Shown: one piece after another, positions 1 through 61,827 of the stretch
Layout of the letters: each line of letters opens with the position of its first letter
Numbering within the stretch: position 1 is the first letter of the stretch
Origin: a virus
Strand: one strand, 5' to 3'
DNA length: 61,827 nt
IMG/VR virus record: IMGVR_UViG_3300043411_000598
Coordinates: 1 to 61,827 of that record
The notes under the pieces: model-generated
Databases searched by the model: none
Seen by the model: the letters and a program-made list of their open reading frames with translations, nothing else
What the model was told of the DNA's origin: nothing
Translations under genes and position numbers: made by a program

Positions 1-2
1 GC

Positions 3-2681
3 GCCCGCGCAGTAGCGCGAGAGATGGGCCGTGAGCTAAATCAAGCTGAGCTGCGTGATATCGAGCGCCGCGTGAATTATCACATGCGTTCGCTATCTCG
101 CGCCAATCCTAGCGAATGGGCCGGTAAATCAGAAGATGAGCGGCTTACGGAAGCTGGCGTTGCTGCGGCGCGTGAGATCGTCACTGAGGCCAGGCGGCGC
201 AAGGATAATCTAGAGCGCCGCGTTATCCGGCTATCAGCACTGAATGACTTTGTGGACCGGGATGTAGCTGAGGCGCGGGATAACCCACGTCAAGCCATGA
301 TCGGCGGCGGCGGCATTACTGGGGCGGCTTTGAATGCAGTCGGCATTGGCGCAAGAGCGCCAGACCTTCCGCTTCGTAGTGATGCTGTCTCGCGTATCTT
401 TGCGCCTACGGCAGGCAAGGAGAGCCCCGAGAGCGGCGCTGTCGATCAAGTCGCGCAAGGCGCTTACGGCGATGCTGTCCGTTCGTTGGTTGATGTGTTC
501 GAGGCTGGTAAGCGCCGGGGCATCTGGCGTTTCATTCCGTTCAATGAGCCGGGAACGAACGCCCTCCTCCGCAGAGCGTTGGCAGGCATAACCGAGAATG
601 TGCCGGCTGAATTTACCCGCATGGCAAAGCTTGCGCATGACTACATAGACTTGATGCGCCGTCGCTATAATGCTGCGGGCGGTGCTGTCGGCCGCTTGGA
701 AGATTGGGGTGAGCCGCACCGCTGGAGCGACATTCTCGTTATTCGTGAGGCTAAGCGCCGGGGCAATGGGGACATTGAAGCTGGCCGCAAGCTGATCGCT
801 AAAGACTTCGCCCAAGCGGCAGTACGCCAGCGTTACGTCCATGAAGATGGGCGCATGATGTCCACCGAGGAAGTCATCGGCTTTATGGATGAAGCGCTTC
901 GGACCATCACGACAGACGGCGCCAATAAGCGCTTGCGTGGTGAGACGGCGGAATATTCCCAGTCCGTTACGGCTAACCGCCATCGCGCTCACCGTGAAAT
1001 TCACATTCGCCCTGATGCCGTGGAAGCATTGCTTGGACAATATTCTGAGATGGGGGCGATGGAAAGCCTCCTCCTCCACATGCGGAGTATTGCGCGAGAC
1101 GTTGCTCTCATTGAAACGCTTGGGCCAAACTCAGAGTTGACGGCAGAGCAACTTATCCAGCGCGCTTACGATGAAGACCTGTCAGCTTTCCCAGACAAGA
1201 AGAACCATCTTCAAACCATCCGCGACCACAACCAATATCTATTCGACTATATCGCTGGAAATGCTAACGGGCGGCGCAATGGCCTCAACGCTACAGCCTC
1301 GTTTCTCCGTTCATGGGCGACGTTTAAGAGCCTTGGTTCTACCGTGTGGGCATCGCTAACTGATCCTGTCAACATGCAACACGTAGCGGCGGCGCGCGGG
1401 CTAGATGCTGGACGGCTCTTTATCAACGATCTGGCTATGTTCGTTGGCAATGGCCGCCGCTGGGCAAAGCGTGCGGGCCTTATCACGGATACAGTGGCAG
1501 GCTACGCGGATCGCTTTAACTTCGACAATCTCGCAGCCCCCGATATTGGCGCGCGCGCTGCTTCCTTCACGATGAAGGTAACGGGCCTTAACTGGGTGAC
1601 TGAAGCAAGACGGGCCGCCTTCGGCCTTACCTTCATGGATGCTGTAGGCCATCTCGTGCGCCACAATGAGAGCATCGGTAATCTCAAAGATGCAGACGAT
1701 GCGGCTATTCTCTCTCGCCTGAACATCGATGAAAACACGTGGGCCGTGTGGCGTCTAGCCAAACTGGAAAGCCGTGGCAGTAATCGCACTGTGCTCAGCA
1801 CGCAATCGATCTATGCTATTCCTGATGCGGATATCACCGCCCTCTTCCCTGGTGCTGACGCTGCTCTTACGCGCAACCGTGCAGCAACGGCTCTGCTAGG
1901 CATTATCAAAGACGAGACCAACACTGCTATCATCACAGCGGGTTCACGCGAGCGCGCGGCGATGCTAGGCGATCAGACCAAGAGCGGCGCAGGCACGCTT
2001 GGCGGCGAGCTACGCAGAAGCGTACTCTTGTTCAGATCATTCCCATGGACATTCATGTCTCGCCAGTGGGACTTGGCAAAATCCATCGACGGCGGCGGCA
2101 ATCGTGCAGCCTATGCGGCATCACTTATTGTGAGCACATGGGCCATGGGCGTGCTCATCAATTGGATTTACGACCTAAAAGACGGCCGCGATCCTGGCGC
2201 CATCGATCCGCAATCGGCTGAAGGGCGGCGTAATATCATCGCCGGCCTTATGCGTGGTGGCGGACTTGGGTTCTTTGGTGATTTCCTTTTCGCTAACTCA
2301 GATCCAAGCGGCCGCAGCCAATCGCTGACTTCATCGCTGAGTGGCCCTATCGTCTCGCAAATCGATGAAGTGCAACAGCTTACGCTTGGCAACCTAAACC
2401 AAGAAGCGGCCGGCGAAGATTCTAACTTCGGTCCTGAAGCCGTGACGTTCGCTCAAAGACAAGTCGCTCCGAATTGGTGGTGGTCTAACTCCATCCTGCA
2501 GCGCTATATCTTCAACGCTCTGCAAGAAGAGATTGAGCCTGGCTACAACGCGCGCCGAATGCAGCGCCAGTTTAACAACCGAGGCACAACCTATTACTGG
2601 AACCCAGCGGAGCCGGAAGATATCCGCGCACCTGATTGGTCGCGTGCGGTTGAAGGCGACATGCCGGAACGGGCGAACTGA
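3..2681 (+). CDS. Internal virion protein, C-terminal part (5' truncated)
   Basis: The frame is open from the first full codon at base 3, so the N-terminus lies outside the window; the ATG at 24 is probably internal. The C-terminal third has features I recognise from large internal virion proteins of podophages and related prophages: a segment with FPWTFMSRQWDLA, a hydrophobic stretch encoded at about 2110-2170, the glycine-rich GGGLGFFGDFLF at about 2257-2290, and a tail of the type LQEEIEPGYNARRMQRQF. Such proteins sit in the virion core and are ejected with the DNA to help span the envelope; that role is known for the family and inferred here. The N-terminal visible part is helical and charged. 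The gene ends just before a bidirectional terminator and faces a leftward gene. It may be the partner of the core proteins at 51-58 kb if the genome is circular. Confidence 0.75.
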   Translation, partial: ARAVAREMGRELNQAELRDIERRVNYHMRSLSRANPSEWAGKSEDERLTEAGVAAAREIVTEARRRKDNLERRVIRLSALNDFVDRDVAEARDNPRQAMIGGGGITGAALNAVGIGARAPDLPLRSDAVSRIFAPTAGKESPESGAVDQVAQGAYGDAVRSLVDVFEAGKRRGIWRFIPFNEPGTNALLRRALAGITENVPAEFTRMAKLAHDYIDLMRRRYNAAGGAVGRLEDWGEPHRWSDILVIREAKRRGNGDIEAGRKLIAKDFAQAAVRQRYVHEDGRMMSTEEVIGFMDEALRTITTDGANKRLRGETAEYSQSVTANRHRAHREIHIRPDAVEALLGQYSEMGAMESLLLHMRSIARDVALIETLGPNSELTAEQLIQRAYDEDLSAFPDKKNHLQTIRDHNQYLFDYIAGNANGRRNGLNATASFLRSWATFKSLGSTVWASLTDPVNMQHVAAARGLDAGRLFINDLAMFVGNGRRWAKRAGLITDTVAGYADRFNFDNLAAPDIGARAASFTMKVTGLNWVTEARRAAFGLTFMDAVGHLVRHNESIGNLKDADDAAILSRLNIDENTWAVWRLAKLESRGSNRTVLSTQSIYAIPDADITALFPGADAALTRNRAATALLGIIKDETNTAIITAGSRERAAMLGDQTKSGAGTLGGELRRSVLLFRSFPWTFMSRQWDLAKSIDGGGNRAAYAASLIVSTWAMGVLINWIYDLKDGRDPGAIDPQSAEGRRNIIAGLMRGGGLGFFGDFLFANSDPSGRSQSLTSSLSGPIVSQIDEVQQLTLGNLNQEAAGEDSNFGPEAVTFAQRQVAPNWWWSNSILQRYIFNALQEEIEPGYNARRMQRQFNNRGTTYYWNPAEPEDIRAPDWSRAVEGDMPERAN

Positions 2682-2689
2682 AAACGCAA

Positions 2690-2721
2690 AAAGCGCCCCC
2701 ACCTTTCGATGAGAGCGCTTT
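2690..2721. terminator. Bidirectional terminator between convergent genes
   Basis: The arms aaagcgc (2690-2696) and gcgcttt (2715-2721) pair perfectly. They lie between the stop of the rightward virion gene at 2681 and the stop of the leftward membrane gene at 2726. The A-rich and T-rich flanks suit termination in both directions. Confidence 0.6.
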
Positions 2722-2725
2722 AAGT

Positions 2726-3538
2726 TTACGCAGACTTCTGACCAAAGAAGAGCCCCCGAATGAATGAGGGACGGTCAGCAACGCGGGCCTTGGCGACTTC
2801 GGCCATTTCCAGCGCCTTCTTTTCAAACTGCCGGCGACGGGCTCGCGCTCGACGTTCGGCCGCTTGACGCTCCTTGGCTTCCCAAGGCGTTTCCGGTTTC
2901 GGCTTATGCAGGGCCGTATTAGCCCAACCGAGAGTGCCGTAAACGAAAACCGCCGCCAACAAAGCCGCGAACCATGCGCCATCAATGCGCGCGGTGCGAA
3001 CTTCATCGGCCTTCTTTAGCTCAATCTGAGCGGCGGCCATTTGCTCTGAACTCACGTAGCATTGTTCGCCCGGAGCAAGTTCGATGCAGTGACCAATCGC
3101 CGTTTCGCGGTCGATTGTGTAGCGCTCGGACTCGATGTATTCGAGACGAGACGCCCGCTGCACCTGTAACGAGAGTGCGTTGGTGAAGAAGATGATCGGG
3201 ATAATCAGGAGCGCGCGGGAGACGGTTTGCGCCGCCTTCGCTCGCTCGCGATGTTTTGGACGAGGATCAGCTTCAAGTTCAGCTACAGAGCCAAAGCCTA
3301 GGACCGCCAAAATCCCAGACCCGTAGCTGAGGCCAATCTCCAACGCGGCAAGTGAAATCGCCACGCCAAGAAGATTGACCGTTTCCGTTGTCGATTGGCT
3401 AATGCCAGCGGCGGTGAAAAGTTCAACGCAGGTGAGCACGCCAAAAGACGCCAGCGTAAGCGGAAGGTTGCGACCTGAGATGCAGGCTGCCTTCCATGCG
3501 CGCTTGAGCTTAGCGCGAAGCGGTTTAGTATCAGTCAT
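2726..3538 (-). CDS. Four-helix inner-membrane protein, possible lysogenic conversion gene
   Basis: The 270-residue product has four predicted membrane segments (about residues 26-46, 55-83, 107-124 and 187-209), an extracytoplasmic loop (125-186) with two cysteines (C151, C160), and a long basic, arginine-rich C-terminal tail (210-270). I do not recognise a family. It is transcribed against the late genes on both sides, has its own consensus promoter at 3805-3833, and is closed by the shared terminator at 2690-2721. That arrangement is typical of prophage morons, so superinfection exclusion or envelope modification is a reasonable guess, not a demonstrated role. The ribosome site AAAGGGG lies about 11 bases before the ATG. 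A leader of about 260 nt containing a terminator-like hairpin precedes it. Confidence 0.7.
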   Translation of the reverse strand: MTDTKPLRAKLKRAWKAACISGRNLPLTLASFGVLTCVELFTAAGISQSTTETVNLLGVAISLAALEIGLSYGSGILAVLGFGSVAELEADPRPKHRERAKAAQTVSRALLIIPIIFFTNALSLQVQRASRLEYIESERYTIDRETAIGHCIELAPGEQCYVSSEQMAAAQIELKKADEVRTARIDGAWFAALLAAVFVYGTLGWANTALHKPKPETPWEAKERQAAERRARARRRQFEKKALEMAEVAKARVADRPSFIRGLFFGQKSA

Positions 3539-3569
3539 TGGGCTAACGCCCCTTTCGTAAGAAAGCGCG

Positions 3570-3604
3570 CGCCGGGGTTCAGAGTTCGATGGCTGGCCCC
3601 GGCG
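3570..3604. other. GC-rich hairpin in the leader of the leftward membrane gene
   Basis: The arms cgccgggg (3570-3577) and ccccggcg (3597-3604) form a perfect 8-bp stem with a 19-nt loop. It lies in the untranslated leader just upstream of the leftward ATG at 3538. No T-run follows on either strand, so it is more likely a leader structure than a terminator. Confidence 0.4.
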
Positions 3605-3650
3605 TGGCGGTTTGTTGGGCGGGGATGTGCAGTCCCCTTACCCTAGACGC

Positions 3651-3688
3651 AAAAAGACCCAGGCAAGCTTCTCCAGCCGGCCCAGGTC
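3651..3688 (-). terminator. Intrinsic terminator inside a leftward leader
   Basis: Reading leftward, the arms (plus-strand positions 3680-3688 and 3656-3664) form a 9-bp stem if two G-U wobbles are allowed, with a 15-nt loop, followed directly by five U (3651-3655). This is the layout of a Rho-independent terminator. It stands between the leftward promoter at 3805-3833 and the membrane-protein gene starting at 3538, so it acts either as an attenuator or as the end of a separate small RNA. Confidence 0.5.
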
Positions 3689-3798
3689 CGTTTTAAAATG
3701 TCGTCTGGATGTCCCCGACTTCTTCCCGTTCTTGAGGCCTTTGCGGCTCAACCTCTTCGGCGTTTTCCTAGTTCGGTGCGGCGGGGGCCGGATCGACA
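3651..3798 (-). ncRNA. Candidate ~150-nt small RNA or attenuated leader
   Basis: A transcript starting about 7 bases after the -10 box at 3805-3810 would run from about 3798 to the U-run at 3651. I see no convincing open reading frame with a spaced ribosome site in it. The boundaries rest only on the promoter and terminator signals; RNA evidence is lacking. Confidence 0.35.
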
Positions 3799-3804
3799 GG
3801 TGGG

Positions 3805-3833
3805 AATATACCAAGGCCCGCTCATGGTGTCAA
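3805..3833 (-). promoter_or_regulatory. Near-consensus sigma70-type promoter, leftward
   Basis: On the minus strand TTGACA (plus positions 3828-3833) is followed after exactly 17 bases by TATATT (3805-3810). It points toward the membrane-protein gene and away from the ribbon-helix-helix gene that starts at 3904. It is the best-looking promoter in the window. Confidence 0.7.
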
Positions 3834-3903
3834 TACGCAATGTAACTACATGACGTAGATATAATGTTTGACTAACAGGTGTCGGGGCTGGCATATCAGG
3901 CCT

Positions 3904-4083
3904 ATGGCAAACACCTTTCCGAAGCGGTGGACCGAAGCATTCCAGATGCGGGTTGCGCCCGAATTTCTTGAGAAGCTTGATCGGATTAGCGCTGGCTTAG
4001 GACTGACCCGTTCGGAGGCAATTCGGATGCTGGTGGACGAAGCAGACGCCAAGCTTGAGACTAAGGCCAAACGCTCCCGCTAG
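3904..4083 (+). CDS. Ribbon-helix-helix DNA-binding protein
   Basis: The 59-residue product begins MANTFPKRW and carries the ribbon-helix-helix pattern: a short strand (EAFQMRVAPEFLEKL), a helix, then the typical GLTRSEAIRMLVDEA segment, with a basic tail. I chose the ATG at 3904; an in-frame TTG at 3868 would add 12 unlikely residues. The gene is divergent from the leftward membrane gene and lies just behind its promoter at 3805-3833, so it may regulate that promoter. Proteins of this fold usually bind DNA as dimers to short palindromes; the target is not known. Confidence 0.65.
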   Translation: MANTFPKRWTEAFQMRVAPEFLEKLDRISAGLGLTRSEAIRMLVDEADAKLETKAKRSR

Positions 4084-4208
4084 CCCACAATCCACGCCAG
4101 CGCCGATTCCAGCCAAGCCGCAATCAGATCAGCGCAAACCGTGATCGCCACCCATAGGGGGATAGAGAGGCATAGGGCTATAACGTGCCGCGCTTCGGGG
4201 TGACGCAT
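4080..4208 (-). CDS. Possible 42-residue membrane peptide
   Basis: A leftward frame from the ATG at 4208 encodes 42 residues with one strongly hydrophobic segment (ALCLSIPLWVAITVCADLI). Its TAG stop overlaps the stop of the ribbon-helix-helix gene. A GTG slightly upstream is an alternative start, preceded by an AGAGGGG at long spacing. It may be chance coding; codon-level support is thin. Confidence 0.3.
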   Translation of the reverse strand: MRHPEARHVIALCLSIPLWVAITVCADLIAAWLESALAWIVG

Positions 4209-4272
4209 AGGGATTACTAACACGAGTTGGTAAGCCCCTCTACCCTCGCTTAGGCCAGATAATCTTGGCCTT

Positions 4273-6426
4273 ATGACCGTAAGCACAACCGACTGCCGTT
4301 TCGCCTACTCCGGCGATGGCGTGACCACAGCGTTTAGCTTTCCTCGGAAGGTTATCAGCGCCTCTGACATTACGGTTTATCTGGTCGATGAAACGACCGA
4401 TACAAGCACGCTTCAAACGAACCCGGCGAACTATACCTTTATGGGTTCCGGTTTGTCGAATGGCATTTACGCCACGGCGACCATCACGTTCGTAACGGCC
4501 CCTACTTCAGACCAGCAAGTCGTTATCTTTCGGGATGGCGACTTAGTTCAAGAGGTGGATTTCGAGAGCGAGACGGATGTTCAGGCAGCGCTGAACCGCT
4601 TCGCAGATCGTGACGAAATGAAGCTGCAGCGTTTGAGCGATCAGATCGCGCGCTCGCTTCGCATGGATGACGGCGACCCAGAAGCGACCATGCCGGCGCT
4701 TCCACACAAGGCGTTGCTGGCTAGCAAAATCCTTGGCTTCGACACGGACGGTAATCCAGAGCCGGTTGAAAATAACGGATCCTCGAACGCTGTAACTGCT
4801 GCTGGGTCAACAACCGCGCGCACGCTTGCAGATCGTTTCGGCGATGTCGTGAACGTTCTGGATTTTGGCGCCGTTGGCAATGGCGTCACCGACGACACGA
4901 CGGCGATTAATGCCGCGAACACTTTTGCAGTCGCGGAAGCGCGTGCGCTCTATTTCCCTGGCGGCTATACGTTCCTCTACACCGGCAATGGCCTCACCGG
5001 TTCGGCGATGCGCCTTCTTGGCGACGGCATCTCGCAGTCCGTCATCGTGCTCGGCGCTGGCAAATACCTTGTAAATGACAGCGCGCTTTGGGGCTCGTTC
5101 TATATGAGCGGGCTTCGGATTGTGGATGGCGCCGGCGCTGTGCGCAGCACCTACACAAGCACGATGGTGCAGCTCACCTTCCAGATCAACGACTGCTATT
5201 TCTACGGATATACTGGGCCGTGCATCTCGAACAATTCGAGCGACAACCCGCACTGGCACATTGAGAATTGCATCTTCTGGGGCGGCGATGACACCACGTG
5301 CGTTGGCATTGCGCTGAAGGGTTTGACGGACTCAAACTTCATCGCTCACAACACGTTCCGCAAGAACAAGGTTTGCATCAAGCTCGGTGATGGCGGCAAC
5401 AACGCCTATGTCGATTTCAACGACTTCGTTCAATATGACGGCGGCACGGGCCGGGTTGCGATCCATGTTGTGCCGGATGCGGACGGCACGAACGCGGGAA
5501 CCGGCCTCGTCGTTGGCAAGTCCAACAAGTTCGGCAACGAGAACATCGATAGCTCAGACTTCCGCATCGTCTATGCGGATGAACTGAGCGGCACGTATTT
5601 TGGCGACAAGCTGCCGGATACGTCCACTAACTCGACGGGCTATATTCGCGGCCACAATATCGGCGGCGCGTTCATTGGCGGCGGCTCCAGCCCACAACAA
5701 CCGCTGATCAAGTCGATGACCAAGCGCGTCTTTGGATGCAGCTATACCAATATCGCGATCGGCGGAACGCCTCCGACTTATATCTTGGAGTTTTCACAGA
5801 CGCCGGATGCGCTCGGCGCGAGCGATCCCGAATGGAATTTGATCGGGCCGGTGGTGTTCGATGGCTTTGAGGCTGACGATCTTGCGGGCTTTGCGGCCTG
5901 CTCATCGTACAACAGCGTCAAGGTCTTTGACCCTTCTGGCAGTTCCACATGGAAAACAAAGCAGCCCATCGTAATCGAAAAGCCAGATGACGGTGCCGTA
6001 GGTGCAGCGCTTTGGTTGTATCACAATAGCGCTTCACCAGCAGCGAGCGACATCGCGGGGCTTCTGGTGGTGCGCGGCAACGACAGCGCTGGCAACGTTA
6101 TGAACTACGGCGACGTGCGTCTGTATATCGACGATCCGACCGACGGATCGGAAGACTCGCAATGGCAGATCAGCACGATTGTAGGCGGCGCGTACGCTGC
6201 TCGCCTAGTGGTTCAAAATGGCATCTATTACGCTGGCGGTTCTGACCCCGGCGCCGGTAAGTTCAACGGATTGGCTTTTCACGTTGAGGGCACGCAGGTC
6301 GTTGGCGCGCAAGGCGCAGCGGTGTCGGATGCTTTGACGGGTGGAAGCGCGACGGCTGCCGACTGCGCGACCCAGCTCAATCTCATTCTGGCGCGCCTTC
6401 GGGCGCATGGACTTATCGCTGCGTAG
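4273..6426 (+). CDS. Tailspike 1: T7 gp17-like anchor plus pectate-lyase-type beta-helix
   Basis: The 717-residue product has an N-terminal region (about 1-150) resembling the T7 tail-fibre gp17 anchor (FAYSGDGVTTAFSFP, later VQAALNRFADRDEMKLQRL). A pectate-lyase-3 type beta-helix starts near residue 194 (VLDFGAVGNGVTDDTTAI), and the C-terminus ends in a helix (CATQLNLILARLRAHGLI) common at the ends of phage spike proteins. It would sit on the tail and bind, perhaps depolymerise, host surface polysaccharide. Bases 4862-5808 are repeated without indels in the second spike at 60881-61827. An inverted repeat (ggcca 4253-4257, tggcc 4266-4270) lies just before the ATG. There is no strong ribosome site. 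The enzyme activity and substrate are not evident from sequence alone. Confidence 0.8.
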   Translation: MTVSTTDCRFAYSGDGVTTAFSFPRKVISASDITVYLVDETTDTSTLQTNPANYTFMGSGLSNGIYATATITFVTAPTSDQQVVIFRDGDLVQEVDFESETDVQAALNRFADRDEMKLQRLSDQIARSLRMDDGDPEATMPALPHKALLASKILGFDTDGNPEPVENNGSSNAVTAAGSTTARTLADRFGDVVNVLDFGAVGNGVTDDTTAINAANTFAVAEARALYFPGGYTFLYTGNGLTGSAMRLLGDGISQSVIVLGAGKYLVNDSALWGSFYMSGLRIVDGAGAVRSTYTSTMVQLTFQINDCYFYGYTGPCISNNSSDNPHWHIENCIFWGGDDTTCVGIALKGLTDSNFIAHNTFRKNKVCIKLGDGGNNAYVDFNDFVQYDGGTGRVAIHVVPDADGTNAGTGLVVGKSNKFGNENIDSSDFRIVYADELSGTYFGDKLPDTSTNSTGYIRGHNIGGAFIGGGSSPQQPLIKSMTKRVFGCSYTNIAIGGTPPTYILEFSQTPDALGASDPEWNLIGPVVFDGFEADDLAGFAACSSYNSVKVFDPSGSSTWKTKQPIVIEKPDDGAVGAALWLYHNSASPAASDIAGLLVVRGNDSAGNVMNYGDVRLYIDDPTDGSEDSQWQISTIVGGAYAARLVVQNGIYYAGGSDPGAGKFNGLAFHVEGTQVVGAQGAAVSDALTGGSATAADCATQLNLILARLRAHGLIAA
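4862..5808 (+). repeat. Copy 1 of the shared tailspike beta-helix segment
   Basis: This segment matches 60881-61827 at a constant offset of 56019 bases with no visible insertion or deletion. Similarity is moderate at the start and rises rightward. The final 118 bases (5691-5808) are identical to 61710-61827. Confidence 0.9.
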
Positions 6427-6442
6427 CGCGTAAGACCGCCGT

Positions 6443-6718
6443 GTGAGATTGCTGGCGTTTTCCGCGTGTTTGTTTTTCGCTTCGTGCGCTCCGGTGGAGA
6501 CGTCGCGTGATGTTGCTATCGAAAGCGGCGCGCTCGTCTGTCCATCCCGCCAAGCCCTCAGCGATGCGATCCAAGCCGGATGGGAAACGCCAGCGTGTCG
6601 CACAACAACATCCGACACCGAAGCCACGCTGATTGCCGACGAGCGTGGCGAGCTTCGCGTTCGCATCGATGGTGAAAGCGCTGACGCCTTCGTGCAGGCC
6701 AGCGCGCTCACTCACTAG
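6443..6718 (+). CDS. Small lipoprotein in the lysis region
   Basis: The 91-residue product starts with GTG at 6443. It has a signal peptide ending in a lipobox (CLFFASC, lipidated cysteine at residue 15), then a soluble domain with two more cysteines. It is 16 bases after the tailspike and just before the holin. I do not recognise the family. It may be an envelope lipoprotein of the lysis or exclusion type. It is distinct from the o-spanin candidate at 7680. Confidence 0.6.
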   Translation: MRLLAFSACLFFASCAPVETSRDVAIESGALVCPSRQALSDAIQAGWETPACRTTTSDTEATLIADERGELRVRIDGESADAFVQASALTH

Positions 6719-6761
6719 CCCCAAGCCCCCGTTCCACGTAGAACGCCATAAGCTTGGGCTC

Positions 6762-7079
6762 ATGGATTGGCTTGCTCTCCGAGACTACGCACGCAACCTT
6801 CTCGCCAAGATCGCGAATAGCGGCTGGCGGCCTATCTTCGGCTGGGGCGGCGTCCCGTTCTTTTACACCCTGCTCAAGTTCTCGTACATTGAAGCGGTTG
6901 CGAACCAGCTTCCCCTGCCCGATGGCTATTACTTGGCGGTCAACGCCCTCTTCGGGCTTTACCTTGGCGCCTTCGTTGCGCGTGGCGTTGAGAAGGCTGT
7001 TGAGCGCCACCAGAACGGCCGCACACAGCCAAACTCTCCAACCCCTGAGGGTGGCCTTGTGAATCAAGGAGCGCTCTAA
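6762..7079 (+). CDS. Putative holin (3TM-type family)
   Basis: The 105-residue product starts at the ATG at 6762. It has the GWRPIFGWGG segment followed by hydrophobic stretches (about 30-48 and 60-78) and a conserved-looking GAFVARGVEKAVER before a hydrophilic tail. This pattern is like the phage holin family whose members read GWRP-GW-...-RT-EK. A holin would collect in the inner membrane and open it at lysis time. It lies directly upstream of the spanin genes and overlaps the next start as TAATG. The family assignment is by eye. Confidence 0.6.
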   Translation: MDWLALRDYARNLLAKIANSGWRPIFGWGGVPFFYTLLKFSYIEAVANQLPLPDGYYLAVNALFGLYLGAFVARGVEKAVERHQNGRTQPNSPTPEGGLVNQGAL

Positions 7080-7177
7080 TGGCTATCGTTCGCGGCGTCT
7101 GCATGTTGTTCGGATGCATGGCGATTATCGCTGGCCTCGTGCTGATCGCCTACCTTTTCGATTGGAACGTGGTCTAG
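7079..7177 (+). CDS. 32-residue single-helix membrane protein
   Basis: A short frame starts at the ATG overlapping the holin stop (TAATG) and ends at the TAG directly before the GTG of the spanin gene. It encodes one hydrophobic helix (CMAIIAGLVLIAYLF). The tight coupling on both sides supports translation. A role in lysis timing is a guess from position. Confidence 0.5.
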   Translation: MAIVRGVCMLFGCMAIIAGLVLIAYLFDWNVV

Positions 7178-7807
7178 GTGCTGCTTTTAATCGCCTTCGG
7201 TTTTGGCTGGGTCGCAAGCTCGCTTCATACACAATATTGGGCGAAGCTGAAACCAGCCGTGGGGCGCGCGCTGGCTGCTGTGTTTGGTCGGCAGCCAGCG
7301 TTAGCGTCTGTGCCAGGGGGCCAAGTTGCGGCGACGGTTATTGTTGAGCCCAACGAAAACCCAAAACAAATCCGCCCTACCATACGACCATTCCTCTCGG
7401 GGATCTCGATGCCTTTCGGTGTGCCGTGGCGTTTAATCGGGTGCGTGGCAGTCGCCGCGCTTGTGCTCGGTATCCTATATTTTTACGGGGAATCTCGCTA
7501 CGCCGAAGGCGCGGCAGTCGAACGCGGCGAGTGGCAACAGAAGTATATGGACGCCCAAGAGCGGGCTCGCCACGCAGAGTATGATCTAGCAATGGATCGC
7601 CTCTCCCGCGAACAAGAAGCAGAACGTTTACGGGTTTCACGTGAAGCTAATTTAGCCCGTGTTCGCCAAGAGATAGCCAATGCACCCGATCTGGAAGCTC
7701 AGTACGCCGCTTATCTTGCTCACCGCGACAGCCTGCGCGCACAATCCGCCGAACGTCTCGCTGGGGCTAGGACCGATTATCTGTCCAGCATCGCTCCAGA
7801 CGCATGA
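7178..7807 (+). CDS. Rz-like inner-membrane spanin with N-terminal extension
   Basis: From the GTG at 7178 the product is 209 residues: a first hydrophobic segment (1-15), a linker, a second membrane segment (about 84-102, LIGCVAVAALVLGILYFYG), then a charged coiled coil (105-175). The second helix plus periplasmic coiled coil is the usual Rz layout. An in-frame ATG at 7409 preceded by gggga would give a normal 132-residue Rz, so the first 77 residues may be a real extension or an upstream leader. An o-spanin gene begins inside it in another frame, which supports the call strongly. i-spanins pair with o-spanins to fuse inner and outer membranes at lysis. Confidence 0.7.
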   Translation: MLLLIAFGFGWVASSLHTQYWAKLKPAVGRALAAVFGRQPALASVPGGQVAATVIVEPNENPKQIRPTIRPFLSGISMPFGVPWRLIGCVAVAALVLGILYFYGESRYAEGAAVERGEWQQKYMDAQERARHAEYDLAMDRLSREQEAERLRVSREANLARVRQEIANAPDLEAQYAAYLAHRDSLRAQSAERLAGARTDYLSSIAPDA

Positions 7808-7985
7808 GCCAGGACCAGGCCCGATTGATCGAGCCATTCTGGAAACGCTTCCGCCCTCTGCCGTCACCTACTTCATGGACTACGGGGTCCAAGTCGAAAG
7901 CTCCTTGGACGCTGCCAACGCCAAGGGCGATGAAGCGCTAGAAGCGTGTGCGGATTATAACCGCCGCCTAGCGGAGGCCCGCTAA
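7680..7985 (+). CDS. Rz1-like outer-membrane spanin (lipoprotein)
   Basis: The 101-residue product starts with ATG at 7680 inside the Rz-like gene in a different frame and runs past its end. It has a signal peptide with a lipobox ending in TATAC (cysteine at residue 19) and a following proline-containing region (HNPPNV), as in o-spanins. The overlapping-frame arrangement with the i-spanin is a known hallmark of Rz/Rz1 pairs. Its stop overlaps the next start as TAATG. Confidence 0.7.
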   Translation: MHPIWKLSTPLILLTATACAHNPPNVSLGLGPIICPASLQTHEPGPGPIDRAILETLPPSAVTYFMDYGVQVESSLDAANAKGDEALEACADYNRRLAEAR

Positions 7986-8179
7986 TGTGGGAAGTGTATT
8001 TTGGTTTCGGGTCCGTTCAATCTCTCGGCTCTGCTACGGCGGAAGACCCGCCGCGACGTGACAACCTCCGTCGCCTCCGTTCTACCAGTGAAGCATTCTG
8101 CCGAGCGGCTGAGCGTGGTGGCGTAACCGTTGAAGCTGAGCGCGAGCCTATGGGCTTCGCTATTCCTAAGCCGCTTTAG
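7985..8179 (+). CDS. Hypothetical 64-residue protein after the spanins
   Basis: It starts at an ATG overlapping the Rz1 stop and ends 14 bases inside the convergent leftward gene. The product is hydrophilic and arginine-rich in the middle, with no motif I recognise. Support comes only from translational coupling. Confidence 0.4.
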   Translation: MWEVYFGFGSVQSLGSATAEDPPRRDNLRRLRSTSEAFCRAAERGGVTVEAEREPMGFAIPKPL

Positions 8180-9185
8180 CCTGCTGCTTGTCGCGCTCTC
8201 GGAACCAGCGATAGACCGTGGACTTATCCCGGCCCACCTTCGCGGCGATTTCCACAACCTCAAAGCTATCGCGCATGGCGAAGGCTACTGCCTTGGCGTC
8301 CTGCCATTGTGAGATAGAAATAGGCTCAGGCGCAATCGCCTCAGGTTCGGGCGTGGCGGCGGCTGTGGCGGGCGCGGTGGCGAACTGAGAGAACCAGCCA
8401 AGGGTCAGAAGGGCGACGCCACGGCTCAGCCAATGGACGTTGGCGCCGCTATTGGCGCGTTGGGCTGGCGGTGTATCGGTTGCCACGGCTGGGCTGGGCT
8501 CGCGGCCACGTTCCGCCAACGCGTATCCCCAAGGCTCCAGAATGGCCCATGCAAGGAAAATAGCGAACAAAAGCAAAGAGATTTGCCAGTCTTGCGGGAC
8601 CTCGCGCGGAAGCGCCGGCCGCTCGCTAAGCTCCCGCTGCGCCTCAGGCAAGCGTGCAGTGGCAACCGCAGTGGTAGCCTCAAAGATTGCAAGGGCGGCG
8701 CGTTGGCGCTCAGCCATTACGTTGGCAGAATCCGAGGGAAGTTGGCGGCGGGCAGTGTCAATCGAGGCGGTGAGAGTGGCGATTTCATTGGTGAGCGCCA
8801 CGCGCTCAGTCTGACGCGCCACATAGGCCGCACGGTGCGCCGATTGCAGCACCACTTGGGCGCCCTTATCTGCGGAGTAGGCGGCAAACAGAACCGAAAC
8901 GGAATAGAAGGCGATGGCGAGAAGTCGCCAGACGAACGGGGCTTGCGCCAGGCGCGCGAAGTTTACCACGGCGCAGGCCGCAATGACCTGAGCTGCGAGG
9001 CAGGCAATAGCCGCTAAGGCATAGACCGGCCAAAGGGGATCAATGCTAGCCCAATCGCGCGTAAACAGGGCAGGGAAGGCGTTCGCTGCGTTCGCCCAGC
9101 CGAACACGCCAATGGCGGCAATGGCCGCGCTGAGCACGACCAGGGCGAGTTTCAGAGCAATATTGCGGTGGCGCGATTGTCCCAT
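8166..9185 (-). CDS. Membrane protein with periplasmic coiled coil and C-terminal HTH
   Basis: The 339-residue product has membrane segments at about 10-30, 51-76, 85-103 and 200-222, possibly one more at 252-272. A long alanine- and arginine-rich coiled-coil region lies at 108-190. An alanine/proline linker follows, then a C-terminal helix-turn-helix at about 308-330 (VVEIAAKVGRDKSTVYRWFRE). The HTH resembles the homeodomain-like type used by transposases and regulators. One-component membrane-bound regulators (ToxR/CadC style) combine such parts, though usually with the DNA-binding domain at the N-terminus. The gene is leftward, divergent from the outer-membrane protein at 9352, with a perfect inverted repeat at 9240-9260 between them. 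Function is unproven; signalling or exclusion are both possible. Confidence 0.65.
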   Translation of the reverse strand: MGQSRHRNIALKLALVVLSAAIAAIGVFGWANAANAFPALFTRDWASIDPLWPVYALAAIACLAAQVIAACAVVNFARLAQAPFVWRLLAIAFYSVSVLFAAYSADKGAQVVLQSAHRAAYVARQTERVALTNEIATLTASIDTARRQLPSDSANVMAERQRAALAIFEATTAVATARLPEAQRELSERPALPREVPQDWQISLLLFAIFLAWAILEPWGYALAERGREPSPAVATDTPPAQRANSGANVHWLSRGVALLTLGWFSQFATAPATAAATPEPEAIAPEPISISQWQDAKAVAFAMRDSFEVVEIAAKVGRDKSTVYRWFRERDKQQAKAA

Positions 9186-9239
9186 ACCGAACCAGCCTAA
9201 GCCGCTAACCGTTAAATCTTTCTTGGTGAATTGCGCTCC

Positions 9240-9260
9240 ACCCTTTGCCCGCCAAAGGGT
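9240..9260. promoter_or_regulatory. Perfect inverted repeat in a divergent intergenic region
   Basis: The arms accctttg (9240-9247) and caaagggt (9253-9260) flank a 5-base centre. It lies between the leftward membrane/HTH gene and the rightward outer-membrane protein gene, where an operator would be expected. It could instead be a leader hairpin of the leftward transcript. Confidence 0.4.
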
Positions 9261-9351
9261 CTCTCAGGCCATGTGATTTGAGCGGCGCAAATGGAGCTGG
9301 GCCGTACCTGAGGCAACCCAGCACTTTCCATTTTTAGCGGGGCTAGAAAAT

Positions 9352-9906
9352 ATGAAGTCTTCTGTTCAAGTAGGCGTGGCTCTTGCCGCGTTGGTAGGGA
9401 TCAATGCGCTGGCTACGAATGCTGATGCAGGCGAGTGGTACGGTGCGGTTCGTCTGGGCCAATCGCAAGCCGATGTCAGCGCTGGCGGTTCAACGATCAG
9501 CTTTGACGAGGGCCTTTCTTACGGCGCGGCTGTTGGTACGTCTGTCGGGCCGGTTCGTGTAGAGGCCGGCGTCAATCGTCTCTCCGGTGATTTCGCTGGC
9601 GTAGTGAACGCCGACGCTCTCGATTGGAATGCAACCGCCTACCTCGATCTTCCAGTAGGGGATAACGCTTCGGTTTATGCCGGCGCGGGCCTGGACTACG
9701 TGGACGGATCAGCCTCCATCTATGGCTACGATATTGATGCCAGCGGGGAGGGCTATCACTTCAGCGTTGGCGCCGCTTATAGACTGAGCGCAAACATGAT
9801 CGGTGAGGTTCAGTACACACAAATCACCGCCGATCTGGATACCGATTTCGGCGGCGTGGATCTCGACGCTTCCAACATTAGCGTCGGCGTTCGCTTTGCT
9901 CTCTGA
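9352..9906 (+). CDS. Outer-membrane beta-barrel protein (OmpA-barrel-like)
   Basis: The 184-residue product has a signal peptide (cleavage likely after ATNADA), then alternating polar/hydrophobic strands typical of a small eight-stranded barrel, such as EWYGAVRLGQSQ, GYHFSVGAAYRL and MIGEVQYTQI. It ends in the C-terminal signature ISVGVRFAL with the phenylalanine expected near the end of outer-membrane proteins. It has its own upstream region and is followed by several hairpins. A phage-borne barrel next to the integrase is likely expressed from the prophage and may change receptor properties or host adhesion; this is inferred. Confidence 0.75.
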   Translation: MKSSVQVGVALAALVGINALATNADAGEWYGAVRLGQSQADVSAGGSTISFDEGLSYGAAVGTSVGPVRVEAGVNRLSGDFAGVVNADALDWNATAYLDLPVGDNASVYAGAGLDYVDGSASIYGYDIDASGEGYHFSVGAAYRLSANMIGEVQYTQITADLDTDFGGVDLDASNISVGVRFAL

Positions 9907-9915
9907 CTTCGCACA

Positions 9916-9947
9916 CTCACTGGGTTTCCCGTTTTCTTCCCAGTGAG
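9916..9947. terminator. Hairpin after the outer-membrane protein gene
   Basis: The arms ctcactggg (9916-9924) and cccagtgag (9939-9947) form a perfect 9-bp stem ten bases after the stop codon. No clear T-run follows it, so termination may depend on the next hairpins. Confidence 0.4.
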
Positions 9948-9964
9948 ACTGTTGCCAGCGTCCT

Positions 9965-9991
9965 ACGGGGTGGCGTGCGAAGATACCCCGT
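9965..9991. other. Second inverted repeat in the barrel-integrase gap
   Basis: The arms acggggt (9965-9971) and accccgt (9985-9991) are perfect complements. It lies between the two other hairpins of this gap. Its role is unknown; it could be structural or a protein-binding site near the integrase gene. Confidence 0.35.
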
Positions 9992-10012
9992 CGTCTTCTC
10001 CTCAAAGAAACT

Positions 10013-10044
10013 GGGCCGCTTCCTCGCAAGGAGCGGCCCTTTTG
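10013..10044. terminator. Strong intrinsic terminator facing the integrase gene
   Basis: The arms gggccgct (10013-10020) and the gagcggccc around 10031-10039 form a GC-rich stem followed by ttttgttt. It ends rightward transcription from the barrel gene before the convergent integrase stop at 10046. Confidence 0.75.
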
Positions 10045-10045
10045 T

Positions 10046-11011
10046 TTATCCGGCTTTGCGCGCGTTAGCGATCACAGCGGAAACTGCTTTGATGCCTGGG
10101 AGGTTTACTTCGGCGTTGCGCTGAACATAGACGGCATCCGCCATCTTTTCGGAGTCGCCAATGTGATTCGCAGCAGCCGTAAGATTGCCGCCCAAACCGT
10201 GATAAACGAACGTGGCGCTGGAGCGCCGCAAATCATGGATGCGGCAATCTCCAAGGCCAGCGCGAACCAAAAGGCGCTTTAGTCCTGGGTAGCAAGTCTT
10301 GCACCCTTGGCCGTTCCATTCGATCACGAAATTGGAAGTCGCGCGCTCCTTTGCGTCAGAGAGCAGGGCGAACAGAAAATCATCCATCGGTTGATCGGTG
10401 CGCCGCTTCTTGCTGCGTTCCTCTGGCGCTTCGGTGTCTCGAAACCGAATGACGCGGTTTTCAAAATCCACCAGATCCCAAGTGAGTGCGAGCACGGCGC
10501 CGACGCGCTGGCCCGTTACGAGCAGAATATAACCGGCGTAGCGGAGATGGCTCGGCGCGCGGTCCAGTTCCTTCAAGAGACGCGGTAGTTCTTTCTCTGG
10601 ATGGATAACGCGTTCGCGGGCAGGGCCGGTGGGCGGCAATTCAAAAAACGGTTCTTGCGCCTTGTCGATTAGATCGTATTTCCAAGCGTGGCGAAACGCA
10701 GCGCGCATGATCGTGCAACGCTTGCGACATGTGGCCGGCTCTAAATCCTCAAGCCATTCTTGCACGGCATCTTCAACGCGCTGGCGTGAGCCTTTCTTGA
10801 AGTCGTTGATGCGCCAGTCAGCCCAAAGCTTGGTTGGCTCGGCTAGGCAGATGCGCAACGCGCGCGGGGCCTTGCACTTACGATACGCGTTCGGATTGCT
10901 GCGCGCTGCGATGTAGGCCGCGAAGATTTCGCCCACGGTTGGGTTGAGTGTATCGGATTGTTCGGCTGGGTTCGGGGCTTCTGCCCTAACTACTGCGAGT
11001 TGCGCGCTCAC
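10046..11011 (-). CDS. int: Tyrosine integrase
   Basis: The product is 321 residues from the GTG at 11011, chosen because ggag sits six bases before it; a TTG at 11023 would add four residues. The C-terminal catalytic domain shows R169 (TGQRVGA), H259 and R262 (HDLRR), H283 (ANHIGD) and the nucleophile Y295 (AVYVQRN). All expected catalytic residues are present. The N-terminal half has the core-binding region (SRQRVEDAVQEWLEDL onward). It would integrate and, with an excisionase, excise the phage chromosome. I could not identify the attachment site or an excisionase gene next to it. Confidence 0.92.
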   Translation of the reverse strand: MSAQLAVVRAEAPNPAEQSDTLNPTVGEIFAAYIAARSNPNAYRKCKAPRALRICLAEPTKLWADWRINDFKKGSRQRVEDAVQEWLEDLEPATCRKRCTIMRAAFRHAWKYDLIDKAQEPFFELPPTGPARERVIHPEKELPRLLKELDRAPSHLRYAGYILLVTGQRVGAVLALTWDLVDFENRVIRFRDTEAPEERSKKRRTDQPMDDFLFALLSDAKERATSNFVIEWNGQGCKTCYPGLKRLLVRAGLGDCRIHDLRRSSATFVYHGLGGNLTAAANHIGDSEKMADAVYVQRNAEVNLPGIKAVSAVIANARKAG

Positions 11012-11152
11012 TAAGCTCTCCAAATCTCAGGCCGCACGCATCTCATGCTAGGAACGGTGCGGACAAGATGACGTTCGACCTGAACGCTTGAGATTAGGTT
11101 AGCTTGCGGCGTCCGTGGAGACAAGAACGTATTGGCAACTGATGTGGATAGC

Positions 11153-11179
11153 GCACCCTACCCGGTTAGAGTAGGGTGC
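11153..11179. terminator. Perfect hairpin between the early operon and the integrase
   Basis: The arms gcaccctac (11153-11161) and gtagggtgc (11171-11179) form a 9-bp perfect stem with a 9-base loop, directly after the leftward gene that ends at 11186. There is no long U-run on the leftward strand, so termination may be partial. It separates the integrase from the upstream leftward genes. Confidence 0.5.
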
Positions 11180-11185
11180 TTCACG

Positions 11186-11626
11186 TTAGACTTGGCTCCA
11201 GTACCCATAGACGCATCGCGTTCCGTCCCGCGAGCAATCGTAAGTGTCGTGAATGGCGCCGTCGATCATCGCCACGTAATGGCGACTGACGGCGACGATC
11301 AGATTGCCGCTCGGTAGTTCATCCGCCTTGAGATGAACCTTGCAGCCCTGACCGATTTGCATTGTCGGCGTCCACATCCAGCCAAGCGCTTTCATGTAGT
11401 CGCGAAAGCCTTTGCGCTTTGTGTAGATGCCGCCGCGAGCAGATCGTTTGCCGGCGGTCTTGCCCGTTCGGCGCGTGATCCTTTCGCGGCTATTGATGTG
11501 GGCGAGTGCTTCATAGACTTCCGCGTAGGGCTTGCCTGTGGCTATCGCCACCGCTCGCGCTACGCAATCGCCAGCCTTTCCTTCAAAGCCAGCATCCGCG
11601 CGCCCGCCGTCATTATAGACGTGCAT
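11186..11626 (-). CDS. Conserved-type phage protein with cysteine-peptidase-like motifs
   Basis: The 146-residue product opens MHVYNDGGR and contains GDCVARAVAIATG (Cys near residue 21), a basic central region and a late RHYVAMIDGAIHDTYD. A cysteine at the start of a helix, followed later by a histidine and an aspartate, is the order seen in papain-like and C39-like folds. I therefore flag a possible cysteine peptidase or transglutaminase-like fold; this is inference. The ribosome site AGAAGGA lies 8 bases before the ATG. A leftward extended -10 box at 11684-11692 gives it a promoter of its own, at the end of the early operon and before the integrase. Confidence 0.65.
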   Translation of the reverse strand: MHVYNDGGRADAGFEGKAGDCVARAVAIATGKPYAEVYEALAHINSRERITRRTGKTAGKRSARGGIYTKRKGFRDYMKALGWMWTPTMQIGQGCKVHLKADELPSGNLIVAVSRHYVAMIDGAIHDTYDCSRDGTRCVYGYWSQV

Positions 11627-11683
11627 TGGGTGATCCTTCTTTTGTCAAAGAGCCTGCGAGCACGTTTCCGAACTCGCACACGC

Positions 11684-11692
11684 ATTATAGCA
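11684..11692 (-). promoter_or_regulatory. Extended -10 promoter for the 146-residue protein
   Basis: On the minus strand TGCTATAAT gives a consensus -10 with the extended TGn element, about 58 bases before the ATG at 11626. I see no good -35, as is common for extended -10 promoters. Confidence 0.5.
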
Positions 11693-11733
11693 AATCGACT
11701 TTTCGGATTTTGGCGGTTTGCGCGGTTTCTCGA

Positions 11734-11817
11734 ATTACACGCCTTGGTTTGCTTGGATTATTTCCAGCGAACCGCCGCTATTGACACGATGGGCAATGGG
11801 TTTTGGTGGCGTGTAAT
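11734..11817. repeat. Wide inverted repeat upstream of the 146-residue gene
   Basis: The 10-base arms attacacgcc (11734-11743) and ggcgtgtaat (11808-11817) are perfect complements 64 bases apart. A second pair, ggcggtt (about 11712-11718) and aaccgcc (about 11770-11776), interleaves with them. The rest of the 241-base gap between 11627 and 11867 holds no gene I can support. These could be paired protein-binding sites or RNA structure at the end of the early operon. Confidence 0.4.
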
Positions 11818-11867
11818 CTGCGTTTCGCGTCAGAAACCCCTTGCGGCACAAGGCCAAAAATAAATTT

Positions 11868-12410
11868 CTAGGCCGCAATTGGCGGCAAGTGTTTCCACTG
11901 CTTGCCTGTCGCAATGCGGTTAATTTGAGCGATGCTAACGTTGTAGCGGTCAGCGATTTGTTGCCGCGTCATTGTCTTGCTCGCACAAAGCGCGCGAACC
12001 TCTTGCACATGATTTGGCGTGAGCTTGTGCCGACGCTTCGGATTGTGAGCTGGGCAGTAAACCTTGTTGGCCGTTGCATGTGCCTGATTGGAGGCGTCGT
12101 CAGCCCATTCCAAATTGTCGGCGTGATTGTTCAGCTTGTTCAAGTCGAGATGGTTCACGTCAGGAAGCGCATTAGGGTTGGAGATCCATGCGAGCGCTAC
12201 TGCGCGGTGAACGCGGACTTGCTTTCCAGCGCCGCGCTTACCCTTTGTCACCGGCCCAGGTTCACGCAAGAACATCGCGACAATCACGTAGCCGTTTTGA
12301 GTGACCCTTTGGGTTAGTTCGCGCTTGCTATCGACGCGGCGCACGCGCCCGCAGCGCGTCACCTCATAGGCGCCATAAAACCCCGGCACGATCTTCCATT
12401 CGTCTTCCAC
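11868..12410 (-). CDS. NUMOD4/HNH homing endonuclease
   Basis: The product is 180 residues from the GTG at 12410, picked because GAGAGGA precedes it and the frame clears the neighbouring gene. It has a NUMOD4 segment (EWKIVPGFYGAYEV), an HNH core (VNHLDLNKLNNHADNLEWA) and a C-terminal HTH (MTRQQIADRYNVSIAQINRIATG). Such proteins cut DNA at or near homing sites and spread themselves. It is free-standing within the early operon, with no intron seen around it. Confidence 0.8.
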   Translation of the reverse strand: MEDEWKIVPGFYGAYEVTRCGRVRRVDSKRELTQRVTQNGYVIVAMFLREPGPVTKGKRGAGKQVRVHRAVALAWISNPNALPDVNHLDLNKLNNHADNLEWADDASNQAHATANKVYCPAHNPKRRHKLTPNHVQEVRALCASKTMTRQQIADRYNVSIAQINRIATGKQWKHLPPIAA

Positions 12411-12442
12411 TAGGATGTCATCCTCTCCGCTCAGGGTATCAC

Positions 12443-12631
12443 TCAGGACATGCTCGACGTGACAACGGCAGCCAGCACGAGCACGCCAGCGATGAAAAGA
12501 TTGAGCCACGCATTGGCGACGTTGCGCGTTCGCAGATCGGGGAACGCAGCCTTGTGCGTCATGCGGACCATGAGGGCAGCAGCGAGCAGCCCGATGAATC
12601 CGGTGACAACGCTAAAGACTGAAAGGCTCAC
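12443..12631 (-). CDS. Small two-helix membrane protein
   Basis: The 62-residue product has two hydrophobic segments (about 4-24 and 42-60) around a basic loop (RMTHKAAFPDLRTRNVAN). It sits between two HNH endonuclease genes. Membrane insertion is likely; function is unknown. Confidence 0.55.
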   Translation of the reverse strand: MSLSVFSVVTGFIGLLAAALMVRMTHKAAFPDLRTRNVANAWLNLFIAGVLVLAAVVTSSMS

Positions 12632-12634
12632 GTT

Positions 12635-13195
12635 TCACCTGTCTGTTCTTGTTGAAGGGGAGGGATCTATCGCACCCGGTACTGTCGGCCAGTAACGCCC
12701 GCTCGCGATCTTCATGGCAGTCGATGACGTTATGCCGTACTCGCGGGCGAGGGATGGATAGCTGGCGCCCGCACGTCGCTTGTCGCGCAACGCGATCACG
12801 TCATCCGGCGTGAGCTTCTTCCACCGCCCTTCATGCTGAGATGCGTCGTAGATGCCAGTGGAACGGGCGTGGTCATGGTTATCTTGCTGCGTGGCCCACT
12901 CAAGATTCGGCACGCAATTATTGGCGCGATCCAAGTCCCGGTGATTGACCTGCGGCTTCCCATCGGGGTTAGGGATGAACGCCAGCGCCACAAGCCTATG
13001 AACCCGCATAGTCTTGGATTGCGAACGGACGCCGTTCTCACGCGGAGCCGGTGGGCCGGCGATCATCGCTACAGTCAAGTAGCCGCGATAGTTGGCTCGC
13101 AAGGTACGCTCGCGCTTGGTCGCGATGAACCGAACGCGGCCGTCATCGCTGACTTCGTATCGCTCAAAGCCCGGAATGGTTCTCCATTCGGTCAA
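12635..13195 (-). CDS. NUMOD4/HNH homing endonuclease
   Basis: The 186-residue product begins with TTG at 13195, eight bases after a strong AAGGAGG; the start overlaps the stop of the upstream gene as TTGA. It has NUMOD4 (EWRTIPGFERYEVSDDGRVR), an HNH core (VNHRDLDRANNCVPNLEWAT) and an HTH-like C-terminus (YPSLAREYGITSSTAMKIASG). It is a diverged relative of the gene at 11868, separated by one small membrane gene. Confidence 0.8.
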   Translation of the reverse strand: MTEWRTIPGFERYEVSDDGRVRFIATKRERTLRANYRGYLTVAMIAGPPAPRENGVRSQSKTMRVHRLVALAFIPNPDGKPQVNHRDLDRANNCVPNLEWATQQDNHDHARSTGIYDASQHEGRWKKLTPDDVIALRDKRRAGASYPSLAREYGITSSTAMKIASGRYWPTVPGAIDPSPSTRTDR

Positions 13196-14043
13196 GCATC
13201 ATCCTCCTTGGACGGGACATTGCTCGGGACCATTCCGACGCCGCGTGTGCTCGCCCCATGCTCAGTGCAAGTGTCGTGGAAAATGCGAGCGTCGCCGTAG
13301 CCCCACACGCTTTCACCCCAGCGAAAGCCCTTCATGCATCCCGCGCAACGAGCAAACGCCCAGCGTTTGAACTGCTGCCATGGGTGAACCTGAAACTTCC
13401 AATGGTGGACGTGCCAGCGCGGATGGCGCCACCACGGCTTGAAGCGGCGGTTAAGCGCCGCCGCGATGAGGCGCACCAATTGCTCAGTGTTTTCCACCGA
13501 GGAGAGGTTGTCGTGCGAGCACAGGGCAAGGCTCGACACGGAGTCGATCACCGAGCGTTGGCGCATGAAAGGCTTTGCATACCAAGGTGCGCCGTGTGCG
13601 CCGGACTTGCCGTTCTGCCCATTCCACCAGCGGCGCGTTTCGAGTTCCTGCGCCACCAACCAAACAACAGCGAGGCAGTCCGCTGCCGATAGGCGCGGCC
13701 AAGATAGTTGCTCCTCAGAGATGCCCTCGTAGAACACGGCATTCGTCACGACACGCCGGTTCAGAGCAAGCTTGACCTCATGCACGAAGCCTTGATCGCG
13801 GAGCACATAAGCGACCGCATCGGCGTACTCGCCCGGCGTGCGATCAAACCAGCCGCAGCTATCGTCGCGGCGGTTGCCCGTGTTCGGCCGCTCCGGGTCA
13901 ACGTGCCAGATCGTGATGAAGCTTGAATGGTAGGTGCGCAGAAAGTCGTTCGGCTTGACGCCCCGCGCATCACACCACTTCTTAGAGTGCGCGCGCCAAG
14001 GATACTTGATCTCGTGCGCGACGGTTTGCGGATCGTAGCCCAT
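13192..14043 (-). CDS. Hypothetical phage protein, 283 residues
   Basis: I do not recognise a family. The product is rich in tryptophan, histidine and arginine, with a region dense in WWRHPRWHVHHWKF and a possible metal-binding C-terminal part (ARCAGCMKGF, then FHDTCTEH). It overlaps the next gene at its stop and its ATG overlaps the stop of the gene before it, so it is translated as part of the operon. Confidence 0.6.
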   Translation of the reverse strand: MGYDPQTVAHEIKYPWRAHSKKWCDARGVKPNDFLRTYHSSFITIWHVDPERPNTGNRRDDSCGWFDRTPGEYADAVAYVLRDQGFVHEVKLALNRRVVTNAVFYEGISEEQLSWPRLSAADCLAVVWLVAQELETRRWWNGQNGKSGAHGAPWYAKPFMRQRSVIDSVSSLALCSHDNLSSVENTEQLVRLIAAALNRRFKPWWRHPRWHVHHWKFQVHPWQQFKRWAFARCAGCMKGFRWGESVWGYGDARIFHDTCTEHGASTRGVGMVPSNVPSKEDDA

Positions 14044-14342
14044 CAGCGGTTCTTTCTTTTGCGGTCGAGAATGTCAGACATGAGGTGGTGTTTGCCCTCA
14101 CGCTGAAACCACTCTTCGCTTTCTTCGGGCGAAGCATCGAAGTCGCCGTTCAGATGACGATCACGAAGCGCAATAGCGGCTGGCGTGCCGGCTTTCTGCA
14201 AGTCCTCAGCAAGCTGCAGGCACGGCGTCGCGAGAGGAGAGAGGAAGTCGTGGTAGTAGCCCTGCGCTGCGAGCACGGCCATGTTGCCAAGTCCCGCCTT
14301 GTGAAGTTCAGCCGCCAGCTTGTCTTTCGTGTGCATAGTCAC
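14043..14342 (-). CDS. Hypothetical early protein, 99 residues
   Basis: The product is helical and acidic toward the end (MTMHTKDKLAAELHKAGL at the start, GYYHDFLSPLATPCLQLAEDLQKAG in the middle). The pattern reminds me of conserved small phage proteins, but I cannot name a domain. The GTG at 14342 follows GAGAGGATGA; an ATG two codons later is an alternative. Confidence 0.55.
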   Translation of the reverse strand: MTMHTKDKLAAELHKAGLGNMAVLAAQGYYHDFLSPLATPCLQLAEDLQKAGTPAAIALRDRHLNGDFDASPEESEEWFQREGKHHLMSDILDRKRKNR

Positions 14343-14378
14343 TCATCCTCTCTGTGCTGGTCCGTGCTTGGGCGCATT

Positions 14379-14936
14379 TCAGCCGGGGCCATCGCGTCCA
14401 ACTTTCTGTTTCATCGGGAAGCGTCGCTTCTTTTCCGCAATGCGCTCGCGCGCGACATAAAGGGGGAGGGGCGCATAGTCCGTGTGTTCGACGCAGACGC
14501 ATAGATAGCGACCGTCAGGAATGTCATTGGCGTGTAGATGTCCGTGCACGTTCGTTTGGAAGCGCTCTGTGACGCACTCCGGGTGCAGCGGAATGTGCGA
14601 GAGGATCATGTCATCCAGCACACGCACGCCGTAAATCTCATCGAAGTGGGCGTAGTAGTCCTCAGTGCCGAAGATGTCGTGGTTGCCACGGATCAGGCGT
14701 TTCTTGCCGTTCAGGCGCCCAAGGATGTGTAGGTGCTTGCGGGCGATCACTACGTCGCCGAGGTGATACACCTTGTCATGCGGGCGAACGACGGCATTCC
14801 AGCGCTGCACCATCTCCTCGTCCATCTCGTCAGCATTGGCGAACGGACGCAGCGGCGAGCCATCAGCGCGCGTGAATGTCGTGCAGCACTTCTCGTGGCC
14901 GAAGTGTGTATCGGAGATCAGGAAGTGTTCCGGCAC
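14379..14936 (-). CDS. Calcineurin-like metallophosphoesterase
   Basis: The 185-residue product shows the full metallophosphoesterase motif set: D9-x-H11 (SDTHFGH), GD61 (HLGDV), GNH86D, H114 (SHIP) and H131/H133 (NVHGHLH). These residues bind two metal ions. Members of this group hydrolyse phosphomonoesters, phosphodiesters or nucleotides; the substrate cannot be told here. The start is a GTG at 14936 preceded by AAAGGA. Confidence 0.85.
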   Translation of the reverse strand: MPEHFLISDTHFGHEKCCTTFTRADGSPLRPFANADEMDEEMVQRWNAVVRPHDKVYHLGDVVIARKHLHILGRLNGKKRLIRGNHDIFGTEDYYAHFDEIYGVRVLDDMILSHIPLHPECVTERFQTNVHGHLHANDIPDGRYLCVCVEHTDYAPLPLYVARERIAEKKRRFPMKQKVGRDGPG

Positions 14937-14985
14937 TACACGGAATCCTTTCCGGATGTGACGCTCGATAAGAACATTCCGACCT

Positions 14986-15288
14986 TCATTGCGACACGTA
15001 GAGCCAGCGATCAGGCTCCCTCTCTAAAAGATCAACGAGCAGGGGGAGGTTCGATCCCTCAAGCTGAGGATCGGCGGCGATGGCCGCACGCCACGCGGCA
15101 AAGTCAGTCGGCCGTGTGAGCCAATCGAAGTCGTACGGATCATCGTTGCTGCGAACGTCCTCCCTTGGAAGGGTACCCATCACGTTGCGCGCGAAGTGCT
15201 TATGGCCGCCGTTCGCGCTGGACTCGGGCTCCCATTCTGGATGGTTGCGCCAGTCTGTGCGTGTGCGCAGATAGAGGTGAACGCTCAC
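14986..15288 (-). CDS. Hypothetical early protein, 100 residues
   Basis: The product starts with GTG at 15288 after GGAGGGG. It is tryptophan-rich and acidic (RTDWRNHPEWEPESSANGG, then DFDWLTRPTDFAAW), with no motif I recognise. It is one of several short early genes here that probably act on host functions. Confidence 0.5.
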   Translation of the reverse strand: MSVHLYLRTRTDWRNHPEWEPESSANGGHKHFARNVMGTLPREDVRSNDDPYDFDWLTRPTDFAAWRAAIAADPQLEGSNLPLLVDLLEREPDRWLYVSQ

Positions 15289-15291
15289 AGG

Positions 15292-15609
15292 CTATGCCCC
15301 TCCCTGGGCGGCATCCACGAAGTTTTGTAGTGCCGCAATGTCTTGCTTCGCGGCGACGAGTTCGGCGGCTACGCTGTTCTGCACACCAGGATGCATGATC
15401 AGCTCAGCCTTCTGCACGTGCCAGTCCATGCTCGACGCATGCTTAAACCGTCGCATCCAGCGACCGTGCGCAAACTCTTCCACTAGCGCCTTATCCTCTG
15501 AATCAAGCGCTGCGAGGAGGGCAACGCGAGCGTCCGCCTCTGCGTGGTTCGGCGCAATGTTGCGCTGCGCCGTGAGCGCCTTCGCCGCGCGGGTGAGCAT
15601 GTCAGTCAT
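15292..15609 (-). CDS. Hypothetical early protein, 105 residues
   Basis: I chose the ATG at 15609 (MTDMLTRAAKAL), which overlaps the stop of the preceding gene; a longer reading would run over that gene. The product is mainly helical with a C-terminal amphipathic helix (ELVAAKQDIAALQNFVDAA). No family is recognised. Confidence 0.5.
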   Translation of the reverse strand: MTDMLTRAAKALTAQRNIAPNHAEADARVALLAALDSEDKALVEEFAHGRWMRRFKHASSMDWHVQKAELIMHPGVQNSVAAELVAAKQDIAALQNFVDAAQGGA

Positions 15610-15859
15610 CGGAGCGTTCCTTGAGAGCGCCATGGGCTGGCAAGACGCCATCCTGCGGAAGATCGAACCAAACAGAACACGAGCTAACTTCGTAGTCGTA
15701 TTCGGTCGCTTCGTTCGGGTCGCAGATGAATCCGTTGTGCGGGTTCGACCATCGAACGGTCGCCCATCCAAGCATCGCTTGGTGCGCGTGTCTGCCGTAG
15801 GCAACAATGCGGCGGTCCTTTGGAGCGCATTCCATTGACGAGATAGAGTAGGTCGTCAT
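15602..15859 (-). CDS. Hypothetical early protein, 85 residues
   Basis: The product starts MTTYSISSMECAPKDRRIV and has several aromatic residues spaced as in small beta-rich folds (GWATVRWSNPHNGFI). It overlaps both neighbours, supporting expression. Function is unknown. Confidence 0.5.
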   Translation of the reverse strand: MTTYSISSMECAPKDRRIVAYGRHAHQAMLGWATVRWSNPHNGFICDPNEATEYDYEVSSCSVWFDLPQDGVLPAHGALKERSDD

Positions 15860-16056
15860 TCGCGTTGGTCCTCGATAGGGTCATGCTCGCCGCACCAAAT
15901 ATCGGCCGCTGTGGTTTGATATTCGCTCATGTGCGGCGGATAGCGTCGGCACTGGCCTTCGGTCGGATCGCCCTGATACGGCGGCTCCGTGTATTTATGA
16001 CCGGCTGAGTAGGGGTCAGCCTTCCAGAAGCGGCAGTTGGCGCATGAGTCAGTCAC
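15856..16056 (-). CDS. Small cysteine-rich, probably zinc-binding protein
   Basis: From the GTG at 16056 the product is 66 residues with CANCRFW, GQCRRYPP and IWCGEHDP, four cysteines plus histidine in positions suited to zinc. The start is chosen because it is preceded by ggag, overlaps the upstream stop by a few bases, and gives the MTD opening shared by neighbouring genes. Confidence 0.5.
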   Translation of the reverse strand: MTDSCANCRFWKADPYSAGHKYTEPPYQGDPTEGQCRRYPPHMSEYQTTAADIWCGEHDPIEDQRE

Positions 16057-16342
16057 CGCGCTTTGGCTCCATTGAGGCATTCCACCACGCGCCAGCGGGA
16101 AGAGGTTGGCCGTCACCGCTGATGAATGGTTTTGCGGGATAGCCTTTTTCAACCAGCATCGACGCCCATGCACACATCGGCCCGACGCGTGCGCGGTTGC
16201 GCGCAAGCCAGCACAGCGCATTGTGCTCCCAAATGTAAGTTGGCCTCGCGTTGTTCCACGATCCGCTTTTTGGGCAGAGTGATGAGGTCAGCAGTTCGCC
16301 TAGCAACGCTCCAGCTTCTGCGATTTCGTCGTCGTCAGTCAT
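16049..16342 (-). CDS. Hypothetical early protein, 97 residues
   Basis: It starts at the ATG at 16342 (MTDDDEIAEAGALL), overlapping the stop of the gene upstream. The product has tryptophans and cysteines (SLCPKSGSWNN, HNALCWLARNRARVGPMC) but no motif I can name. Confidence 0.45.
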   Translation of the reverse strand: MTDDDEIAEAGALLGELLTSSLCPKSGSWNNARPTYIWEHNALCWLARNRARVGPMCAWASMLVEKGYPAKPFISGDGQPLPAGAWWNASMEPKRGD

Positions 16343-16568
16343 CTTGTCTGTCAACTTCCTCTGGAGCGTCCTGCTCGGTCGCGTTTTCGTCGATATATTT
16401 CGCACCATCGCGGATCCCCGCAATCGAGGTCCGTATCGTGTGCGGCAGCAACCAGAACTTCCACCATGCGTGATCCGCAAGCCAGTATTCGATCACATCG
16501 ACGGCTTGCATCATGCCGGCGGCGTAGGCGCGGCGCTCGGCCGGTGTGTTGTCATTAGTGACGATCAT
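16335..16568 (-). CDS. Hypothetical early protein, 77 residues
   Basis: The product has a helical region rich in tryptophan (VIEYWLADHAWWKFWLLP) and an acidic tail. The ATG at 16568 overlaps the stop of the upstream gene (AATGA). No family is recognised. Confidence 0.45.
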   Translation of the reverse strand: MIVTNDNTPAERRAYAAGMMQAVDVIEYWLADHAWWKFWLLPHTIRTSIAGIRDGAKYIDENATEQDAPEEVDRQDD

Positions 16569-17068
16569 TCGGAGCGCTCCTTATCCGAGCACACTCCGAC
16601 TGAGATCATCTCCGACACGAACTCTTCGACGTTGGTGAAAACGTTCGGGTCGTCGATAGGCTCGTTGCTGATCAGCTCGGGCGGGTAAGTCGCGTCATAG
16701 AGCCGTTGCACGTCCGCGCACGTTACGTTGACCCCGTAGCCGCTCAGCACGTCCGCCAATGGCGTTTTGCCGCCTTCGGAGATCAGCCTTCCAACTTCCA
16801 TGTAGAGCGGTGCTAGGAAGCCATCGACTGCCGCTTGCAGCGTGGTGACGCGCTCGCACGCCTCATCCTCGCCCGCCTTTACTATGTCGTAGTGGCTTGA
16901 CCAAATCCGGTTTTGCGCGGCGAGGTGCGGCACCACGTCGAGCGCGGCCAAGATAATGTTGATGTTATTCGATAGCGTCGCAGAAACCACGGCGTCATCA
17001 TCGGAACGCAGAAGGTGCGCGGTGTAGGCAAAATCGCTCGCACTAAATCCGCCCGTGTTGTCCGTCAT
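16565..17068 (-). CDS. Hypothetical early protein, 167 residues
   Basis: The product (MTDNTGGFSASDFAYTAHLL) is mostly helical and acidic, with no recognised motif. The ribosome site is a strong CAGGAGAGATGA directly before the ATG. This ribosome-site region shares a 14-base match with the one 180 bases upstream. Confidence 0.5.
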   Translation of the reverse strand: MTDNTGGFSASDFAYTAHLLRSDDDAVVSATLSNNINIILAALDVVPHLAAQNRIWSSHYDIVKAGEDEACERVTTLQAAVDGFLAPLYMEVGRLISEGGKTPLADVLSGYGVNVTCADVQRLYDATYPPELISNEPIDDPNVFTNVEEFVSEMISVGVCSDKERSE

Positions 17069-17109
17069 TCATCTCTCCTGTACGTCATCTCGTGAGGGAA
17101 GGGGGCGGT

Positions 17110-17247
17110 TCATTCGTAGTCCTCCGCGTGCTTGATGCGGTCGAGGTGGTAGCGCCACTGGTTCTCCCACGCGAACGGGATGCGGCTCGCAGCGTGGTAA
17201 CCGCGACACTGCCAAAACCAATTCCAGTAAGAGACGTTCGGCCCCAT
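17110..17247 (-). CDS. 45-residue tryptophan-rich small protein
   Basis: A short frame from the ATG at 17247 encodes 45 residues beginning MGPNVSYWNWFWQCRGYH. The ATG overlaps the upstream stop as TGATG and is preceded by a strong CAGGAGAGAAG, so translation is likely. Five tryptophans in 45 residues is unusual. Function is unknown. Confidence 0.45.
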   Translation of the reverse strand: MGPNVSYWNWFWQCRGYHAASRIPFAWENQWRYHLDRIKHAEDYE

Positions 17248-17438
17248 CACTTCTCTCCTGTACGTGTGCCGTGTTCGGACTGGACTGCCTTGCGCGCGAC
17301 ATACCGATAGAGGATTGGCGGGCCTCCGCAGAAGAACCCGACTCCGGGCGCGCCGCGTGATTGCCCGCAGTGCCGGCAGTACGTGTCAGGCCAATTGGCG
17401 CTTGAGCTTCCTCCAACCCAGTAATGACTCAACATCAC
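17247..17438 (-). CDS. Small zinc-ribbon-like protein
   Basis: The 63-residue product has TYCRHCGQSRG and a later FFCGGPP, giving three cysteines in a ribbon-like arrangement, and a basic C-terminus. It may start one codon later at the second methionine. It is coupled to the 45-residue gene downstream. Confidence 0.45.
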   Translation of the reverse strand: MMLSHYWVGGSSSANWPDTYCRHCGQSRGAPGVGFFCGGPPILYRYVARKAVQSEHGTRTGEK

Positions 17439-18094
17439 TTCCGCTCCTGCATTGAACCCAAACCGTCATGCGCTGCCTTGAGGACCGTGACAGACCGCGC
17501 CATGCCTAGCAGCAAGTCGCGAAACGCGGCCGGCGTCGTGTTGCGGATGCGCTTCTTGTGCTTGCCGCCGATCATCGCGACCATGCCGATGCGCCTGGCC
17601 TTCTCGTAGCCGTAGCGCTCCAGCGCGATCGGATGCAGGCGCTGTTCGCCAAGCGTCCAGTTCAGTTCTGGCGGGCGTAGGTTGTTCACGTAGAGCCACG
17701 TTGGTTTGTTCGACATGTGGCCGTAATGGCCTTGCTCAACGTAGCAGGTGAGCCCGCCGCACCAGTCCGCATGCGTCCAGCCGGCGCCGCGCCGTGGCGG
17801 ATTGAGATTGAAGTGCGACCAGGCCGCGCTATCGGCGGGGTGCTCCAGGACTCCACCGAAGCAACGCACGGCGGAGAGCGCAGCGGCGAAGCAGCCGCCA
17901 TCGTCGCCCTTCTTGTATTGGTGCGGCTTGCGCGTGGAGCCGTGCCAAAACCGCCCCCAGCGCTCGCACGGCGGGTGAGCCACTACAGGGAAGGGGCCGG
18001 CATAGGTCCGCGCATCGCGTTCCGCGTCCCACGGATCGACGTTCGGCAGGCCATAATAGGCACCGTCCTTTTCGACATAGAGCGCGGCGACCAT
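17435..18094 (-). CDS. Putative DNA-methyltransferase-like protein
   Basis: From the ATG at 18094 (TGATG overlap with the upstream stop) the product is 219 residues. It contains VVAHPPCERWGRFW, a proline-proline-cysteine context like the catalytic loop of cytosine-5 methyltransferases, then GGVLEHPADSAAW and a C-terminal basic region (IGGKHKKRIRNTTPAAF). Shorter phage proteins of this look are often annotated as DNA methylases. It lacks a clear AdoMet motif I at the N-terminus, so the assignment is tentative. Confidence 0.45.
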   Translation of the reverse strand: MVAALYVEKDGAYYGLPNVDPWDAERDARTYAGPFPVVAHPPCERWGRFWHGSTRKPHQYKKGDDGGCFAAALSAVRCFGGVLEHPADSAAWSHFNLNPPRRGAGWTHADWCGGLTCYVEQGHYGHMSNKPTWLYVNNLRPPELNWTLGEQRLHPIALERYGYEKARRIGMVAMIGGKHKKRIRNTTPAAFRDLLLGMARSVTVLKAAHDGLGSMQERK

Positions 18095-18279
18095 CAAGCT
18101 TCTCTCACCACTTCGTTGAAGCCCCACTCGATATGTTCAAAGACGCACTCGCGCACGGTTGCGCGCTGCTCTTCCTCTGACATGAGATTCCAGCCTTCGC
18201 GATCGACCTCGAAGTCGCCATCGCAGCGCGATCCCTGCTTGTCGGTTTGGATCCAGTAGCGAATGGTAATGTCACTCAT
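18094..18279 (-). CDS. DUF7167-like small phage protein
   Basis: The 61-residue product pairs a beta-rich N-terminus (ITIRYWIQTDKQGSRCDGDFEV) with the segment WNLMSEEEQRATVRECVFEHIEWGF. This resembles a family of small phage proteins of unknown function that I know as DUF7167. It is tightly coupled to both neighbours. Confidence 0.55.
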   Translation of the reverse strand: MSDITIRYWIQTDKQGSRCDGDFEVDREGWNLMSEEEQRATVRECVFEHIEWGFNEVVREA

Positions 18280-18686
18280 TGCTCGCCTCGCACTGAACCT
18301 AAGCCGTCAACGTCTGTCGCAGGGGCCAGCGCGGCTTGAGTTTTGCGCGCCTCAAGTAGCAACGGTAGGCAGTGCGCTGAGACGGCGCGGCCCCATCTGG
18401 TGATTGTCAGCGTGCGACCGCCCAAGCCGTCCATGCCGGTCGGCTCGCCGTATTCGATCATGGTGGCGTCCACGAGTTCGAGCTTGGCGTCTCTGTCTTG
18501 CCAAGGATCGAGCGTCATATAGTTGTGCTCTGGATGGCCCCACGCGAAGTCCGGTTCGCATAGTTCGAACAGCATGTGACGCGCGTTGTTTGACAGGAGT
18601 TCGGCGGCGCGCTTTTCAAGCGCCACGGCGTCGACGTTGCATTTATCCAGGGCGCGGCTCAGCACGCTAAGCAGATCGTCGCTCAT
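18276..18686 (-). CDS. Hypothetical early protein, 136 residues
   Basis: The product starts MSDDLLSVLSRAL at the ATG at 18686, which lies in a 20-base sequence repeated exactly at 19412-19431. The body contains FELCEPDFAWGHPEHNYMTL and GGRTLTITRWGR; the C-terminal tail begins ARKTQAA, a version of the repeated KTQT module. No family is recognised. Confidence 0.5.
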   Translation of the reverse strand: MSDDLLSVLSRALDKCNVDAVALEKRAAELLSNNARHMLFELCEPDFAWGHPEHNYMTLDPWQDRDAKLELVDATMIEYGEPTGMDGLGGRTLTITRWGRAVSAHCLPLLLEARKTQAALAPATDVDGLGSVRGEQ

Positions 18687-18702
18687 TCGGGAACCTCGGA
18701 TG
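18683..18702 (-). repeat. Junction repeat, copy A (20 bases)
   Basis: Leftward CATCCGAGGTTCCCGAATGA spans the end of one gene and the ATGA start of the next. The same 20 bases occur at 19412-19431. Confidence 0.85.
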
Positions 18703-19057
18703 CTTCCTGTTTCGGGTCGTTCGCGGTTTGAGTTTTGCGCGGTGCAAAGCTCAAGTCGGCAAACCATTGGTCGCGAGGATTGAATGCGTAATCGATCTTG
18801 TTGATGCGATAGCGTGCCGTTTCCTGACTGCCTGGGTGCGCAAGGATTAGGAAGTCACCGGGCTCCATCCATTCGCGCTTGAGTTCGTCGCCGCCCGCTG
18901 GCGCTGGCCCCCAGCCATTAGCGCGCATCTTCATGCCGCCGTCGATTGGCGTGAAACTGAGATCGTGGCCCCAATGCCGTTTCGTGTAATCGAAAGTGCG
19001 CGCGGCCTTGGTCTCAAGGCGACCTTCGCCGATCCATTTCATTACGAGCCCGAGCAT
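18683..19057 (-). CDS. Hypothetical early protein, 124 residues
   Basis: I chose the ATG at 19057, which overlaps the stop of a 19-codon frame upstream; GAAAGGA gives spacing. The product contains GDFLILAHPGSQETARYRINKIDY, which looks like a small beta-rich domain, and ends in the tail KTQTANDPKQEASEVPE. That tail is encoded by the gene-junction repeat found elsewhere in this operon. Confidence 0.5.
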   Translation of the reverse strand: MLGLVMKWIGEGRLETKAARTFDYTKRHWGHDLSFTPIDGGMKMRANGWGPAPAGGDELKREWMEPGDFLILAHPGSQETARYRINKIDYAFNPRDQWFADLSFAPRKTQTANDPKQEASEVPE

Positions 19058-19116
19058 CAATCATCCTTTCCGCGTTGAACCTTCTGGAGGTCGTTATCGG
19101 TTTGAGTTTTGCTCAT
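19057..19116 (-). CDS. 19-residue coupled micro-ORF (KTQT module)
   Basis: The frame MSKTQTDNDLQKVQRGKDD starts on an ATGA overlap with the upstream stop and ends in TGATG with the downstream start. It consists almost only of the KTQT junction module seen as the C-terminal tail of other genes. It may be a remnant of a deleted gene or a translational coupler. Confidence 0.35.
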   Translation of the reverse strand: MSKTQTDNDLQKVQRGKDD

Positions 19117-19664
19117 GGACCGTCGCCTTGTAGGAATAGGTCGATCATCTGCTTGTCGCTCGGGCGATCCCATGTCGGAACGGCTAGCAATCCGCGCTTC
19201 ATCCCATCGGGACCGATTGCTTTTGCCAACAACATGCGCGCGCGGTGCGTCCGTTCGTCCGTGCCGAGAACGCACCACAAAAGGCCGTAGGCGAGTTCGA
19301 TGTCAGCGATGATCTTAGGCGCACCGCAAGTGCAACCCTCGTCGCCGCGCCCAATCTCTCGTGTGGGGCAATCGGTTAGGTGGTGAACGTATTCTGCGAG
19401 CGGTTGCGTGTTCATTCGGGAACCTCGGATGGTGCTTGCATGAGTTTTCTCCTCGTGCCGGTCGCGGCAGTTTGGATTTGTGCAAACGCGCACCACGCGC
19501 CCCTTAAAATCAATCGCGCAGTCAGAGCACGCGTACACGGTGTCGGTGTCGCAGATTTCACAAGGGCCGGTGCGCTCAAGATACGGACACCGTGCCGAGC
19601 CGAAGTGCAGCCCGCCGCAATCCTTGCAGGGCTCTGGCGGGCGGTATGTTGCAACTTTTTTCAT
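19113..19664 (-). CDS. Cysteine-rich zinc-binding protein, possibly a two-gene fusion
   Basis: The 183-residue product has several zinc-type pairs: EPCKDCGG, GPCEICDT, YACSDC, CTNPNC, and in the second half GCTCGAP. Residues 76-84 (HASTIRGSRM) are encoded by the 20-base junction repeat that elsewhere separates two genes. The part after M84 (ATG at 19415, MNTQPLAEYVHHLTDC) could be an independent 100-residue protein. I therefore see it as a fusion of a zinc-ribbon protein with a second small protein, or as two nested products. Confidence 0.5.
   Translation of the reverse strand: MKKVATYRPPEPCKDCGGLHFGSARCPYLERTGPCEICDTDTVYACSDCAIDFKGRVVRVCTNPNCRDRHEEKTHASTIRGSRMNTQPLAEYVHHLTDCPTREIGRGDEGCTCGAPKIIADIELAYGLLWCVLGTDERTHRARMLLAKAIGPDGMKRGLLAVPTWDRPSDKQMIDLFLQGDGP
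19412..19431 (-). repeat. Junction repeat, copy B (20 bases)
   Basis: Identical to 18683-18702. Here the surrounding frame reads through it rather than stopping, joining two coding segments. Confidence 0.85.
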
Positions 19665-19975
19665 GTTTCGGACTGGCCCTTTGCAAGGTCCGCTTCGGCT
19701 CGCTTACCGTGGTCAGCGAGCGCCGCAGGCTCAAGCTCACCAACGAGCGCGCGGAGCCGGTCGGCATCGTTCACGCTACCGAAGCGGGCATAGCCATCGT
19801 CGCCAATCTCGACCGCATCGTTGATCCCGGCGAGAATGTCATAGATGCGCGTGAGTTCGGCGCGCGCACGGTCGCGCTCAATGACAAGCTCGCCACGACG
19901 CTTGTGCAGAAACTCGTTATCGCGAGCCAGGATCACTTCCTTCTGCGATTTCATGGCTTCGTAGCTGTCCGTCAT
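19661..19975 (-). CDS. Coiled-coil early protein, 104 residues
   Basis: The product begins MTDSYEAMKSQKEVILARDNE and is charged and helical through about residue 45, consistent with a coiled coil. It ends EADLAKGQSET. It overlaps both neighbours. Function is unknown. Confidence 0.5.
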   Translation of the reverse strand: MTDSYEAMKSQKEVILARDNEFLHKRRGELVIERDRARAELTRIYDILAGINDAVEIGDDGYARFGSVNDADRLRALVGELEPAALADHGKRAEADLAKGQSET

Positions 19976-20202
19976 TTCTTCTCCTCTGCCGTTAGCGGTG
20001 CGGTGGGGGCGAGAGCGGCGAACAGCATTTGAATTGGGTCAGTCTCGCCGTTGTATTCTGCGATGCATTCCTCGAAGGCCTGCTTGTCTTTCAGCATTGG
20101 GCTGGAACCCCACTCGAACGCGGTCGCGGAGTCCTCACCTTGGCGAACCCCAGCGTTGAACGCTTCGCGCAGAGCGAGAATGACAAGCTCGCGATCAATC
20201 AC
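19972..20202 (-). CDS. Hypothetical early protein, 76 residues
   Basis: I chose the GTG at 20202, which overlaps the stop of the upstream gene (GTGATTGA), giving MIDRELVILALREAFNAG. The product is helical and acidic with an alanine/proline-rich end. No family is recognised. Confidence 0.45.
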   Translation of the reverse strand: MIDRELVILALREAFNAGVRQGEDSATAFEWGSSPMLKDKQAFEECIAEYNGETDPIQMLFAALAPTAPLTAEEKK

Positions 20203-20560
20203 CGGACTGTTCCTGTGCTGGGTCGTGCTCGGTTTGGGTTTTCTCGTACCGATCATCCGGATATTGAGGCTCGCCCTTCCATCCGGTGCCGCCGCACGTC
20301 TTGTTCGGGCAATCGTGGTGGTAGCGCTCCGTCTTGTCCGCGCTCCACGTGAATACCGTGCCGGTGCCCTTGCACTTCTTGCAGCCCTTCGGGTTGTTCG
20401 GGCACGGCTGATAGATCACGTCCGGCTGCCAGCCTTCGGCGTATTCGTCGTCATCCATCCACACGCCGTTGTGGCATCCGCTCTCACTGAGGTACGTGCC
20501 GGGGCGCCCGCCCAGAGCAGAACCGTGCAAAGTCGGTTTTCCGCAAACGCCACACGTCAT
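20195..20560 (-). CDS. Zinc-finger protein with DnaJ-like CxxC repeats
   Basis: The 121-residue product has an N-terminal CGVCGK and a central pair CPNNPKGCKKCKGTG and CPNKTCGGTG. These resemble the CxxCxGxG units of DnaJ zinc domains. It ends in the module KTQTEHDPAQEQSGD. It likely binds zinc and may bind protein or nucleic acid; no role is proven. Confidence 0.55.
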   Translation of the reverse strand: MTCGVCGKPTLHGSALGGRPGTYLSESGCHNGVWMDDDEYAEGWQPDVIYQPCPNNPKGCKKCKGTGTVFTWSADKTERYHHDCPNKTCGGTGWKGEPQYPDDRYEKTQTEHDPAQEQSGD

Positions 20561-20934
20561 GCGCTTTCTCCTGTATCGGTGCTCAAGCCGGATTGGTCCT
20601 GCGGCGAGTTCAGTCCTAGCGCCGCTATCGCCTTTTCAGACGCCGGCGAGCGTCCATAATTGCGCCAGTTCGGAACGTGCATCAGAAGCTTTGCGGACTC
20701 CTGCGCCTGCGCCGTTGCCTGCTTACGGTTACCTCGAACGCCGCTAGGCGCGTTGCCATAGGTCTCGTCATCGAGACGCCATTTGTGGCCGTTCGCGCTT
20801 TCCCACTGCGCTTTGCTCGCGCGCATGAACTCAGCGTCGTCTTCGTTGCCACGAAACAAAAACGAGCCGTACCCGCCAGTGATCTGGATCACCCAAAGGT
20901 CGTCGTCGCCGGGCAGAACTACGTCCTCACCCAT
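20557..20934 (-). CDS. Hypothetical early protein, 125 residues
   Basis: From the ATG at 20934 (MGEDVVLPGDDDLWVIQITGG) the product has a beta-rich N-terminal half with GGYGSFLFRGNEDDAEFM and a C-terminal basic stretch. The end (PQDQSGLSTDTGESA) is encoded by another variant of the junction module. No family is recognised. Confidence 0.45.
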   Translation of the reverse strand: MGEDVVLPGDDDLWVIQITGGYGSFLFRGNEDDAEFMRASKAQWESANGHKWRLDDETYGNAPSGVRGNRKQATAQAQESAKLLMHVPNWRNYGRSPASEKAIAALGLNSPQDQSGLSTDTGESA

Positions 20935-21283
20935 TCTCCGTCTCTCCCGTATTAGCGAGGAGGAGAGCGGCTTTGGTGACATCGAGCAGCGTGTCGGCGT
21001 CAGCCAAATCGAACACAGGCGACAACTCTTTGCCCGTGCTATCCATGTGCTCGCGGATTACGCGAAGCGCGCCATTCACGCGGCGCAGCGCTTCGTACAG
21101 AGCAGGAGCGGCGGCTATCAGGCGCGCGTTGGCGGCGGCGGTCGCCTCGTTGGGGCGGTTTTCTTGTCGGTGCGCGACTGCAACGCGGTAGTTCGGACCC
21201 TGCACAATGCAGGGAACGTCGTGAGCGTTCGGCTGCACACTCCACGGCCCCGGCGTCCATTTTTCTTTTCCACTCTCTTCCAC
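20927..21283 (-). CDS. Phage early protein of the ANARLIAAAP type
   Basis: From the GTG at 21283 (AAGAAGGA precedes it) the product is 118 residues. It has the two signatures of a widespread family of small phage proteins: WTPGPW near the start and ANARLIAAAPALYEALR in the middle. The family function is unknown to me; it often lies in early or recombination regions. Confidence 0.65.
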   Translation of the reverse strand: MEESGKEKWTPGPWSVQPNAHDVPCIVQGPNYRVAVAHRQENRPNEATAAANARLIAAAPALYEALRRVNGALRVIREHMDSTGKELSPVFDLADADTLLDVTKAALLLANTGETENG

Positions 21284-21315
21284 GTTACTTCCTTCTTGGG
21301 TTGTTGGGGTGGGGT

Positions 21316-21726
21316 TCAAACGAGCCAAGCGAGCGCAACGCCGTTCAGGATGACGTGCAGAATGTTGTCCGCTATGATGAGGAGCCAGACGCTCAGCCAC
21401 GACGGAACGTCATCCAGATAGCCGGTCGCGGTTGGCTTCAGGTGCAGGTTGAGGTGTGGGACCACAGAGTCACGGCGCCACAGGTAACCGTTCTTCGCCC
21501 ACACGACCCAGCGCGCGAGCCGGAAGCGATCAATCAAAAAGTGCGTGCCGCAGATGAACGCCAGCGCCAGCGGCGCTTGTGTCAGAAACAGAAACGGCAG
21601 CGTGTACGTCACGGCGTGGATACCCGCCGCAAGCGAGCGCTTCGTCTTCTCGGTCGCCATCCAATGCGATTGCAGGATGTAATCACCGACTGCGTGCGCG
21701 AGCACCTGATCTGCGGTTATGAACAA
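21316..21726 (-). CDS. DUF3307-like membrane protein
   Basis: The 136-residue product has HAVGDYILQSHWMATEKTK, then HAVTYTLPFLFL, then GTHFLIDRFRLARW, and a last hydrophobic helix. These are the landmarks of DUF3307, a family of small membrane proteins common in phages and plasmids. The start is a TTG at 21726 after CAGGAAGG. Function is unknown. Confidence 0.75.
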   Translation of the reverse strand: MFITADQVLAHAVGDYILQSHWMATEKTKRSLAAGIHAVTYTLPFLFLTQAPLALAFICGTHFLIDRFRLARWVVWAKNGYLWRRDSVVPHLNLHLKPTATGYLDDVPSWLSVWLLIIADNILHVILNGVALAWLV

Positions 21727-21787
21727 GCTGTTTCCTTCCTGTCTAAGTTCTCTAAGTGGAGCGGGCGGCTACTGGCCTGCGCCTGGA

Positions 21788-22033
21788 TCACGTAGCATCC
21801 GGCTTGGGTTCTTCATCGGGCCACGCTAGCTTTTGAGCCGCTTCCTTGATCGCCCAAGCTACAGCGTCAGCCTCATCAATCGACTTGTAGCAACCTGGGC
21901 CGAAGGGAACGCGAACGTAGGCGCCGCCAAGGCGAGGGGCGTACTGACGTTCGCCATCCCAATGGACAGGCCATGAGGTTGGGCGGCCACGCGCAAGGCG
22001 TTCGTTCAGTGACTTTGGCTTTTCGTAAGTCAC
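21788..22033 (-). CDS. Hypothetical early protein, 81 residues
   Basis: The product (MTYEKPKSLNERLARGRP) includes YVRVPFGPGCYKSIDEADAVAWAIKEAAQ, which could be a small alpha/beta fold. Its start overlaps the stop of the HTH gene upstream. No family is recognised. Confidence 0.5.
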   Translation of the reverse strand: MTYEKPKSLNERLARGRPTSWPVHWDGERQYAPRLGGAYVRVPFGPGCYKSIDEADAVAWAIKEAAQKLAWPDEEPKPDAT

Positions 22034-22239
22034 TTGCGCTTCCTATACAAAACCACGCGCTCATAGCCGAGCGCAGAGAGAACGGCCGGGCTTAAGTCTC
22101 TACGCTTTGAAAGCGTTTCACTAAGCAGAGCAGGGGAGACATCGTTGGCTTCTGCCCACGCGACTTGCGAACCGGCTGCATCACAGGCTTTCCGCAAGTC
22201 ATTAAGAACACGTTCAGCAGGGAGCATGTCGCCGCTCAT
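22030..22239 (-). CDS. Small HTH regulator
   Basis: The 69-residue product has an HTH of the type AWAEANDVSPALLSETLSKRRDLSPAVLSALGYERV. Phage proteins with this pattern are usually taken as regulators or repressor-like. It lies inside the leftward operon, overlapping the gene before it, so it is expressed with the early genes. It may shut off early transcription; the target is unknown. Confidence 0.6.
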   Translation of the reverse strand: MSGDMLPAERVLNDLRKACDAAGSQVAWAEANDVSPALLSETLSKRRDLSPAVLSALGYERVVLYRKRK

Positions 22240-22508
22240 TCCTCATCTATACACGTATTCGCGAATGGCGCAAGCGGTTTGTTTGAGGGTAGGCCGTTTA
22301 TGAGATTTGAGATAATGTCCCATCGCCCATGCCGCACTGTCGGGTGAAATCCTCGCTCTACAATCCGAAGCGTGACGGGCTGGCCGCGTGCCGCCCAATA
22401 TGCCTCGATCTTGGCTTTCAGTTCGTCCGCACCGCGCCGTGTCGTATAATCCGTTTCGCTTACGTAAGTGCGCCGCGAATCAGTTACGCCAAAATCAACC
22501 AGAGCCAT
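22236..22508 (-). CDS. Hypothetical early protein, 90 residues
   Basis: The product has ADELKAKIEAYWAARGQPVTLRIV followed by RHGRWDIISNLINGLP. The layout suggests a helix-strand-helix domain of a conserved phage family, which I cannot name. It overlaps the HTH gene. Confidence 0.5.
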   Translation of the reverse strand: MALVDFGVTDSRRTYVSETDYTTRRGADELKAKIEAYWAARGQPVTLRIVERGFHPTVRHGRWDIISNLINGLPSNKPLAPFANTCIDEE

Positions 22509-22589
22509 TACCTACTCCTTACCGCTTGAAAGAATTGCGCGCCGGCCATAGCCCATTGAGCCGGCGCGCGCCTGACAGCAGCCCCGCTA

Positions 22590-23099
22590 TCAGGTGTTCT
22601 GTCGCCTGCCCTTACTGTTGCTCAAAGCGCGAGCTAAAGGCCAGCCATCCGCCAGTCGCCTGCTAAGTGTACCGGGTGCAATTCCAACGCGTTCGGCCCA
22701 CTCTTTGCGCGATAAAGTCACGCCCATATGCGTTAGTGGTTTCGCCGTTACGTTCTCTAGTCCGAATTTTCCTTTGCTCGGGTGAACTCGTCCCAGCACG
22801 CGGAAAGCATGAAGTGTGTTTTCTGCGTTACTGCACCACTCTAGATTTTGCACGCTATTGTCTTTTTTGTCGCCATTCCGATGGTTGACTTGCGGATGGG
22901 CCTGCGGATTGGAAATGAAAGCTTCAGCTACGAGACGATGAACACGAAAACACCGCTCACGCAGAAGGACACGCATGTATCCTTTGAAATTAGCTTGCTG
23001 TTTAAGAATATTGCCGCGCGGGGATCGCACGCGCCCAAGGTTAGAAACCTCATACCCGCTCGCCGCGATAATCGGACGCCATTCCTCTTGCTCATCCAT
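22590..23099 (-). CDS. NUMOD4/HNH homing endonuclease
   Basis: The 169-residue product has NUMOD4 (EEWRPIIAASGYEVSNLGRV), an HNH core (VNHRNGDKKDNSVQNLEWCS) and a C-terminal NUMOD1-like DNA-binding segment (VTLSRKEWAERVGIAPGTLSRRL). It is inserted between the 90-residue gene and the DUF1367-like gene. It is the third member of this family in the leftward operon. Confidence 0.8.
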   Translation of the reverse strand: MDEQEEWRPIIAASGYEVSNLGRVRSPRGNILKQQANFKGYMRVLLRERCFRVHRLVAEAFISNPQAHPQVNHRNGDKKDNSVQNLEWCSNAENTLHAFRVLGRVHPSKGKFGLENVTAKPLTHMGVTLSRKEWAERVGIAPGTLSRRLADGWPLARALSNSKGRRQNT

Positions 23100-23538
23100 T
23101 GCCGTAGCCCTTCATCACTTCTTCCCATTCGCGCTCAACGTCCTTGCGGTCGATGCCAGGAAGGATGCGCGTTTCAGCGAGTTCAAAGAAGCGCTTCATA
23201 AGTTGCTCGAAATCCTCTTCCTTCATCTTGTGCCAGGCGATGCTCTCAGCCTCGACCATGACTTTTCCAGAAGGGAGGACCGTCTCTTCCGCGAAGCCGA
23301 GTGCAATCGTTACGGCCTTGCGAAACTTAAGCATGGTTGGATAGTACGATTGGTGCGGGTAAAGCACCGTGAGCAAGGCGAAGAACTTGTTGAAGTACGT
23401 GATGCTGCGCGGCTTCTGACTTGTCAGGACCGCCTTGAACACAACGTTAGAAGGCAAGTCCGCAATCTGCTCCTCGCCCATAGCGTTGATCGCACGGAGA
23501 GCGCCAAGGTGGCGCCGGAGCATAATCTCAATCGCCAC
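23092..23538 (-). CDS. DUF1367-like phage protein
   Basis: The 148-residue product contains PRSITYFNKFFALLTVLYPHQSYY and a C-terminal ESIAWHKMKEEDFEQLMKRFFEL, which match my memory of DUF1367, a phage family near recombination genes. The GTG start at 23538 directly follows the stop of the exonuclease gene with ggag upstream. Function is unknown, but location suggests DNA recombination or modification. Confidence 0.65.
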   Translation of the reverse strand: MAIEIMLRRHLGALRAINAMGEEQIADLPSNVVFKAVLTSQKPRSITYFNKFFALLTVLYPHQSYYPTMLKFRKAVTIALGFAEETVLPSGKVMVEAESIAWHKMKEEDFEQLMKRFFELAETRILPGIDRKDVEREWEEVMKGYGNG

Positions 23539-24156
23539 CTACCGCTCCAAGCGCTGCAGTTGGCGAATTGTATCCTCCACTTCGGCTAAGAACTTTTCGA
23601 CTTCTGCCTCCATCGCTTTGATAGCGGTCTCGTCGCGATGAACGCGCTTGGTGAACATGCGAAGGTTCTCAGGCAAGCGAGGTTCGTAACTGACCAGATC
23701 AACCCACTGGCGCCCAGTGCATGCCATCTGCCAGCACATTTGCTTTTGGTAGTCAGGCTCGATTTCGCCCGTGAGCAACGTCTCTATGTGCGTATGAATT
23801 GCAGGGGCTTTAATCTCTACGAGACCATCCGCACCTACGAGCCGATCAGGTGAAGCGCCGGCCATCTCAATTGTTGGGTGAGGGACGAACGCAATAGTCT
23901 CAAGCGTCACGTCATTCATGAAGGCGTAGAACTGGCGCGCGTTGTCCTCGTTAGCGTTGCCCCACTCCATATCGGCCGATTTGAAACCAACCGTAGGACA
24001 GCCCGTCAGACGTTCAGCCACAAGCTCGCCAAGGTAGCGCTGGCGTGATGCGCTGACACCGCCGCTCTTTACCTTGCGAACGATGTCAGCGACGCGGGAG
24101 GCCGTGACCTTGCCGCATCTGAGTTGATGCCACTCAGGTGTGCCTTGTTCGATCAC
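23539..24156 (-). CDS. YqaJ-type (lambda-exonuclease-like) recombination nuclease
   Basis: The 205-residue product begins with EQGTPEWHQLRCGKVTASR, the entry motif of YqaJ nucleases. The catalytic D104 (SPDRLVG), E114-x-K116 (GLVEIKAP) and the later YQKQMCWQMACTG follow. These enzymes chew the 5' strand of duplex DNA to give a 3' overhang. It overlaps the Erf-type annealing gene just upstream, its expected partner. Confidence 0.85.
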   Translation of the reverse strand: MIEQGTPEWHQLRCGKVTASRVADIVRKVKSGGVSASRQRYLGELVAERLTGCPTVGFKSADMEWGNANEDNARQFYAFMNDVTLETIAFVPHPTIEMAGASPDRLVGADGLVEIKAPAIHTHIETLLTGEIEPDYQKQMCWQMACTGRQWVDLVSYEPRLPENLRMFTKRVHRDETAIKAMEAEVEKFLAEVEDTIRQLQRLER

Positions 24157-24929
24157 TGGGCCGTTTCCTTGGTCTTCAGCTTCTTGGCTAGAAGCTTGGC
24201 GCGTTCGTCCAGCATGGCGTTGGCCGCTTTGAGTTGGCTCTTGCGCAGATCGGGGAGGGCATCAACCTTTAGCGTTTCGCACAGACGCGCTGTGTCGGCC
24301 TTGGTCTCGTCAATGCGAGCGCGAAGCGCGACTAGCTCATCCTCGCTGATTGGCTCATCGCCGCCAGCGGAGCGCCCATCATCGTCATCTAGTTCAGACG
24401 CCAATCCGAGCGCTGCAATGAGCGTATAGCGGCACAGATACGATAGCGTTGAGCCTATCGCCTGGATGCTGTTTTTGTTGCCGCTCTTGTCAGCCTCAGC
24501 GGAGAGTGTCGTTTCCTCGAAATGCCCGTCACGATGCGCGAGAATGCACGTCACCGTTACCGAGCCTTCTTGCTTCGTGCGAAAGCGATAGGAGAGGTTG
24601 TGCGCTGCGAGGATGGGATCCACCTCCTTAGCGTAGGCGGCCATGTCAGCGTATTTGCTGTTGTGGCCGTCACGGTTTTTCGTCACCGGTTTGATCTGCG
24701 CTTTAGCGTCAGCAATCGCCGCGTTGAAAGCCTTGCGTCCCTGGTTCGCCTCATAGCGCTCCTGCAAGCCCATGAGCTTGTCCAGAACGTCAATGCTCTG
24801 GCCGTTCTCTACGGCTCGGCTAAGCATCTCCATTGGGGTGAGGGCGGTTGTACGCGTCGGCACATTCGAGACTTGAACCTGTTTACCCTCAACCTCGATA
24901 ACGATCTCGTCTTCTTTTCCGTCTGCCAT
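24153..24929 (-). CDS. erf: Erf-family single-strand annealing protein
   Basis: The 258-residue product contains the Erf core: FNAAIADAKAQIKPVTKNRDGHNSKYADMAAY, then SYRFRTKQEGSVTVTCILAHRDGH and SIQAIGSTLSYLCRYTLIAALGLA. It ends in a charged helical region. Erf proteins bind single-stranded ends and promote annealing, working with a 5'-3' exonuclease such as the one directly downstream. The ribosome site lies just before the ATG. Confidence 0.85.
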   Translation of the reverse strand: MADGKEDEIVIEVEGKQVQVSNVPTRTTALTPMEMLSRAVENGQSIDVLDKLMGLQERYEANQGRKAFNAAIADAKAQIKPVTKNRDGHNSKYADMAAYAKEVDPILAAHNLSYRFRTKQEGSVTVTCILAHRDGHFEETTLSAEADKSGNKNSIQAIGSTLSYLCRYTLIAALGLASELDDDDGRSAGGDEPISEDELVALRARIDETKADTARLCETLKVDALPDLRKSQLKAANAMLDERAKLLAKKLKTKETAQ

Positions 24930-24931
24930 GT

Positions 24932-25123
24932 TCAGTCCTTCTCTGTCGCGTGAGCGACAATTTCCATCGCTTCGTCAAGCAGGTTGGTTGCGCGCATCGC
25001 CCAATTCGGGCCTTGGCCGGGTCTATCACCGTCGCCAACGTCCACAACATCGTAATGCGTTTTGAGGATGCGGATGGCGCAATAGATCATGTCTAGCGTT
25101 GTGGTCTGCTCAAGGTGCGTCAT
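24932..25123 (-). CDS. Hypothetical early protein, 63 residues
   Basis: The product (MTHLEQTTTLDMIYCAIRIL) is helical with an acidic turn (DVGDGDRPGQGPNWAM). Its start overlaps the stop of the zinc-binding gene before it. No family is recognised. Confidence 0.45.
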   Translation of the reverse strand: MTHLEQTTTLDMIYCAIRILKTHYDVVDVGDGDRPGQGPNWAMRATNLLDEAMEIVAHATEKD

Positions 25124-25479
25124 GCGTCTTCTCCGTCCCGGTCCTCGCTGACGCGCAGTTTGCTATAGGCGCGCAAAAGCTTAGATGCCGAGCGCGCGCA
25201 ATCGAAACACATATCAGTCGTGTAGTCTGCCTCATCACAAGTGACGACAGCCTCCTTCCATTCATTGCACCAATTGCACCAGGGCTTCGCCCAGCTTTTG
25301 CCTATGGCTTGTTCAATGTTAGATGGGGAGTAATCACCGTTGAGTTCGGCAATTTTTGCGCGTGTCTCTCCTGCAGAATGGCCTTGCGCAAAACGTCTAT
25401 CGTCCCGCCAATCCTTGTACTGACGGATCCATCGCGCCGGGGCGGATGCCGCTATCTCTAGGTCAGTGACAAGGCGCAT
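25120..25479 (-). CDS. Zinc-binding early protein, 119 residues
   Basis: The C-terminal half has WCNWCNEWKEAVVTCDEADYTTDMCFDC, with two CxxC-type pairs that would hold zinc. The N-terminal half is arginine-rich and helical. No family is recognised. Confidence 0.5.
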   Translation of the reverse strand: MRLVTDLEIAASAPARWIRQYKDWRDDRRFAQGHSAGETRAKIAELNGDYSPSNIEQAIGKSWAKPWCNWCNEWKEAVVTCDEADYTTDMCFDCARSASKLLRAYSKLRVSEDRDGEDA

Positions 25480-25485
25480 GATTGC

Positions 25486-25848
25486 TCACCGTTTTCTCTC
25501 CACAACTCGGCCGCTGCCGAGCTTCTTGGTTTTCGTCTTATCGAAGCCACGATTGGCGATCTTTCGCTTGGGTTTTGTCTCGCCCGCCGCTTTCTTCCGC
25601 AACCGCTTGATGTGCGCTACGTCTCGAATGTCTCCGCCAACACGTCCAGGACCGCCGTAGGTCTTGATGTCGGCGTGATGCTTGCAAAGTCCACAGTCTG
25701 GATAGTCGTCATTTCCGATTGCAACCATGGTCCAATGCTCGAATACAGCGATAGGCTCTGAGCAATCAGTGATGAAGCAAGCATGGTTCTGCCGCTCTCT
25801 GATCTCGCGCTTAACGCGCTCAGTCGGATCACGGCGCTTAGCCTTCAC
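25486..25848 (-). CDS. HNH-like nuclease protein
   Basis: The 120-residue product shows CFITDCSEP, FEHWTMVAIGNDDYPDCGLCKHHADIKT and a basic lysine-rich tail. The spacing of cysteines, the EH pair and the terminal CxxHH-x-x-KT fits small HNH proteins of phages, often linked to DNA processing. The start is a GTG overlapping the upstream stop. Confidence 0.55.
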   Translation of the reverse strand: MKAKRRDPTERVKREIRERQNHACFITDCSEPIAVFEHWTMVAIGNDDYPDCGLCKHHADIKTYGGPGRVGGDIRDVAHIKRLRKKAAGETKPKRKIANRGFDKTKTKKLGSGRVVERKR

Positions 25849-26021
25849 TGCGTAGCTCTTGCCTGTGCTGCTGCAAACGTACCTGCAGCAAGCATAAGGA
25901 TACCGATGGCTACGGGTTCAGGCCAAGTTTGAGGCGTTCCTAGAACACGAATGCCGCAGACTGCGATGCCAGCCATGCAGAGCCAAGCGGCAGTAAACCA
26001 TGCGATGCGGACAAAGCTCAT
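25845..26021 (-). CDS. 58-residue two-helix membrane protein
   Basis: A frame from the ATG at 26021 encodes MSFVRIAWFTAAWLCMAGIA and a second hydrophobic segment (VAIGILMLAAGTFAAAQA). Both ends overlap the neighbouring genes (ATGA and GTGA), so it is likely translated. Function is unknown. Confidence 0.5.
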   Translation of the reverse strand: MSFVRIAWFTAAWLCMAGIAVCGIRVLGTPQTWPEPVAIGILMLAAGTFAAAQARATQ

Positions 26022-26161
26022 TGCGGCTTCACCTTCGCAAGCAGCGCGTTCAAGTGAACGCTAACAAGAGGGGGGAGCGTGCCGCCGTTTGGCACTGGGG
26101 TAGGCGGCGACACGCTCCGCTGCTCGCGCTGACGGGGGACGTTCACGCTTGCAGATTTCAT
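26018..26161 (-). CDS. 47-residue proline-rich small protein
   Basis: The frame starts at the ATG at 26161 after GGAGGAAGAAC and ends in the overlap with the next start. It encodes MKSASVNVPRQREQRSVSPP and a hydrophobic end (LVSVHLNALLAKVKPQ). It has no recognisable motif. Confidence 0.4.
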   Translation of the reverse strand: MKSASVNVPRQREQRSVSPPTPVPNGGTLPPLVSVHLNALLAKVKPQ

Positions 26162-26511
26162 TGTTCTTCCTCCACATCGGCTGCGATGTGCATGATATGC
26201 TCGGACAGGCTTTCGATGTTTTGCGCGATCACAAGCATAGTTGGCTTACTCAAAGCGTAGCCATACTTGCGAGAGCGGAGAGCCAAAGTGTCGAGCGCTT
26301 CGGAAAGCTGGATCATGTCGCCACGATCAGGGTGTTTGCTTCCCTTGCCAAGCGCTACGTCGAACGCGTCGCCTAAGCCGCCGGCAAGTAGGCCAAGCGC
26401 CATGCTGGAGCGGCGCGGCAACGTGCAGACGTTGCTCTCTTCGCGCTTGGCTCCTGGCAGATAGTGAACGTTATCCATGTCGTCTCTCGGTGTGTGGGGA
26501 ACGTGGGTCAT
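26158..26511 (-). CDS. Hypothetical early protein, 117 residues
   Basis: The ATG at 26511 overlaps the stop of the gene upstream (TAATG). The product has a mildly hydrophobic stretch (MALGLLAGGLGDAFDVAL) and a C-terminal helical region (KPTMLVIAQNIESLSEHIMHIAADVEEEQ). A later methionine (MDNVHYLPG) is an alternative start. Confidence 0.45.
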   Translation of the reverse strand: MTHVPHTPRDDMDNVHYLPGAKREESNVCTLPRRSSMALGLLAGGLGDAFDVALGKGSKHPDRGDMIQLSEALDTLALRSRKYGYALSKPTMLVIAQNIESLSEHIMHIAADVEEEQ

Positions 26512-26693
26512 TAGATATGAAAATCCACATGCCGGTTTTTGTCTTGACCGGACAGTTTCAACGCCGCCAATTCAGCGTCGCGCTTAGCCCGGCGAATTTG
26601 AGCGCCTTCCGTAAACACAACGTGTGCAAGGTAGAACCAAGCGCAAAGAATGACGGAGGAAAGCGCGATGATCGCCACAAACTCGTAATTCAT
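26511..26693 (-). CDS. Single-pass membrane protein, 60 residues
   Basis: From the ATG at 26693 the product has one membrane segment (FVAIIALSSVILCAWFYLAHVVF) followed by a charged cytoplasmic helix (EGAQIRRAKRDAELAAL). The layout is like small phage membrane regulators. Function is unknown. Confidence 0.5.
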   Translation of the reverse strand: MNYEFVAIIALSSVILCAWFYLAHVVFTEGAQIRRAKRDAELAALKLSGQDKNRHVDFHI

Positions 26694-26917
26694 GGGTGCT
26701 GCCCCAATGAGCTTGCGACGAATCGAGCCCGACGCTTCCATGACCGCGAAAGCTCGCGCGCCTTCACCAAGCGTTCAGCCTTTAGCTCTAGGCGCTTTAT
26801 GGTCCGGTCGATCATAGCAAGGCGTTGACCGCACTCTTTATCCGTTATTTCTCCGCGTAAATTAGCGGAGAGGTAGCGAATGCGCGCGCGCTCAAGCTCG
26901 GTGATAGGCTCACTCAT
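26690..26917 (-). CDS. Coiled-coil early protein, 75 residues
   Basis: From the ATG at 26917 the product (MSEPITELERARIRYLSANL) is highly charged and helical with CGQRLAMIDRTIKRLELKAERLV. It overlaps both neighbours. No family is recognised. Confidence 0.5.
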   Translation of the reverse strand: MSEPITELERARIRYLSANLRGEITDKECGQRLAMIDRTIKRLELKAERLVKARELSRSWKRRARFVASSLGQHP

Positions 26918-27230
26918 CTTCGCCATCCGCAATGCGCTTGGCTTCGGTAAGGGCGGCTTCGTCCAGCATCGCGGAGAAAAGCCCATTGGCTTCATCCGCC
27001 GCGCCCTCAATAACTTCATCAGCCGAATCGCAAGAGCCGCGCGGCGGCCAGCCCTTGATATCCAGCATCCCGATAGCGTGAAGCTCTTTAGCTGCGGTGC
27101 GGTTTGCTTCGCGCAGCATGTGGAGAATTTCGTCAGCGCGATCTACGCGAGCTTGTTGCTCCCAGCGTTCGGCTTCTGACGGGGTGTCGCCTTCGTACTG
27201 GAAGCGATCATCGCTCGTATCCGTAATCAT
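26910..27230 (-). CDS. First gene of the leftward early operon, 106 residues
   Basis: From the ATG at 27230 (MITDTSDDRFQYEGDTPSEA) the product is acidic and helical (RVDRADEILHMLREANRTAAKEL). It is the promoter-proximal gene of the leftward operon, next to the divergent control region, where anti-termination or regulatory genes often lie. I cannot support such a role from motifs. Confidence 0.5.
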   Translation of the reverse strand: MITDTSDDRFQYEGDTPSEAERWEQQARVDRADEILHMLREANRTAAKELHAIGMLDIKGWPPRGSCDSADEVIEGAADEANGLFSAMLDEAALTEAKRIADGEDE

Positions 27231-27362
27231 TGCTTCAAATCCCCCGACTCGTAAACGCGGCGTTAACCGCCTCTGTGATTTGGTGACGTTCGCACAACGC
27301 GAATAGCATTGCAACAACTTTCGTTCGTTGACTGCGAATATTTTTTGAGGCATCAACGCTGC
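27231..27362. promoter_or_regulatory. Divergent early control region with palindrome
   Basis: This 132-base gap separates the leftward operon from the rightward Cro-like gene. It contains a palindrome ttcgc-N5-gcgaa (27289-27303) and AT-rich sequence nearer the rightward gene (gaatatttttt at 27336-27346). TTGACT at 27328-27333 is a possible rightward -35 but has no good -10. An early switch is expected here; the exact promoters are not clear to me. Confidence 0.5.
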
Positions 27363-27563
27363 ATGACGCTTCGCAAGTATCAGGAAGATGAAGGACTAAC
27401 GACCGCGCAGCTTGCAAAAAAGCTAAAGCTTTCCGTTGGTCAAACGTCCGATCTACTCAATCGCCAGCGCGGCTGCTCGCTCAAAGTTGCCGTGCGAATC
27501 GAGAGGATTACAGGCGGGCTTGTGAGTTGTCGTGATTTGTTGCCGTTGGAGTTAGCGAAGTGA
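27363..27563 (+). CDS. Cro-like HTH repressor
   Basis: The 66-residue product (MTLRKYQEDEGLTTAQLAKK) has an HTH (LTTAQLAKKLKLSVGQTSDLLNRQRGCS) followed by VAVRIERITGGLVSCRDLLP, the usual end of Cro/YdaS-type regulators. I start at the ATG at 27363; an upstream TTG at 27309 would add 18 residues. As the first rightward gene at a divergent switch it probably binds the palindrome at 27289-27303. No CI-like repressor with a long C-terminal domain is seen. Confidence 0.7.
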   Translation: MTLRKYQEDEGLTTAQLAKKLKLSVGQTSDLLNRQRGCSLKVAVRIERITGGLVSCRDLLPLELAK

Positions 27564-28105
27564 TTGATTTTGTCCCGTTTCCGAAGATCAAACGCCTCAC
27601 GCGTGAGATGATCGTCACAGAAAAACTGGACGGCACAAACGCACAAATCACCATCACTGAGGACGGCGGCTTCTATATCGGCTCGCGCACGCGCTGGATC
27701 ACGCCTGAGGACGACAATTACGGCTTCGCGCGATGGGCGACGGAGCACAAAGACGAGCTTCTGACGCTCGGCCCCGGTTCGCACTTTGGCGAATGGTGGG
27801 GCCAAGGCATCCAGCGTAAATACACCATCGGTGAAAAGCGCTGGTCGCTGTTCAACACTACGCGCTGGAACGATCCTGACAAGCCGCCGATCCCAGCATG
27901 CTGCCATGTCGTGCCGATCCTTTATCGCGGTGAGTTCGATACTGCCGTGGTCGCGTCGTGCCTCGAAAAGCTGCGTGTCGAAGGTAGCGCCGCGTCCCCC
28001 GGCTTCATGAACCCTGAGGGCGTCGTGGTCTTTCACATGGCGTCTGGCTCGCTGTTCAAAAAGACGATCCTCAAAGACGAGGAGCCGAAGGGCTTTCAAC
28101 AATGA
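27560..28105 (+). CDS. RNA ligase of the RNA_ligase/Rnl2-like family
   Basis: The 181-residue product has the nucleotidyltransferase motifs in order: motif I K22-L-D-G-T-N with the AMP-binding lysine, FGEWWGQGI (76-84), the EGVVVFH block (153-159) and FKKT (166-169). It is short, with only the catalytic domain. Such enzymes join or seal RNA; some phages use them to repair tRNAs cut by host defences. It overlaps the Cro-like gene by four bases. The natural substrate is unknown. Confidence 0.8.
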   Translation: MIDFVPFPKIKRLTREMIVTEKLDGTNAQITITEDGGFYIGSRTRWITPEDDNYGFARWATEHKDELLTLGPGSHFGEWWGQGIQRKYTIGEKRWSLFNTTRWNDPDKPPIPACCHVVPILYRGEFDTAVVASCLEKLRVEGSAASPGFMNPEGVVVFHMASGSLFKKTILKDEEPKGFQQ

Positions 28106-28212
28106 TTGCGCGCCCGCACCAAATCAGTTCAGCCTCGGAATGGCTCTCAGCTCTAATAGGCTGGGCTAGTTTCTTGGCGTGGATGATTCGGGGCGGACTG
28201 AAACAGGACTAG
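28102..28212 (+). CDS. 36-residue small membrane-like protein
   Basis: A frame beginning on the ATGA overlap with the ligase stop encodes MIARPHQISSASEWLSALIG followed by WASFLAWMIRGG. It has one hydrophobic, tryptophan-rich segment. It precedes another small membrane gene. Support is coupling only. Confidence 0.4.
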   Translation: MIARPHQISSASEWLSALIGWASFLAWMIRGGLKQD

Positions 28213-28228
28213 GCCGGAAGGATTACGC

Positions 28229-28423
28229 ATGATCGAGATAAACTGGCTACATGTTCTGCTTGCCGCCCTTGCCGGCGGAGGCTGGTGTTTAGCTTGGGGC
28301 TACCGGACGGCGCTTGGGATTGCGCGCGGCATGCCCGCTTCACCGCCGCGCCCGCCTCGTGAGGATAACGTAAAGCGCTGGCCTAACTTCGGTGAGAGCG
28401 ATCAGCAGCGAGAGCGTGCATGA
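28229..28423 (+). CDS. Single-pass membrane protein, 64 residues
   Basis: The product has one N-terminal membrane segment (WLHVLLAALAGGGWCLAWGY) and a proline- and charge-rich tail (PPRPPREDNVKRW). It overlaps the GcrA-like gene at its stop. Function is unknown. Confidence 0.5.
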   Translation: MIEINWLHVLLAALAGGGWCLAWGYRTALGIARGMPASPPRPPREDNVKRWPNFGESDQQRERA

Positions 28424-28677
28424 GTGCGATCCCAATGCAACGCGCAGGCAATCGATACCTGCTTGTTGACGGCTCGCGCTGGACGCCGGAGCGTGTCACC
28501 ACTCTGCGCCGCATGTGGCCTACTCACTCTGCGGCTGAGATTGCAGCCGAGCTAGAGCACGGCTTCACTCGCATGGCAGTCATTGGCAAAGCGCATCGTT
28601 TGAATCTGCCAATGAAGTGTCCGAGCTACGCGACATACGGCGGCAAGCGCAAAACGGCACGAACTACCGCCAAGTAA
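28420..28677 (+). CDS. GcrA-like DNA-binding protein
   Basis: The 85-residue product contains WTPERVTTLRRMW (21-33), SAAEIAAEL (38-46) and TRMAVIGKAHRLNL (50-63). This is the layout of the N-terminal HTH of GcrA (W-T-ER-LW...RNAVIGK-HRL), the alphaproteobacterial cell-cycle regulator that binds methylated GANTC promoters and RNA polymerase. The C-terminal polymerase-binding domain appears missing. The product could compete with host GcrA; this is inference. One departure from the family consensus is M52 where GcrA usually has asparagine in RNAVIGK. Confidence 0.7.
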   Translation: MSAIPMQRAGNRYLLVDGSRWTPERVTTLRRMWPTHSAAEIAAELEHGFTRMAVIGKAHRLNLPMKCPSYATYGGKRKTARTTAK

Positions 28678-28756
28678 TGCGCCTTCCTAGGGTTCACTCC
28701 TACCCTTAACCGCGTCTAAATCGAAACGATCCAGTATTATCAAGGGAATTTCTGCC

Positions 28757-29032
28757 GTGACTCCATTTCATCTGTTGCCCGAGGTCTTATCGGACGTGGA
28801 TTTCGCACCTGCGAAGGCGATCAAGCCGTCTTCGCAATGGTCGAATTGGTGGAAAGTGTGCGTCACCAATGGCGATCCTCCCGTCGGCCACGTTTACCGA
28901 GATATGGATATTTGGCCGACACTTGAGGTTTGCGAGGAGAAGGCCCGCGAAGAAATCGAGTGGGACATCGCAGAGGCCGGTCAAGTTATTGACGAGTGGA
29001 TGGGCGCCTATCCCGTCGAAGGTGACGCATGA
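28757..29032 (+). CDS. Hypothetical early protein, 91 residues
   Basis: The product starts with GTG at 28757 (MTPFHLLPEVLSDVDFAPAK). It has a beta-rich centre (WWKVCVTNGDPPVGHVYRDMDIWP) and an acidic helical end. It follows a 79-base gap after the GcrA-like gene in which I see no convincing promoter. Confidence 0.45.
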   Translation: MTPFHLLPEVLSDVDFAPAKAIKPSSQWSNWWKVCVTNGDPPVGHVYRDMDIWPTLEVCEEKAREEIEWDIAEAGQVIDEWMGAYPVEGDA

Positions 29033-29241
29033 CCCCATCAGATACAGCCGCAGCCTTAGCCTATGACCATTGCGCACGTCTGCTTGAAGGTAGAGCAGCT
29101 ATCAGCCCTAACGTTGACGGTGAGCATACTGAGGCTGTGGCTCAAGCTTTTGAGCGCGTAGCCAACACAATGCGCGAGTGCTCTCAGGCTTTACGGCGCG
29201 CGCGGCCAATCGACTTGATGAGTAACGGAGCGAGCCGGTGA
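29029..29241 (+). CDS. Hypothetical early protein, 70 residues
   Basis: The product (MTPSDTAAALAYDHCARLLEG) is helical with a basic end (ALRRARPIDLMSNGASR). It overlaps neighbours by four bases on each side. No family is recognised. Confidence 0.45.
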   Translation: MTPSDTAAALAYDHCARLLEGRAAISPNVDGEHTEAVAQAFERVANTMRECSQALRRARPIDLMSNGASR

Positions 29242-29435
29242 GTAACGTAGCAACAGTGAGCGAGGCTCTGCGCGCGATGGACGAAAGGGACATTAACATG
29301 CTTGCGGCTATCAAGCGAAAGCTCAAGGTCGTTGCTGACGACTTCGACGTTGATACGTCTGTCGTGCTCGCGCTTCTTCTTACCTCTCTCGATAACCAAA
29401 CGCTGAGATATGCGGTTGAGGAGATCGTGACCTAG
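29238..29435 (+). CDS. Hypothetical early protein, 65 residues
   Basis: The product (MSNVATVSEALRAMDERDIN) is wholly helical in appearance and starts with GTG overlapping the previous stop. No motif is recognised. Confidence 0.45.
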   Translation: MSNVATVSEALRAMDERDINMLAAIKRKLKVVADDFDVDTSVVLALLLTSLDNQTLRYAVEEIVT

Positions 29436-30037
29436 TGACCGACACTGATCTGATCAACCGGCTTGGCAACGTCATCATGGGAGTGCGTCACAGCATCCGA
29501 GACGCCAAGCAGGGCGGCGACATTCCGCAAATGGACGGCTGGATCGGTCGCGACGCGTACATGCAGTTCCGGCGCGATGCAAACCCGATGCTCCTTTATC
29601 AGACCGAGCCGCAAAAGATGATGGCTGGTGAGTTTGAGTTCATTGGCGTGAAGTTCAAGCGTGACATGGATATGGAGCCGCGCTCAATCGTGATCTGCGT
29701 CGGCGGTGCGCCTGTGCGACGGCTCGCGCTGGATTTCCCCGAGTATGACAAGACGCCTGTGGTTGACCATCCTAGCGCGCTGGCGCTGGAGATCATGGCG
29801 CTCCGGTATTTCGAGCGGGGCGAGCGCATGATTGATCCGCGTTTTCCAGAGCCCATGATCGACATGATCAATCGCCTGCCGACAGACGAGCATGAGCAAC
29901 CCAAAATGCACAGCGTGTCCGTCGAACGCCTAGTGGAGCTTGGCCTTGTGTTCAAAGAGCAGCGCGGGCCGTCTATAGTGATCGGGCTAACGCTAATGGG
30001 GCGAGAAGCGCTTCGCCAATTTGAGGCCAGTCAATGA
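29435..30037 (+). CDS. Hypothetical early protein with winged-helix-like C-terminus
   Basis: The 200-residue product has a mixed N-terminal part (FIGVKFKRDMDMEPRSIVICV) and a C-terminal stretch SVERLVELGLVFKEQRGPSIVIGLTLMGREAL. The latter reads like the helix-wing end of winged-helix proteins. A regulatory role is possible but unproven. Confidence 0.5.
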   Translation: MTDTDLINRLGNVIMGVRHSIRDAKQGGDIPQMDGWIGRDAYMQFRRDANPMLLYQTEPQKMMAGEFEFIGVKFKRDMDMEPRSIVICVGGAPVRRLALDFPEYDKTPVVDHPSALALEIMALRYFERGERMIDPRFPEPMIDMINRLPTDEHEQPKMHSVSVERLVELGLVFKEQRGPSIVIGLTLMGREALRQFEASQ

Positions 30038-30087
30038 CCTCGGGAACGCCCATGACGGAAGCGGAACGCCACAGGAAGGATGACTGA
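30034..30087 (+). CDS. 17-residue coupled micro-ORF
   Basis: The frame MTSGTPMTEAERHRKDD starts on ATGA with the previous stop and ends on TGATG with the next start. It may couple translation of the neighbours or be a gene remnant. It resembles in layout the micro-ORF at 19057-19116. Confidence 0.3.
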   Translation: MTSGTPMTEAERHRKDD

Positions 30088-30392
30088 TGGGCATGTATAG
30101 CACGATGCGCGACCGTGAAGCGGCGTTGAAAGACGCATTCCGCAATTGGCCGCAATGGCCCTCGGGGCTGGCGCTTCACATTCTGGGGCGCAACGGAGGC
30201 GATCACGCCAAAGACTGGCGGCGCGGCAAAGAATTGCAATTCGAGCGCGGTCTGAACATTATCGTGCCGATGGAGTGCGAAGCAGAGATTGGCGCTGGCT
30301 ATTGGGATCGCATCACCAATGGCGCGTGGCGCCACTTCGTTCCTAGTCACATCGAATCGCTGGACGAACGGAGCAAACAGACACAGACCTAG
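30087..30392 (+). CDS. Hypothetical early protein, 101 residues
   Basis: The product starts MGMYSTMRDREAALKDAFRN and includes RGKELQFERGLNIIVPMECE. It is the last gene before a terminator-like hairpin, so it closes this early block. No family is recognised. Confidence 0.5.
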   Translation: MGMYSTMRDREAALKDAFRNWPQWPSGLALHILGRNGGDHAKDWRRGKELQFERGLNIIVPMECEAEIGAGYWDRITNGAWRHFVPSHIESLDERSKQTQT

Positions 30393-30431
30393 AAAGCGAA
30401 AACGCCCCGGCTGCTAACCAGGGCGCTTTCT
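30391..30431 (+). terminator. Terminator-like hairpin closing the first rightward block
   Basis: The outer arms agaaagcg (30391-30398) and cgctttct (30424-30431) enclose an inner cgcccc/gggcg pairing. No long T-run follows, so it may need anti-termination or act weakly. It separates the small early genes from the replication genes. Confidence 0.45.
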
Positions 30432-30508
30432 GAAAACTGCCGACCCGACCAAGGTCCCAACTACCAAGCTGCGAAAGCGGCGAACCCTTTTGCATTGGTG
30501 ATTTGAAG

Positions 30509-30934
30509 ATGAGCGAACGAACCAAGAAAGTCAAGCCTAAGCCGCGCACAGCACCATTACTGGTATGCTCCCACTGCGGCGGACACATAAATCCGCGAAC
30601 CGCTACGAAGGTGAAACGGAAAAGCGCGCGCCAGGTCTTCAAGGAAGCGATCCTTCTAGCCTTAGACGCCGGCCAAGCAACGCCTCGTGAAATCGAGCGC
30701 CGCATGGGCATGAAGCCTAGAGGCTGCGAGACCGCGAACCTCCTTCGCGTTTTAGAGCGCAAGGGCGAAGTCCGTTTAGTCGGGACCAAGAAAGCCAAGA
30801 CGCTTCGCGGTGTCCCCACATTTTTGTGGGAGCGTACCAGCGCTACCGATAGAGAAACCAGAGCGAAACAACCACCAGCTATTGATCGCGCGCGCCCGAA
30901 CCAGAAAGATTCAAAGCGCGGGGCTCGCGCATGA
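30509..30934 (+). CDS. Zinc-binding/winged-helix-like regulator of the replication block
   Basis: From the ATG at 30509 the product is 141 residues. It has CSHCGGHINPRT near the N-terminus and a middle part ATPREIERRMGMKPRGCETANLLRVLERKGEVRLVG that reads as a winged helix. It ends in a basic tail. It overlaps the replication initiator gene. A DNA-binding accessory role is likely. Confidence 0.5.
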   Translation: MSERTKKVKPKPRTAPLLVCSHCGGHINPRTATKVKRKSARQVFKEAILLALDAGQATPREIERRMGMKPRGCETANLLRVLERKGEVRLVGTKKAKTLRGVPTFLWERTSATDRETRAKQPPAIDRARPNQKDSKRGARA

Positions 30935-31881
30935 GCAACGATCAAACGCCCCTCGCCCGCGAGCGGAAGCATGATAGCAGCATGTCCTCCGGTCCCCGTT
31001 ACTCCATCCTCCCCGCCCGCGCTGTATTCGATAAGCGCCTCACCAACGCCGATAAGGTCGTGCTTGCCGCGCTCGGCACCTACACGAATGGCGAGGGCTG
31101 GTGTTGGCCTAGCCAGAAAGAACTAACAGACAAGCTCGACATCGCACGCTCAACTGTTTGCGCCGCGATCAAGAAGCTTTCGTCTTCGGACATCGGCTAT
31201 TTAGAGGTTGCCCCACGCACCACCAAAGGGCGCGGCAAGGTCGGCAATCAGTATCGCGTCAAACTCGATTTAAAGCCAATGTCCGAACAGCAAGACATCG
31301 GCAAAAAGCCAATGTCCAGCCCGTCAGACATCGGCACCCAAGTTATTGAAGTTACGCCAATGTCCTGTGCGTCGGACATTGGGGCCGATGTCCGACTGGC
31401 CGGACACCCGATGTCCGATGGGTCGGACATCGCATACAATAGAAGAACGGGACCCACTGAACGTACCCAATCAATCTCTAACGAGATTGATATTACGTCC
31501 CCCAAGCCATCGGCTTACGAGCGAGCACTTGCGGCAAAGACGGCTCCGCCAAAATCGACGGCCAAGAAACTCGTTCCGTACACCAAAGAGTTTCAGATGA
31601 TTTGGATGGCGTGGCCGAAGAACCGGCGCGAGCGGAGCGACAAGCGCAAAGCGTTTGAACGCTTTCAGGGCGGTGTTGAACTTTACGGCGCAGAGGCAAT
31701 CACCAAGGCAGCCAAGCGTTACCTGTCGCTACCGGACACGAGCAAGGAAAGCTGGAAGTATTGCTGCCTCGTGGAAGTTTTCATGAACGGGAAACTTGAG
31801 GCGGCAGTCGAGGCTGTGAACGATCCAATCCCGCGTGCATCGTCAAGCAAGCGCAGCGGCATTCCTCGTTTCGTGTATTGA
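30931..31881 (+). CDS. Replication initiator (lambda O-like layout)
   Basis: The 316-residue product begins after a short tail with an HTH (residues about 28-85: ILPARAVFDKRLTNADKVVL, then WPSQKELTDKLDIARSTVCAAIKKL). The middle (about 115-170) contains repeats of the form PMS-x-x-SDIG, produced by DNA iterons at 31275-31434. The C-terminal part (YTKEFQMIWMAWPKNRRERSDKRKAFERF) resembles the helical C-terminal region of phage replication proteins that contact a helicase or its loader. An origin inside the initiator gene and a primase-helicase downstream support the call. Confidence 0.7.
   Translation: MSNDQTPLARERKHDSSMSSGPRYSILPARAVFDKRLTNADKVVLAALGTYTNGEGWCWPSQKELTDKLDIARSTVCAAIKKLSSSDIGYLEVAPRTTKGRGKVGNQYRVKLDLKPMSEQQDIGKKPMSSPSDIGTQVIEVTPMSCASDIGADVRLAGHPMSDGSDIAYNRRTGPTERTQSISNEIDITSPKPSAYERALAAKTAPPKSTAKKLVPYTKEFQMIWMAWPKNRRERSDKRKAFERFQGGVELYGAEAITKAAKRYLSLPDTSKESWKYCCLVEVFMNGKLEAAVEAVNDPIPRASSSKRSGIPRFVY
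31275..31434. repeat. Iteron array, probable replication origin
   Basis: Five imperfect 28-base units of the form GCCRATGTCC-N8/9-GGACATYGGC start at 31275, 31308, 31356, 31384 and 31407. Units 1 to 3 are clear inverted repeats; units 4 and 5 overlap and are less perfect. All lie in frame inside the initiator gene. This matches the design of lambdoid origins, in which the initiator binds iterons inside its own gene. Confidence 0.7.
31470..31491. other. Short perfect hairpin beside the iterons
   Basis: The arms atcaatctc (31470-31478) and gagattgat (31483-31491) flank a 4-base loop. It lies in the more AT-rich DNA 35 bases after the last iteron, where an unwinding element or priming site would be expected. 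Confidence 0.35.
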
Positions 31882-31886
31882 GTTCC

Positions 31887-32207
31887 GTGAGCAGCTTCCA
31901 ATCTTTCGGCATCGCGTTTCGTGGCTGGGGTCGTTCGTGGAAAACGACTTGCCCGAAGTGCTCACCGACTAGGCGCAACAAAAAAGACCCGTGCCTTTCG
32001 GTGAAGTCCGATGCCGATCTAACCGCAGTTTTCAATTGCCACCATTGCGCGTGGGCAGGACGTATCGATGAACGAAGCGAAGAGAACCGTCAGCGAGACA
32101 AGCAGTTTGAACGCCCGAGCGCGTTCGTTCCTCGCGGCCCGTGGGCTGGACCCGGAGTTGTGCGAAAGACTGGGGCTTGTCAGCGTCCAAGATCGCGCTG
32201 GAACTGA
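31887..32207 (+). CDS. Primase zinc-finger domain protein
   Basis: From the GTG at 31887 the frame encodes a zinc-binding primase N-terminus: FRGWGRSWKTTCPKCSPTRR and FNCHHCAWAG, four cysteines in two CxxC pairs. It then continues for about 45 residues in a frame different from the downstream primase-helicase, overlapping its first 140 bases. In T7-like gp4 this domain is joined to the rest. Here it is separate, or linked by frameshifting. The domain reads the template for primer start sites. Confidence 0.6.
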   Translation: MSSFQSFGIAFRGWGRSWKTTCPKCSPTRRNKKDPCLSVKSDADLTAVFNCHHCAWAGRIDERSEENRQRDKQFERPSAFVPRGPWAGPGVVRKTGACQRPRSRWN

Positions 32208-33669
32208 GGGCATCGTCTTCCCGTATGAGCGAGAAGGGCTGCAGGTAAATCGAAAATTCCGCGCGCTGGACCAAAAGACCTTTCGCCAGGACAAAGGCGG
32301 CGAACAAATCCTCTGGCGCTACGATTGCATTGCCGATGAAGCGTTGGTGGATGAGCCACTAATCATCACTGAGGGCGAGTTCGACGCGGTAGCCGCAATC
32401 CAAGCTGGATACTGGCGAACTGTGAGCGTGCCGATTGGCGCCCCTGCCCTAGCCGCTGACGGTGAGGTGCGAAGCGGCAAGTACGCGGCTATCGAGCACG
32501 CTTACACGGCCATGAACAACACCAAGCGGATCATCATTGCATCCGATGCAGACGGTCCAGGCGCTGCCATGTTGTCGGACCTTACGAACCTTCTCGGTGC
32601 AGCTCGCTGCCAGTTCGTGACCTACCCGCGTGGCTGCAAGGATCTGAACGATGTTCTGAAAGTGCATGGCGAGGATGCCGTGCGTGAGTGCATCGATGGC
32701 GCACGATGGGTGCGAGTGGCCGGCGTTTATAAAATCCGAGAGATGGCGCCGTTGCCGCCGCTCGAGGTTTGGCGGCCGGACGTGCTGCAACCGATTGATG
32801 ATTTGATCCCTATCTGCCCGATGCAAGTTTCCGTTTGGACGGGCATTCCCGGTCACGGCAAGTCTTCCCTACTTAACGCTATCGCTTGGTCGCTTGCGCG
32901 CCGCGATGGCGTGAAGATCGCACACGGCACATTCGAGGCGACGCCGCAGCGCGATTATTTGGATGACTGCATCGGCTTCCTGACTGGGCGTCCGGCTTAC
33001 AAAGCGACTAGCGAGGAGCGCGAGCAAGTAACCGACTGGGTAAACGAACAAGTGACGTTCCTTGTGGCCGATGGCTTTGCTGGCCCCGGCCAAGAGGAGT
33101 TCTTCGACGCTACGCTTGATTGGTTCTTTGAGGCTGCCAAGACCGCCGTTGCCCGCGATGGTTGCCGCATCGTGATCCTAGATCCTTGGTCGCAGATTGA
33201 GCATGTGCTTGATGGGCGCGAATCCGAGACGGCTTACATCCAAAAAAGCATCCGTCGCGCTAAGATGTTTGCGCGGGCCTTTAACGTTCACGTAGCTATC
33301 GTGGCTCACCCTACGAAGATGCGGAAGCTCGATGACGGAACCTATGCGATGCCTGAGGGCTATGAAATCTCTGGGAGCGCACACTGGTTCAATGGCGTGG
33401 ACATGGGTGTGACATCGCACCGTGATCCCCCTTCCGTCCCTGAGAAAGATGAGGATGGCGAGACGACCGGCGAATGGGCGCCGGACCCATCCTCAACACG
33501 CGTGCGTATCCGCGTGTGGAAGAAAAAAAACCACCGCATCATGGGTAAGCCGGGCGATGCCTACGCTAGCTTTGACAGCAACACGAACCGGTATAGTTCG
33601 GCTGAGCATTGGGAAGATCGCAGCTACCCGAAGAGATACCCAGAGGCAAAGTCGCATGAGCATGAATGA
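32068..33669 (+). CDS. Primase-helicase (Toprim plus RecA-like helicase)
   Basis: The 533-residue product has a Toprim domain with ITEGEFDA (near residue 100) and IASDADGPG (about 155-165), then a RecA-like helicase with Walker A GIPGHGKSS (259-267, K265). Later motifs include IVILDPW and VAIVAHPTK. It resembles T7 gp4 without its N-terminal zinc finger, which lies in the overlapping gene just upstream. It would unwind DNA and make primers at the fork. Confidence 0.8.
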   Translation: MNEAKRTVSETSSLNARARSFLAARGLDPELCERLGLVSVQDRAGTEGIVFPYEREGLQVNRKFRALDQKTFRQDKGGEQILWRYDCIADEALVDEPLIITEGEFDAVAAIQAGYWRTVSVPIGAPALAADGEVRSGKYAAIEHAYTAMNNTKRIIIASDADGPGAAMLSDLTNLLGAARCQFVTYPRGCKDLNDVLKVHGEDAVRECIDGARWVRVAGVYKIREMAPLPPLEVWRPDVLQPIDDLIPICPMQVSVWTGIPGHGKSSLLNAIAWSLARRDGVKIAHGTFEATPQRDYLDDCIGFLTGRPAYKATSEEREQVTDWVNEQVTFLVADGFAGPGQEEFFDATLDWFFEAAKTAVARDGCRIVILDPWSQIEHVLDGRESETAYIQKSIRRAKMFARAFNVHVAIVAHPTKMRKLDDGTYAMPEGYEISGSAHWFNGVDMGVTSHRDPPSVPEKDEDGETTGEWAPDPSSTRVRIRVWKKKNHRIMGKPGDAYASFDSNTNRYSSAEHWEDRSYPKRYPEAKSHEHE

Positions 33670-33832
33670 CCGCGAGCGCAAATACAGCGACATCATCGAT
33701 GTGATGCTGGACCTTATCGATAATGCCCCAACGAGTGCTTCGATTTTGCGCCTCAGCAAGCTTATGGGTGAAGTTCACGAGGCCATGCGTCTTGAGAAGG
33801 CAGAGCCAGCAACAGAGGAGCCTGTCCAATGA
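33656..33832 (+). CDS. Hypothetical early protein, 58 residues
   Basis: It starts at the ATG at 33656, overlapping the helicase stop, or two codons later. The product (MSMNDRERKYSDIIDVMLDL) is helical and acidic. Function is unknown. Confidence 0.45.
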   Translation: MSMNDRERKYSDIIDVMLDLIDNAPTSASILRLSKLMGEVHEAMRLEKAEPATEEPVQ

Positions 33833-34035
33833 TGGACGCCGCCCGCCGCTTCTACACTGAACGCCACGGAGAAGACCGTTGGTTTGAGGAAGTGGAGACA
33901 GCCTATTACGAAGCGATTGCTGCGAGAGCAGAACGTGAGAGAGCTAGGCGTGTAGCCGTTCCAGATTATGCTAGAATAAATCCAGTCGGTGATTTGCAGG
34001 GCATTGTGCAGGAAGCAGTGAGGGCGGCAAAATGA
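33829..34035 (+). CDS. Hypothetical early protein, 68 residues
   Basis: The product (MMDAARRFYTERHGEDRWFE) is charged and helical with AIAARAERERARRV. It overlaps both neighbours by four bases. No family is recognised. Confidence 0.45.
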   Translation: MMDAARRFYTERHGEDRWFEEVETAYYEAIAARAERERARRVAVPDYARINPVGDLQGIVQEAVRAAK

Positions 34036-34340
34036 ATCCGATCTATGTTCATTCGACACTGGCGCGCGCGATGAGGATAAACGGCGGGTATGGCATTGAA
34101 GGACGTGATTGGGTTGAAGTGGCGCCAATGCCCTTTAACACGGACGAAACCGTTTTTCTTACGATCACAACTCCGCCATCTCACGCTATGGAATCCTGGC
34201 TCCCAGGCACATGGTTCAATTGGACGCCAGCTAAGCGCGAACCAACCGAGGACGAAAAGAAAGTCCATCGTGCGATCAACGCAGGCAACGGAGACCCTAA
34301 GCGCTTCGGTCATGGCCAGTTCATCGGGGATGACGAGTGA
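34032..34340 (+). CDS. Hypothetical early protein, 102 residues
   Basis: The product begins MNPIYVHSTLARAMRINGGY and has a beta-rich centre (VFLTITTPPSHAMESW). No recognised motif. It is part of a run of small overlapping genes between replication and packaging. Confidence 0.45.
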   Translation: MNPIYVHSTLARAMRINGGYGIEGRDWVEVAPMPFNTDETVFLTITTPPSHAMESWLPGTWFNWTPAKREPTEDEKKVHRAINAGNGDPKRFGHGQFIGDDE

Positions 34341-34606
34341 ACACCGAGCGCTCCAACCGCGATAGCCGCTACAGGGATACAAACCTGAGCCAACGCAGTG
34401 AGGCCCTACGCGGCTTGATGTTCGGCGCCAAGGACTTCATCCCAGAGCGCGACCTTGCTGTCATGCTGGGCGAAAACATAACCGATGTGCAGACGACCTT
34501 GCGAGCCATGGAGATTGACGGCGCAGTAGAGCGCCAGCGGCTCAAGGTTGGCTTCAAGTCTAAGCCCGGAACGATGGTAGCGTGGAGGCTAAAGCAAGCC
34601 CAATGA
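34337..34606 (+). CDS. Winged-helix-like small protein
   Basis: The 89-residue product starts with GTG at 34337. It includes IPERDLAVMLGENITDVQTTLRAMEIDGAVERQRL, which reads as a winged helix. It may be a DNA-binding regulator of late genes; no target is known. Confidence 0.5.
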   Translation: MNTERSNRDSRYRDTNLSQRSEALRGLMFGAKDFIPERDLAVMLGENITDVQTTLRAMEIDGAVERQRLKVGFKSKPGTMVAWRLKQAQ

Positions 34607-34815
34607 GCGATGTGCTCCCCTTCCCTGAGCGTGTAACGCTAGACATCAAGAAGCTGGCCCAGTGGCTAGCAGATGCGCGTGATCTTGGTTTCTCCGAAGG
34701 GATGCTAGAAGCCAACGCTTCAGACATCAGCCGCATGGAAGCCATGGTTGAACGCAACGGCATGTATGAGACGCAGGTTCGCCTCTACATGGCTATGATC
34801 CGGGCGGGCAAGTGA
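34603..34815 (+). CDS. Hypothetical early protein, 70 residues
   Basis: From the ATG at 34603, overlapping the previous stop, the product (MSDVLPFPERVTLDIKKLAQ) is helical throughout. No family is recognised. Confidence 0.45.
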   Translation: MSDVLPFPERVTLDIKKLAQWLADARDLGFSEGMLEANASDISRMEAMVERNGMYETQVRLYMAMIRAGK

Positions 34816-35018
34816 CGATCCCGCCGAATATCCTCTGCAAACGAAACGACTGCGAAGCCGAGTTTACGATGCGAGCGATGGAGTCGGTCCGCCAGACTTG
34901 GTACGCTGCCGGCGAGCGCAAGTCCGAAGCCAAGGAAGATCACTGGCACTCCTGTAAAATCTGCAAGCGCACGGTAGGTTGGGAGCGATTGCCGGGCGGC
35001 TTAGTAAAGGCGCTTTAA
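34812..35018 (+). CDS. Small zinc-binding protein, 68 residues
   Basis: The product starts with GTG at 34812 and has ILCKRNDCEAEF and HWHSCKICKRTVGW, a possible zinc site. It overlaps the gene before it. Function is unknown. Confidence 0.45.
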   Translation: MTIPPNILCKRNDCEAEFTMRAMESVRQTWYAAGERKSEAKEDHWHSCKICKRTVGWERLPGGLVKAL

Positions 35019-35042
35019 CTCTCCCCTGCTATCGGCGCTGGC

Positions 35043-35816
35043 ATGGCGCTAGCAGAGAACCCAAGAGCACGGTTAGGCGGAAATTTTCCCCCGCCGGATG
35101 ATGAGGAACGCGCGCCCCCGAAGCACCTTCGCGTCATCTCCAAAGAGGAGGCCGAAGTATTCCGGGTTATCGTTCGGGTGCTGGCGACACGGTTCGAGCT
35201 AGCCAAGTGGCGCGTCACCGAAAAACGTAAGGGCGGAGATGACGGCCGCACGGTTCGATGCCTCGCCATAGGCTACATGAGGGGCGTGAACTTTCCGGTC
35301 TGGAAACTGGAGATGATGTGGGATCTGAACCGAAAGCAGATCGGCCAAGAAGAAGAAGCCTACCTCAGAATGAGGGCGGACAACACCTTCGTTGACACGC
35401 AAGCTTCTCACATGGAGGGGATGCTAGACGAGGCTCTAGCCATCGACGTTGACGAGTTCATGTCCGAAGCAACGGCAGAGATCGTCTCCATCATCGAGAC
35501 CCGCCGCCGCACCAAGAAGGAACGCTCTGAGATAAAGGCTGAGGCTAGGGCCAACCCTCCCCCGCCAGTCCCTAAGCACATTCCAACCCAAGCTGAACTT
35601 CTCCGAGACGCAGCTAACGCAAAGCACCGCATCGACAGGCTGGAATCGGAGACCAAAGTAAACCTCCGCGTCATTCTCGCAGCTAGTGAACCAGGCGCCG
35701 GCAAAGAGGCAAAGCGTGACGCAGCTAAGGCCAGAGATGCAATCGAATTAGCTCATGCGGAGATCAAGAAACTCAGACGCCTGAAGGCCCCAGCACCCAA
35801 AGCCGTGCTATCTTAA
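35043..35816 (+). CDS. Hypothetical protein with HTH-like N-terminal half and helical C-terminus
   Basis: The 257-residue product has a conserved-looking segment RTVRCLAIGYMRGVNFPVWK followed by LEMMWDLNRKQIGQEEEAYLRM. It recalls the DNA-binding C-terminal domain of DnaA or related HTH modules. A long charged helical region (about 150-257) follows. It sits between replication genes and the packaging module. The DnaA comparison is weak and only by eye. Confidence 0.45.
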   Translation: MALAENPRARLGGNFPPPDDEERAPPKHLRVISKEEAEVFRVIVRVLATRFELAKWRVTEKRKGGDDGRTVRCLAIGYMRGVNFPVWKLEMMWDLNRKQIGQEEEAYLRMRADNTFVDTQASHMEGMLDEALAIDVDEFMSEATAEIVSIIETRRRTKKERSEIKAEARANPPPPVPKHIPTQAELLRDAANAKHRIDRLESETKVNLRVILAASEPGAGKEAKRDAAKARDAIELAHAEIKKLRRLKAPAPKAVLS

Positions 35817-35906
35817 TTCTCACGGCGCGCGTTCGGCAGCGAAGCTCGCAAGCTTAAGCAGTATGCCTAAATGGGGCAGTCGTTATGACCGGACGCGCGC
35901 TGTAAT

Positions 35907-36407
35907 ATGGATACCCTCACGATCATAGCGACGTGTGCGGCGATCCTCTCCCCTATCCTGTCAATGGTCGGAGTTGCCTTTATGACGGGTGGACGCTTTG
36001 CCTCGCTGGAAACCAAAGGATCCGGCTATCAGGCTCAGCTCGACCGTTTAGAGCGCAGCACGACGACATCCGCAGCCGAGTGCGATGGACGCATTTCTGC
36101 CCTCCGCGAGGAAATGAACGGCCGTTCCGAGCGTATCAACCAAAAGGTTGAGAACATGGAGAAGAACCGAGCATCAGCGTCGGAAGCCGCCGCCGGCCAT
36201 TTCGGTAAGCTCGAAGCCATGATGGCATCCATGAAGGAACAGCTAGACCGCTTGGAGCGGGAACAGCAGCAGCAAGCCCATCATCAACCGGCGCCGCCCC
36301 AAGTCATGGGCAGAGCAGAACTCCTAGCCGCCCTCGCTTTAGCTGTGCAAGTTGCCCCGATGGTTAAGCAAATCTTGGGGCGTGAGCCTCAGAAATTGGC
36401 AGCCTAG
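35907..36407 (+). CDS. Membrane-anchored coiled-coil protein
   Basis: The 166-residue product has an N-terminal hydrophobic segment (about 3-28, TIIATCAAILSPILSMVGVA), a long coiled coil (35-125) ending in a glutamine run, and a second mildly hydrophobic segment near the C-terminus. It precedes the terminase genes. Exclusion or holin-like accessory roles are guesses. Confidence 0.5.
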   Translation: MDTLTIIATCAAILSPILSMVGVAFMTGGRFASLETKGSGYQAQLDRLERSTTTSAAECDGRISALREEMNGRSERINQKVENMEKNRASASEAAAGHFGKLEAMMASMKEQLDRLEREQQQQAHHQPAPPQVMGRAELLAALALAVQVAPMVKQILGREPQKLAA

Positions 36408-36446
36408 CACTAAGCCCCGCTGGTTTGATTTCCACATGATAATCAA

Positions 36447-37025
36447 ATGGTGTCAGAGAAATCAAAACGCGGCGGTAAACGCAACGGTGCAGGCCGTAAG
36501 AGCAAGGCAGAGAAGACTGCCGCACTTATTGCTGATGGCATCCTCTCTCAACCGAATGAGGACGATCCCAAGGAGCCAGTTCTAGGCCGTCCAACTGAAT
36601 ACAAGTCAGGCTACCCAAAGCAGGCAGAGAAGCTTTGCCGTCTTGGCGCAACAGATTTAGAGCTTGCGGACTTCTTCGAAGTGGACGTTCGGACCATCTA
36701 CAGATGGGCTCAGGCACACGATGCTTTTTGTCAGGCTCTACGGGTTGGCAAGGAGGCCAGTGATGATCGGGTTGAGCGCAGTCTCTATAACAGAGCTGTT
36801 GGTTACTCACACAGCGCCGTCAAGATATTCATGCCAGCCAATGCGCAGGCTCCCGTTTATGCGCCATACACAGAGCATGTGGCCCCTGATGTAGGCGCTG
36901 CATCTTTATGGCTTCGTAACCGTCGCGGCGACAAATGGCGGGATAAGCAGAACCTAGAGCACACAGGCAAGGATGGCGAGCCAATCATGGTGACGGCCAT
37001 TCGACTAGTCGGACCAGATGGCTGA
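36447..37025 (+). CDS. Terminase small subunit
   Basis: The 192-residue product has a basic start (KRGGKRNGAGRKSKAEK) and an HTH (LCRLGATDLELADFFEVDVRTIYRWAQAHDAFCQAL). After that comes VERSLYNRAVGYSHSAVKIF, a pattern common to small terminases. It ends NLEHTGKDGEPIMVTAIRLV and overlaps the large subunit gene by eight bases. It would recognise the packaging site. Confidence 0.8.
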   Translation: MVSEKSKRGGKRNGAGRKSKAEKTAALIADGILSQPNEDDPKEPVLGRPTEYKSGYPKQAEKLCRLGATDLELADFFEVDVRTIYRWAQAHDAFCQALRVGKEASDDRVERSLYNRAVGYSHSAVKIFMPANAQAPVYAPYTEHVAPDVGAASLWLRNRRGDKWRDKQNLEHTGKDGEPIMVTAIRLVGPDG

Positions 37026-38364
37026 AGCCGAACATACGATCCAAATTCCGCCAAAGTTGATCCCAGTATTCGTGGCGCCTAACAAGCGGATACGGGGCGC
37101 GTTCGGTGGCCGAGGCTCCGCCAAGACTCGATCATTCGCCAAGATGGCCGCTGTGCGCGGTGTGATCGCTTCTCAGGCGGGCCGCGAAGGCATTATCTTG
37201 TGCTGCCGCGAGTTTATGAACAGCCTCGATGATAGCTCGTTGATGGAGGTAAAGGCGGCGATTGAATCTGATGAATGGCTGAAGTCACACTATGACGTTG
37301 GCGAAAAGTACATCCGCACCAGAGACAGGCGTGTCTCATTCAAGTTCGCCGGGTTGCGCCACAATATAAACAGCATCAAGTCAAAGGCGAAGATACTGCT
37401 ATGCTGGATTGATGAAGCGGACCCTGTATCCGATCAAGCGTGGGAAAAGCTCATCCCTTCTGTGCGTGAGGACGACTCGGAGATATGGGTTACATGGAAC
37501 CCGGAAAACCCGCGCAGTCGGACGGAGGCGCGCTTTCGCAATAGCCCAGATGATGACGTGGCCGTTGTTGAACTAAACTGGCGTGACAATCCTTGGTTTC
37601 CGTCTGTTCTTGAGCGTGAGCGCCGCGTTTGCGAGCGCGATAATCCAGAAGAATACGAGCATATCTGGGATGGCGCCCACAGAACCAGCTTCAAGGGTTC
37701 GTATTATGCCAAGGGACTTCTTGCGGCGAAGCGCACGGATCGTATCGCGCCACTTTCGGCAGAGCCAAACCTAAGGGTTTACGCTCACTGGGACATTGGC
37801 GGCCCCAACAAGAAGGCTGACGCGATGACGGTCGTGGTCAATCAGTGGGTCCAGAACCGTATTCATGTGCTCGATTATATCGAAGGTCAGGGCCAGATGC
37901 TGGCCTATTATCTGACCGAATTGCGCAATCGTGGATGGGATGAGCACCTTAAGCCCTTTATGGTCCTGCCTCACGATGCTGGCCAAACACACGCCGACAA
38001 CCCAACCGGGATGGACTTCGAAGCGCAGCTTAAGAAGGCTGGCTATCAGACCAAAAAAGTCCACTCCCCTTCTGGGGCCGTGCTGCAGCGGATCAAGACA
38101 ACGCAACAGCTTTTCACTAAGATATGGTTCAACAAATCGCCTTACGGCGGTGAGTTGGACCGGACGCTGGCGTTGCGCCAGGCGTTAGCTTGGTATCACG
38201 AAAAGCGCAGTGATGATGAGCGGGAGATTGGTCTTGGCCCAGACCATGACTGGTCGAGTCACGCGGCGGATGCGTTCGGCATGATGTGCATCGATTATAA
38301 AGAACCGGCAGCTAAGATTGCTCGTCCATCGCACTATCAAACCTCAGACACGGTTCTAGGCTAA
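37018..38364 (+). CDS. Terminase large subunit (PBSX type)
   Basis: The 448-residue product has Walker A GGRGSAKT (30-37), Walker B ILLCWIDEAD (126-135) and ATPase coupling WVTWNPEN. The nuclease domain has D259 (HWDIGGP) and a late HDWSSHAADAFGMM. This matches the XtmB/Terminase_3 group. It cuts and pumps DNA into the prohead using ATP. The group is known to include headful packagers, so circular permutation is possible. Confidence 0.88.
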   Translation: MAEAEHTIQIPPKLIPVFVAPNKRIRGAFGGRGSAKTRSFAKMAAVRGVIASQAGREGIILCCREFMNSLDDSSLMEVKAAIESDEWLKSHYDVGEKYIRTRDRRVSFKFAGLRHNINSIKSKAKILLCWIDEADPVSDQAWEKLIPSVREDDSEIWVTWNPENPRSRTEARFRNSPDDDVAVVELNWRDNPWFPSVLERERRVCERDNPEEYEHIWDGAHRTSFKGSYYAKGLLAAKRTDRIAPLSAEPNLRVYAHWDIGGPNKKADAMTVVVNQWVQNRIHVLDYIEGQGQMLAYYLTELRNRGWDEHLKPFMVLPHDAGQTHADNPTGMDFEAQLKKAGYQTKKVHSPSGAVLQRIKTTQQLFTKIWFNKSPYGGELDRTLALRQALAWYHEKRSDDEREIGLGPDHDWSSHAADAFGMMCIDYKEPAAKIARPSHYQTSDTVLG

Positions 38365-38672
38365 TGGTAACGCGCGCAGAATTAGGGGCCATGCGATTGG
38401 CCGGGTCTCAACAAGATAGCCGTAGCCTATCGGCTCTAAAGCGCCAGCGTGAAGCCGGGCCTGACAGCGGCGGCATAGAAGTAAATCGCCGCGTTCTCTA
38501 CGATGTGGCGATGACTTCAGCACACACAGCCCTAGTGGATTCAGAGGATGCAGTTGCCGGGGTAGAGGCCGCAGCAAACTTAGCTGCGGCGCAGACTGCA
38601 GTGTCTGGGCTATCAGCGACACTAGCGGGCGCAAAGTCTGGAATTGAGGGTGTTCGCACTGATCTTGCGTGA
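38364..38672 (+). CDS. Hypothetical protein after the terminase, 102 residues
   Basis: The product (MVTRAELGAMRLAGSQQDSR) is alanine-rich and helical (AGVEAAANLAAAQTAVSGL). It is coupled to the terminase stop. No family is recognised. Confidence 0.45.
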   Translation: MVTRAELGAMRLAGSQQDSRSLSALKRQREAGPDSGGIEVNRRVLYDVAMTSAHTALVDSEDAVAGVEAAANLAAAQTAVSGLSATLAGAKSGIEGVRTDLA

Positions 38673-38724
38673 GCCAAGAACCTAAAGCCCGCTAGGCCAT
38701 TGCTCGGCTTGATAATTCAAGCCC

Positions 38725-38916
38725 ATGACAGCCTTGTTCAGCAAACCGAAGGCGCCGGTTCTTCCCCCGCCGCCTCCCCCGCCGCCGACGATTGATAACG
38801 CGGCGATGAGTGAGGAGGCGAGCCGCATAGCCGCGCGCCGCCGTGGCCGCGCCGCGACCCTTCGCAAGGGTGCATCATCGACGCCAAGCGTCGCCGTCAA
38901 AACGTTGCTGGGGTAA
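38725..38916 (+). CDS. Proline-rich small head-module protein
   Basis: The 63-residue product begins MTALFSKPKAPVLPPPPPPPPT and has a basic arginine-rich centre. Small proteins with this polyproline start are common just before the connector in podophages. Function is unknown. Confidence 0.55.
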   Translation: MTALFSKPKAPVLPPPPPPPPTIDNAAMSEEASRIAARRRGRAATLRKGASSTPSVAVKTLLG

Positions 38917-38921
38917 GAGAC

Positions 38922-39116
38922 ATGAGCGCTCTTTTTGCCGGTGCGGGCGCATCCAAGCTAAGCCCGTTCGGGGCTGGCGTCGATCTTATTACAGCTAAAC
39001 GGAAAAAAGCGACGCCAACGCCGCCGGTTGCGAACCCGCAGCACGGCAACGCGCAGCGCCTTCAGTTGCGCCGCCAAATGCCAGTCACCCCGGCTGTTAG
39101 AAACTTGTTGGCCTAA
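38922..39116 (+). CDS. Small basic protein before the connector
   Basis: The 64-residue product (MSALFAGAGASKLSPFGAGV) is basic and rich in alanine and proline. It ends three bases before the connector start. Function is unknown. Confidence 0.5.
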   Translation: MSALFAGAGASKLSPFGAGVDLITAKRKKATPTPPVANPQHGNAQRLQLRRQMPVTPAVRNLLA

Positions 39117-39118
39117 GA

Positions 39119-40831
39119 GTGGCTTACGATCAATCCAGCGAGACGCGCGCCCAGGCTGAACACCTGATGCGCTGCCAGGCTGACTTTGAAGCAGAGCGCG
39201 CGAACTGGGATACGCTTTATGAGCGCATCTCTGAAATGGTGTTTCCGCGTTCGCAATACTTCACCAGCAAGAACCAGTTCCAAGGCGAGTTGCGCGGCGA
39301 ACGGGTGTTTGACAATACCCCGACGCTGGCGCTTGATCGCTTCGCCTCGGCTGTTGGCTCGATGCTGGCCCCTGAGACCATGCAATGGCATGGGCTAAAG
39401 TCCAGCGATCCAGAACTAAACGAAGACGAAGAGGTCAAGGAATATCTAGAGCTTGCGACCCGCGTTCTGTTCGGTGCTCGCTACGCCCCGAAGACGAACT
39501 TCTCCTCCCAGGTTCACGAGTGCTGGCTCTCTAACGGCGCCTTCGGCACATCCTGCCTCTTTGTTGATGAGGATATGGGTTCGAGCCTACGCTATCGGGC
39601 CATCCACCTTTCCGAAATCTATATCGGTGAGAACTTCCAAGGCCTGATCGACCGCGTTCACCGTGGCCGCTTCAAGCTTAAAGCCTATCAGGTGCTCCAG
39701 CTCGTCAATCACACCGACGAGTCCAAGCGCTGGATGATGCCTGAATGCGTCGCCAAGGCTCTAGAAGGCGACAGGAAGAACCCCAACGCTGAGTTTGAGT
39801 TCATCCATTGCGTTTACCCAAACGACGATCAGGACACGCGCCGCGCCGATGCTGTGGGCATGGCCTACAAATCAGTTTACCTCTCGGTGCAGGATCTGAC
39901 CATCTGCCATGAGGGCGGATATCGCACCCTGCCCTATGCTGTGGGCCGCTATGTAACTGGCCCGCGTGAGACTTACGGCCGCTCGCCGGCAATGACGGTG
40001 TTTCGCGACATCCTCATGCTGAATGAGATGAACAAGACGGTCATTCGTGCGGGTCAATTGCACGTCGATCCCCCGTTCTTGATCGCAGAGGATGGCGCGC
40101 TTCAACCCTTCTCGATGACGCCCCGGTCTCTGAACTACGGCTATCTGAACTCGGACGGCCAGCCTCTAGCCCAATCTCTCCGCCCTGATGGTGATTTGCC
40201 TATCGCGTTGGAGATGATCCAAGATCGCCGCACAGCGGTCAACGATGCTTTCCTCGTGACGCTCTTTCAAGTGCTGGTCGAAAACCCAGACATGACGGCA
40301 ACGCAGGCTCTCCTCCGTGCTCAGGAGAAGGGTCAGCTTCTCGGCCCGACGCTGGGACGCCAACAAAGCGAGTTCCTATCCTGCGTGATTGAGCGCGAAC
40401 TGGATATCCTCTCGGCTGCTGGCACGCTGCCACCGATGCCGGAAGCCTTGCTTGAAGCGGGCGGCGCTGTTGCCATCGAGTTCAAATCACCGCTCAATCG
40501 CTTGCAACGTGCCGACGATGCGATGGGCATTCTAAAGACCATCGAAGCCCTGACGCCGCTGGCGCAGATCGATCCGGGCGTTCTGGATATCATCGACATT
40601 CCGAAGTCGGCGCGTATCATTGCCGAGGCTTCGGGCTCGCCGGCCGATGCGCTCCGCACGCCTGAAGAAATCGCGGGCATGAAGGAGGAAAAGCAAAAGC
40701 AGGCTGACCTTCAGCAGCTTGTGCAGGCCGCTCCCCTTCTCGGCAAGACTGCGCGTGATCTGTCGCAGGCTTCAGCTACAGCGCAAAATCAGCCAGCCCC
40801 AATCCCATACGTTCAGCCAGGCTCTGAATGA
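39119..40831 (+). CDS. Head-to-tail connector (portal) protein
   Basis: The 570-residue product starts with GTG at 39119. The N-terminal RANWDTLYERISEMVFPRSQYF, the segment RFASAVGSMLAPETMQWHGL and the central YGRSPAMTVFRDILMLNEMNKT are typical of the podovirus head-to-tail connecting protein family. It forms the dodecameric ring through which DNA passes. A glutamine-rich charged end follows. It overlaps the next gene by four bases. Confidence 0.85.
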   Translation: MAYDQSSETRAQAEHLMRCQADFEAERANWDTLYERISEMVFPRSQYFTSKNQFQGELRGERVFDNTPTLALDRFASAVGSMLAPETMQWHGLKSSDPELNEDEEVKEYLELATRVLFGARYAPKTNFSSQVHECWLSNGAFGTSCLFVDEDMGSSLRYRAIHLSEIYIGENFQGLIDRVHRGRFKLKAYQVLQLVNHTDESKRWMMPECVAKALEGDRKNPNAEFEFIHCVYPNDDQDTRRADAVGMAYKSVYLSVQDLTICHEGGYRTLPYAVGRYVTGPRETYGRSPAMTVFRDILMLNEMNKTVIRAGQLHVDPPFLIAEDGALQPFSMTPRSLNYGYLNSDGQPLAQSLRPDGDLPIALEMIQDRRTAVNDAFLVTLFQVLVENPDMTATQALLRAQEKGQLLGPTLGRQQSEFLSCVIERELDILSAAGTLPPMPEALLEAGGAVAIEFKSPLNRLQRADDAMGILKTIEALTPLAQIDPGVLDIIDIPKSARIIAEASGSPADALRTPEEIAGMKEEKQKQADLQQLVQAAPLLGKTARDLSQASATAQNQPAPIPYVQPGSE

Positions 40832-41268
40832 TGGAAAGCTTTATCTTTCCCCTCATCTTCGTGGCCGCGTTTGGGGTTCAAACCTTCGCGCGCCTCAAAC
40901 CTTCAACCCAAGACGCGATCATCGCCAAGGCTAAAGCCATGTGGACCGCCGCCAAGAACGCCGCTCAATCGATGCACAACCGCATCTTCCGCCGCCGCAT
41001 GAGCTACCGGCATTTGTTTCTTGACCAGAAGGGTCAGCTTAACCAAGCGGGCCGTATCGTTCTGGCTGATCTCACCAAGTTCTGCCGGGGGCTTACATCC
41101 ACCACGGTCGTTAGCCAAGTCTCAGGCATGGTCGATCCTCATGCGTCAGGGCTTGCTGAAGGGCGGCGTGAAGTCTGGTTGAAGATCATGAAAGAGCTAG
41201 GCCTTGATCCGATGCAGGCTATAGAGGCTGTGCGTGCTGAAGAGTATGATGCACTCGCAGCGGCTTGA
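40828..41268 (+). CDS. Bbp19-like protein
   Basis: The 146-residue product has a hydrophobic N-terminus and a C-terminal half FLDQKGQLNQAGRIVLADLT, KFCRGLTSTTVVSQVSG, then EGRREVWLKIMKELGL. This resembles the Bbp19 family described from Bordetella phage BPP-1, found between portal and capsid. Function is unknown. Confidence 0.6.
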   Translation: MMESFIFPLIFVAAFGVQTFARLKPSTQDAIIAKAKAMWTAAKNAAQSMHNRIFRRRMSYRHLFLDQKGQLNQAGRIVLADLTKFCRGLTSTTVVSQVSGMVDPHASGLAEGRREVWLKIMKELGLDPMQAIEAVRAEEYDALAAA

Positions 41269-41337
41269 AACCCCGCGTTAACCGCGATGCTGAGAAACTA
41301 ACGCTTCCGAACACTAACACAGGAAGCATTCTCTCTC

Positions 41338-42234
41338 ATGTCAGAAGCACCAAGCGCTCCCGTCGATGGCGGACAAGGCGCACCGCCGCCGGTTACTCCG
41401 CCAGTTGATGGTGCTGCCGCCCCGCCCGCCGCTCCCGCAGAACCTACCCCGCCGTGGTTTTCTGCATTCAAGAACCCGGAGCTTCGCGGCTACGCTGAGA
41501 AGAAGAATTTTCCAGATCCTGAGGCCGCTGTCGCCTCTTACTTCCAGCTTGAAAAATTCCATGGCGTTCCGGTCGAACGCATTCTAAAGCTGCCGGAAGA
41601 CGTGAACGATGCTGAGGCTGTGAAGCCCATCCTTGAGCGTCTGAACTATGTCGCACCGAAGGAAGCTAAAGAATACGGCTTTGCCGACATGGAAGGCGCC
41701 CAGCCAGAACAGGCTGAGGCGCTTTCTGCTATCGCCCATAAGCATGGCGTCCCACTGAAAACCGCACAGGCCGTGTTCAAGGACGTAATCGCCCTCGATG
41801 CTTCCTACCGCGACAACATGATGAAGCAGGTTGAAGAAGAGGTAGCGGCCGAACTCGGCCAGCTTCGCGGCGAATGGACCGGCGAACGCTATGACCAGAA
41901 CATGGAAAAGGGCCGGCGCTTCGTGCGAGCCATCGGCTTTTCGGAAGAACAGCTTCAAGCGATTGAGACATCAACCGGCGTCGGCGCTCTCTTCAAGACC
42001 TTCGCTGCAGCCCACGATAAGTTCAAGCTTGGCGAAAGCGCCTTTGTTGAAGGCTCCGGCAAGAAGGGCTTTGATATGAGCGCCGAATCTGCGCGTTCTG
42101 AAATCAATCGCCTGAAGACTGACACTGACTTTGGCGCGCGCCTCATGGCAGGCAACGCAGAAGCCAAAGAAAAGTGGACCCGCCTCAATCAAATTGTCGC
42201 CGCTGATAGCGTTGCGAAAGGAATGATCTCATGA
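41338..42234 (+). CDS. Scaffolding/capsid assembly protein
   Basis: The 298-residue product has a proline/alanine-rich start, WFSAFKNPELRGYAEKKNFP, and SYFQLEKFHGVPVERILKLP, a pattern seen in podovirus scaffold proteins. Long charged helices follow and the C-terminus is helical with basic residues. It sits just before the capsid gene as expected. Confidence 0.75.
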   Translation: MSEAPSAPVDGGQGAPPPVTPPVDGAAAPPAAPAEPTPPWFSAFKNPELRGYAEKKNFPDPEAAVASYFQLEKFHGVPVERILKLPEDVNDAEAVKPILERLNYVAPKEAKEYGFADMEGAQPEQAEALSAIAHKHGVPLKTAQAVFKDVIALDASYRDNMMKQVEEEVAAELGQLRGEWTGERYDQNMEKGRRFVRAIGFSEEQLQAIETSTGVGALFKTFAAAHDKFKLGESAFVEGSGKKGFDMSAESARSEINRLKTDTDFGARLMAGNAEAKEKWTRLNQIVAADSVAKGMIS

Positions 42235-42416
42235 CCCTTCTCTCCCCTCGCGCTGAACTGCGCCTGCGTATCCTCCAAATCATCTTCCACCCGTCGCGCT
42301 CCAACGATCAGCTTGTCCAGTTCGTCCGCGAATTTGAAGACACGCTCTTTGCCGACATCGAACTTGGCGGCGATGTGGAAGCGCCGAAGGCTGCAAAGAA
42401 AAAAGACGCGGCCTGA
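42231..42416 (+). CDS. Small protein between scaffold and capsid, 61 residues
   Basis: The product (MTLLSPRAELRLRILQIIFH) has an N-terminal amphipathic helix and a lysine-rich tail. It overlaps the scaffold stop by four bases. Function is unknown. Confidence 0.5.
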   Translation: MTLLSPRAELRLRILQIIFHPSRSNDQLVQFVREFEDTLFADIELGGDVEAPKAAKKKDAA

Positions 42417-42442
42417 TTATTTCGCAACCCCCTGTTAATATC

Positions 42443-42605
42443 TAAGCACGTAGTGTCTCGCTCGTCGGGACAAGCTGATGGCTAAATCCAGCCCCTGGCG
42501 ATGAGCGTGCTTAGTCGCTCGGTATAAGCCACCTACGGCTAGGGCCGGCCCCTCGTGGACAACCCCCGCTCTCACCAAAAGGACCCATCAACCCTCTGAG
42601 CGGGG
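42443..42605 (+). promoter_or_regulatory. Structured RNA leader of the capsid gene
   Basis: The 200-base gap before the capsid gene carries stacked complementary segments. An outer 8-bp stem pairs 42443-42450 with 42506-42513. Inside it are a 7-bp hairpin (42454-42460 with 42466-42472, one wobble) and a 4-bp hairpin (42480-42483 with 42490-42493). Next is a hairpin 42527-42530/42537-42540. Last, ccccgctc (42564-42571) pairs with gagcgggg (42598-42605), whose 3' arm contains the likely capsid ribosome site GGGGA, 10 bases before the ATG. It may control capsid translation. No known RNA family is recognised. Confidence 0.5.
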
Positions 42606-42616
42606 ATTAGTCTGCC

Positions 42617-43498
42617 ATGACGCAGAATCTCACTGGTCACTATGTGACGCAGTTTACCAGCAACATGCAGTTGCTGCTTCAACAAAAGCAATCGGCGCTT
42701 CGTCCGTTTGTCGATACTGGCGCCCACGTTGGTTCAGCGGCCGTTCCGGTCGATCAAATCGGCAAGGTCGAAGCACTCTCGGTCACGTCGCGCTTTGCGC
42801 CGATCACCGATCAAGATATCCCAACTGATCGCCGCTGGGTTTATCCGCAAGACAAGCGGATCGCTACCCTGATCGATCACTTCGACAAGCTGCGCCTGCT
42901 TGCGGACCCGATGAGCGGCTACAGCCAATCAATCTCCGCCGGCATGAACCGCTCCATCGATGATATCATCATTGCGGGCATGTTCAATTCGGCCAACACT
43001 GGCGTTGCGGGCGGCACTGCGGTTCCGTTTGCCACCGCCAACCAAGTCTCCGTCAACGTAGGCGGCACGGCTTCAGGCCTGAATGTCGCCAAGCTCCGCA
43101 AGGCTCGTCAATTGATGATGAGCTATTTCGTGGACCCGTCTGAGACCATCTATTGCGCGGTCACGTCGAAGCAGATCGACAATCTCTTGAACGAAGTTCA
43201 GGTGGTTTCGAGCGACTTCAACATGGTCAAGCCTCTGGTTGACGGCGTTGTCACCCGGTTCATGGGCATCACGTTCATCCCATGCGAACGTTTGACGGTG
43301 GATGCTTCGTCCTATCGCCGCGTTCCGGTGTGGGTGAAGTCTGGTGTTCACCTCGGCATCTGGAACGATGTTCGCGCCGATCTCACCCAACGCAAGGATC
43401 TCGAAGGTCTGCCGTGGCAGCTTTACACGGATATGACCATCGGCGCCACGCGCTTGGAAGAGAACAAGATCATAGAATTACCATGTGCCGAGAGCTAA
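42617..43498 (+). CDS. Major capsid protein
   Basis: The 293-residue product starts after the structured leader. It has IGKVEALSVTSRFAPITDQD and RRWVYPQDKRIATLIDHFDK, and it ends GATRLEENKIIEL, features I associate with capsid proteins of podophages of this group. It follows the scaffold and precedes decoration genes. An HK97-like fold is the expected architecture. Confidence 0.75.
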   Translation: MTQNLTGHYVTQFTSNMQLLLQQKQSALRPFVDTGAHVGSAAVPVDQIGKVEALSVTSRFAPITDQDIPTDRRWVYPQDKRIATLIDHFDKLRLLADPMSGYSQSISAGMNRSIDDIIIAGMFNSANTGVAGGTAVPFATANQVSVNVGGTASGLNVAKLRKARQLMMSYFVDPSETIYCAVTSKQIDNLLNEVQVVSSDFNMVKPLVDGVVTRFMGITFIPCERLTVDASSYRRVPVWVKSGVHLGIWNDVRADLTQRKDLEGLPWQLYTDMTIGATRLEENKIIELPCAES

Positions 43499-43528
43499 GG
43501 TAATCCTTGGTTTTAAAGGAAAAATGCA

Positions 43529-44023
43529 ATGGGGATTCGGACTATAGATTTAGCGTGGTGCGCCGGTTTTCTTGAGGGCGAAGGGTCTTTCGTCATCAAC
43601 AAAACAACTATCGGCGTGACGTGCGCTCAAGTGCAGCGAGAGCCGCTGGAACGTCTCCAGAAGCTTCTTGGCGGCACGATCTATAGCCGACGCCACAAGC
43701 GGACTGACAAACCTAATTGGACACCTGAGTTTTTCGTGTGGTGCATTTACGGGAAAAATGCTGCGGCGATTATGATGACGCTTCTTGCGTTCATGTCGCC
43801 TAAGCGCTGGACCCAAATTATCAAGTGCATGGACCACTGGAAAAGTCTGACGGGCGGGTACAAAGGCGCGCTGCAATGCAAACGGGGCCATCCGTTTGAG
43901 GGCGACAACCTTTATATCCAACCGTCCAATAAGGGCCGGAAGTGCCGCCAGTGCGCGAAGCTCCACTACCAGAAGCTTAGAGCAAAACGCTTAGTGGCAG
44001 CGGCTGCTGCCGTGACCACTTAA
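43529..44023 (+). CDS. LAGLIDADG-type homing endonuclease
   Basis: The 164-residue product opens with WCAGFLEGEGSFVI, a LAGLIDADG motif with the acidic residue for metal binding. It has a C-terminal zinc-type region (CKRGHPFEGDNLYIQP, then RKCRQCAKLHYQKLRAKR) more typical of HNH proteins. The single motif suggests it acts as a dimer. It is free-standing right after the capsid gene, with its own ribosome site (AAAGGA). I see no intron or intein. Confidence 0.75.
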   Translation: MGIRTIDLAWCAGFLEGEGSFVINKTTIGVTCAQVQREPLERLQKLLGGTIYSRRHKRTDKPNWTPEFFVWCIYGKNAAAIMMTLLAFMSPKRWTQIIKCMDHWKSLTGGYKGALQCKRGHPFEGDNLYIQPSNKGRKCRQCAKLHYQKLRAKRLVAAAAAVTT

Positions 44024-44035
44024 GGAGACATTGAA

Positions 44036-44557
44036 ATGGCTGTTGCCAACACCAAAAGCGCGGCGATCACGAACATGGACGCGACGCCGCCCGTCCTCAA
44101 CAATCGCTCGGGTACGCGCGCCCCAGCTTATATCGCGGTCCAAACGCTGGAAACGGCGGCGGCCGATGACGATAACTCCGTCTATCGGTTCTTCCGTCTC
44201 CCCTCCAACGCCAAGATCTATTCGATTGCCGTCCTCAACGACGCGATTACATCGGGTACGTCTTGGAATTGCGGGCTTTGGGATACGGCTGCGAATGGCG
44301 GCGCTGTTGTCGATGCTGACCTTTTTGCGTCAGCTGTTGATCTCAGCGCCGGCACGGCAGCGTGGCTGGAGCTTCGCTTTGAAGCGGCCACGTCAGGTCC
44401 GATTGAGTATGCTGACTATGAACTGTGGCGCATCGCCGATCTTGGCGCCGCCACGTACACGGTCGATCCTCAAAAGGAATGGGACCTCTGCTTGCAGGGC
44501 GTCACGGTAGGCTCAAGCGCCTCCACGATCACGCTCCGCATCATCTACTCCTGCTAA
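44036..44557 (+). CDS. Structural (decoration-type) protein, 173 residues
   Basis: The product has a beta-rich composition with FFRLPSNAKIYSIAVLNDAI and WNCGLWDTAANGGAVVDADL. Proteins with this pattern lie after the capsid gene in several podophages and are assumed to be virion components. The exact place in the head is unknown. Confidence 0.6.
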   Translation: MAVANTKSAAITNMDATPPVLNNRSGTRAPAYIAVQTLETAAADDDNSVYRFFRLPSNAKIYSIAVLNDAITSGTSWNCGLWDTAANGGAVVDADLFASAVDLSAGTAAWLELRFEAATSGPIEYADYELWRIADLGAATYTVDPQKEWDLCLQGVTVGSSASTITLRIIYSC

Positions 44558-44611
44558 GCGGCTTGGGGAGAGGCTTAGGCTTCTCCCCTCCTGCACCCTA
44601 AGGGGCGAAAC

Positions 44612-44806
44612 ATGACGACGCGCTACTATCAAGCAGGTCTCGGCTGCGAGATGAAAGAAGAAGTGGTTGAGGCCGGTTCTTCCTCGCTCGTTTGGGTTGA
44701 AGTGCAGGTTGTTTACGACCTCACCGGCAATTCTAAAGCCGATGCATTGAAGGCCATCGAATCGGTCAAGCAATACATTCTCGCTGACAATTGGCCACCG
44801 GCTTAA
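44612..44806 (+). CDS. Small protein of the head module, 64 residues
   Basis: The product (MTTRYYQAGLGCEMKEEVVE) pairs a beta-rich centre (LVWVEVQVVYDL) with a helical end. No family is recognised. It lies between two virion protein genes. Confidence 0.45.
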   Translation: MTTRYYQAGLGCEMKEEVVEAGSSSLVWVEVQVVYDLTGNSKADALKAIESVKQYILADNWPPA

Positions 44807-44816
44807 GGGGAACAGC

Positions 44817-45125
44817 ATGGCTAATTTTGGCGAAAATGAACGTGAGCTGGTAGGCCAGACTTACGTTGACAAGTCGGGCACGATTACGACCGGCGGCACA
44901 GCACAAACGCTGATGACTGCAAGCACGGACGCTAACGGGCGCTTTGTTTATAATCCGAACGCATCCGGTTCGCTATGGGTCAACGTTCTTGGCGGGACCG
45001 CCGCTGCAAACGGCGCGGGCTCGATTGAGGTTGTGCCTGGTCAGCTTCTACCCATCGATACATGCAACGCCATTTCCATCATCCACGCCTCTACGGGCGC
45101 GAAATTCACCGCCGGGGAGGCGTAA
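44817..45125 (+). CDS. Probable virion protein, 102 residues
   Basis: The beta-rich product (GTITTGGTAQTLMTAS, FVYNPNASGSLWVNVLGG) resembles small head or tail decoration proteins. It has a ribosome site (AAGGGG) just upstream. Function is unassigned. Confidence 0.5.
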   Translation: MANFGENERELVGQTYVDKSGTITTGGTAQTLMTASTDANGRFVYNPNASGSLWVNVLGGTAAANGAGSIEVVPGQLLPIDTCNAISIIHASTGAKFTAGEA

Positions 45126-45128
45126 CCA

Positions 45129-45539
45129 ATGCAAGCGATCACTCCTTTCGTTGGCGTCGCCACGACGCTTAACGGACTTGCTCATACGGTGACAGTAACG
45201 GCACTCGCGGGCGCTGCCAACGTCAGCACCGTGACCATTCAAGCGGTTGATGCTGGCGGCTATCCCGTCTCCGGCGTTCACCACTTCACGGTCATCACAA
45301 CTTCGGACTCAGGCGGTGGTACAATTTCAGCTACGGCTTATTCGGGTTCGCTCGTTGCCGTGACAGGAACCCTTCTCATCACATGGACGGCTAAGCACGC
45401 CTTCCTGGTGGCGACGGATTCGACCGGCCAGTTTGTAGGCTCACTCACCGACACGGCCAAGACTGCCGACTACATCGCGGTCAGCGGTCAACTTGCGCCT
45501 AAGCCAGTGGTCTCTGCCGCAGCCGCGTATGGTGCGTAA
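45129..45539 (+). CDS. Ig-like beta-sandwich virion protein
   Basis: The 136-residue product is glycine-, threonine- and valine-rich with VSTVTIQAVDAGGYPVSGVH and VTGTLLITWTAKHAFLVAT. This matches the pattern of phage immunoglobulin-like surface domains. It may decorate the capsid. Its stop overlaps the next start. Confidence 0.55.
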   Translation: MQAITPFVGVATTLNGLAHTVTVTALAGAANVSTVTIQAVDAGGYPVSGVHHFTVITTSDSGGGTISATAYSGSLVAVTGTLLITWTAKHAFLVATDSTGQFVGSLTDTAKTADYIAVSGQLAPKPVVSAAAAYGA

Positions 45540-45991
45540 TGGCTGTTGACCTCATCCCCGTTACGCTGACTTGCGATACCAGTGCTCTAGCCGATGATGA
45601 CGTGATCGCGGACACGCAAGAAGTCGCGAACGCCTTCAATCCAGAAGGATTCGCGCTGTTGCAAAGCCTCATCCTTATCGATGAAGATGATCAAAAGCAG
45701 GATGTTGATATCCTCTTCTTCAACGGGTCGGGTACGCTTGGCACAGAAAACAGCGCTGCATCAATTACGGACGCGAACGCCCGCAATTACATGGGAAAGG
45801 TATCGATCCTCGTCGCAGACTATATGGACTTAGGCGGGGTCTCAGTTGCTCAATCGGTCAATTGCGGGCTCATCCTTAAGGCCAAAGACCTTGCCACCCC
45901 TTCCCTCTATGTGGCTGCAGTCTGCCGTTCAGGCACGCCAACCTACACTGCATCTGGACTTAAGCTGAGGCTCGGCCTCGTTAAGAGCTAA
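45539..45991 (+). CDS. Probable virion protein, 150 residues
   Basis: The product contains FALLQSLILIDEDDQKQDVD and ILVADYMDLGGVSVAQSVNC. It fits a conserved phage structural family seen next to decoration genes. No more precise role can be given. Confidence 0.5.
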   Translation: MAVDLIPVTLTCDTSALADDDVIADTQEVANAFNPEGFALLQSLILIDEDDQKQDVDILFFNGSGTLGTENSAASITDANARNYMGKVSILVADYMDLGGVSVAQSVNCGLILKAKDLATPSLYVAAVCRSGTPTYTASGLKLRLGLVKS

Positions 45992-45993
45992 CA

Positions 45994-47253
45994 GTGGCAA
46001 ACTGGCTTGGCCTTAAACTCAGAATACCCTTATCCACACGCGGTCTCTCCGTAAGGGGAGGAGGCGTGGGCTTTCCTTGGGCGAATCTGCCGGGCGGAAA
46101 CGCGCTACACGCCTGGGATTTTCTAAACAACACGGCGCTCTGGAATAGCGCCAGCGTCGGCGCTCTCTCCAACACTCCCGGCTGGACCTTCACCCGCGCA
46201 TCTACCGGCTACGCTCAAAACGCAGCCGGTCTCCTTCTTCCGTTTGCTTCAGGCGAACTCCGCAGAACAGATAAGGGCGTCCTTATAGAAGGGGCTAGGA
46301 CTAACATCTGCACCAACTACAGCGCTAATCCTGATGCGGGGCTGACCAATGTAGGCTTTACAAACGCCAGCAACACGCTTGCGGTGTTTAGTCGGGTGGA
46401 TGACACGGCTGCACTCGCGGCGGCGGGACTATCCGGCGCCTGCACGAGCGGGTTCGTGTTTTCCCTGGATAATACGCTTGGCGACACCACAGCCAATGCT
46501 CGGCCCACCGGCTCAACAACGGCTGCGGCGCATGAATACAGTGTGTACGCGCGTATCGTTTCCGGTTCTGGCGCCAACTTAGGGCGAAGCGCCACCGGCA
46601 CTGGCGCGGTCACAATCTCTGGCTCAACCTACTCAAGGTTCACTGTCAATCTAACGCCTGGCGCTGGCGAAACGATGCGCATTCAGGCGCCTGCCGGGTG
46701 CAAGGTTTACTTTATTCTCAACCAGCTTGAGGCGGGGGCGTTTGGTAGCTCCGTCATTCCAACGTCGGGAGCCTCAGCCACAAGAGCGGCTGACGTTCTT
46801 ACTGTCCCTGTAAGCGGGATTGATTATCCGATTAGCTTGTTCGCTGAGTTTGAGCCCGCTGTGCTTGCGACCGCAAATGCGCGACTATTTACGATCGGCG
46901 TTGCAAATACAAATAGCGCCCGACTCTCGCTTAGTTCTTCGACGAATCTTGTTCGCGGCCAGATTGATAGCGTTAGCGGTGGCGGCGCGCAGATGGATGT
47001 AACTATTGCGGGGGCGGTTAGTGTCGGCACGGCATACAAGACGGCGTTGCGCACTGCGACCAACGATAGCCGCCATGTCCGAAATGGAACGCTCGGCACG
47101 CTCGACTCATCCGTGACGGCTCCAGCAACTCCAACGAGCATCGTTTTTGGCAATGACTTTACTGGAGGAGAAGCGGCTTTTTCGTACCTCCGCCGCTGCG
47201 CTCTATGGACCCGCGCTCTAACCGATAGCGAACTCCAGAGTGTGACCACGTGA
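45994..47253 (+). CDS. Phage surface protein with lectin-like fold
   Basis: The 419-residue product starts with GTG. It contains GVLIEGARTNICTNYSANPD and QLEAGAFGSSVIPTSGASAT near the middle, motifs shared by phage surface proteins with concanavalin-like domains. The last third ends FGNDFTGGEAAFSYLRRCALW, the closing part of a LamG-type domain. It may bind host or other polysaccharides. Confidence 0.65.
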   Translation: MANWLGLKLRIPLSTRGLSVRGGGVGFPWANLPGGNALHAWDFLNNTALWNSASVGALSNTPGWTFTRASTGYAQNAAGLLLPFASGELRRTDKGVLIEGARTNICTNYSANPDAGLTNVGFTNASNTLAVFSRVDDTAALAAAGLSGACTSGFVFSLDNTLGDTTANARPTGSTTAAAHEYSVYARIVSGSGANLGRSATGTGAVTISGSTYSRFTVNLTPGAGETMRIQAPAGCKVYFILNQLEAGAFGSSVIPTSGASATRAADVLTVPVSGIDYPISLFAEFEPAVLATANARLFTIGVANTNSARLSLSSSTNLVRGQIDSVSGGGAQMDVTIAGAVSVGTAYKTALRTATNDSRHVRNGTLGTLDSSVTAPATPTSIVFGNDFTGGEAAFSYLRRCALWTRALTDSELQSVTT

Positions 47254-47582
47254 CCAAGGGCCAGCGCGCTCTAATAGGCTGGACCGGCGCCTTGCTGCTC
47301 AGTCTTGCGCTTTGGGCTGTCGCATTTGCTGCTTTCGCGCAACTGCCGCCGCTAGCCTATCGCGGCCCAGTTCAAATCACGGTTCAGTTCACAGACGCCC
47401 AAAACGTAGAGGGCCTGTGCGGGATGATTACCGAAGGACGGCTCCGCAATGTCGAAGCCTGCGCAAACGAGCAAGTGATGATCCTGCCTGACCCTTGCAC
47501 GTATCCAGGGCGGTACGCGGAAGTCGTGTGTCACGAGATCGGGCATTCGCACGGATGGGTGCATCGGGAGCCAAGCGCATGA
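47250..47582 (+). CDS. Small metzincin-like zinc-peptidase protein
   Basis: The 110-residue product has an N-terminal membrane or signal segment (about 8-30) and a C-terminal HEIGHSHGWVH (95-105). That is a full HExxHxxGxxH zinc-peptidase motif. Four cysteines (57, 71, 83, 94) suggest a disulfide-linked exported domain. It overlaps the surface-protein gene by four bases. It is far shorter than typical metzincins, so it is either a minimal peptidase or a degraded one. Confidence 0.6.
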   Translation: MTKGQRALIGWTGALLLSLALWAVAFAAFAQLPPLAYRGPVQITVQFTDAQNVEGLCGMITEGRLRNVEACANEQVMILPDPCTYPGRYAEVVCHEIGHSHGWVHREPSA

Positions 47583-47646
47583 CCCCCTCATCCGTGAGAG
47601 AAGTCACAAACCCCATATTAAGGCTGCGCGCCGCAGAATAACTCGC

Positions 47647-48258
47647 ATGGCCTCGCAAAATGACATCTGCAACTGGTCGCTATCGATGCTCGGTGAAACC
47701 AGCATCAACGACATCAGCGACAGCGTAGAACGTGCTGAGCTTTTAACTGCCGCTTGGGGTCCGGTGCGCGATCAGCTTTTGCGTGAGAAGCTGTGGCGGT
47801 TCTCAATTCAGCGTGCTTCGATTGCCGCTGATGTAGCGACGCCAGATTGGGGCTTTGACTACCAATACAGCATCAATGGCGATGTGGTGCGCGTCATTCA
47901 GGTGAACGACTATTACCCGCAAGGGGTCTATTATCCTGACTACGTGACTGGCGATAGTTCGCTCTACAAGATCGAAGCCGATAAGATTTTGACCAATCTC
48001 TCAGCTCCGCTGAAAGTGCGTTGGGTCATTAATTCGATGGACGTGGGACTTTGGGACCCTTGCTTTGCGCGGGTGATGGCCTGTGATCTAGCGGAGCGGA
48101 TTTGCCCGCGTGTCACTGGCTCTGAGAATATCCTGCAGCGTGTCGCTGCACAACGCTCGGCCGCTATGATGGCTGCTCAACGCGCCAACGCGCTAGAGCA
48201 GCCGCCTCAAATGATCAACGATAGTACGTGGATCATGTCGCGTATGCAGGACTACTAA
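47647..48258 (+). CDS. Tail tubular protein A
   Basis: The 203-residue product (MASQNDICNWSLSMLGETSI) has RAELLTAAWGPVRDQLLREKLWRFS and PCFARVMACDLAERICPRVTG, which match the podovirus tail tubular protein A family. It builds the ring that joins the connector to the nozzle. It overlaps the tail tubular B gene by one base. Confidence 0.8.
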   Translation: MASQNDICNWSLSMLGETSINDISDSVERAELLTAAWGPVRDQLLREKLWRFSIQRASIAADVATPDWGFDYQYSINGDVVRVIQVNDYYPQGVYYPDYVTGDSSLYKIEADKILTNLSAPLKVRWVINSMDVGLWDPCFARVMACDLAERICPRVTGSENILQRVAAQRSAAMMAAQRANALEQPPQMINDSTWIMSRMQDY

Positions 48259-50738
48259 TGGCCCAGCAGCGCCAGCTTAACATCACGTTTGCGTTAAATA
48301 GCGGCGAGCTTTCGCCGTTGATGGCGAACCGTCAGGATCAAGCCCGCTATGCCTACGGCGCACGGCGGATGCGCAATTTCATCCCATCGCTTCAGGGGCC
48401 GGCGCGTAAGCGTCCAGGGCTTCGCTTCGTTTGCGAGATATCGGATTCTAGTCACCGCGCATGGCTTGTGCCGTTCGTCTTCTCCCAGCGCGACGCTTGG
48501 GTTTTGATCTGCGGTGAGAGCACGGTAGGCTTTATCACCGATCACGGCCAAGTGCTGGAAACGGCCATTCCAATTACCTCGATGACCAATGCGAGCACTG
48601 GCGTTTTCACGCGGGTTGCGCATGGGCTCTTAGCCAACCAAGAGATTTACGTGACCTCCCTCCCCGGCACGACCGGGATAGCTGGTCGCAACTTTCGTGT
48701 GAACACTGTCCCGACTGCGGACACGTTCACACTGAAAGATTTGTACGGCACGGTGCTGAACACCACCAGCAGCGGAACCTATACCGGCCTTGGCACAGTG
48801 CAGCGTGTCTATAAAATCGTCTCGCCCTATACGGCTGCAAACCTAACCGAGAGCGACACCAATTGCAGCCTTCTCTCGTTTGCGCAATCGGGAGACGTTT
48901 TAGATATTTGCGTGCCGGATTTTCAGCCCCGGCAATTGACGCGCACAGCCGCAACCTCATGGGCGTTCACTTCATTTGAGCCTGACAATGGCCCGTTTGA
49001 AACGGTGGACCCAGATCAAACGATTACGGTTTATGCAGGCGCTGCGACGGGAAACACGACGCTCACCGCTTCCTCGGCTATCTTCACCGCCAATCACGTA
49101 GGCTCGCTCTTTCTTTTAGAGAAGCGCCTCACCGATGCGATCACGGCGTGGGAAGTCGGCAAGTCCATAACCACAGGTGATGTGCGCCGCAGCCAGGGCC
49201 ATTATTACGAGGCTTTGAACACGGCCACGACTGGCACGATCACGCCGACCCATACCGAAGGCGCCCGCTACGATGGCGATACCGGCGTGCAGTGGCAATA
49301 TCTCCATTCCGGTTACGGATGGGGCGAGATCACCGCTTATAATTCCACCACCAGCGTTGATATCACGGTTATCTCACGCATCCCGGCCCAAGCTGTAGGC
49401 GCTGGCAATCCATCAACCCGTTGGGCGTTTGGCTCATGGTCTGCGGCCTATGGCTGGCCGACGCACGTTACCTATTTTAGAGAGCGTAAGACCTTTGCGC
49501 GCGACACCCGAATTTGGGGATCGGTGCCGGCCGACTTCAACAATTTCGCGCAACGTGACGCTGGCGTTGTCGCTTCAGATTCATCCTATGATATCGATAT
49601 CCGTTCTGGCGTGAACGATGCCATTCAGTGGCTTATGGCGTCCTCTGATCTGCTTGTAGGCACAGAGGGCAGTGAGTTCTCCGTTGGTGAAATCTCTTCA
49701 GCCGATCCGCTCGGCCCTGACAATATCGCAGCCCTCTCTGGGCCTGGCTACGGCTCAAGACGTGTAACGCCATGCATTGTCAATGATGCCGTGATGTATG
49801 CCCTTCCCTCTGGGCGGGTCATGCGTGAGCTGCGCTTTACGTTCGAGACGGACGGCTATTCAGCCCTTAACCGCACCGCCTTTGCTGAGCATATTGCACG
49901 CGGGCAGATGATCCAACTGGCCTACCAGAAAGAACCCGAGTCCATTGTTTGGAGCGTCTGTAACAATGGCGATCTCCTCTCGATGAGTTTCGAGCGTGAG
50001 CATGATCTCGTGGCTTGGGCCAAGCATTTGCTCGGCGGCGCTTTTAGCACAACCACCAACGCTATTGTCGAAAGCGCTTGCGTTATCCCATCCCCTGACG
50101 GCACGAGGGATGAGCTTTATGTGATCGCCAAGATGACGGTGAATGGCGCCACCAAGCGCTATGTCGGCTACCTTGAAGATCATTGGGAGCCTGACGACGA
50201 CGATTTGGAAGATCAGTTCTACGTTGATTGGGGCCTTACCTATTCAGGAACGGCAACGTCCACCATCTCGGGGCTACATCATCTAGAGGGTAAAACCGTT
50301 TCCGTTCTCGGTAACGGCAAGGATCTTGGCGATAAGGTCGTGACGGCCGGCGCTATCGATCTAGGCTCAGCCTCGGTCACGGTCGCGCAAGTTGGTCTCC
50401 CTTACGATGCTATCCTTGAAAGCATGAACCTCGTTAAGCCTGGCCTTAGCGCAAAAGCAGTGGACGTTTGGGTTCGGTTTATAGGCACCGTCTCAAGCTT
50501 TTGGCACATGACGACACAGAGGCTCTTGAGCACTGATCCAACGCCAACGCCGCGTGCGGTCGAGATGGGAAACATCACCGTAAGCGGCGTAGCGCAGCCC
50601 GTCTCTAGGCTCGTAAAGGTCAAGGGTGAATCCGGCAATGGTCGCGAGCTGACGTGGGTTATCACCCATAACCGGCCAACCTATTGTAACATCGCAGGCG
50701 TTGCTCCCGATATGGTCGCTGTCGGTAAGGATGCGTGA
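48258..50738 (+). CDS. Tail tubular protein B (nozzle)
   Basis: The 826-residue product starts at the ATG at 48258 (MAQQRQLNITFALNSGELSP). It has GARRMRNFIPSLQGPARKRP near the start, as in tail tubular B proteins, then long beta-rich regions and YFRERKTFARDTRIWGSVPA in the middle. It forms the tip of the short tail. It overlaps the next gene by four bases. Confidence 0.82.
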   Translation: MAQQRQLNITFALNSGELSPLMANRQDQARYAYGARRMRNFIPSLQGPARKRPGLRFVCEISDSSHRAWLVPFVFSQRDAWVLICGESTVGFITDHGQVLETAIPITSMTNASTGVFTRVAHGLLANQEIYVTSLPGTTGIAGRNFRVNTVPTADTFTLKDLYGTVLNTTSSGTYTGLGTVQRVYKIVSPYTAANLTESDTNCSLLSFAQSGDVLDICVPDFQPRQLTRTAATSWAFTSFEPDNGPFETVDPDQTITVYAGAATGNTTLTASSAIFTANHVGSLFLLEKRLTDAITAWEVGKSITTGDVRRSQGHYYEALNTATTGTITPTHTEGARYDGDTGVQWQYLHSGYGWGEITAYNSTTSVDITVISRIPAQAVGAGNPSTRWAFGSWSAAYGWPTHVTYFRERKTFARDTRIWGSVPADFNNFAQRDAGVVASDSSYDIDIRSGVNDAIQWLMASSDLLVGTEGSEFSVGEISSADPLGPDNIAALSGPGYGSRRVTPCIVNDAVMYALPSGRVMRELRFTFETDGYSALNRTAFAEHIARGQMIQLAYQKEPESIVWSVCNNGDLLSMSFEREHDLVAWAKHLLGGAFSTTTNAIVESACVIPSPDGTRDELYVIAKMTVNGATKRYVGYLEDHWEPDDDDLEDQFYVDWGLTYSGTATSTISGLHHLEGKTVSVLGNGKDLGDKVVTAGAIDLGSASVTVAQVGLPYDAILESMNLVKPGLSAKAVDVWVRFIGTVSSFWHMTTQRLLSTDPTPTPRAVEMGNITVSGVAQPVSRLVKVKGESGNGRELTWVITHNRPTYCNIAGVAPDMVAVGKDA

Positions 50739-50959
50739 TGACCAATAAACTGATGGGTGCGGGAGACGAGACCAAATACGCTTTGCTGGGTGGCTTTGAA
50801 ATCGCAGCAGATAGCGGCCAAGGGCGCCGTGGCGCGTCTGGCTTTACCATCTCTCCCCTATTGGAGAAGGTAGCCGCTTCGGTAGCGACTGCGTTGGTGG
50901 CGCGGTTCAGTTCAGACCGGCGCGATTTGACAGGGAGCGGCCGGGGCGAAGTCGCGTGA
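50735..50959 (+). CDS. Small protein of the tail module, 74 residues
   Basis: The product (MMTNKLMGAGDETKYALLGG) has a helical centre (LLEKVAASVATALVARF). It overlaps both neighbours. No family is recognised. Confidence 0.45.
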   Translation: MMTNKLMGAGDETKYALLGGFEIAADSGQGRRGASGFTISPLLEKVAASVATALVARFSSDRRDLTGSGRGEVA

Positions 50960-51381
50960 GGTTCGTTAAGTTTGAGCCCGAGCACCTTTTTGCGTTCACT
51001 CCGCAGCAGGCCCAGCGTCCGCATCTAGAATGGATGACGTTGGACATAGCAGAAATCGCGGCACAGCACTTTTCGTTTACCGGATACGGTCACAACGGAG
51101 AGATGGTTGGATGTGCGGGTCTTGCGCCGATTGAGGATGGGAGCTTGGTGGCTTGGGCTGTCTTTGGCGAGATGCTGCCAAGGTACGGGAGAGGCGTAAC
51201 CAAGGCCGTCAAAGCAGGCTTAGACCTTCATCAGGATAAGCGCATTCTGGCCCATGTCCATATCGATCACGCCAACGCCTCTAGGTTCGCTGAGGCGCTA
51301 CACTTCAAGCTTCTAGAAACGCGTTCGGACCTGCACCCAAGCGGGGCCGCAATGCACGTTTACGTTCGCGAAGGCGCATAA
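50956..51381 (+). CDS. GNAT-like protein at the T7 gp13 position
   Basis: The 141-residue product starts with GTG at 50956. It has the layout of a small acetyltransferase: MVGCAGLAPIEDGSLVAWAV, then GRGVTKAVKAGLDLH, then VHIDHANASRFAEALHFKLLE. In T7-like phages the gene between tail tube and internal virion proteins encodes a GNAT-type protein needed for assembly. Enzyme activity is not certain. Confidence 0.7.
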   Translation: MRFVKFEPEHLFAFTPQQAQRPHLEWMTLDIAEIAAQHFSFTGYGHNGEMVGCAGLAPIEDGSLVAWAVFGEMLPRYGRGVTKAVKAGLDLHQDKRILAHVHIDHANASRFAEALHFKLLETRSDLHPSGAAMHVYVREGA

Positions 51382-51986
51382 TGGCCGATCCTATCTCATG
51401 GGCGATGATCGCCGTTAATGTGGTCTCACAGGCTGCGGGCGGAATCCAAGAATACCAGCAAGGCATGCAAGACGCGGCTGTCGCTGGTCAGAACGCACAG
51501 ATTGCAACCGATAATGCAGCGCGTGCGAGGCTGGATGCAAGCCGGGCTGAAGAAGCCCAACGGGTGCAATCTCGTAAAGCCATGGGCCGGGCTTGGGCTG
51601 CAAGCGCTCAATCTGGCGCTGCAGGCTCTGGCCCCGGCCAAGGCTCGTTCGGGGCTCTGAACACCCAAAGCGGCAAGGACGCTGAACTAGACGCGCTGAA
51701 CATTCGCTATGATGGCGAGATGGAAGCGTTCGGGGATTTGACCCAAGCGGCGCAGTTTAGGGCTGAGCGTAAAGCTGCAAAACAACGCGCGCGCGGTGGT
51801 CTTATCTCAGGGGTTCTAGGCTCTGCCTCTGCTGCCCTTTCAGGTTCGGCCGATTATCGCTCTCAGAACTCGATGCGGCCGACTACGGGCGGATCGCTTC
51901 GCACGGCAATCTCAACCGGCAGAAAGCCAAGATCGACTGGCGTCAAGAGCCGAGCCCCCTCCTACTATAATTACGGGAGCTATTAA
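51381..51986 (+). CDS. Internal virion protein (gp14-like)
   Basis: The 201-residue product starts MADPISWAMIAVNVVSQAAG and is alanine- and glutamine-rich with long helices. It has a glycine-rich end. By order and composition it corresponds to the first internal core protein of T7-like phages, which forms part of the ejection channel. Confidence 0.65.
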   Translation: MADPISWAMIAVNVVSQAAGGIQEYQQGMQDAAVAGQNAQIATDNAARARLDASRAEEAQRVQSRKAMGRAWAASAQSGAAGSGPGQGSFGALNTQSGKDAELDALNIRYDGEMEAFGDLTQAAQFRAERKAAKQRARGGLISGVLGSASAALSGSADYRSQNSMRPTTGGSLRTAISTGRKPRSTGVKSRAPSYYNYGSY

Positions 51987-54421
51987 TGGCTCGCGGTCCT
52001 GTTCGAGTAAACACCTACGATCAACGCACAACGCCGCGTAGCCAAGCGCAGCCGTTTACGCATTCTGTTGATGTAGGCAATGGTTTGGCTCGTGGTCTCG
52101 ATAAAGTAGGCCAAGCGCTTCAAGCCGAAGTCGCATTCAAGCGCCAGCAAGAAGAAGACGACGCTAGAGTTTATGCGTCAACGGCGATGTCACAAGCGCG
52201 CGCGAGCGCTAGTGAGATGCAGCGCCGCATCTTTAGCGAAGCGCCAGATGGCTGGCGCGGCGCAACGCAGCGCTTCTCACAAGAATTTGGTCAACGGCGC
52301 GAACAAGCTCTATCCGGCGCCCCTACTCCGGCCGCGCAGCGTTACCTCAACCAGCAATTCGACGCTTATCAGCCGCTTCTCTTGGAGGAGATGGCAGGCC
52401 AAGAGCAAACCAACCGTGAGAGCTGGCAGTTCAGCACTATTGCCAACAACATCGATTCTGACAGCAACACCATCGCGACCAATCCAGGCTTTTACCAGCC
52501 TGCGCTAACCCAACAGCTTGATCTTATCAACGGCATGGCAATGAGCGAAGCCAACCGTGAGAGGCTTCGCAGTCACGCTATATCGAGCTATTCCACGGTT
52601 GCGGTCTCAGCGATGATTGAGCGCGATCCTGTCCAAGCATTGCAGGTATTGCGCGGAACAACTTCCAACCACCCTTCGGCTGACACGCTTCTACCTCGGC
52701 TGCAGGCCCTCATTCCCGGCGCTACAATCTTTGGAAGCCGCACGGCTGAACGCAACGCGCAGCTTCAAGGATCAGCCCCAAACTCGCGTCATATTCAGGA
52801 TGCGGCATGGGACATAACGCTTCCTGCTGGTGTAACGGCTGAGCAGGCTCGTCCTATCGTGGAGCAATTACTGGGCGGCACTCCGATCACCGAATGGATA
52901 CCGAACGACCCCAATGCAAGCGGGGATGGTACGCACCTTCACGTTGCATGGGGAGATGCTAATGCACAAACCATAGAAGACGATCCCAATAGCCCTGTTG
53001 CGCGTCTGACCGGGGCTGAGCGGCTGGCATTGTCTAACCAAGCTGAGGCTGAGATTGCGCGCCGACAGTCCAATGTAGCCTCAACGGTTCGCAGTCAAAT
53101 CCAGACTGACACGTTCTTGATGAGCAACGGCGAACAGCCTGTCAGCGGCTTGACTGTAGAACAAGTACAAGCGGTCGATCCTGAACTTGCGGCTGCTTAT
53201 GAGATTGATCTTCAGACGCATCAGCGCGGCTCCAGCCTAACTAACCTAACGACACCAGAACTTCGCCGAATGGCGTCAGCAGCGCCGCTCCCCTCTACCG
53301 CATCACACCAAGAGCGCTTGGATAATATCGTAAATCGCAACGCCGCCACTCAAATTCTAGAGCAGCGCGACGATCCGATGACTTACGCGCTGCGTCAGGC
53401 CCGTATCGATGACACTGCTGAAATGACGGCAGCAATTGATAGTGGCAATTTTCAAGACATTGGCGTGCGGATACGGTCGCGGAATGGCGTAGCTGTTGAA
53501 CAAAGCCAGAGACTTGGCACGGTCCCTGCCCCACTAACCACAAGCGAAGCAACGCGCCTTAGAGGCATACTGGATCGCGTACCGCCTGGGGATCGCGCAC
53601 AGGCCCTGATGACACTAAGGCAGTCTTCAATGATGCCGCAGGGGCGATCTGCAAGGCAGACGCGCGCCCAATATAACATGGGTAGCAGTCAGGTTTATGA
53701 GGCATTCGTCGCGCAAATCTATCGCGATGACCCTGCAGCTCTTGCGGGTGCGCTCACCTTAGCGCGACAAGGAACGGTGGAGACTAACGCCGGAACCGTC
53801 ACCGCAGATACGGTCGGACGCCGCCTGTTGGCTGGCGCTGCTCTCCTCAATCCAACAGCGCAAGTGAATGCCGAAGGGCAAGCGCAGCCCTCCCGCTCAA
53901 CCTTCAACATGCCTAGCGAGGCTGCATTGGAGGGGGCGTTCAATACCTATGTTGGCGATGCTTACGCAGAAGACCCGTCAGGCTATCGCAACGCCTTTCA
54001 AGCCTACCGCGCTTATTACGCTGGTCGCGCAAGCGAGATGGGCATTAACGGCGCAGGCCTTACGTTTCGTGATGGCGCATTGGGCGGAGATCGCGCTGCT
54101 ATCGAGACAGCAGGACAAGCCGCCGAGGTTATTGTGGGTAGCCTTAGGCCTAATGAATTTGGCGGCCCAAGCACGCCTGGCCTCCCCTCTCAGACATACC
54201 TCCCGTTTGGTATGACCGAAGACAACTTCAACCGCTCTCTAGAGCAAGGGTGGGGTAGTATTCGTGAGCGTTATCGTGGTGCTCAACTCTCTGACAATCC
54301 GAGCGATTACGACTACGCCCGCGATGCAAACGGCTCTTATCAGGTCTTTTATCGCGGCGTTCCGGTTCGGGATGACAGTGGCGAGTTCGTCCGTGTCAGA
54401 CCGAGAATGACCCAGCGATGA
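51986..54421 (+). CDS. Internal virion protein with peptidase-M15-like domain
   Basis: The 811-residue product is mainly helical. At residues about 245-320 it has FGSRTAERNAQLQ, then S267-x-H269-x6-D276 (SRHIQDAAWDI) and H317-x-H319 (THLHVAWG). These are the zinc-binding and catalytic residues of D-alanyl peptidases of the M15 type. It would cut peptidoglycan crosslinks as the tail core enters. It is an ejection protein with a built-in cell-wall hydrolase; no substrate test is implied. Confidence 0.75.
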   Translation: MARGPVRVNTYDQRTTPRSQAQPFTHSVDVGNGLARGLDKVGQALQAEVAFKRQQEEDDARVYASTAMSQARASASEMQRRIFSEAPDGWRGATQRFSQEFGQRREQALSGAPTPAAQRYLNQQFDAYQPLLLEEMAGQEQTNRESWQFSTIANNIDSDSNTIATNPGFYQPALTQQLDLINGMAMSEANRERLRSHAISSYSTVAVSAMIERDPVQALQVLRGTTSNHPSADTLLPRLQALIPGATIFGSRTAERNAQLQGSAPNSRHIQDAAWDITLPAGVTAEQARPIVEQLLGGTPITEWIPNDPNASGDGTHLHVAWGDANAQTIEDDPNSPVARLTGAERLALSNQAEAEIARRQSNVASTVRSQIQTDTFLMSNGEQPVSGLTVEQVQAVDPELAAAYEIDLQTHQRGSSLTNLTTPELRRMASAAPLPSTASHQERLDNIVNRNAATQILEQRDDPMTYALRQARIDDTAEMTAAIDSGNFQDIGVRIRSRNGVAVEQSQRLGTVPAPLTTSEATRLRGILDRVPPGDRAQALMTLRQSSMMPQGRSARQTRAQYNMGSSQVYEAFVAQIYRDDPAALAGALTLARQGTVETNAGTVTADTVGRRLLAGAALLNPTAQVNAEGQAQPSRSTFNMPSEAALEGAFNTYVGDAYAEDPSGYRNAFQAYRAYYAGRASEMGINGAGLTFRDGALGGDRAAIETAGQAAEVIVGSLRPNEFGGPSTPGLPSQTYLPFGMTEDNFNRSLEQGWGSIRERYRGAQLSDNPSDYDYARDANGSYQVFYRGVPVRDDSGEFVRVRPRMTQR

Positions 54422-54424
54422 GTA

Positions 54425-57400
54425 ATGAGCGATCTCTTTCCGGATGACCCAGTAGCGGTACAAGCGCGCCGCCAAGCAGCGGTGCGCGGTCTTTCGGTTA
54501 GGCCAGACGATCCCCCTCTCTTTGATCTAGGTGAGTCCTTCAACGCTATTCGGCGCGGGGCCTACTTAGCCGACGAAGGCATAAGTGGTTTCGGCTCAAG
54601 GCTCGCAAATATCCCAAATACGGCGCTGGAAACGCCAAGCTATTTTCATCAGTCTGAAGCGCAGCACCGGCTTACAGATCCAACGTCATATGAGCGGACG
54701 GATTTTGCGGCATGGCTAGATGAGCAAGCCAACGTAAATCGCCGTGAGATTCGGCGCATTACGCCAGATCCCAATTCGATCAGCCAAGCGCAGCAGATTT
54801 TGTCGGGCGTTCTTCAGCCTATCACCGCTGGCTTGGTTGGGGCGCCATTAGGCCCAGCAGGCCCAGCCCTCACACTCGGGGCAGGCTTTGGCGCTCAGTC
54901 TTACGATGAACAAATCGAGGCTGGCGTTGATCCAGAAACGGCCGAACGGGTAGCTATCGGACAGGCAGGCCTTGGGGCCGTGATGGGGGTTCTGCCCGCG
55001 TCAGCGCCTATTCGCGGGGCTCGCTTTGCGCTTTGGCCGGCGCTTGGGCGCGCTGCATCAGGCGCGGCTATCAACGTTGGCACTGGCATTGTCATGCGCC
55101 AATCTGTGCATGATACGCTGATGGCGTCAGAGAACGGTGACTATTCAGCACAAGCCGAAAGATACCTTGCTCTCGATGGTCAAGCCTTGATGGTTGACGC
55201 CATTCTAGGCGCGGCCTTCGGAACAATCTTTGCACACGTCGATAGTGTTGGAACGGCGCCGCGCGGGCGCGGCGAGGATGGCGGGCCGCTTCCCGAAGCT
55301 TTGGATGATGAGCCAAGCGCCCCTATTCTTTCGGCTGAGGAGCATCTAGACGCAGCCACGGAAGCCTATAACGATGGCGACCTTGTGTTGGCTCGTGCTC
55401 ATGCGCTTATGGCGGATCGCCTAGGTGAGCAAGAGGGCGCGTTTCTAGCAGAGCAATGGGCGCGCGAGGGCGGCGAAGAAGCCGCAGTCGAAGGTGATGC
55501 TCTCGGCCTTATCATGGCGATGGAGCGCGGCCTCATTAAGCCGACGCCTGAACAAATCCACGCCGCCATGGTGATGGGCGACGACATCAATGCTAGAGTG
55601 ACAACCGCTCCAGGCATTCCGCTTAATGTTCACGCAGACGTTGTTCACGCTGAGAACCTTCGCGCTTACGATGAAGCCGCAGCGAACGGTGAAGAGTTCC
55701 CCCCTGCCCGTTGGGATGATGGAGATGCAGAGAGCTTTGCGCCTCACCCTGAAGACAATTTCGTAGCGACTGAAGCAGAAGATGCGATCCGTAACGTACT
55801 AGAGCAAGAAGGCTTTAGCGATCTTGCCCGAGACATTGAAACTCGCCGTGAACGCATCCGCTCTATGGGCGGGGCAATTGATCCGGGGGATATGTATTTC
55901 TCGCGTCGCGGAGAAAGCGCTGAACGCCGTTCAGAAGCCTTCCACGATGCCCGTCTTAGCCCGCAACAAAACAAAGCGGTTGAGATGGCGCTCAACAACT
56001 ACTCTAATGCAGAGATTGCAGATGAGCTTGATGTGTCGTTGGCGCAAGTTTCCGTTGTGCTCACAAATGCACGCAGACGCGCTCCAAACGTAGAGATTGA
56101 ACACGCTCGCCTTGGCACTACGCCAGGGACGCATGGCGGGCGTCGCACCGCAACCATTGAAGAAATCGTTGCGCTTCATAATCGCCTCGCCCGTCAAGGC
56201 TACAGCAATAAGCTTGGCAACCCGGTAGCTGGCCGACGCAATCTGAATACTGTTATCGGTGAGCGCCTTGGGCTTTCACCAAAGAACATTGCCAAACGCC
56301 TCTCTGAATATCGCGCTGGTTTGCGGGATGGACGTATTGAGGGTGAAGCGCTCTATTCCGTTGCGCGTCCTGGCGCCGGTGGGCGGCCGAACGTCAATCT
56401 TAACTTCATCCGCCGCATGTTGTCTGAGGGTGAAACGGACTTAGTTAAGGTCACGGAAGCGCTTAACGAGCATCGCCGCGAACTCGGGATGCCGCCGACA
56501 ACAGAGCAAGCTGTGCGCTCGCAGGCGGCCCTAGATCGCCGCCTCAACCGCACAGAACTAAATGTTGCAACCAATGAAATGCAGACCACACGCAGAACAG
56601 GTGTGGAACCAAGCGAGTCCGCGTTCAAAAATATGAGCCGCGTCCTTGGTGCTGTGGAGAGCATCGCTAGAGAAAACGGCGGCGCCCCTCCTCCTGGCTG
56701 GCAGGACGCGGTAGCGGCTGAAACTGGTTATTCGCCTAGATCTGTCAGCGTGCTTTGGGATCGGATCAAAGCCGGAGAGTTTGGTGATGAACTTGCTGCC
56801 CGTGCTAATACTATTCCGAATGCAGGGCGTAGCCGTTCGGCGCAGCGCGTTCTAATTGGCCGCCTGATGGATCAGGGCTTGAGCCGTCAAGCGATTACAG
56901 AGCGCGTCAACGTTGTTCGCGATTCAGAAAACAAGCCGCCGATGACGCCGCAAAACGTCAGCTCGGTCATGACCCAGATTCGGGATGCGCGCCTCAATGG
57001 CGATATGCGCTATTCGATGACGGAGGACGGCACATTCTCGACGCCGGAAGATTTGAAAGCCGCAGCTATCGAAGCCTTCGGGTCTGACTGGAACGTTCTT
57101 GCGCGTGCGGGTAACGTCGAAGTCGTGCAAACATCCGCTGATGTTCCGGCTGGCATGTTTGGCCTCCCGCGCGGTGTTCAAGCCGTCCACATGCGCGATA
57201 CGCGCACGACCTACTTTATCGCCAACAACGTTCGCCCAGAAGACATGAAGGGCCTTATCCTTCATGAGGTTGGCGTCCACCATGGCTTTGAAGCTATGGT
57301 TGGCAAGCGCGGTTTTAAGGAAGTGCTTCGCCAAATCGAGCGTATGATTGACGCTGACCACCCTGCCCTCGTGCAGGCTCGTGCGTTTGCTGAACGCTAT

Positions 57401-58531
57401 TCGGCTCGCGATGAACACATTCCAGAAGAAACGCTAGCCTATCTCATTGAGACGCAGGCGGATATGCCGCTTGTAAACAGCGTTCTCTCTAAGCTCCGTC
57501 AGTGGCTGGTGAAGACGTTCGGCTCTACGTTTGGCATGCAGCTCACTGTTGATGACCTTCGCGCGCTGGCGATCACCTCATTGCGCCGTGTGGCAGAGCA
57601 AGCGCGCCGCGAAGCTGGGCCAGCGGTTGAAGTTCTCCCCATTCAGGATGCAGTGATTCTCGCCAGCAATGGACCCGACGCGAGACCAGCGCAGGGAGGA
57701 CGACGTTCACCGTATCAAGAGGAGTTACGCGCTCAAGGCTTCGACGTAGAGTCTCCACTTTATCGTGGGATGACGCGCCAAGCCGAAGGCGGCGACTTCA
57801 CACGTAACACCGATCTGCAAGGCAGCGAGCAGTTTCACGGAACATCGTTTAGCCGGAGCACATCCGAGGCAAACCTTTACGCGATGGAAGGCGACGGCGG
57901 GGCCGTTTACCCTGCTTATATGCGCGGTCGTCTGGAGAGCGGCCCGGACTACATGCGAGCGGTACAAGCCAGAGCGAGAGAGTCCGGCGTCACAAATCAA
58001 GAAGCGGCGCGGCAAGTGCAGCAAGAGTACGCACAACGCGGTGTGACTGGCGTTGAGTGGCCGCCAGATAGGTACGGCAAAGGCGGCGAAGTCCGCATCT
58101 TCGACCAAAGCAACACGGCATCGCCTTTCGGCGCAAACGCCCCCCGCACTGCGCCTGACGGAGGACCAGTGCAGGCGGGACGTGGTGCAGAGCGAATCAC
58201 GATGTACGGCCCAGACGAAACCGGCGCGTATACTGTCGAGGCAACGGTAGATGGCAAGTTAGTCGGCAGAACCGATCTGTTCCCGCACGAAGGCGGCTTT
58301 GCGCCTGAAGGCGGACAGGTGATCCCAGCCTTTCAGCGTCAAGGCGTAATGAGCCGCATCTTGCAGCACGCGGAGCAAGAGATTGGCGCCTCACTGCGCC
58401 GCCCTATGGGTATGACCGATGAAGGCCGCGCAATGTGGGAGCAATATGCGTCCCGCCGCACTGCGCCTAACGCAGGAAGTGATCGCAACGCTCTCCAACG
58501 CGCTTTGCGTGAGAGAATGGAGCGCGAATGA
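54425..58531 (+). CDS. Large multidomain polyvalent virion protein
   Basis: The 1368-residue product has a helical, alanine/glycine-rich first third (about 110-250) and, at about 505-855, a chain of HTH-like units such as YSNAEIADELDVSLAQVSVVL and LSRQAITERVNVVRD. A zincin motif HEVGVHHG follows (947-954). An ADP-ribosyltransferase-like region starts near 1113 (LYRGMTRQ, later GTSFSRSTSEANLYA), and a GNAT-like end (IPAFQRQGVMSRIL) closes it. Large polyvalent phage proteins carry such sets of domains and are thought to enter the host with the DNA. The activities are inferred from motifs only. Confidence 0.65.
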   Translation: MSDLFPDDPVAVQARRQAAVRGLSVRPDDPPLFDLGESFNAIRRGAYLADEGISGFGSRLANIPNTALETPSYFHQSEAQHRLTDPTSYERTDFAAWLDEQANVNRREIRRITPDPNSISQAQQILSGVLQPITAGLVGAPLGPAGPALTLGAGFGAQSYDEQIEAGVDPETAERVAIGQAGLGAVMGVLPASAPIRGARFALWPALGRAASGAAINVGTGIVMRQSVHDTLMASENGDYSAQAERYLALDGQALMVDAILGAAFGTIFAHVDSVGTAPRGRGEDGGPLPEALDDEPSAPILSAEEHLDAATEAYNDGDLVLARAHALMADRLGEQEGAFLAEQWAREGGEEAAVEGDALGLIMAMERGLIKPTPEQIHAAMVMGDDINARVTTAPGIPLNVHADVVHAENLRAYDEAAANGEEFPPARWDDGDAESFAPHPEDNFVATEAEDAIRNVLEQEGFSDLARDIETRRERIRSMGGAIDPGDMYFSRRGESAERRSEAFHDARLSPQQNKAVEMALNNYSNAEIADELDVSLAQVSVVLTNARRRAPNVEIEHARLGTTPGTHGGRRTATIEEIVALHNRLARQGYSNKLGNPVAGRRNLNTVIGERLGLSPKNIAKRLSEYRAGLRDGRIEGEALYSVARPGAGGRPNVNLNFIRRMLSEGETDLVKVTEALNEHRRELGMPPTTEQAVRSQAALDRRLNRTELNVATNEMQTTRRTGVEPSESAFKNMSRVLGAVESIARENGGAPPPGWQDAVAAETGYSPRSVSVLWDRIKAGEFGDELAARANTIPNAGRSRSAQRVLIGRLMDQGLSRQAITERVNVVRDSENKPPMTPQNVSSVMTQIRDARLNGDMRYSMTEDGTFSTPEDLKAAAIEAFGSDWNVLARAGNVEVVQTSADVPAGMFGLPRGVQAVHMRDTRTTYFIANNVRPEDMKGLILHEVGVHHGFEAMVGKRGFKEVLRQIERMIDADHPALVQARAFAERYSARDEHIPEETLAYLIETQADMPLVNSVLSKLRQWLVKTFGSTFGMQLTVDDLRALAITSLRRVAEQARREAGPAVEVLPIQDAVILASNGPDARPAQGGRRSPYQEELRAQGFDVESPLYRGMTRQAEGGDFTRNTDLQGSEQFHGTSFSRSTSEANLYAMEGDGGAVYPAYMRGRLESGPDYMRAVQARARESGVTNQEAARQVQQEYAQRGVTGVEWPPDRYGKGGEVRIFDQSNTASPFGANAPRTAPDGGPVQAGRGAERITMYGPDETGAYTVEATVDGKLVGRTDLFPHEGGFAPEGGQVIPAFQRQGVMSRILQHAEQEIGASLRRPMGMTDEGRAMWEQYASRRTAPNAGSDRNALQRALRERMERE

Positions 58532-58815
58532 CCACTATTCCGATCACCGATTTTGACCCGCGCAAGCCGTTTCTGGACAAGACCGGCCAGATGGTGCGAG
58601 ACGCTTTCACGCGCCTCAATGACCTTATCAAGCGCACTGGCGGCGAGCGTGGAGAAGCGTTCGGGCCATTGCCTGACTACACGGTGGCGACGCTTCCAAG
58701 TGCTGCTAACAACGCGCGATGCTTGATCTATGTAAGTGACGGTTCATCCAATCGCCGGTTTGCCGTGAGCGATGGCGCGGCCTGGCGTTTTGGTGATGGC
58801 AATGTCGTTTCCTAA
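58528..58815 (+). CDS. Small tail-module protein, 95 residues
   Basis: The product (MTTIPITDFDPRKPFLDKTG) ends with YVSDGSSNRRFAVSDGAAWR, a phrase common in phage fibre-adaptor proteins. It overlaps the previous gene by four bases. It may link fibres to the tail. Confidence 0.55.
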   Translation: MTTIPITDFDPRKPFLDKTGQMVRDAFTRLNDLIKRTGGERGEAFGPLPDYTVATLPSAANNARCLIYVSDGSSNRRFAVSDGAAWRFGDGNVVS

Positions 58816-58849
58816 CCCTCTCCTAATTCCCCTCCCCTAGGATACGATC

Positions 58850-59860
58850 ATGGCATCCCCCGCAGGCCCACAGTACATTCAGGTTATCACTTCAACCGGG
58901 CCAAAGGTTGGGGCGACGATTGTTTACTCAACTACGGGCGGAGCGCCGCAAGCCGTCTATTCAGATTCCACGCTGCTTGTGTCTCTTGGCGCAACGCTTG
59001 ACGGCTCCAACGCTTCCGATTCTGAGGGCCGGTTTCCAATCCATTGGCTAGACCCTAGCCTCTCCTACAAACGCATCATCAAGCTATCAGATGGATCCAC
59101 CTGGCGCACGGATAATCCCGTGCAGACGGCTGACACGTCGATTGCGACGGCCTTGCTCGCTTATGTTGCGAAGGCTGGCGGAGACATGACCGGGCCTCTC
59201 AATTTCTCCGAGAGCGCATCGGTCACGGCTGCATCCAGCATAAACCTCAACAACATGACCGGCAACTTTGGGCATGTTACTGGCGCCACCGCGATTGATA
59301 CGATGGTGCTGCAACAAGGCGCTTGGCGTATTCTCGTCTTTGACAGCACGCCGCAAATCAATCACTCGTCTAATTTGCTGATCGAAGGCCAAGCTAATAT
59401 CACTGTCGTCGCAGGCGATGCCTGCCTCGCAATTGGCGAAGGCGCAGGCATAACACGGATCATCAAGTTCTTCTTGATTGACGGCAAGCCACTCATTGAG
59501 CCCGCAGAAATCATCGTTCCGGTTGGAGACGAATCTACGGCGATCACTACGGGAGTAGCCAAGCGCACGTTCCGCATGCCGTTTGCCATGACATTGAATG
59601 CAATCCCACGAGGCTCGCTCACCACGGCTAGCAGTTCCGGCATTGTGGACATTGACATCAAGGCTAGTGGCTCCAGTATTTTTTCCACCCGGCTCACGAT
59701 TGATGCCAACGAATCCACTAGCACAAGTGCAGCAACGCCTGCAGTTTTGAGCGATACGTCACTCGCTGACGACGAGCAGATCACGATTGACATCGTGGAT
59801 GACGGGACGAACGCGGCCGGGTTGAAAACGCTGCTCCGTGGTTTGAGGCGCAACCGGTGA
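58850..59860 (+). CDS. Tail fibre protein, 336 residues
   Basis: The product has a beta-rich start, SIATALLAYVAKAGGDMTGPL in the centre (a linker typical of phage fibres) and a C-terminal beta-rich region. A fibre or fibre-anchor role is likely. Confidence 0.65.
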   Translation: MASPAGPQYIQVITSTGPKVGATIVYSTTGGAPQAVYSDSTLLVSLGATLDGSNASDSEGRFPIHWLDPSLSYKRIIKLSDGSTWRTDNPVQTADTSIATALLAYVAKAGGDMTGPLNFSESASVTAASSINLNNMTGNFGHVTGATAIDTMVLQQGAWRILVFDSTPQINHSSNLLIEGQANITVVAGDACLAIGEGAGITRIIKFFLIDGKPLIEPAEIIVPVGDESTAITTGVAKRTFRMPFAMTLNAIPRGSLTTASSSGIVDIDIKASGSSIFSTRLTIDANESTSTSAATPAVLSDTSLADDEQITIDIVDDGTNAAGLKTLLRGLRRNR

Positions 59861-60345
59861 GCGTTGTTCTTTTTCTTGATAGCGGCGACGCCGCATCTGG
59901 CGGAACGGATGTAACGCCTAGCGCGCTGAATTGGGGCAACATCAGCGTCACGGATACCTCAACGGGGTATGAAAGCAATTTTGCTTCCGAGCAAACGCTC
60001 GCGGCCATTGATACACAAATCACGTTGAACGCCGCGTGGACTTCAAGCTCAGGAAGCCCGGCCAAGGGCCAGTGGATCAAGAACGGCGTGGCGGTTCAAT
60101 CGCTAGCGCTTACGCCCGTTACGGTGAACGCCAGCGTTGGCGACAAACTCTATTTCAAGATGTACGCAGGCTACACCTACCCTCTTGGAAATTACGATAC
60201 AGGCACGGTGACTGTAACGAACTTGAGCGATGGCGGCGCTGCAATTGATGCGTTCAACTTCACTGTTCAATTTGTCTATAGCGGTGGCGGCTCGACCAAC
60301 CCCGGAGATGCCACGACTCCTGGCGGCGGTGGCGATGCCAACTAA
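59857..60345 (+). CDS. Beta-rich tail protein, 162 residues
   Basis: The product starts with GTG overlapping the previous stop. It is serine-, threonine- and glycine-rich with a GGGSTNPGDATTPGGGGDAN tail. It is probably a tail accessory protein; the family is unknown. Confidence 0.5.
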   Translation: MSVVLFLDSGDAASGGTDVTPSALNWGNISVTDTSTGYESNFASEQTLAAIDTQITLNAAWTSSSGSPAKGQWIKNGVAVQSLALTPVTVNASVGDKLYFKMYAGYTYPLGNYDTGTVTVTNLSDGGAAIDAFNFTVQFVYSGGGSTNPGDATTPGGGGDAN

Positions 60346-60378
60346 GCAATTTCTAACACTCAAAGGCCGGTAAGAGTT

Positions 60379-61827
60379 ATGCTTTCACACCGTAAAGGCG
60401 TCCTCCTCGATGGCATCGGCTCTGAGCTGGTGCGCGCATCTACGGGGGGTGTTCGCAAGACGCTGAGCAAGTGGCTTGGCGATCTTTCAAATGCGATCAA
60501 CCTTGGCGATGTAGCCTCTACGTTCACATCAGGCGACGCCACCCCTTCGGTCTTGAATAACTCCAAGTTCATCACAGCAGGCACTACGGCGATCACCAAC
60601 TTTGACGATGGCGTTGAAGGCCAGACGATCACGGTCTATCGCGGCGCTTCTGACATTTCGATTACCGATAACGCCACTATCGATCCAATTATCGCGGGCG
60701 ATATTACGCTTTCAACGGCTCGCCCTAGCGCTACGTTTCGCCTTGCCTCTGGCGTCTGGAAGCAAGTTGAAGAAGCTGGCGCCCTCTCCTCTGCTATGGC
60801 GCCAGTGGTTCAGGCTGCGACTACAGCATCCGCTAGGCAAAAGTTTGGCGTTACTGGCGCGATCAATCTTATGGACCCTATCTATGGAGCCGTTGGAGAT
60901 GGCGTTACGAATGATCGTCCTGCATTTGTCCTCGCTTTAGCAGATGCAATCTCGCAATCGCGTGCGCTTTACGTTCCTGGCGGATACACGTTCTTTTATG
61001 ATGGCGCAGGGCTAACCGGCGCTCAGATACACATCGTCGGCGACGGCGTTTCGCAGTCCATTATCGTCCTCGGCGCAGGCAAATACCTCGTAGACGACAG
61101 CGCGCTTTGGGGCTCATTCCATATGAGCGGCCTGCGCATTGTGGACGGCGCGGGCGCTGTGCGCAGCACCTACACAAGCTCGATGGTGCAGCTCACCTTC
61201 ACGGTGAGAGACTGCTATTTCTACGGCTATACTGGGCCATGCATCTCGAACAATTCGAGCGACAACCCGCACTGGCAGATTGAAAACTGTATCTTCTGGG
61301 GCGGCGATGACACGACCTGCGTTGGCATTGCGCTCAAAGGTCTGACCGATTCCAACCTCATCAAGCACAACACGTTCCGTAAGAATAAGGTTGCGATCAA
61401 GCTCGGTGATGGCGGCAACAATGCCTATCTCGACTTCAACGACTTCGTTCAATACGACGGCGGATTTGGCCGCGTTGCGGTCCATATCGTGCCTGATGCC
61501 GATGGCACGAACGCGGGCACCGGGCTTTATATCGGCGCGAGCAACAAGTTCGGCAACGAGAACATCGACAGCTCAGACTTCCGCATCGTCTATGCGGATG
61601 AACTGAGTGGGACATATTTCGGCGACAAGCTGCCGGATATGTCCACTAACTCGACCGGCTACATTCGCGGCCACAATATCGGCGGCGCCTTCATTGGCGG
61701 CGGGACCAACCCACAACAACCGCTGATCAAGTCGATGACCAAGCGCGTCTTTGGATGCAGCTATACCAATATCGCGATCGGCGGAACGCCTCCGACTTAT
61801 ATCTTGGAGTTTTCACAGACGCCGGAT
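60379..61827 (+). CDS. Tailspike 2, 3' truncated at window end
   Basis: From the ATG at 60379 the frame is open for 483 codons to the edge. The N-terminus (MLSHRKGVLLDGIGSELVRA) is unlike that of tailspike 1. The part from 60881 is a close copy of the beta-helix of tailspike 1 (GAVGDGVTNDRPAFVLALAD onward). Thus two spikes share a host-binding or enzyme domain on different anchors. The last 118 bases are identical to 5691-5808, so the true 3' end is not seen. Confidence 0.8.
   Translation, partial: MLSHRKGVLLDGIGSELVRASTGGVRKTLSKWLGDLSNAINLGDVASTFTSGDATPSVLNNSKFITAGTTAITNFDDGVEGQTITVYRGASDISITDNATIDPIIAGDITLSTARPSATFRLASGVWKQVEEAGALSSAMAPVVQAATTASARQKFGVTGAINLMDPIYGAVGDGVTNDRPAFVLALADAISQSRALYVPGGYTFFYDGAGLTGAQIHIVGDGVSQSIIVLGAGKYLVDDSALWGSFHMSGLRIVDGAGAVRSTYTSSMVQLTFTVRDCYFYGYTGPCISNNSSDNPHWQIENCIFWGGDDTTCVGIALKGLTDSNLIKHNTFRKNKVAIKLGDGGNNAYLDFNDFVQYDGGFGRVAVHIVPDADGTNAGTGLYIGASNKFGNENIDSSDFRIVYADELSGTYFGDKLPDMSTNSTGYIRGHNIGGAFIGGGTNPQQPLIKSMTKRVFGCSYTNIAIGGTPPTYILEFSQTPD
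60881..61827 (+). repeat. Copy 2 of the shared tailspike segment
   Basis: This matches 4862-5808 without indels. The identity rises from left to right and becomes complete over the last 118 bases (61710-61827). Confidence 0.9.

Follow-up and report, generated by a model that had tools for sequence, protein, structure and literature searches.

One beta-helix domain on two unrelated tailspike anchors in an uncultured temperate podovirus

This locus raises the question of how a single beta-helix domain came to be carried by two tailspike genes with different N-termini in one phage genome, and whether its two copies are being kept alike. The window analyzed here is a complete IMG/VR record of 61,827 bases, which is classed as linear. 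It belongs to an uncultured temperate podovirus and codes, in addition to the features listed in Table 1, for internal virion proteins and for a protein of 1368 amino acids with an endolysin-type stretch. The nearest relatives of its portal protein (about 37-46%) were found in a group that includes Stenotrophomonas phage BUCT708, Burkholderia phage BcepC6B and environmental contigs. When the last 12 kb of the contig were compared by megablast with 50,697 phage records, no match was obtained. The reading that we favor, with a probability of roughly 0.7, is that module shuffling put one depolymerase-type helix on two anchors and that local conversion may have acted in addition.

Table 1. Features of the phage contig that bear on the two tailspike genes
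Feature	Position	Strand	Remarks
phrog_684 virion structural protein	3-2681	+	892 aa; 5' end cut by contig start
Spike 1, putative primary tailspike	4273-6426	+	717 aa; PF12708; locus directly after phrog_684 gene as in relatives
Spike 1, putative virion anchor	4273-4722	+	about residues 1-150; family alignment A3; 13/16 related records; PDB Dpo31
Spike 1, shared beta-helix block	5020-5808	+	
Spike 1, copy of 118-base exact repeat	5691-5808	+	
Spike 1, C-terminal region	5809-6426	+	no spike 2 counterpart seen
Integrase	10046-11023	-	
RecE-like exonuclease	23539-24156	-	
Erf-like ssDNA annealing protein	24153-24929	-	
Small and large terminase	36447-38364		
Portal	39119		
Major head protein	42617		
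Tail tube proteins	47647-50738		
Tail-fibre-like protein	58850-59860	+	336 aa; just upstream of spike 2
Orphan protein	59857-60345	+	162 aa; between fibre and spike 2; no match
Spike 2, putative accessory tailspike	60379-61827	+	483 aa present; 3' end missing
Spike 2, N-terminus	60379-60873	+	165 aa; no recognized family
Spike 2, beta-helix cap	60883-61038	+	61% to spike 1
Spike 2, shared beta-helix block	61039-61709	+	87.3%, flat; dN 0.064, dS 0.457
Spike 2, copy of 118-base exact repeat	61710-61827	+	ends on last base of contig

Spike 1 carries an anchor that is common among the relatives of this phage. It was present in 13 of 16 related podovirus records, and the anchor family matched domain 1 of PDB Dpo31 (N-domain 28lx) with a profile E-value of 3e-38. 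In the related records checked, the anchor lies downstream of the phrog_684 gene; in three of them (L044, L047, L055) it begins 6 to 84 bases past the end of the phrog_684 match and in others about 1 kb downstream, and the gene order of BcepC6B likewise runs from a phrog_684-type gp17 to gp18. The conservation of the anchor and its locus after the phrog_684 gene thus indicate that spike 1 is the primary spike of the lineage. A first-pass annotation of this DNA had called its N-terminus T7 gp17-like, which holds only as a faint likeness: residues 1-184 matched no Pfam entry, PF03906 included, at E ≤ 10, and hhalign aligned the anchor in register with residues 1-150 of T7 gp17 at a probability of 19% (E 0.0012).

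The proposal that the two N-termini are unrelated was borne out by hhalign (probability 0.3%). Comparison of the spike 2 N-terminus with phage records gave no confident match (best E 0.3, including the N-terminus of E. coli phage tailspikes). The extents of both genes were also as first described, with spike 1 complete and spike 2 running with an open 3' end into the contig edge. Spike 1 matched PF12708 with 46.2 bits against a curated cut-off of 27; spike 2 scored 23 bits, which is below this cut-off, but it is 81% identical to spike 1 over the domain.

Behind the N-termini the two genes align over 947 bases (about 60881-61827) with no indel, in agreement with the earlier description; the offset is fixed at 56019 bases and 315 codons are gapless. 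BLASTN gave 89% identity over 791 bases (E=0), and the proteins share 80.8% of their amino acids over 343 residues. It had been proposed that similarity climbs gradually from the 5' to the 3' side. Here, change-point analysis indicated that identity changes in steps: the fit with the best BIC places breaks at 61039 and 61710 and so yields three segments of 55%, 87.3% and 100%. About 30 unrelated leading bases are part of the first segment (60850-61038), the identity of which is 61% from 60883 onward. Inside the middle block of 671 bases there is no trend (Spearman rho 0.002, p=0.96). Since dS is about 0.46 over most of the shared block, it is doubtful that any process is keeping the two domains alike. 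For the cap segment we counted 51% identical residues between the spikes, and comparison of the spike 2 cap with tail proteins from several unrelated phages gave 40-46%; the former value is little above the latter, so the cap match may reflect family resemblance and lie outside the shared copy. GC3 was 0.73-0.75 in both helix copies, 0.57-0.62 in both N-termini and 0.64 in the spike 1 C-terminus. Such a contrast is expected of a mobile module, but it is a weak sign, as the capsid gene itself has a GC3 of 0.70.

The last 118 bases of the contig are identical to the corresponding stretch of spike 1, as had been noticed before. The contig has no other exact repeat of at least 40 bases, and the longest identical runs elsewhere in the shared block measure 38 bases. 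Given the upstream rate, about nine synonymous differences would be expected in the tract and the probability of finding none is 1.1e-5; a permutation test yielded p<5e-5 by base and 2.5e-4 by codon. However, these P values are conditional on the contig ending at a repeat, and they are thus suggestive of a local exchange and not proof of one. The chance that a contig end falls in the repeat is about 0.2-0.4% (118 or 236 of 61827 positions), and among the other loci that we fetched none of 138 ends was repeated inside its own locus. Because this chance is so low, the repeat most likely caused the contig to break, and a contig end on the last base of the only repeat of this size is to be read first as an assembly break. 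The visible length and position of the identical tract are tied to this break, and beyond its first k-mer the tract could have been filled by spike 1 reads. More generally, a similarity that peaks at a contig edge should be read together with the assembly break.

Spike 2 appears truncated because the contig stops at the exact repeat, and its incompleteness in the record counts against our preferred reading. Several observations bear on where the gene continues. The phrog_684 gene still covers profile positions 7-840 of 840 and is thus cut near its start; a search of viral contigs by peptide pattern found no relative of its 892-residue product. In relatives an endolysin-type protein is followed by the phrog_684 gene, and the right end of our contig runs through proteins of 1368, 95, 336 and 162 amino acids into spike 2. 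Taken together, this gene order, the cut gene and the order in relatives indicate that the contig ends most likely join; the right end would continue into the left end after a gap that takes in the C-terminus of spike 2 and a few codons, and the phrog_684 gene probably follows spike 2 in the real genome. If the ends join, spike 2 is separated from spike 1 by the phrog_684 gene and a minus-strand ORF. The homology of helix relatives to spike 1 mostly stops at residues 507-514, and the contig ends at a position equal to spike 1 residue 512. The two spike genes may part again where the helix ends, and a branch at this domain boundary would explain the break.

Both helix copies look functional and under purifying selection when judged from their sequences (dN/dS ratio 0.14 over 61039-61707). 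In a conservation alignment (A2) of nine sequences, which comprised both spikes and seven distant relatives and contained 28 invariant columns, none of the family-conserved residues present in spike 1 was absent from spike 2 over the shared block. The helices are predicted to be of the pectate-lyase fold and depolymerase-type, and cleavage of a polysaccharide would be in line with this fold family; PDB homologues match mainly the cap region. The nearest relatives of the helix are phage spike proteins and a protein of Sphingomonas insulae. The latter, the best non-phage relative (28-29% identity, 28.7% over 261 aa, E 3e-27), is plasmid-encoded (L022, 14617-16569) and lies inside an exopolysaccharide gene cluster, which gives a hint as to the substrate. 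That this substrate is an exopolysaccharide from a sphingomonad-like host is a reasonable guess and no more than that. The helix family occurs in spikes of several phage morphotypes, and a further spike or fibre gene is often its neighbor. Searches of viral contigs and phage records for close relatives of the two spikes, the helix and the exact tract found none, and a scan of genome contigs with the helix returned only a Calothrix match (31% over 90 residues). Among 14 related viral records none had a second full helix copy; in record L032 a second ORF has just the cap in common. In the phage records with a helix or an anchor (24 and 52, respectively), each was found in one place per record.

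According to the favored reading, spike 1 would be the standard virion-anchored spike of the lineage, and spike 2 an accessory spike that was inserted together with the fibre and orphan genes just upstream of the phrog_684 virion gene. One domain on two anchors requires a recombination or copying event, so that this part of the earlier suggestion of gene conversion or recent recombination stands; its supposed sign, the gradient, does not. The helix module would have passed from one gene to the other by copying, or a second allele of it would have been imported; the junction would lie just inside the helix, at about 61038. Another local exchange probably took place near the helix end, plausibly by means of the phage's own RecE-like exonuclease and Erf protein, the genes of which adjoin each other. 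The same particle would then display either a larger number of copies of one enzyme or two variants of it that differ slightly. We infer both the virion location of the two spikes and the route of helix copying. On a circular map the direct repeats are about 5-6 kb apart and a crossover between them would delete the phrog_684 gene; only non-crossover copying would therefore be viable.

Other explanations start from the same alignment. The idea that ongoing conversion (concerted evolution) keeps the domains alike, while a branched complex multiplies one binding activity, is unlikely in our view. It draws on the lack of differences in the terminal tract, on the recombination genes of the phage and on the frequent occurrence of helix relatives in phages with at least two adjacent spike or fibre genes, but the profile has no gradient, most of the block has diverged, the identical tract is tied to the contig end, and spike 2 does not adjoin spike 1, as the phrog_684 gene stands between them. 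A more elaborate form, in which recurrent non-crossover conversion maintains two anchors and a branched or double spike of one specificity gains avidity while the second copy serves as a store of variation, appears quite unlikely. A branched spike as such is possible; our single-sequence AlphaFold2 models reached pLDDT values of 33 and 35, which is too poor for docking. Two separate imports of related spike-module alleles with no exchange inside the genome would be a tentative alternative of somewhat greater weight, although still improbable. The 87% identity and the dS value would fit two alleles drawn from a phage population, divergence is far greater between the caps than between the helices, and helix relatives occur across morphotypes; on the other hand, the identical terminal tract would need a further recent exchange or a shared recent source, and the allele was not found in any phage or viral record searched.

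The contig break also bears on the possibility of an assembly or strain chimera, in which the right end stems from another phage or the assembly strayed into reads of spike 1 for its final 118 bases. The coincidence of the contig end with the last base of the repeat speaks for such an artifact. However, the 671 bases that precede the repeat show evenly spread differences from spike 1 and keep an open frame under purifying selection, which implies that they are not copied spike 1 reads. A slip can have affected the 118-base tract alone. Moreover, the order of the tail module leads naturally into spike 2 and then into the left-end gene, and we regard a chimera as very unlikely. That the spike pair is varied by a diversity-generating retroelement, or by another programmed mechanism, has a next to negligible probability. 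The portal is related to the Bordetella BPP-1 and BcepC6B group, but the differences between the spikes fall mostly at third codon positions and no reverse transcriptase was seen among the ORFs annotated, which make up a part of all ORFs. The substitution spectrum has no adenine bias (13/85 in spike 1, 18/85 in spike 2), and on this ground a retroelement or hypermutation was rejected.

Two-spike podoviruses, exchange of enzymatic domains, fibre paralogs and intragenomic domain transfer are already known. Klebsiella phage KP32 (Przondovirus) has dual receptor-binding proteins, gp37 and gp38, with specificities K3 and K21 (PMC8262889). Like the present phage it is a podovirus with two spikes, the first of which has a conserved virion anchor, and with enzymatic domains that behave as exchangeable modules. 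In KP32, however, the two enzymatic domains differ in specificity and the second spike attaches to the first (PMC8262889), whereas here the domain is shared. In the KP32-type layout the second spike directly follows the first; here, provided that the two ends of the contig join, spike 2 is upstream and a virion gene lies between. Klebsiella phage IME205 carries two depolymerases, Dpo42 and Dpo43, which act on one capsule type, K47, in different strain subsets (PMC7034173), and two depolymerases on one capsule type have also been described elsewhere (PMC13385381). We considered Dpo42/43 as a characterized member of the helix family and rejected it, as its homology to our spikes is confined to the linker/cap region; the IME205 pair thus has no helix homology to the present spikes, whereas here the domain itself is 81% identical between the two. 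Vequintavirinae have two very similar short tail fibre paralogs (PMC8594841) and resemble our phage in possessing near-duplicate receptor proteins, but those are similar paralogous fibres, whereas here only the helix module is common and the N-termini are unrelated. In phage 0305phi8-36 the virion proteins gp142 and gp209 have a domain in common, which is explained by intragenomic recombination (PMC2147016). That transfer is ancient (41% identity) and the function of the domain is unknown; the present one is more recent and concerns receptor spikes. Klebsiella phage YC1 (L027, 51-6140) has three adjacent spike genes that share their N-terminal 84-92 residues (55-64%). This is the opposite layout, with a common N-terminus and a differing remainder, but here too neighboring spike genes share a module. 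A looser analogue is found in L032, where neighboring fibre-like proteins (3588-4544 and 5038-5967) have different N-termini and a common C-terminal domain of 113 residues (53%). The literature searched yielded no phage in which one helix sits on two unrelated anchors.

The usual interpretation of dual-spike phages is that different binding domains widen the host range, or that one anchor is kept while its domains change. The present layout is the reverse, with two unrelated anchors for the same domain, and it shows the anchor, besides the binding domain, as a free module. The phage is also a natural test case for the benefit of copy number or of small variants of a single enzyme.

Several further genes of this contig deserve mention. 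The last 110 residues of the 336-aa fibre are 47-59% identical to Sphingomonas and cyanobacterial phage proteins (residues 221-331 are 57% identical to a protein of Sphingomonas phage Carli), and this C-terminal part is a widely shared module. The minus strand of the tail module codes, in the interval that separates spike 1 from the phrog_684 gene, for a 270-aa protein with hydrophobic stretches (2726-3538), for which no family was found in PHROGs, Pfam or NCBIfam. Three related HNH-type homing endonucleases, one of them with NUMOD4, are encoded at 11868-12275, 12635-13066 and 22590-23099 (all minus strand) and may be another cause of gene conversion in this phage. A 339-aa protein (8166-9185, minus strand) combines membrane-like hydrophobic stretches with a weak C-terminal helix-turn-helix, which is an odd pairing. 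Adjoining the integrase there is a phage-encoded outer-membrane beta-barrel protein (9352-9906, plus strand; PF13505, 59.8 bits), which could change the surface of the lysogen.
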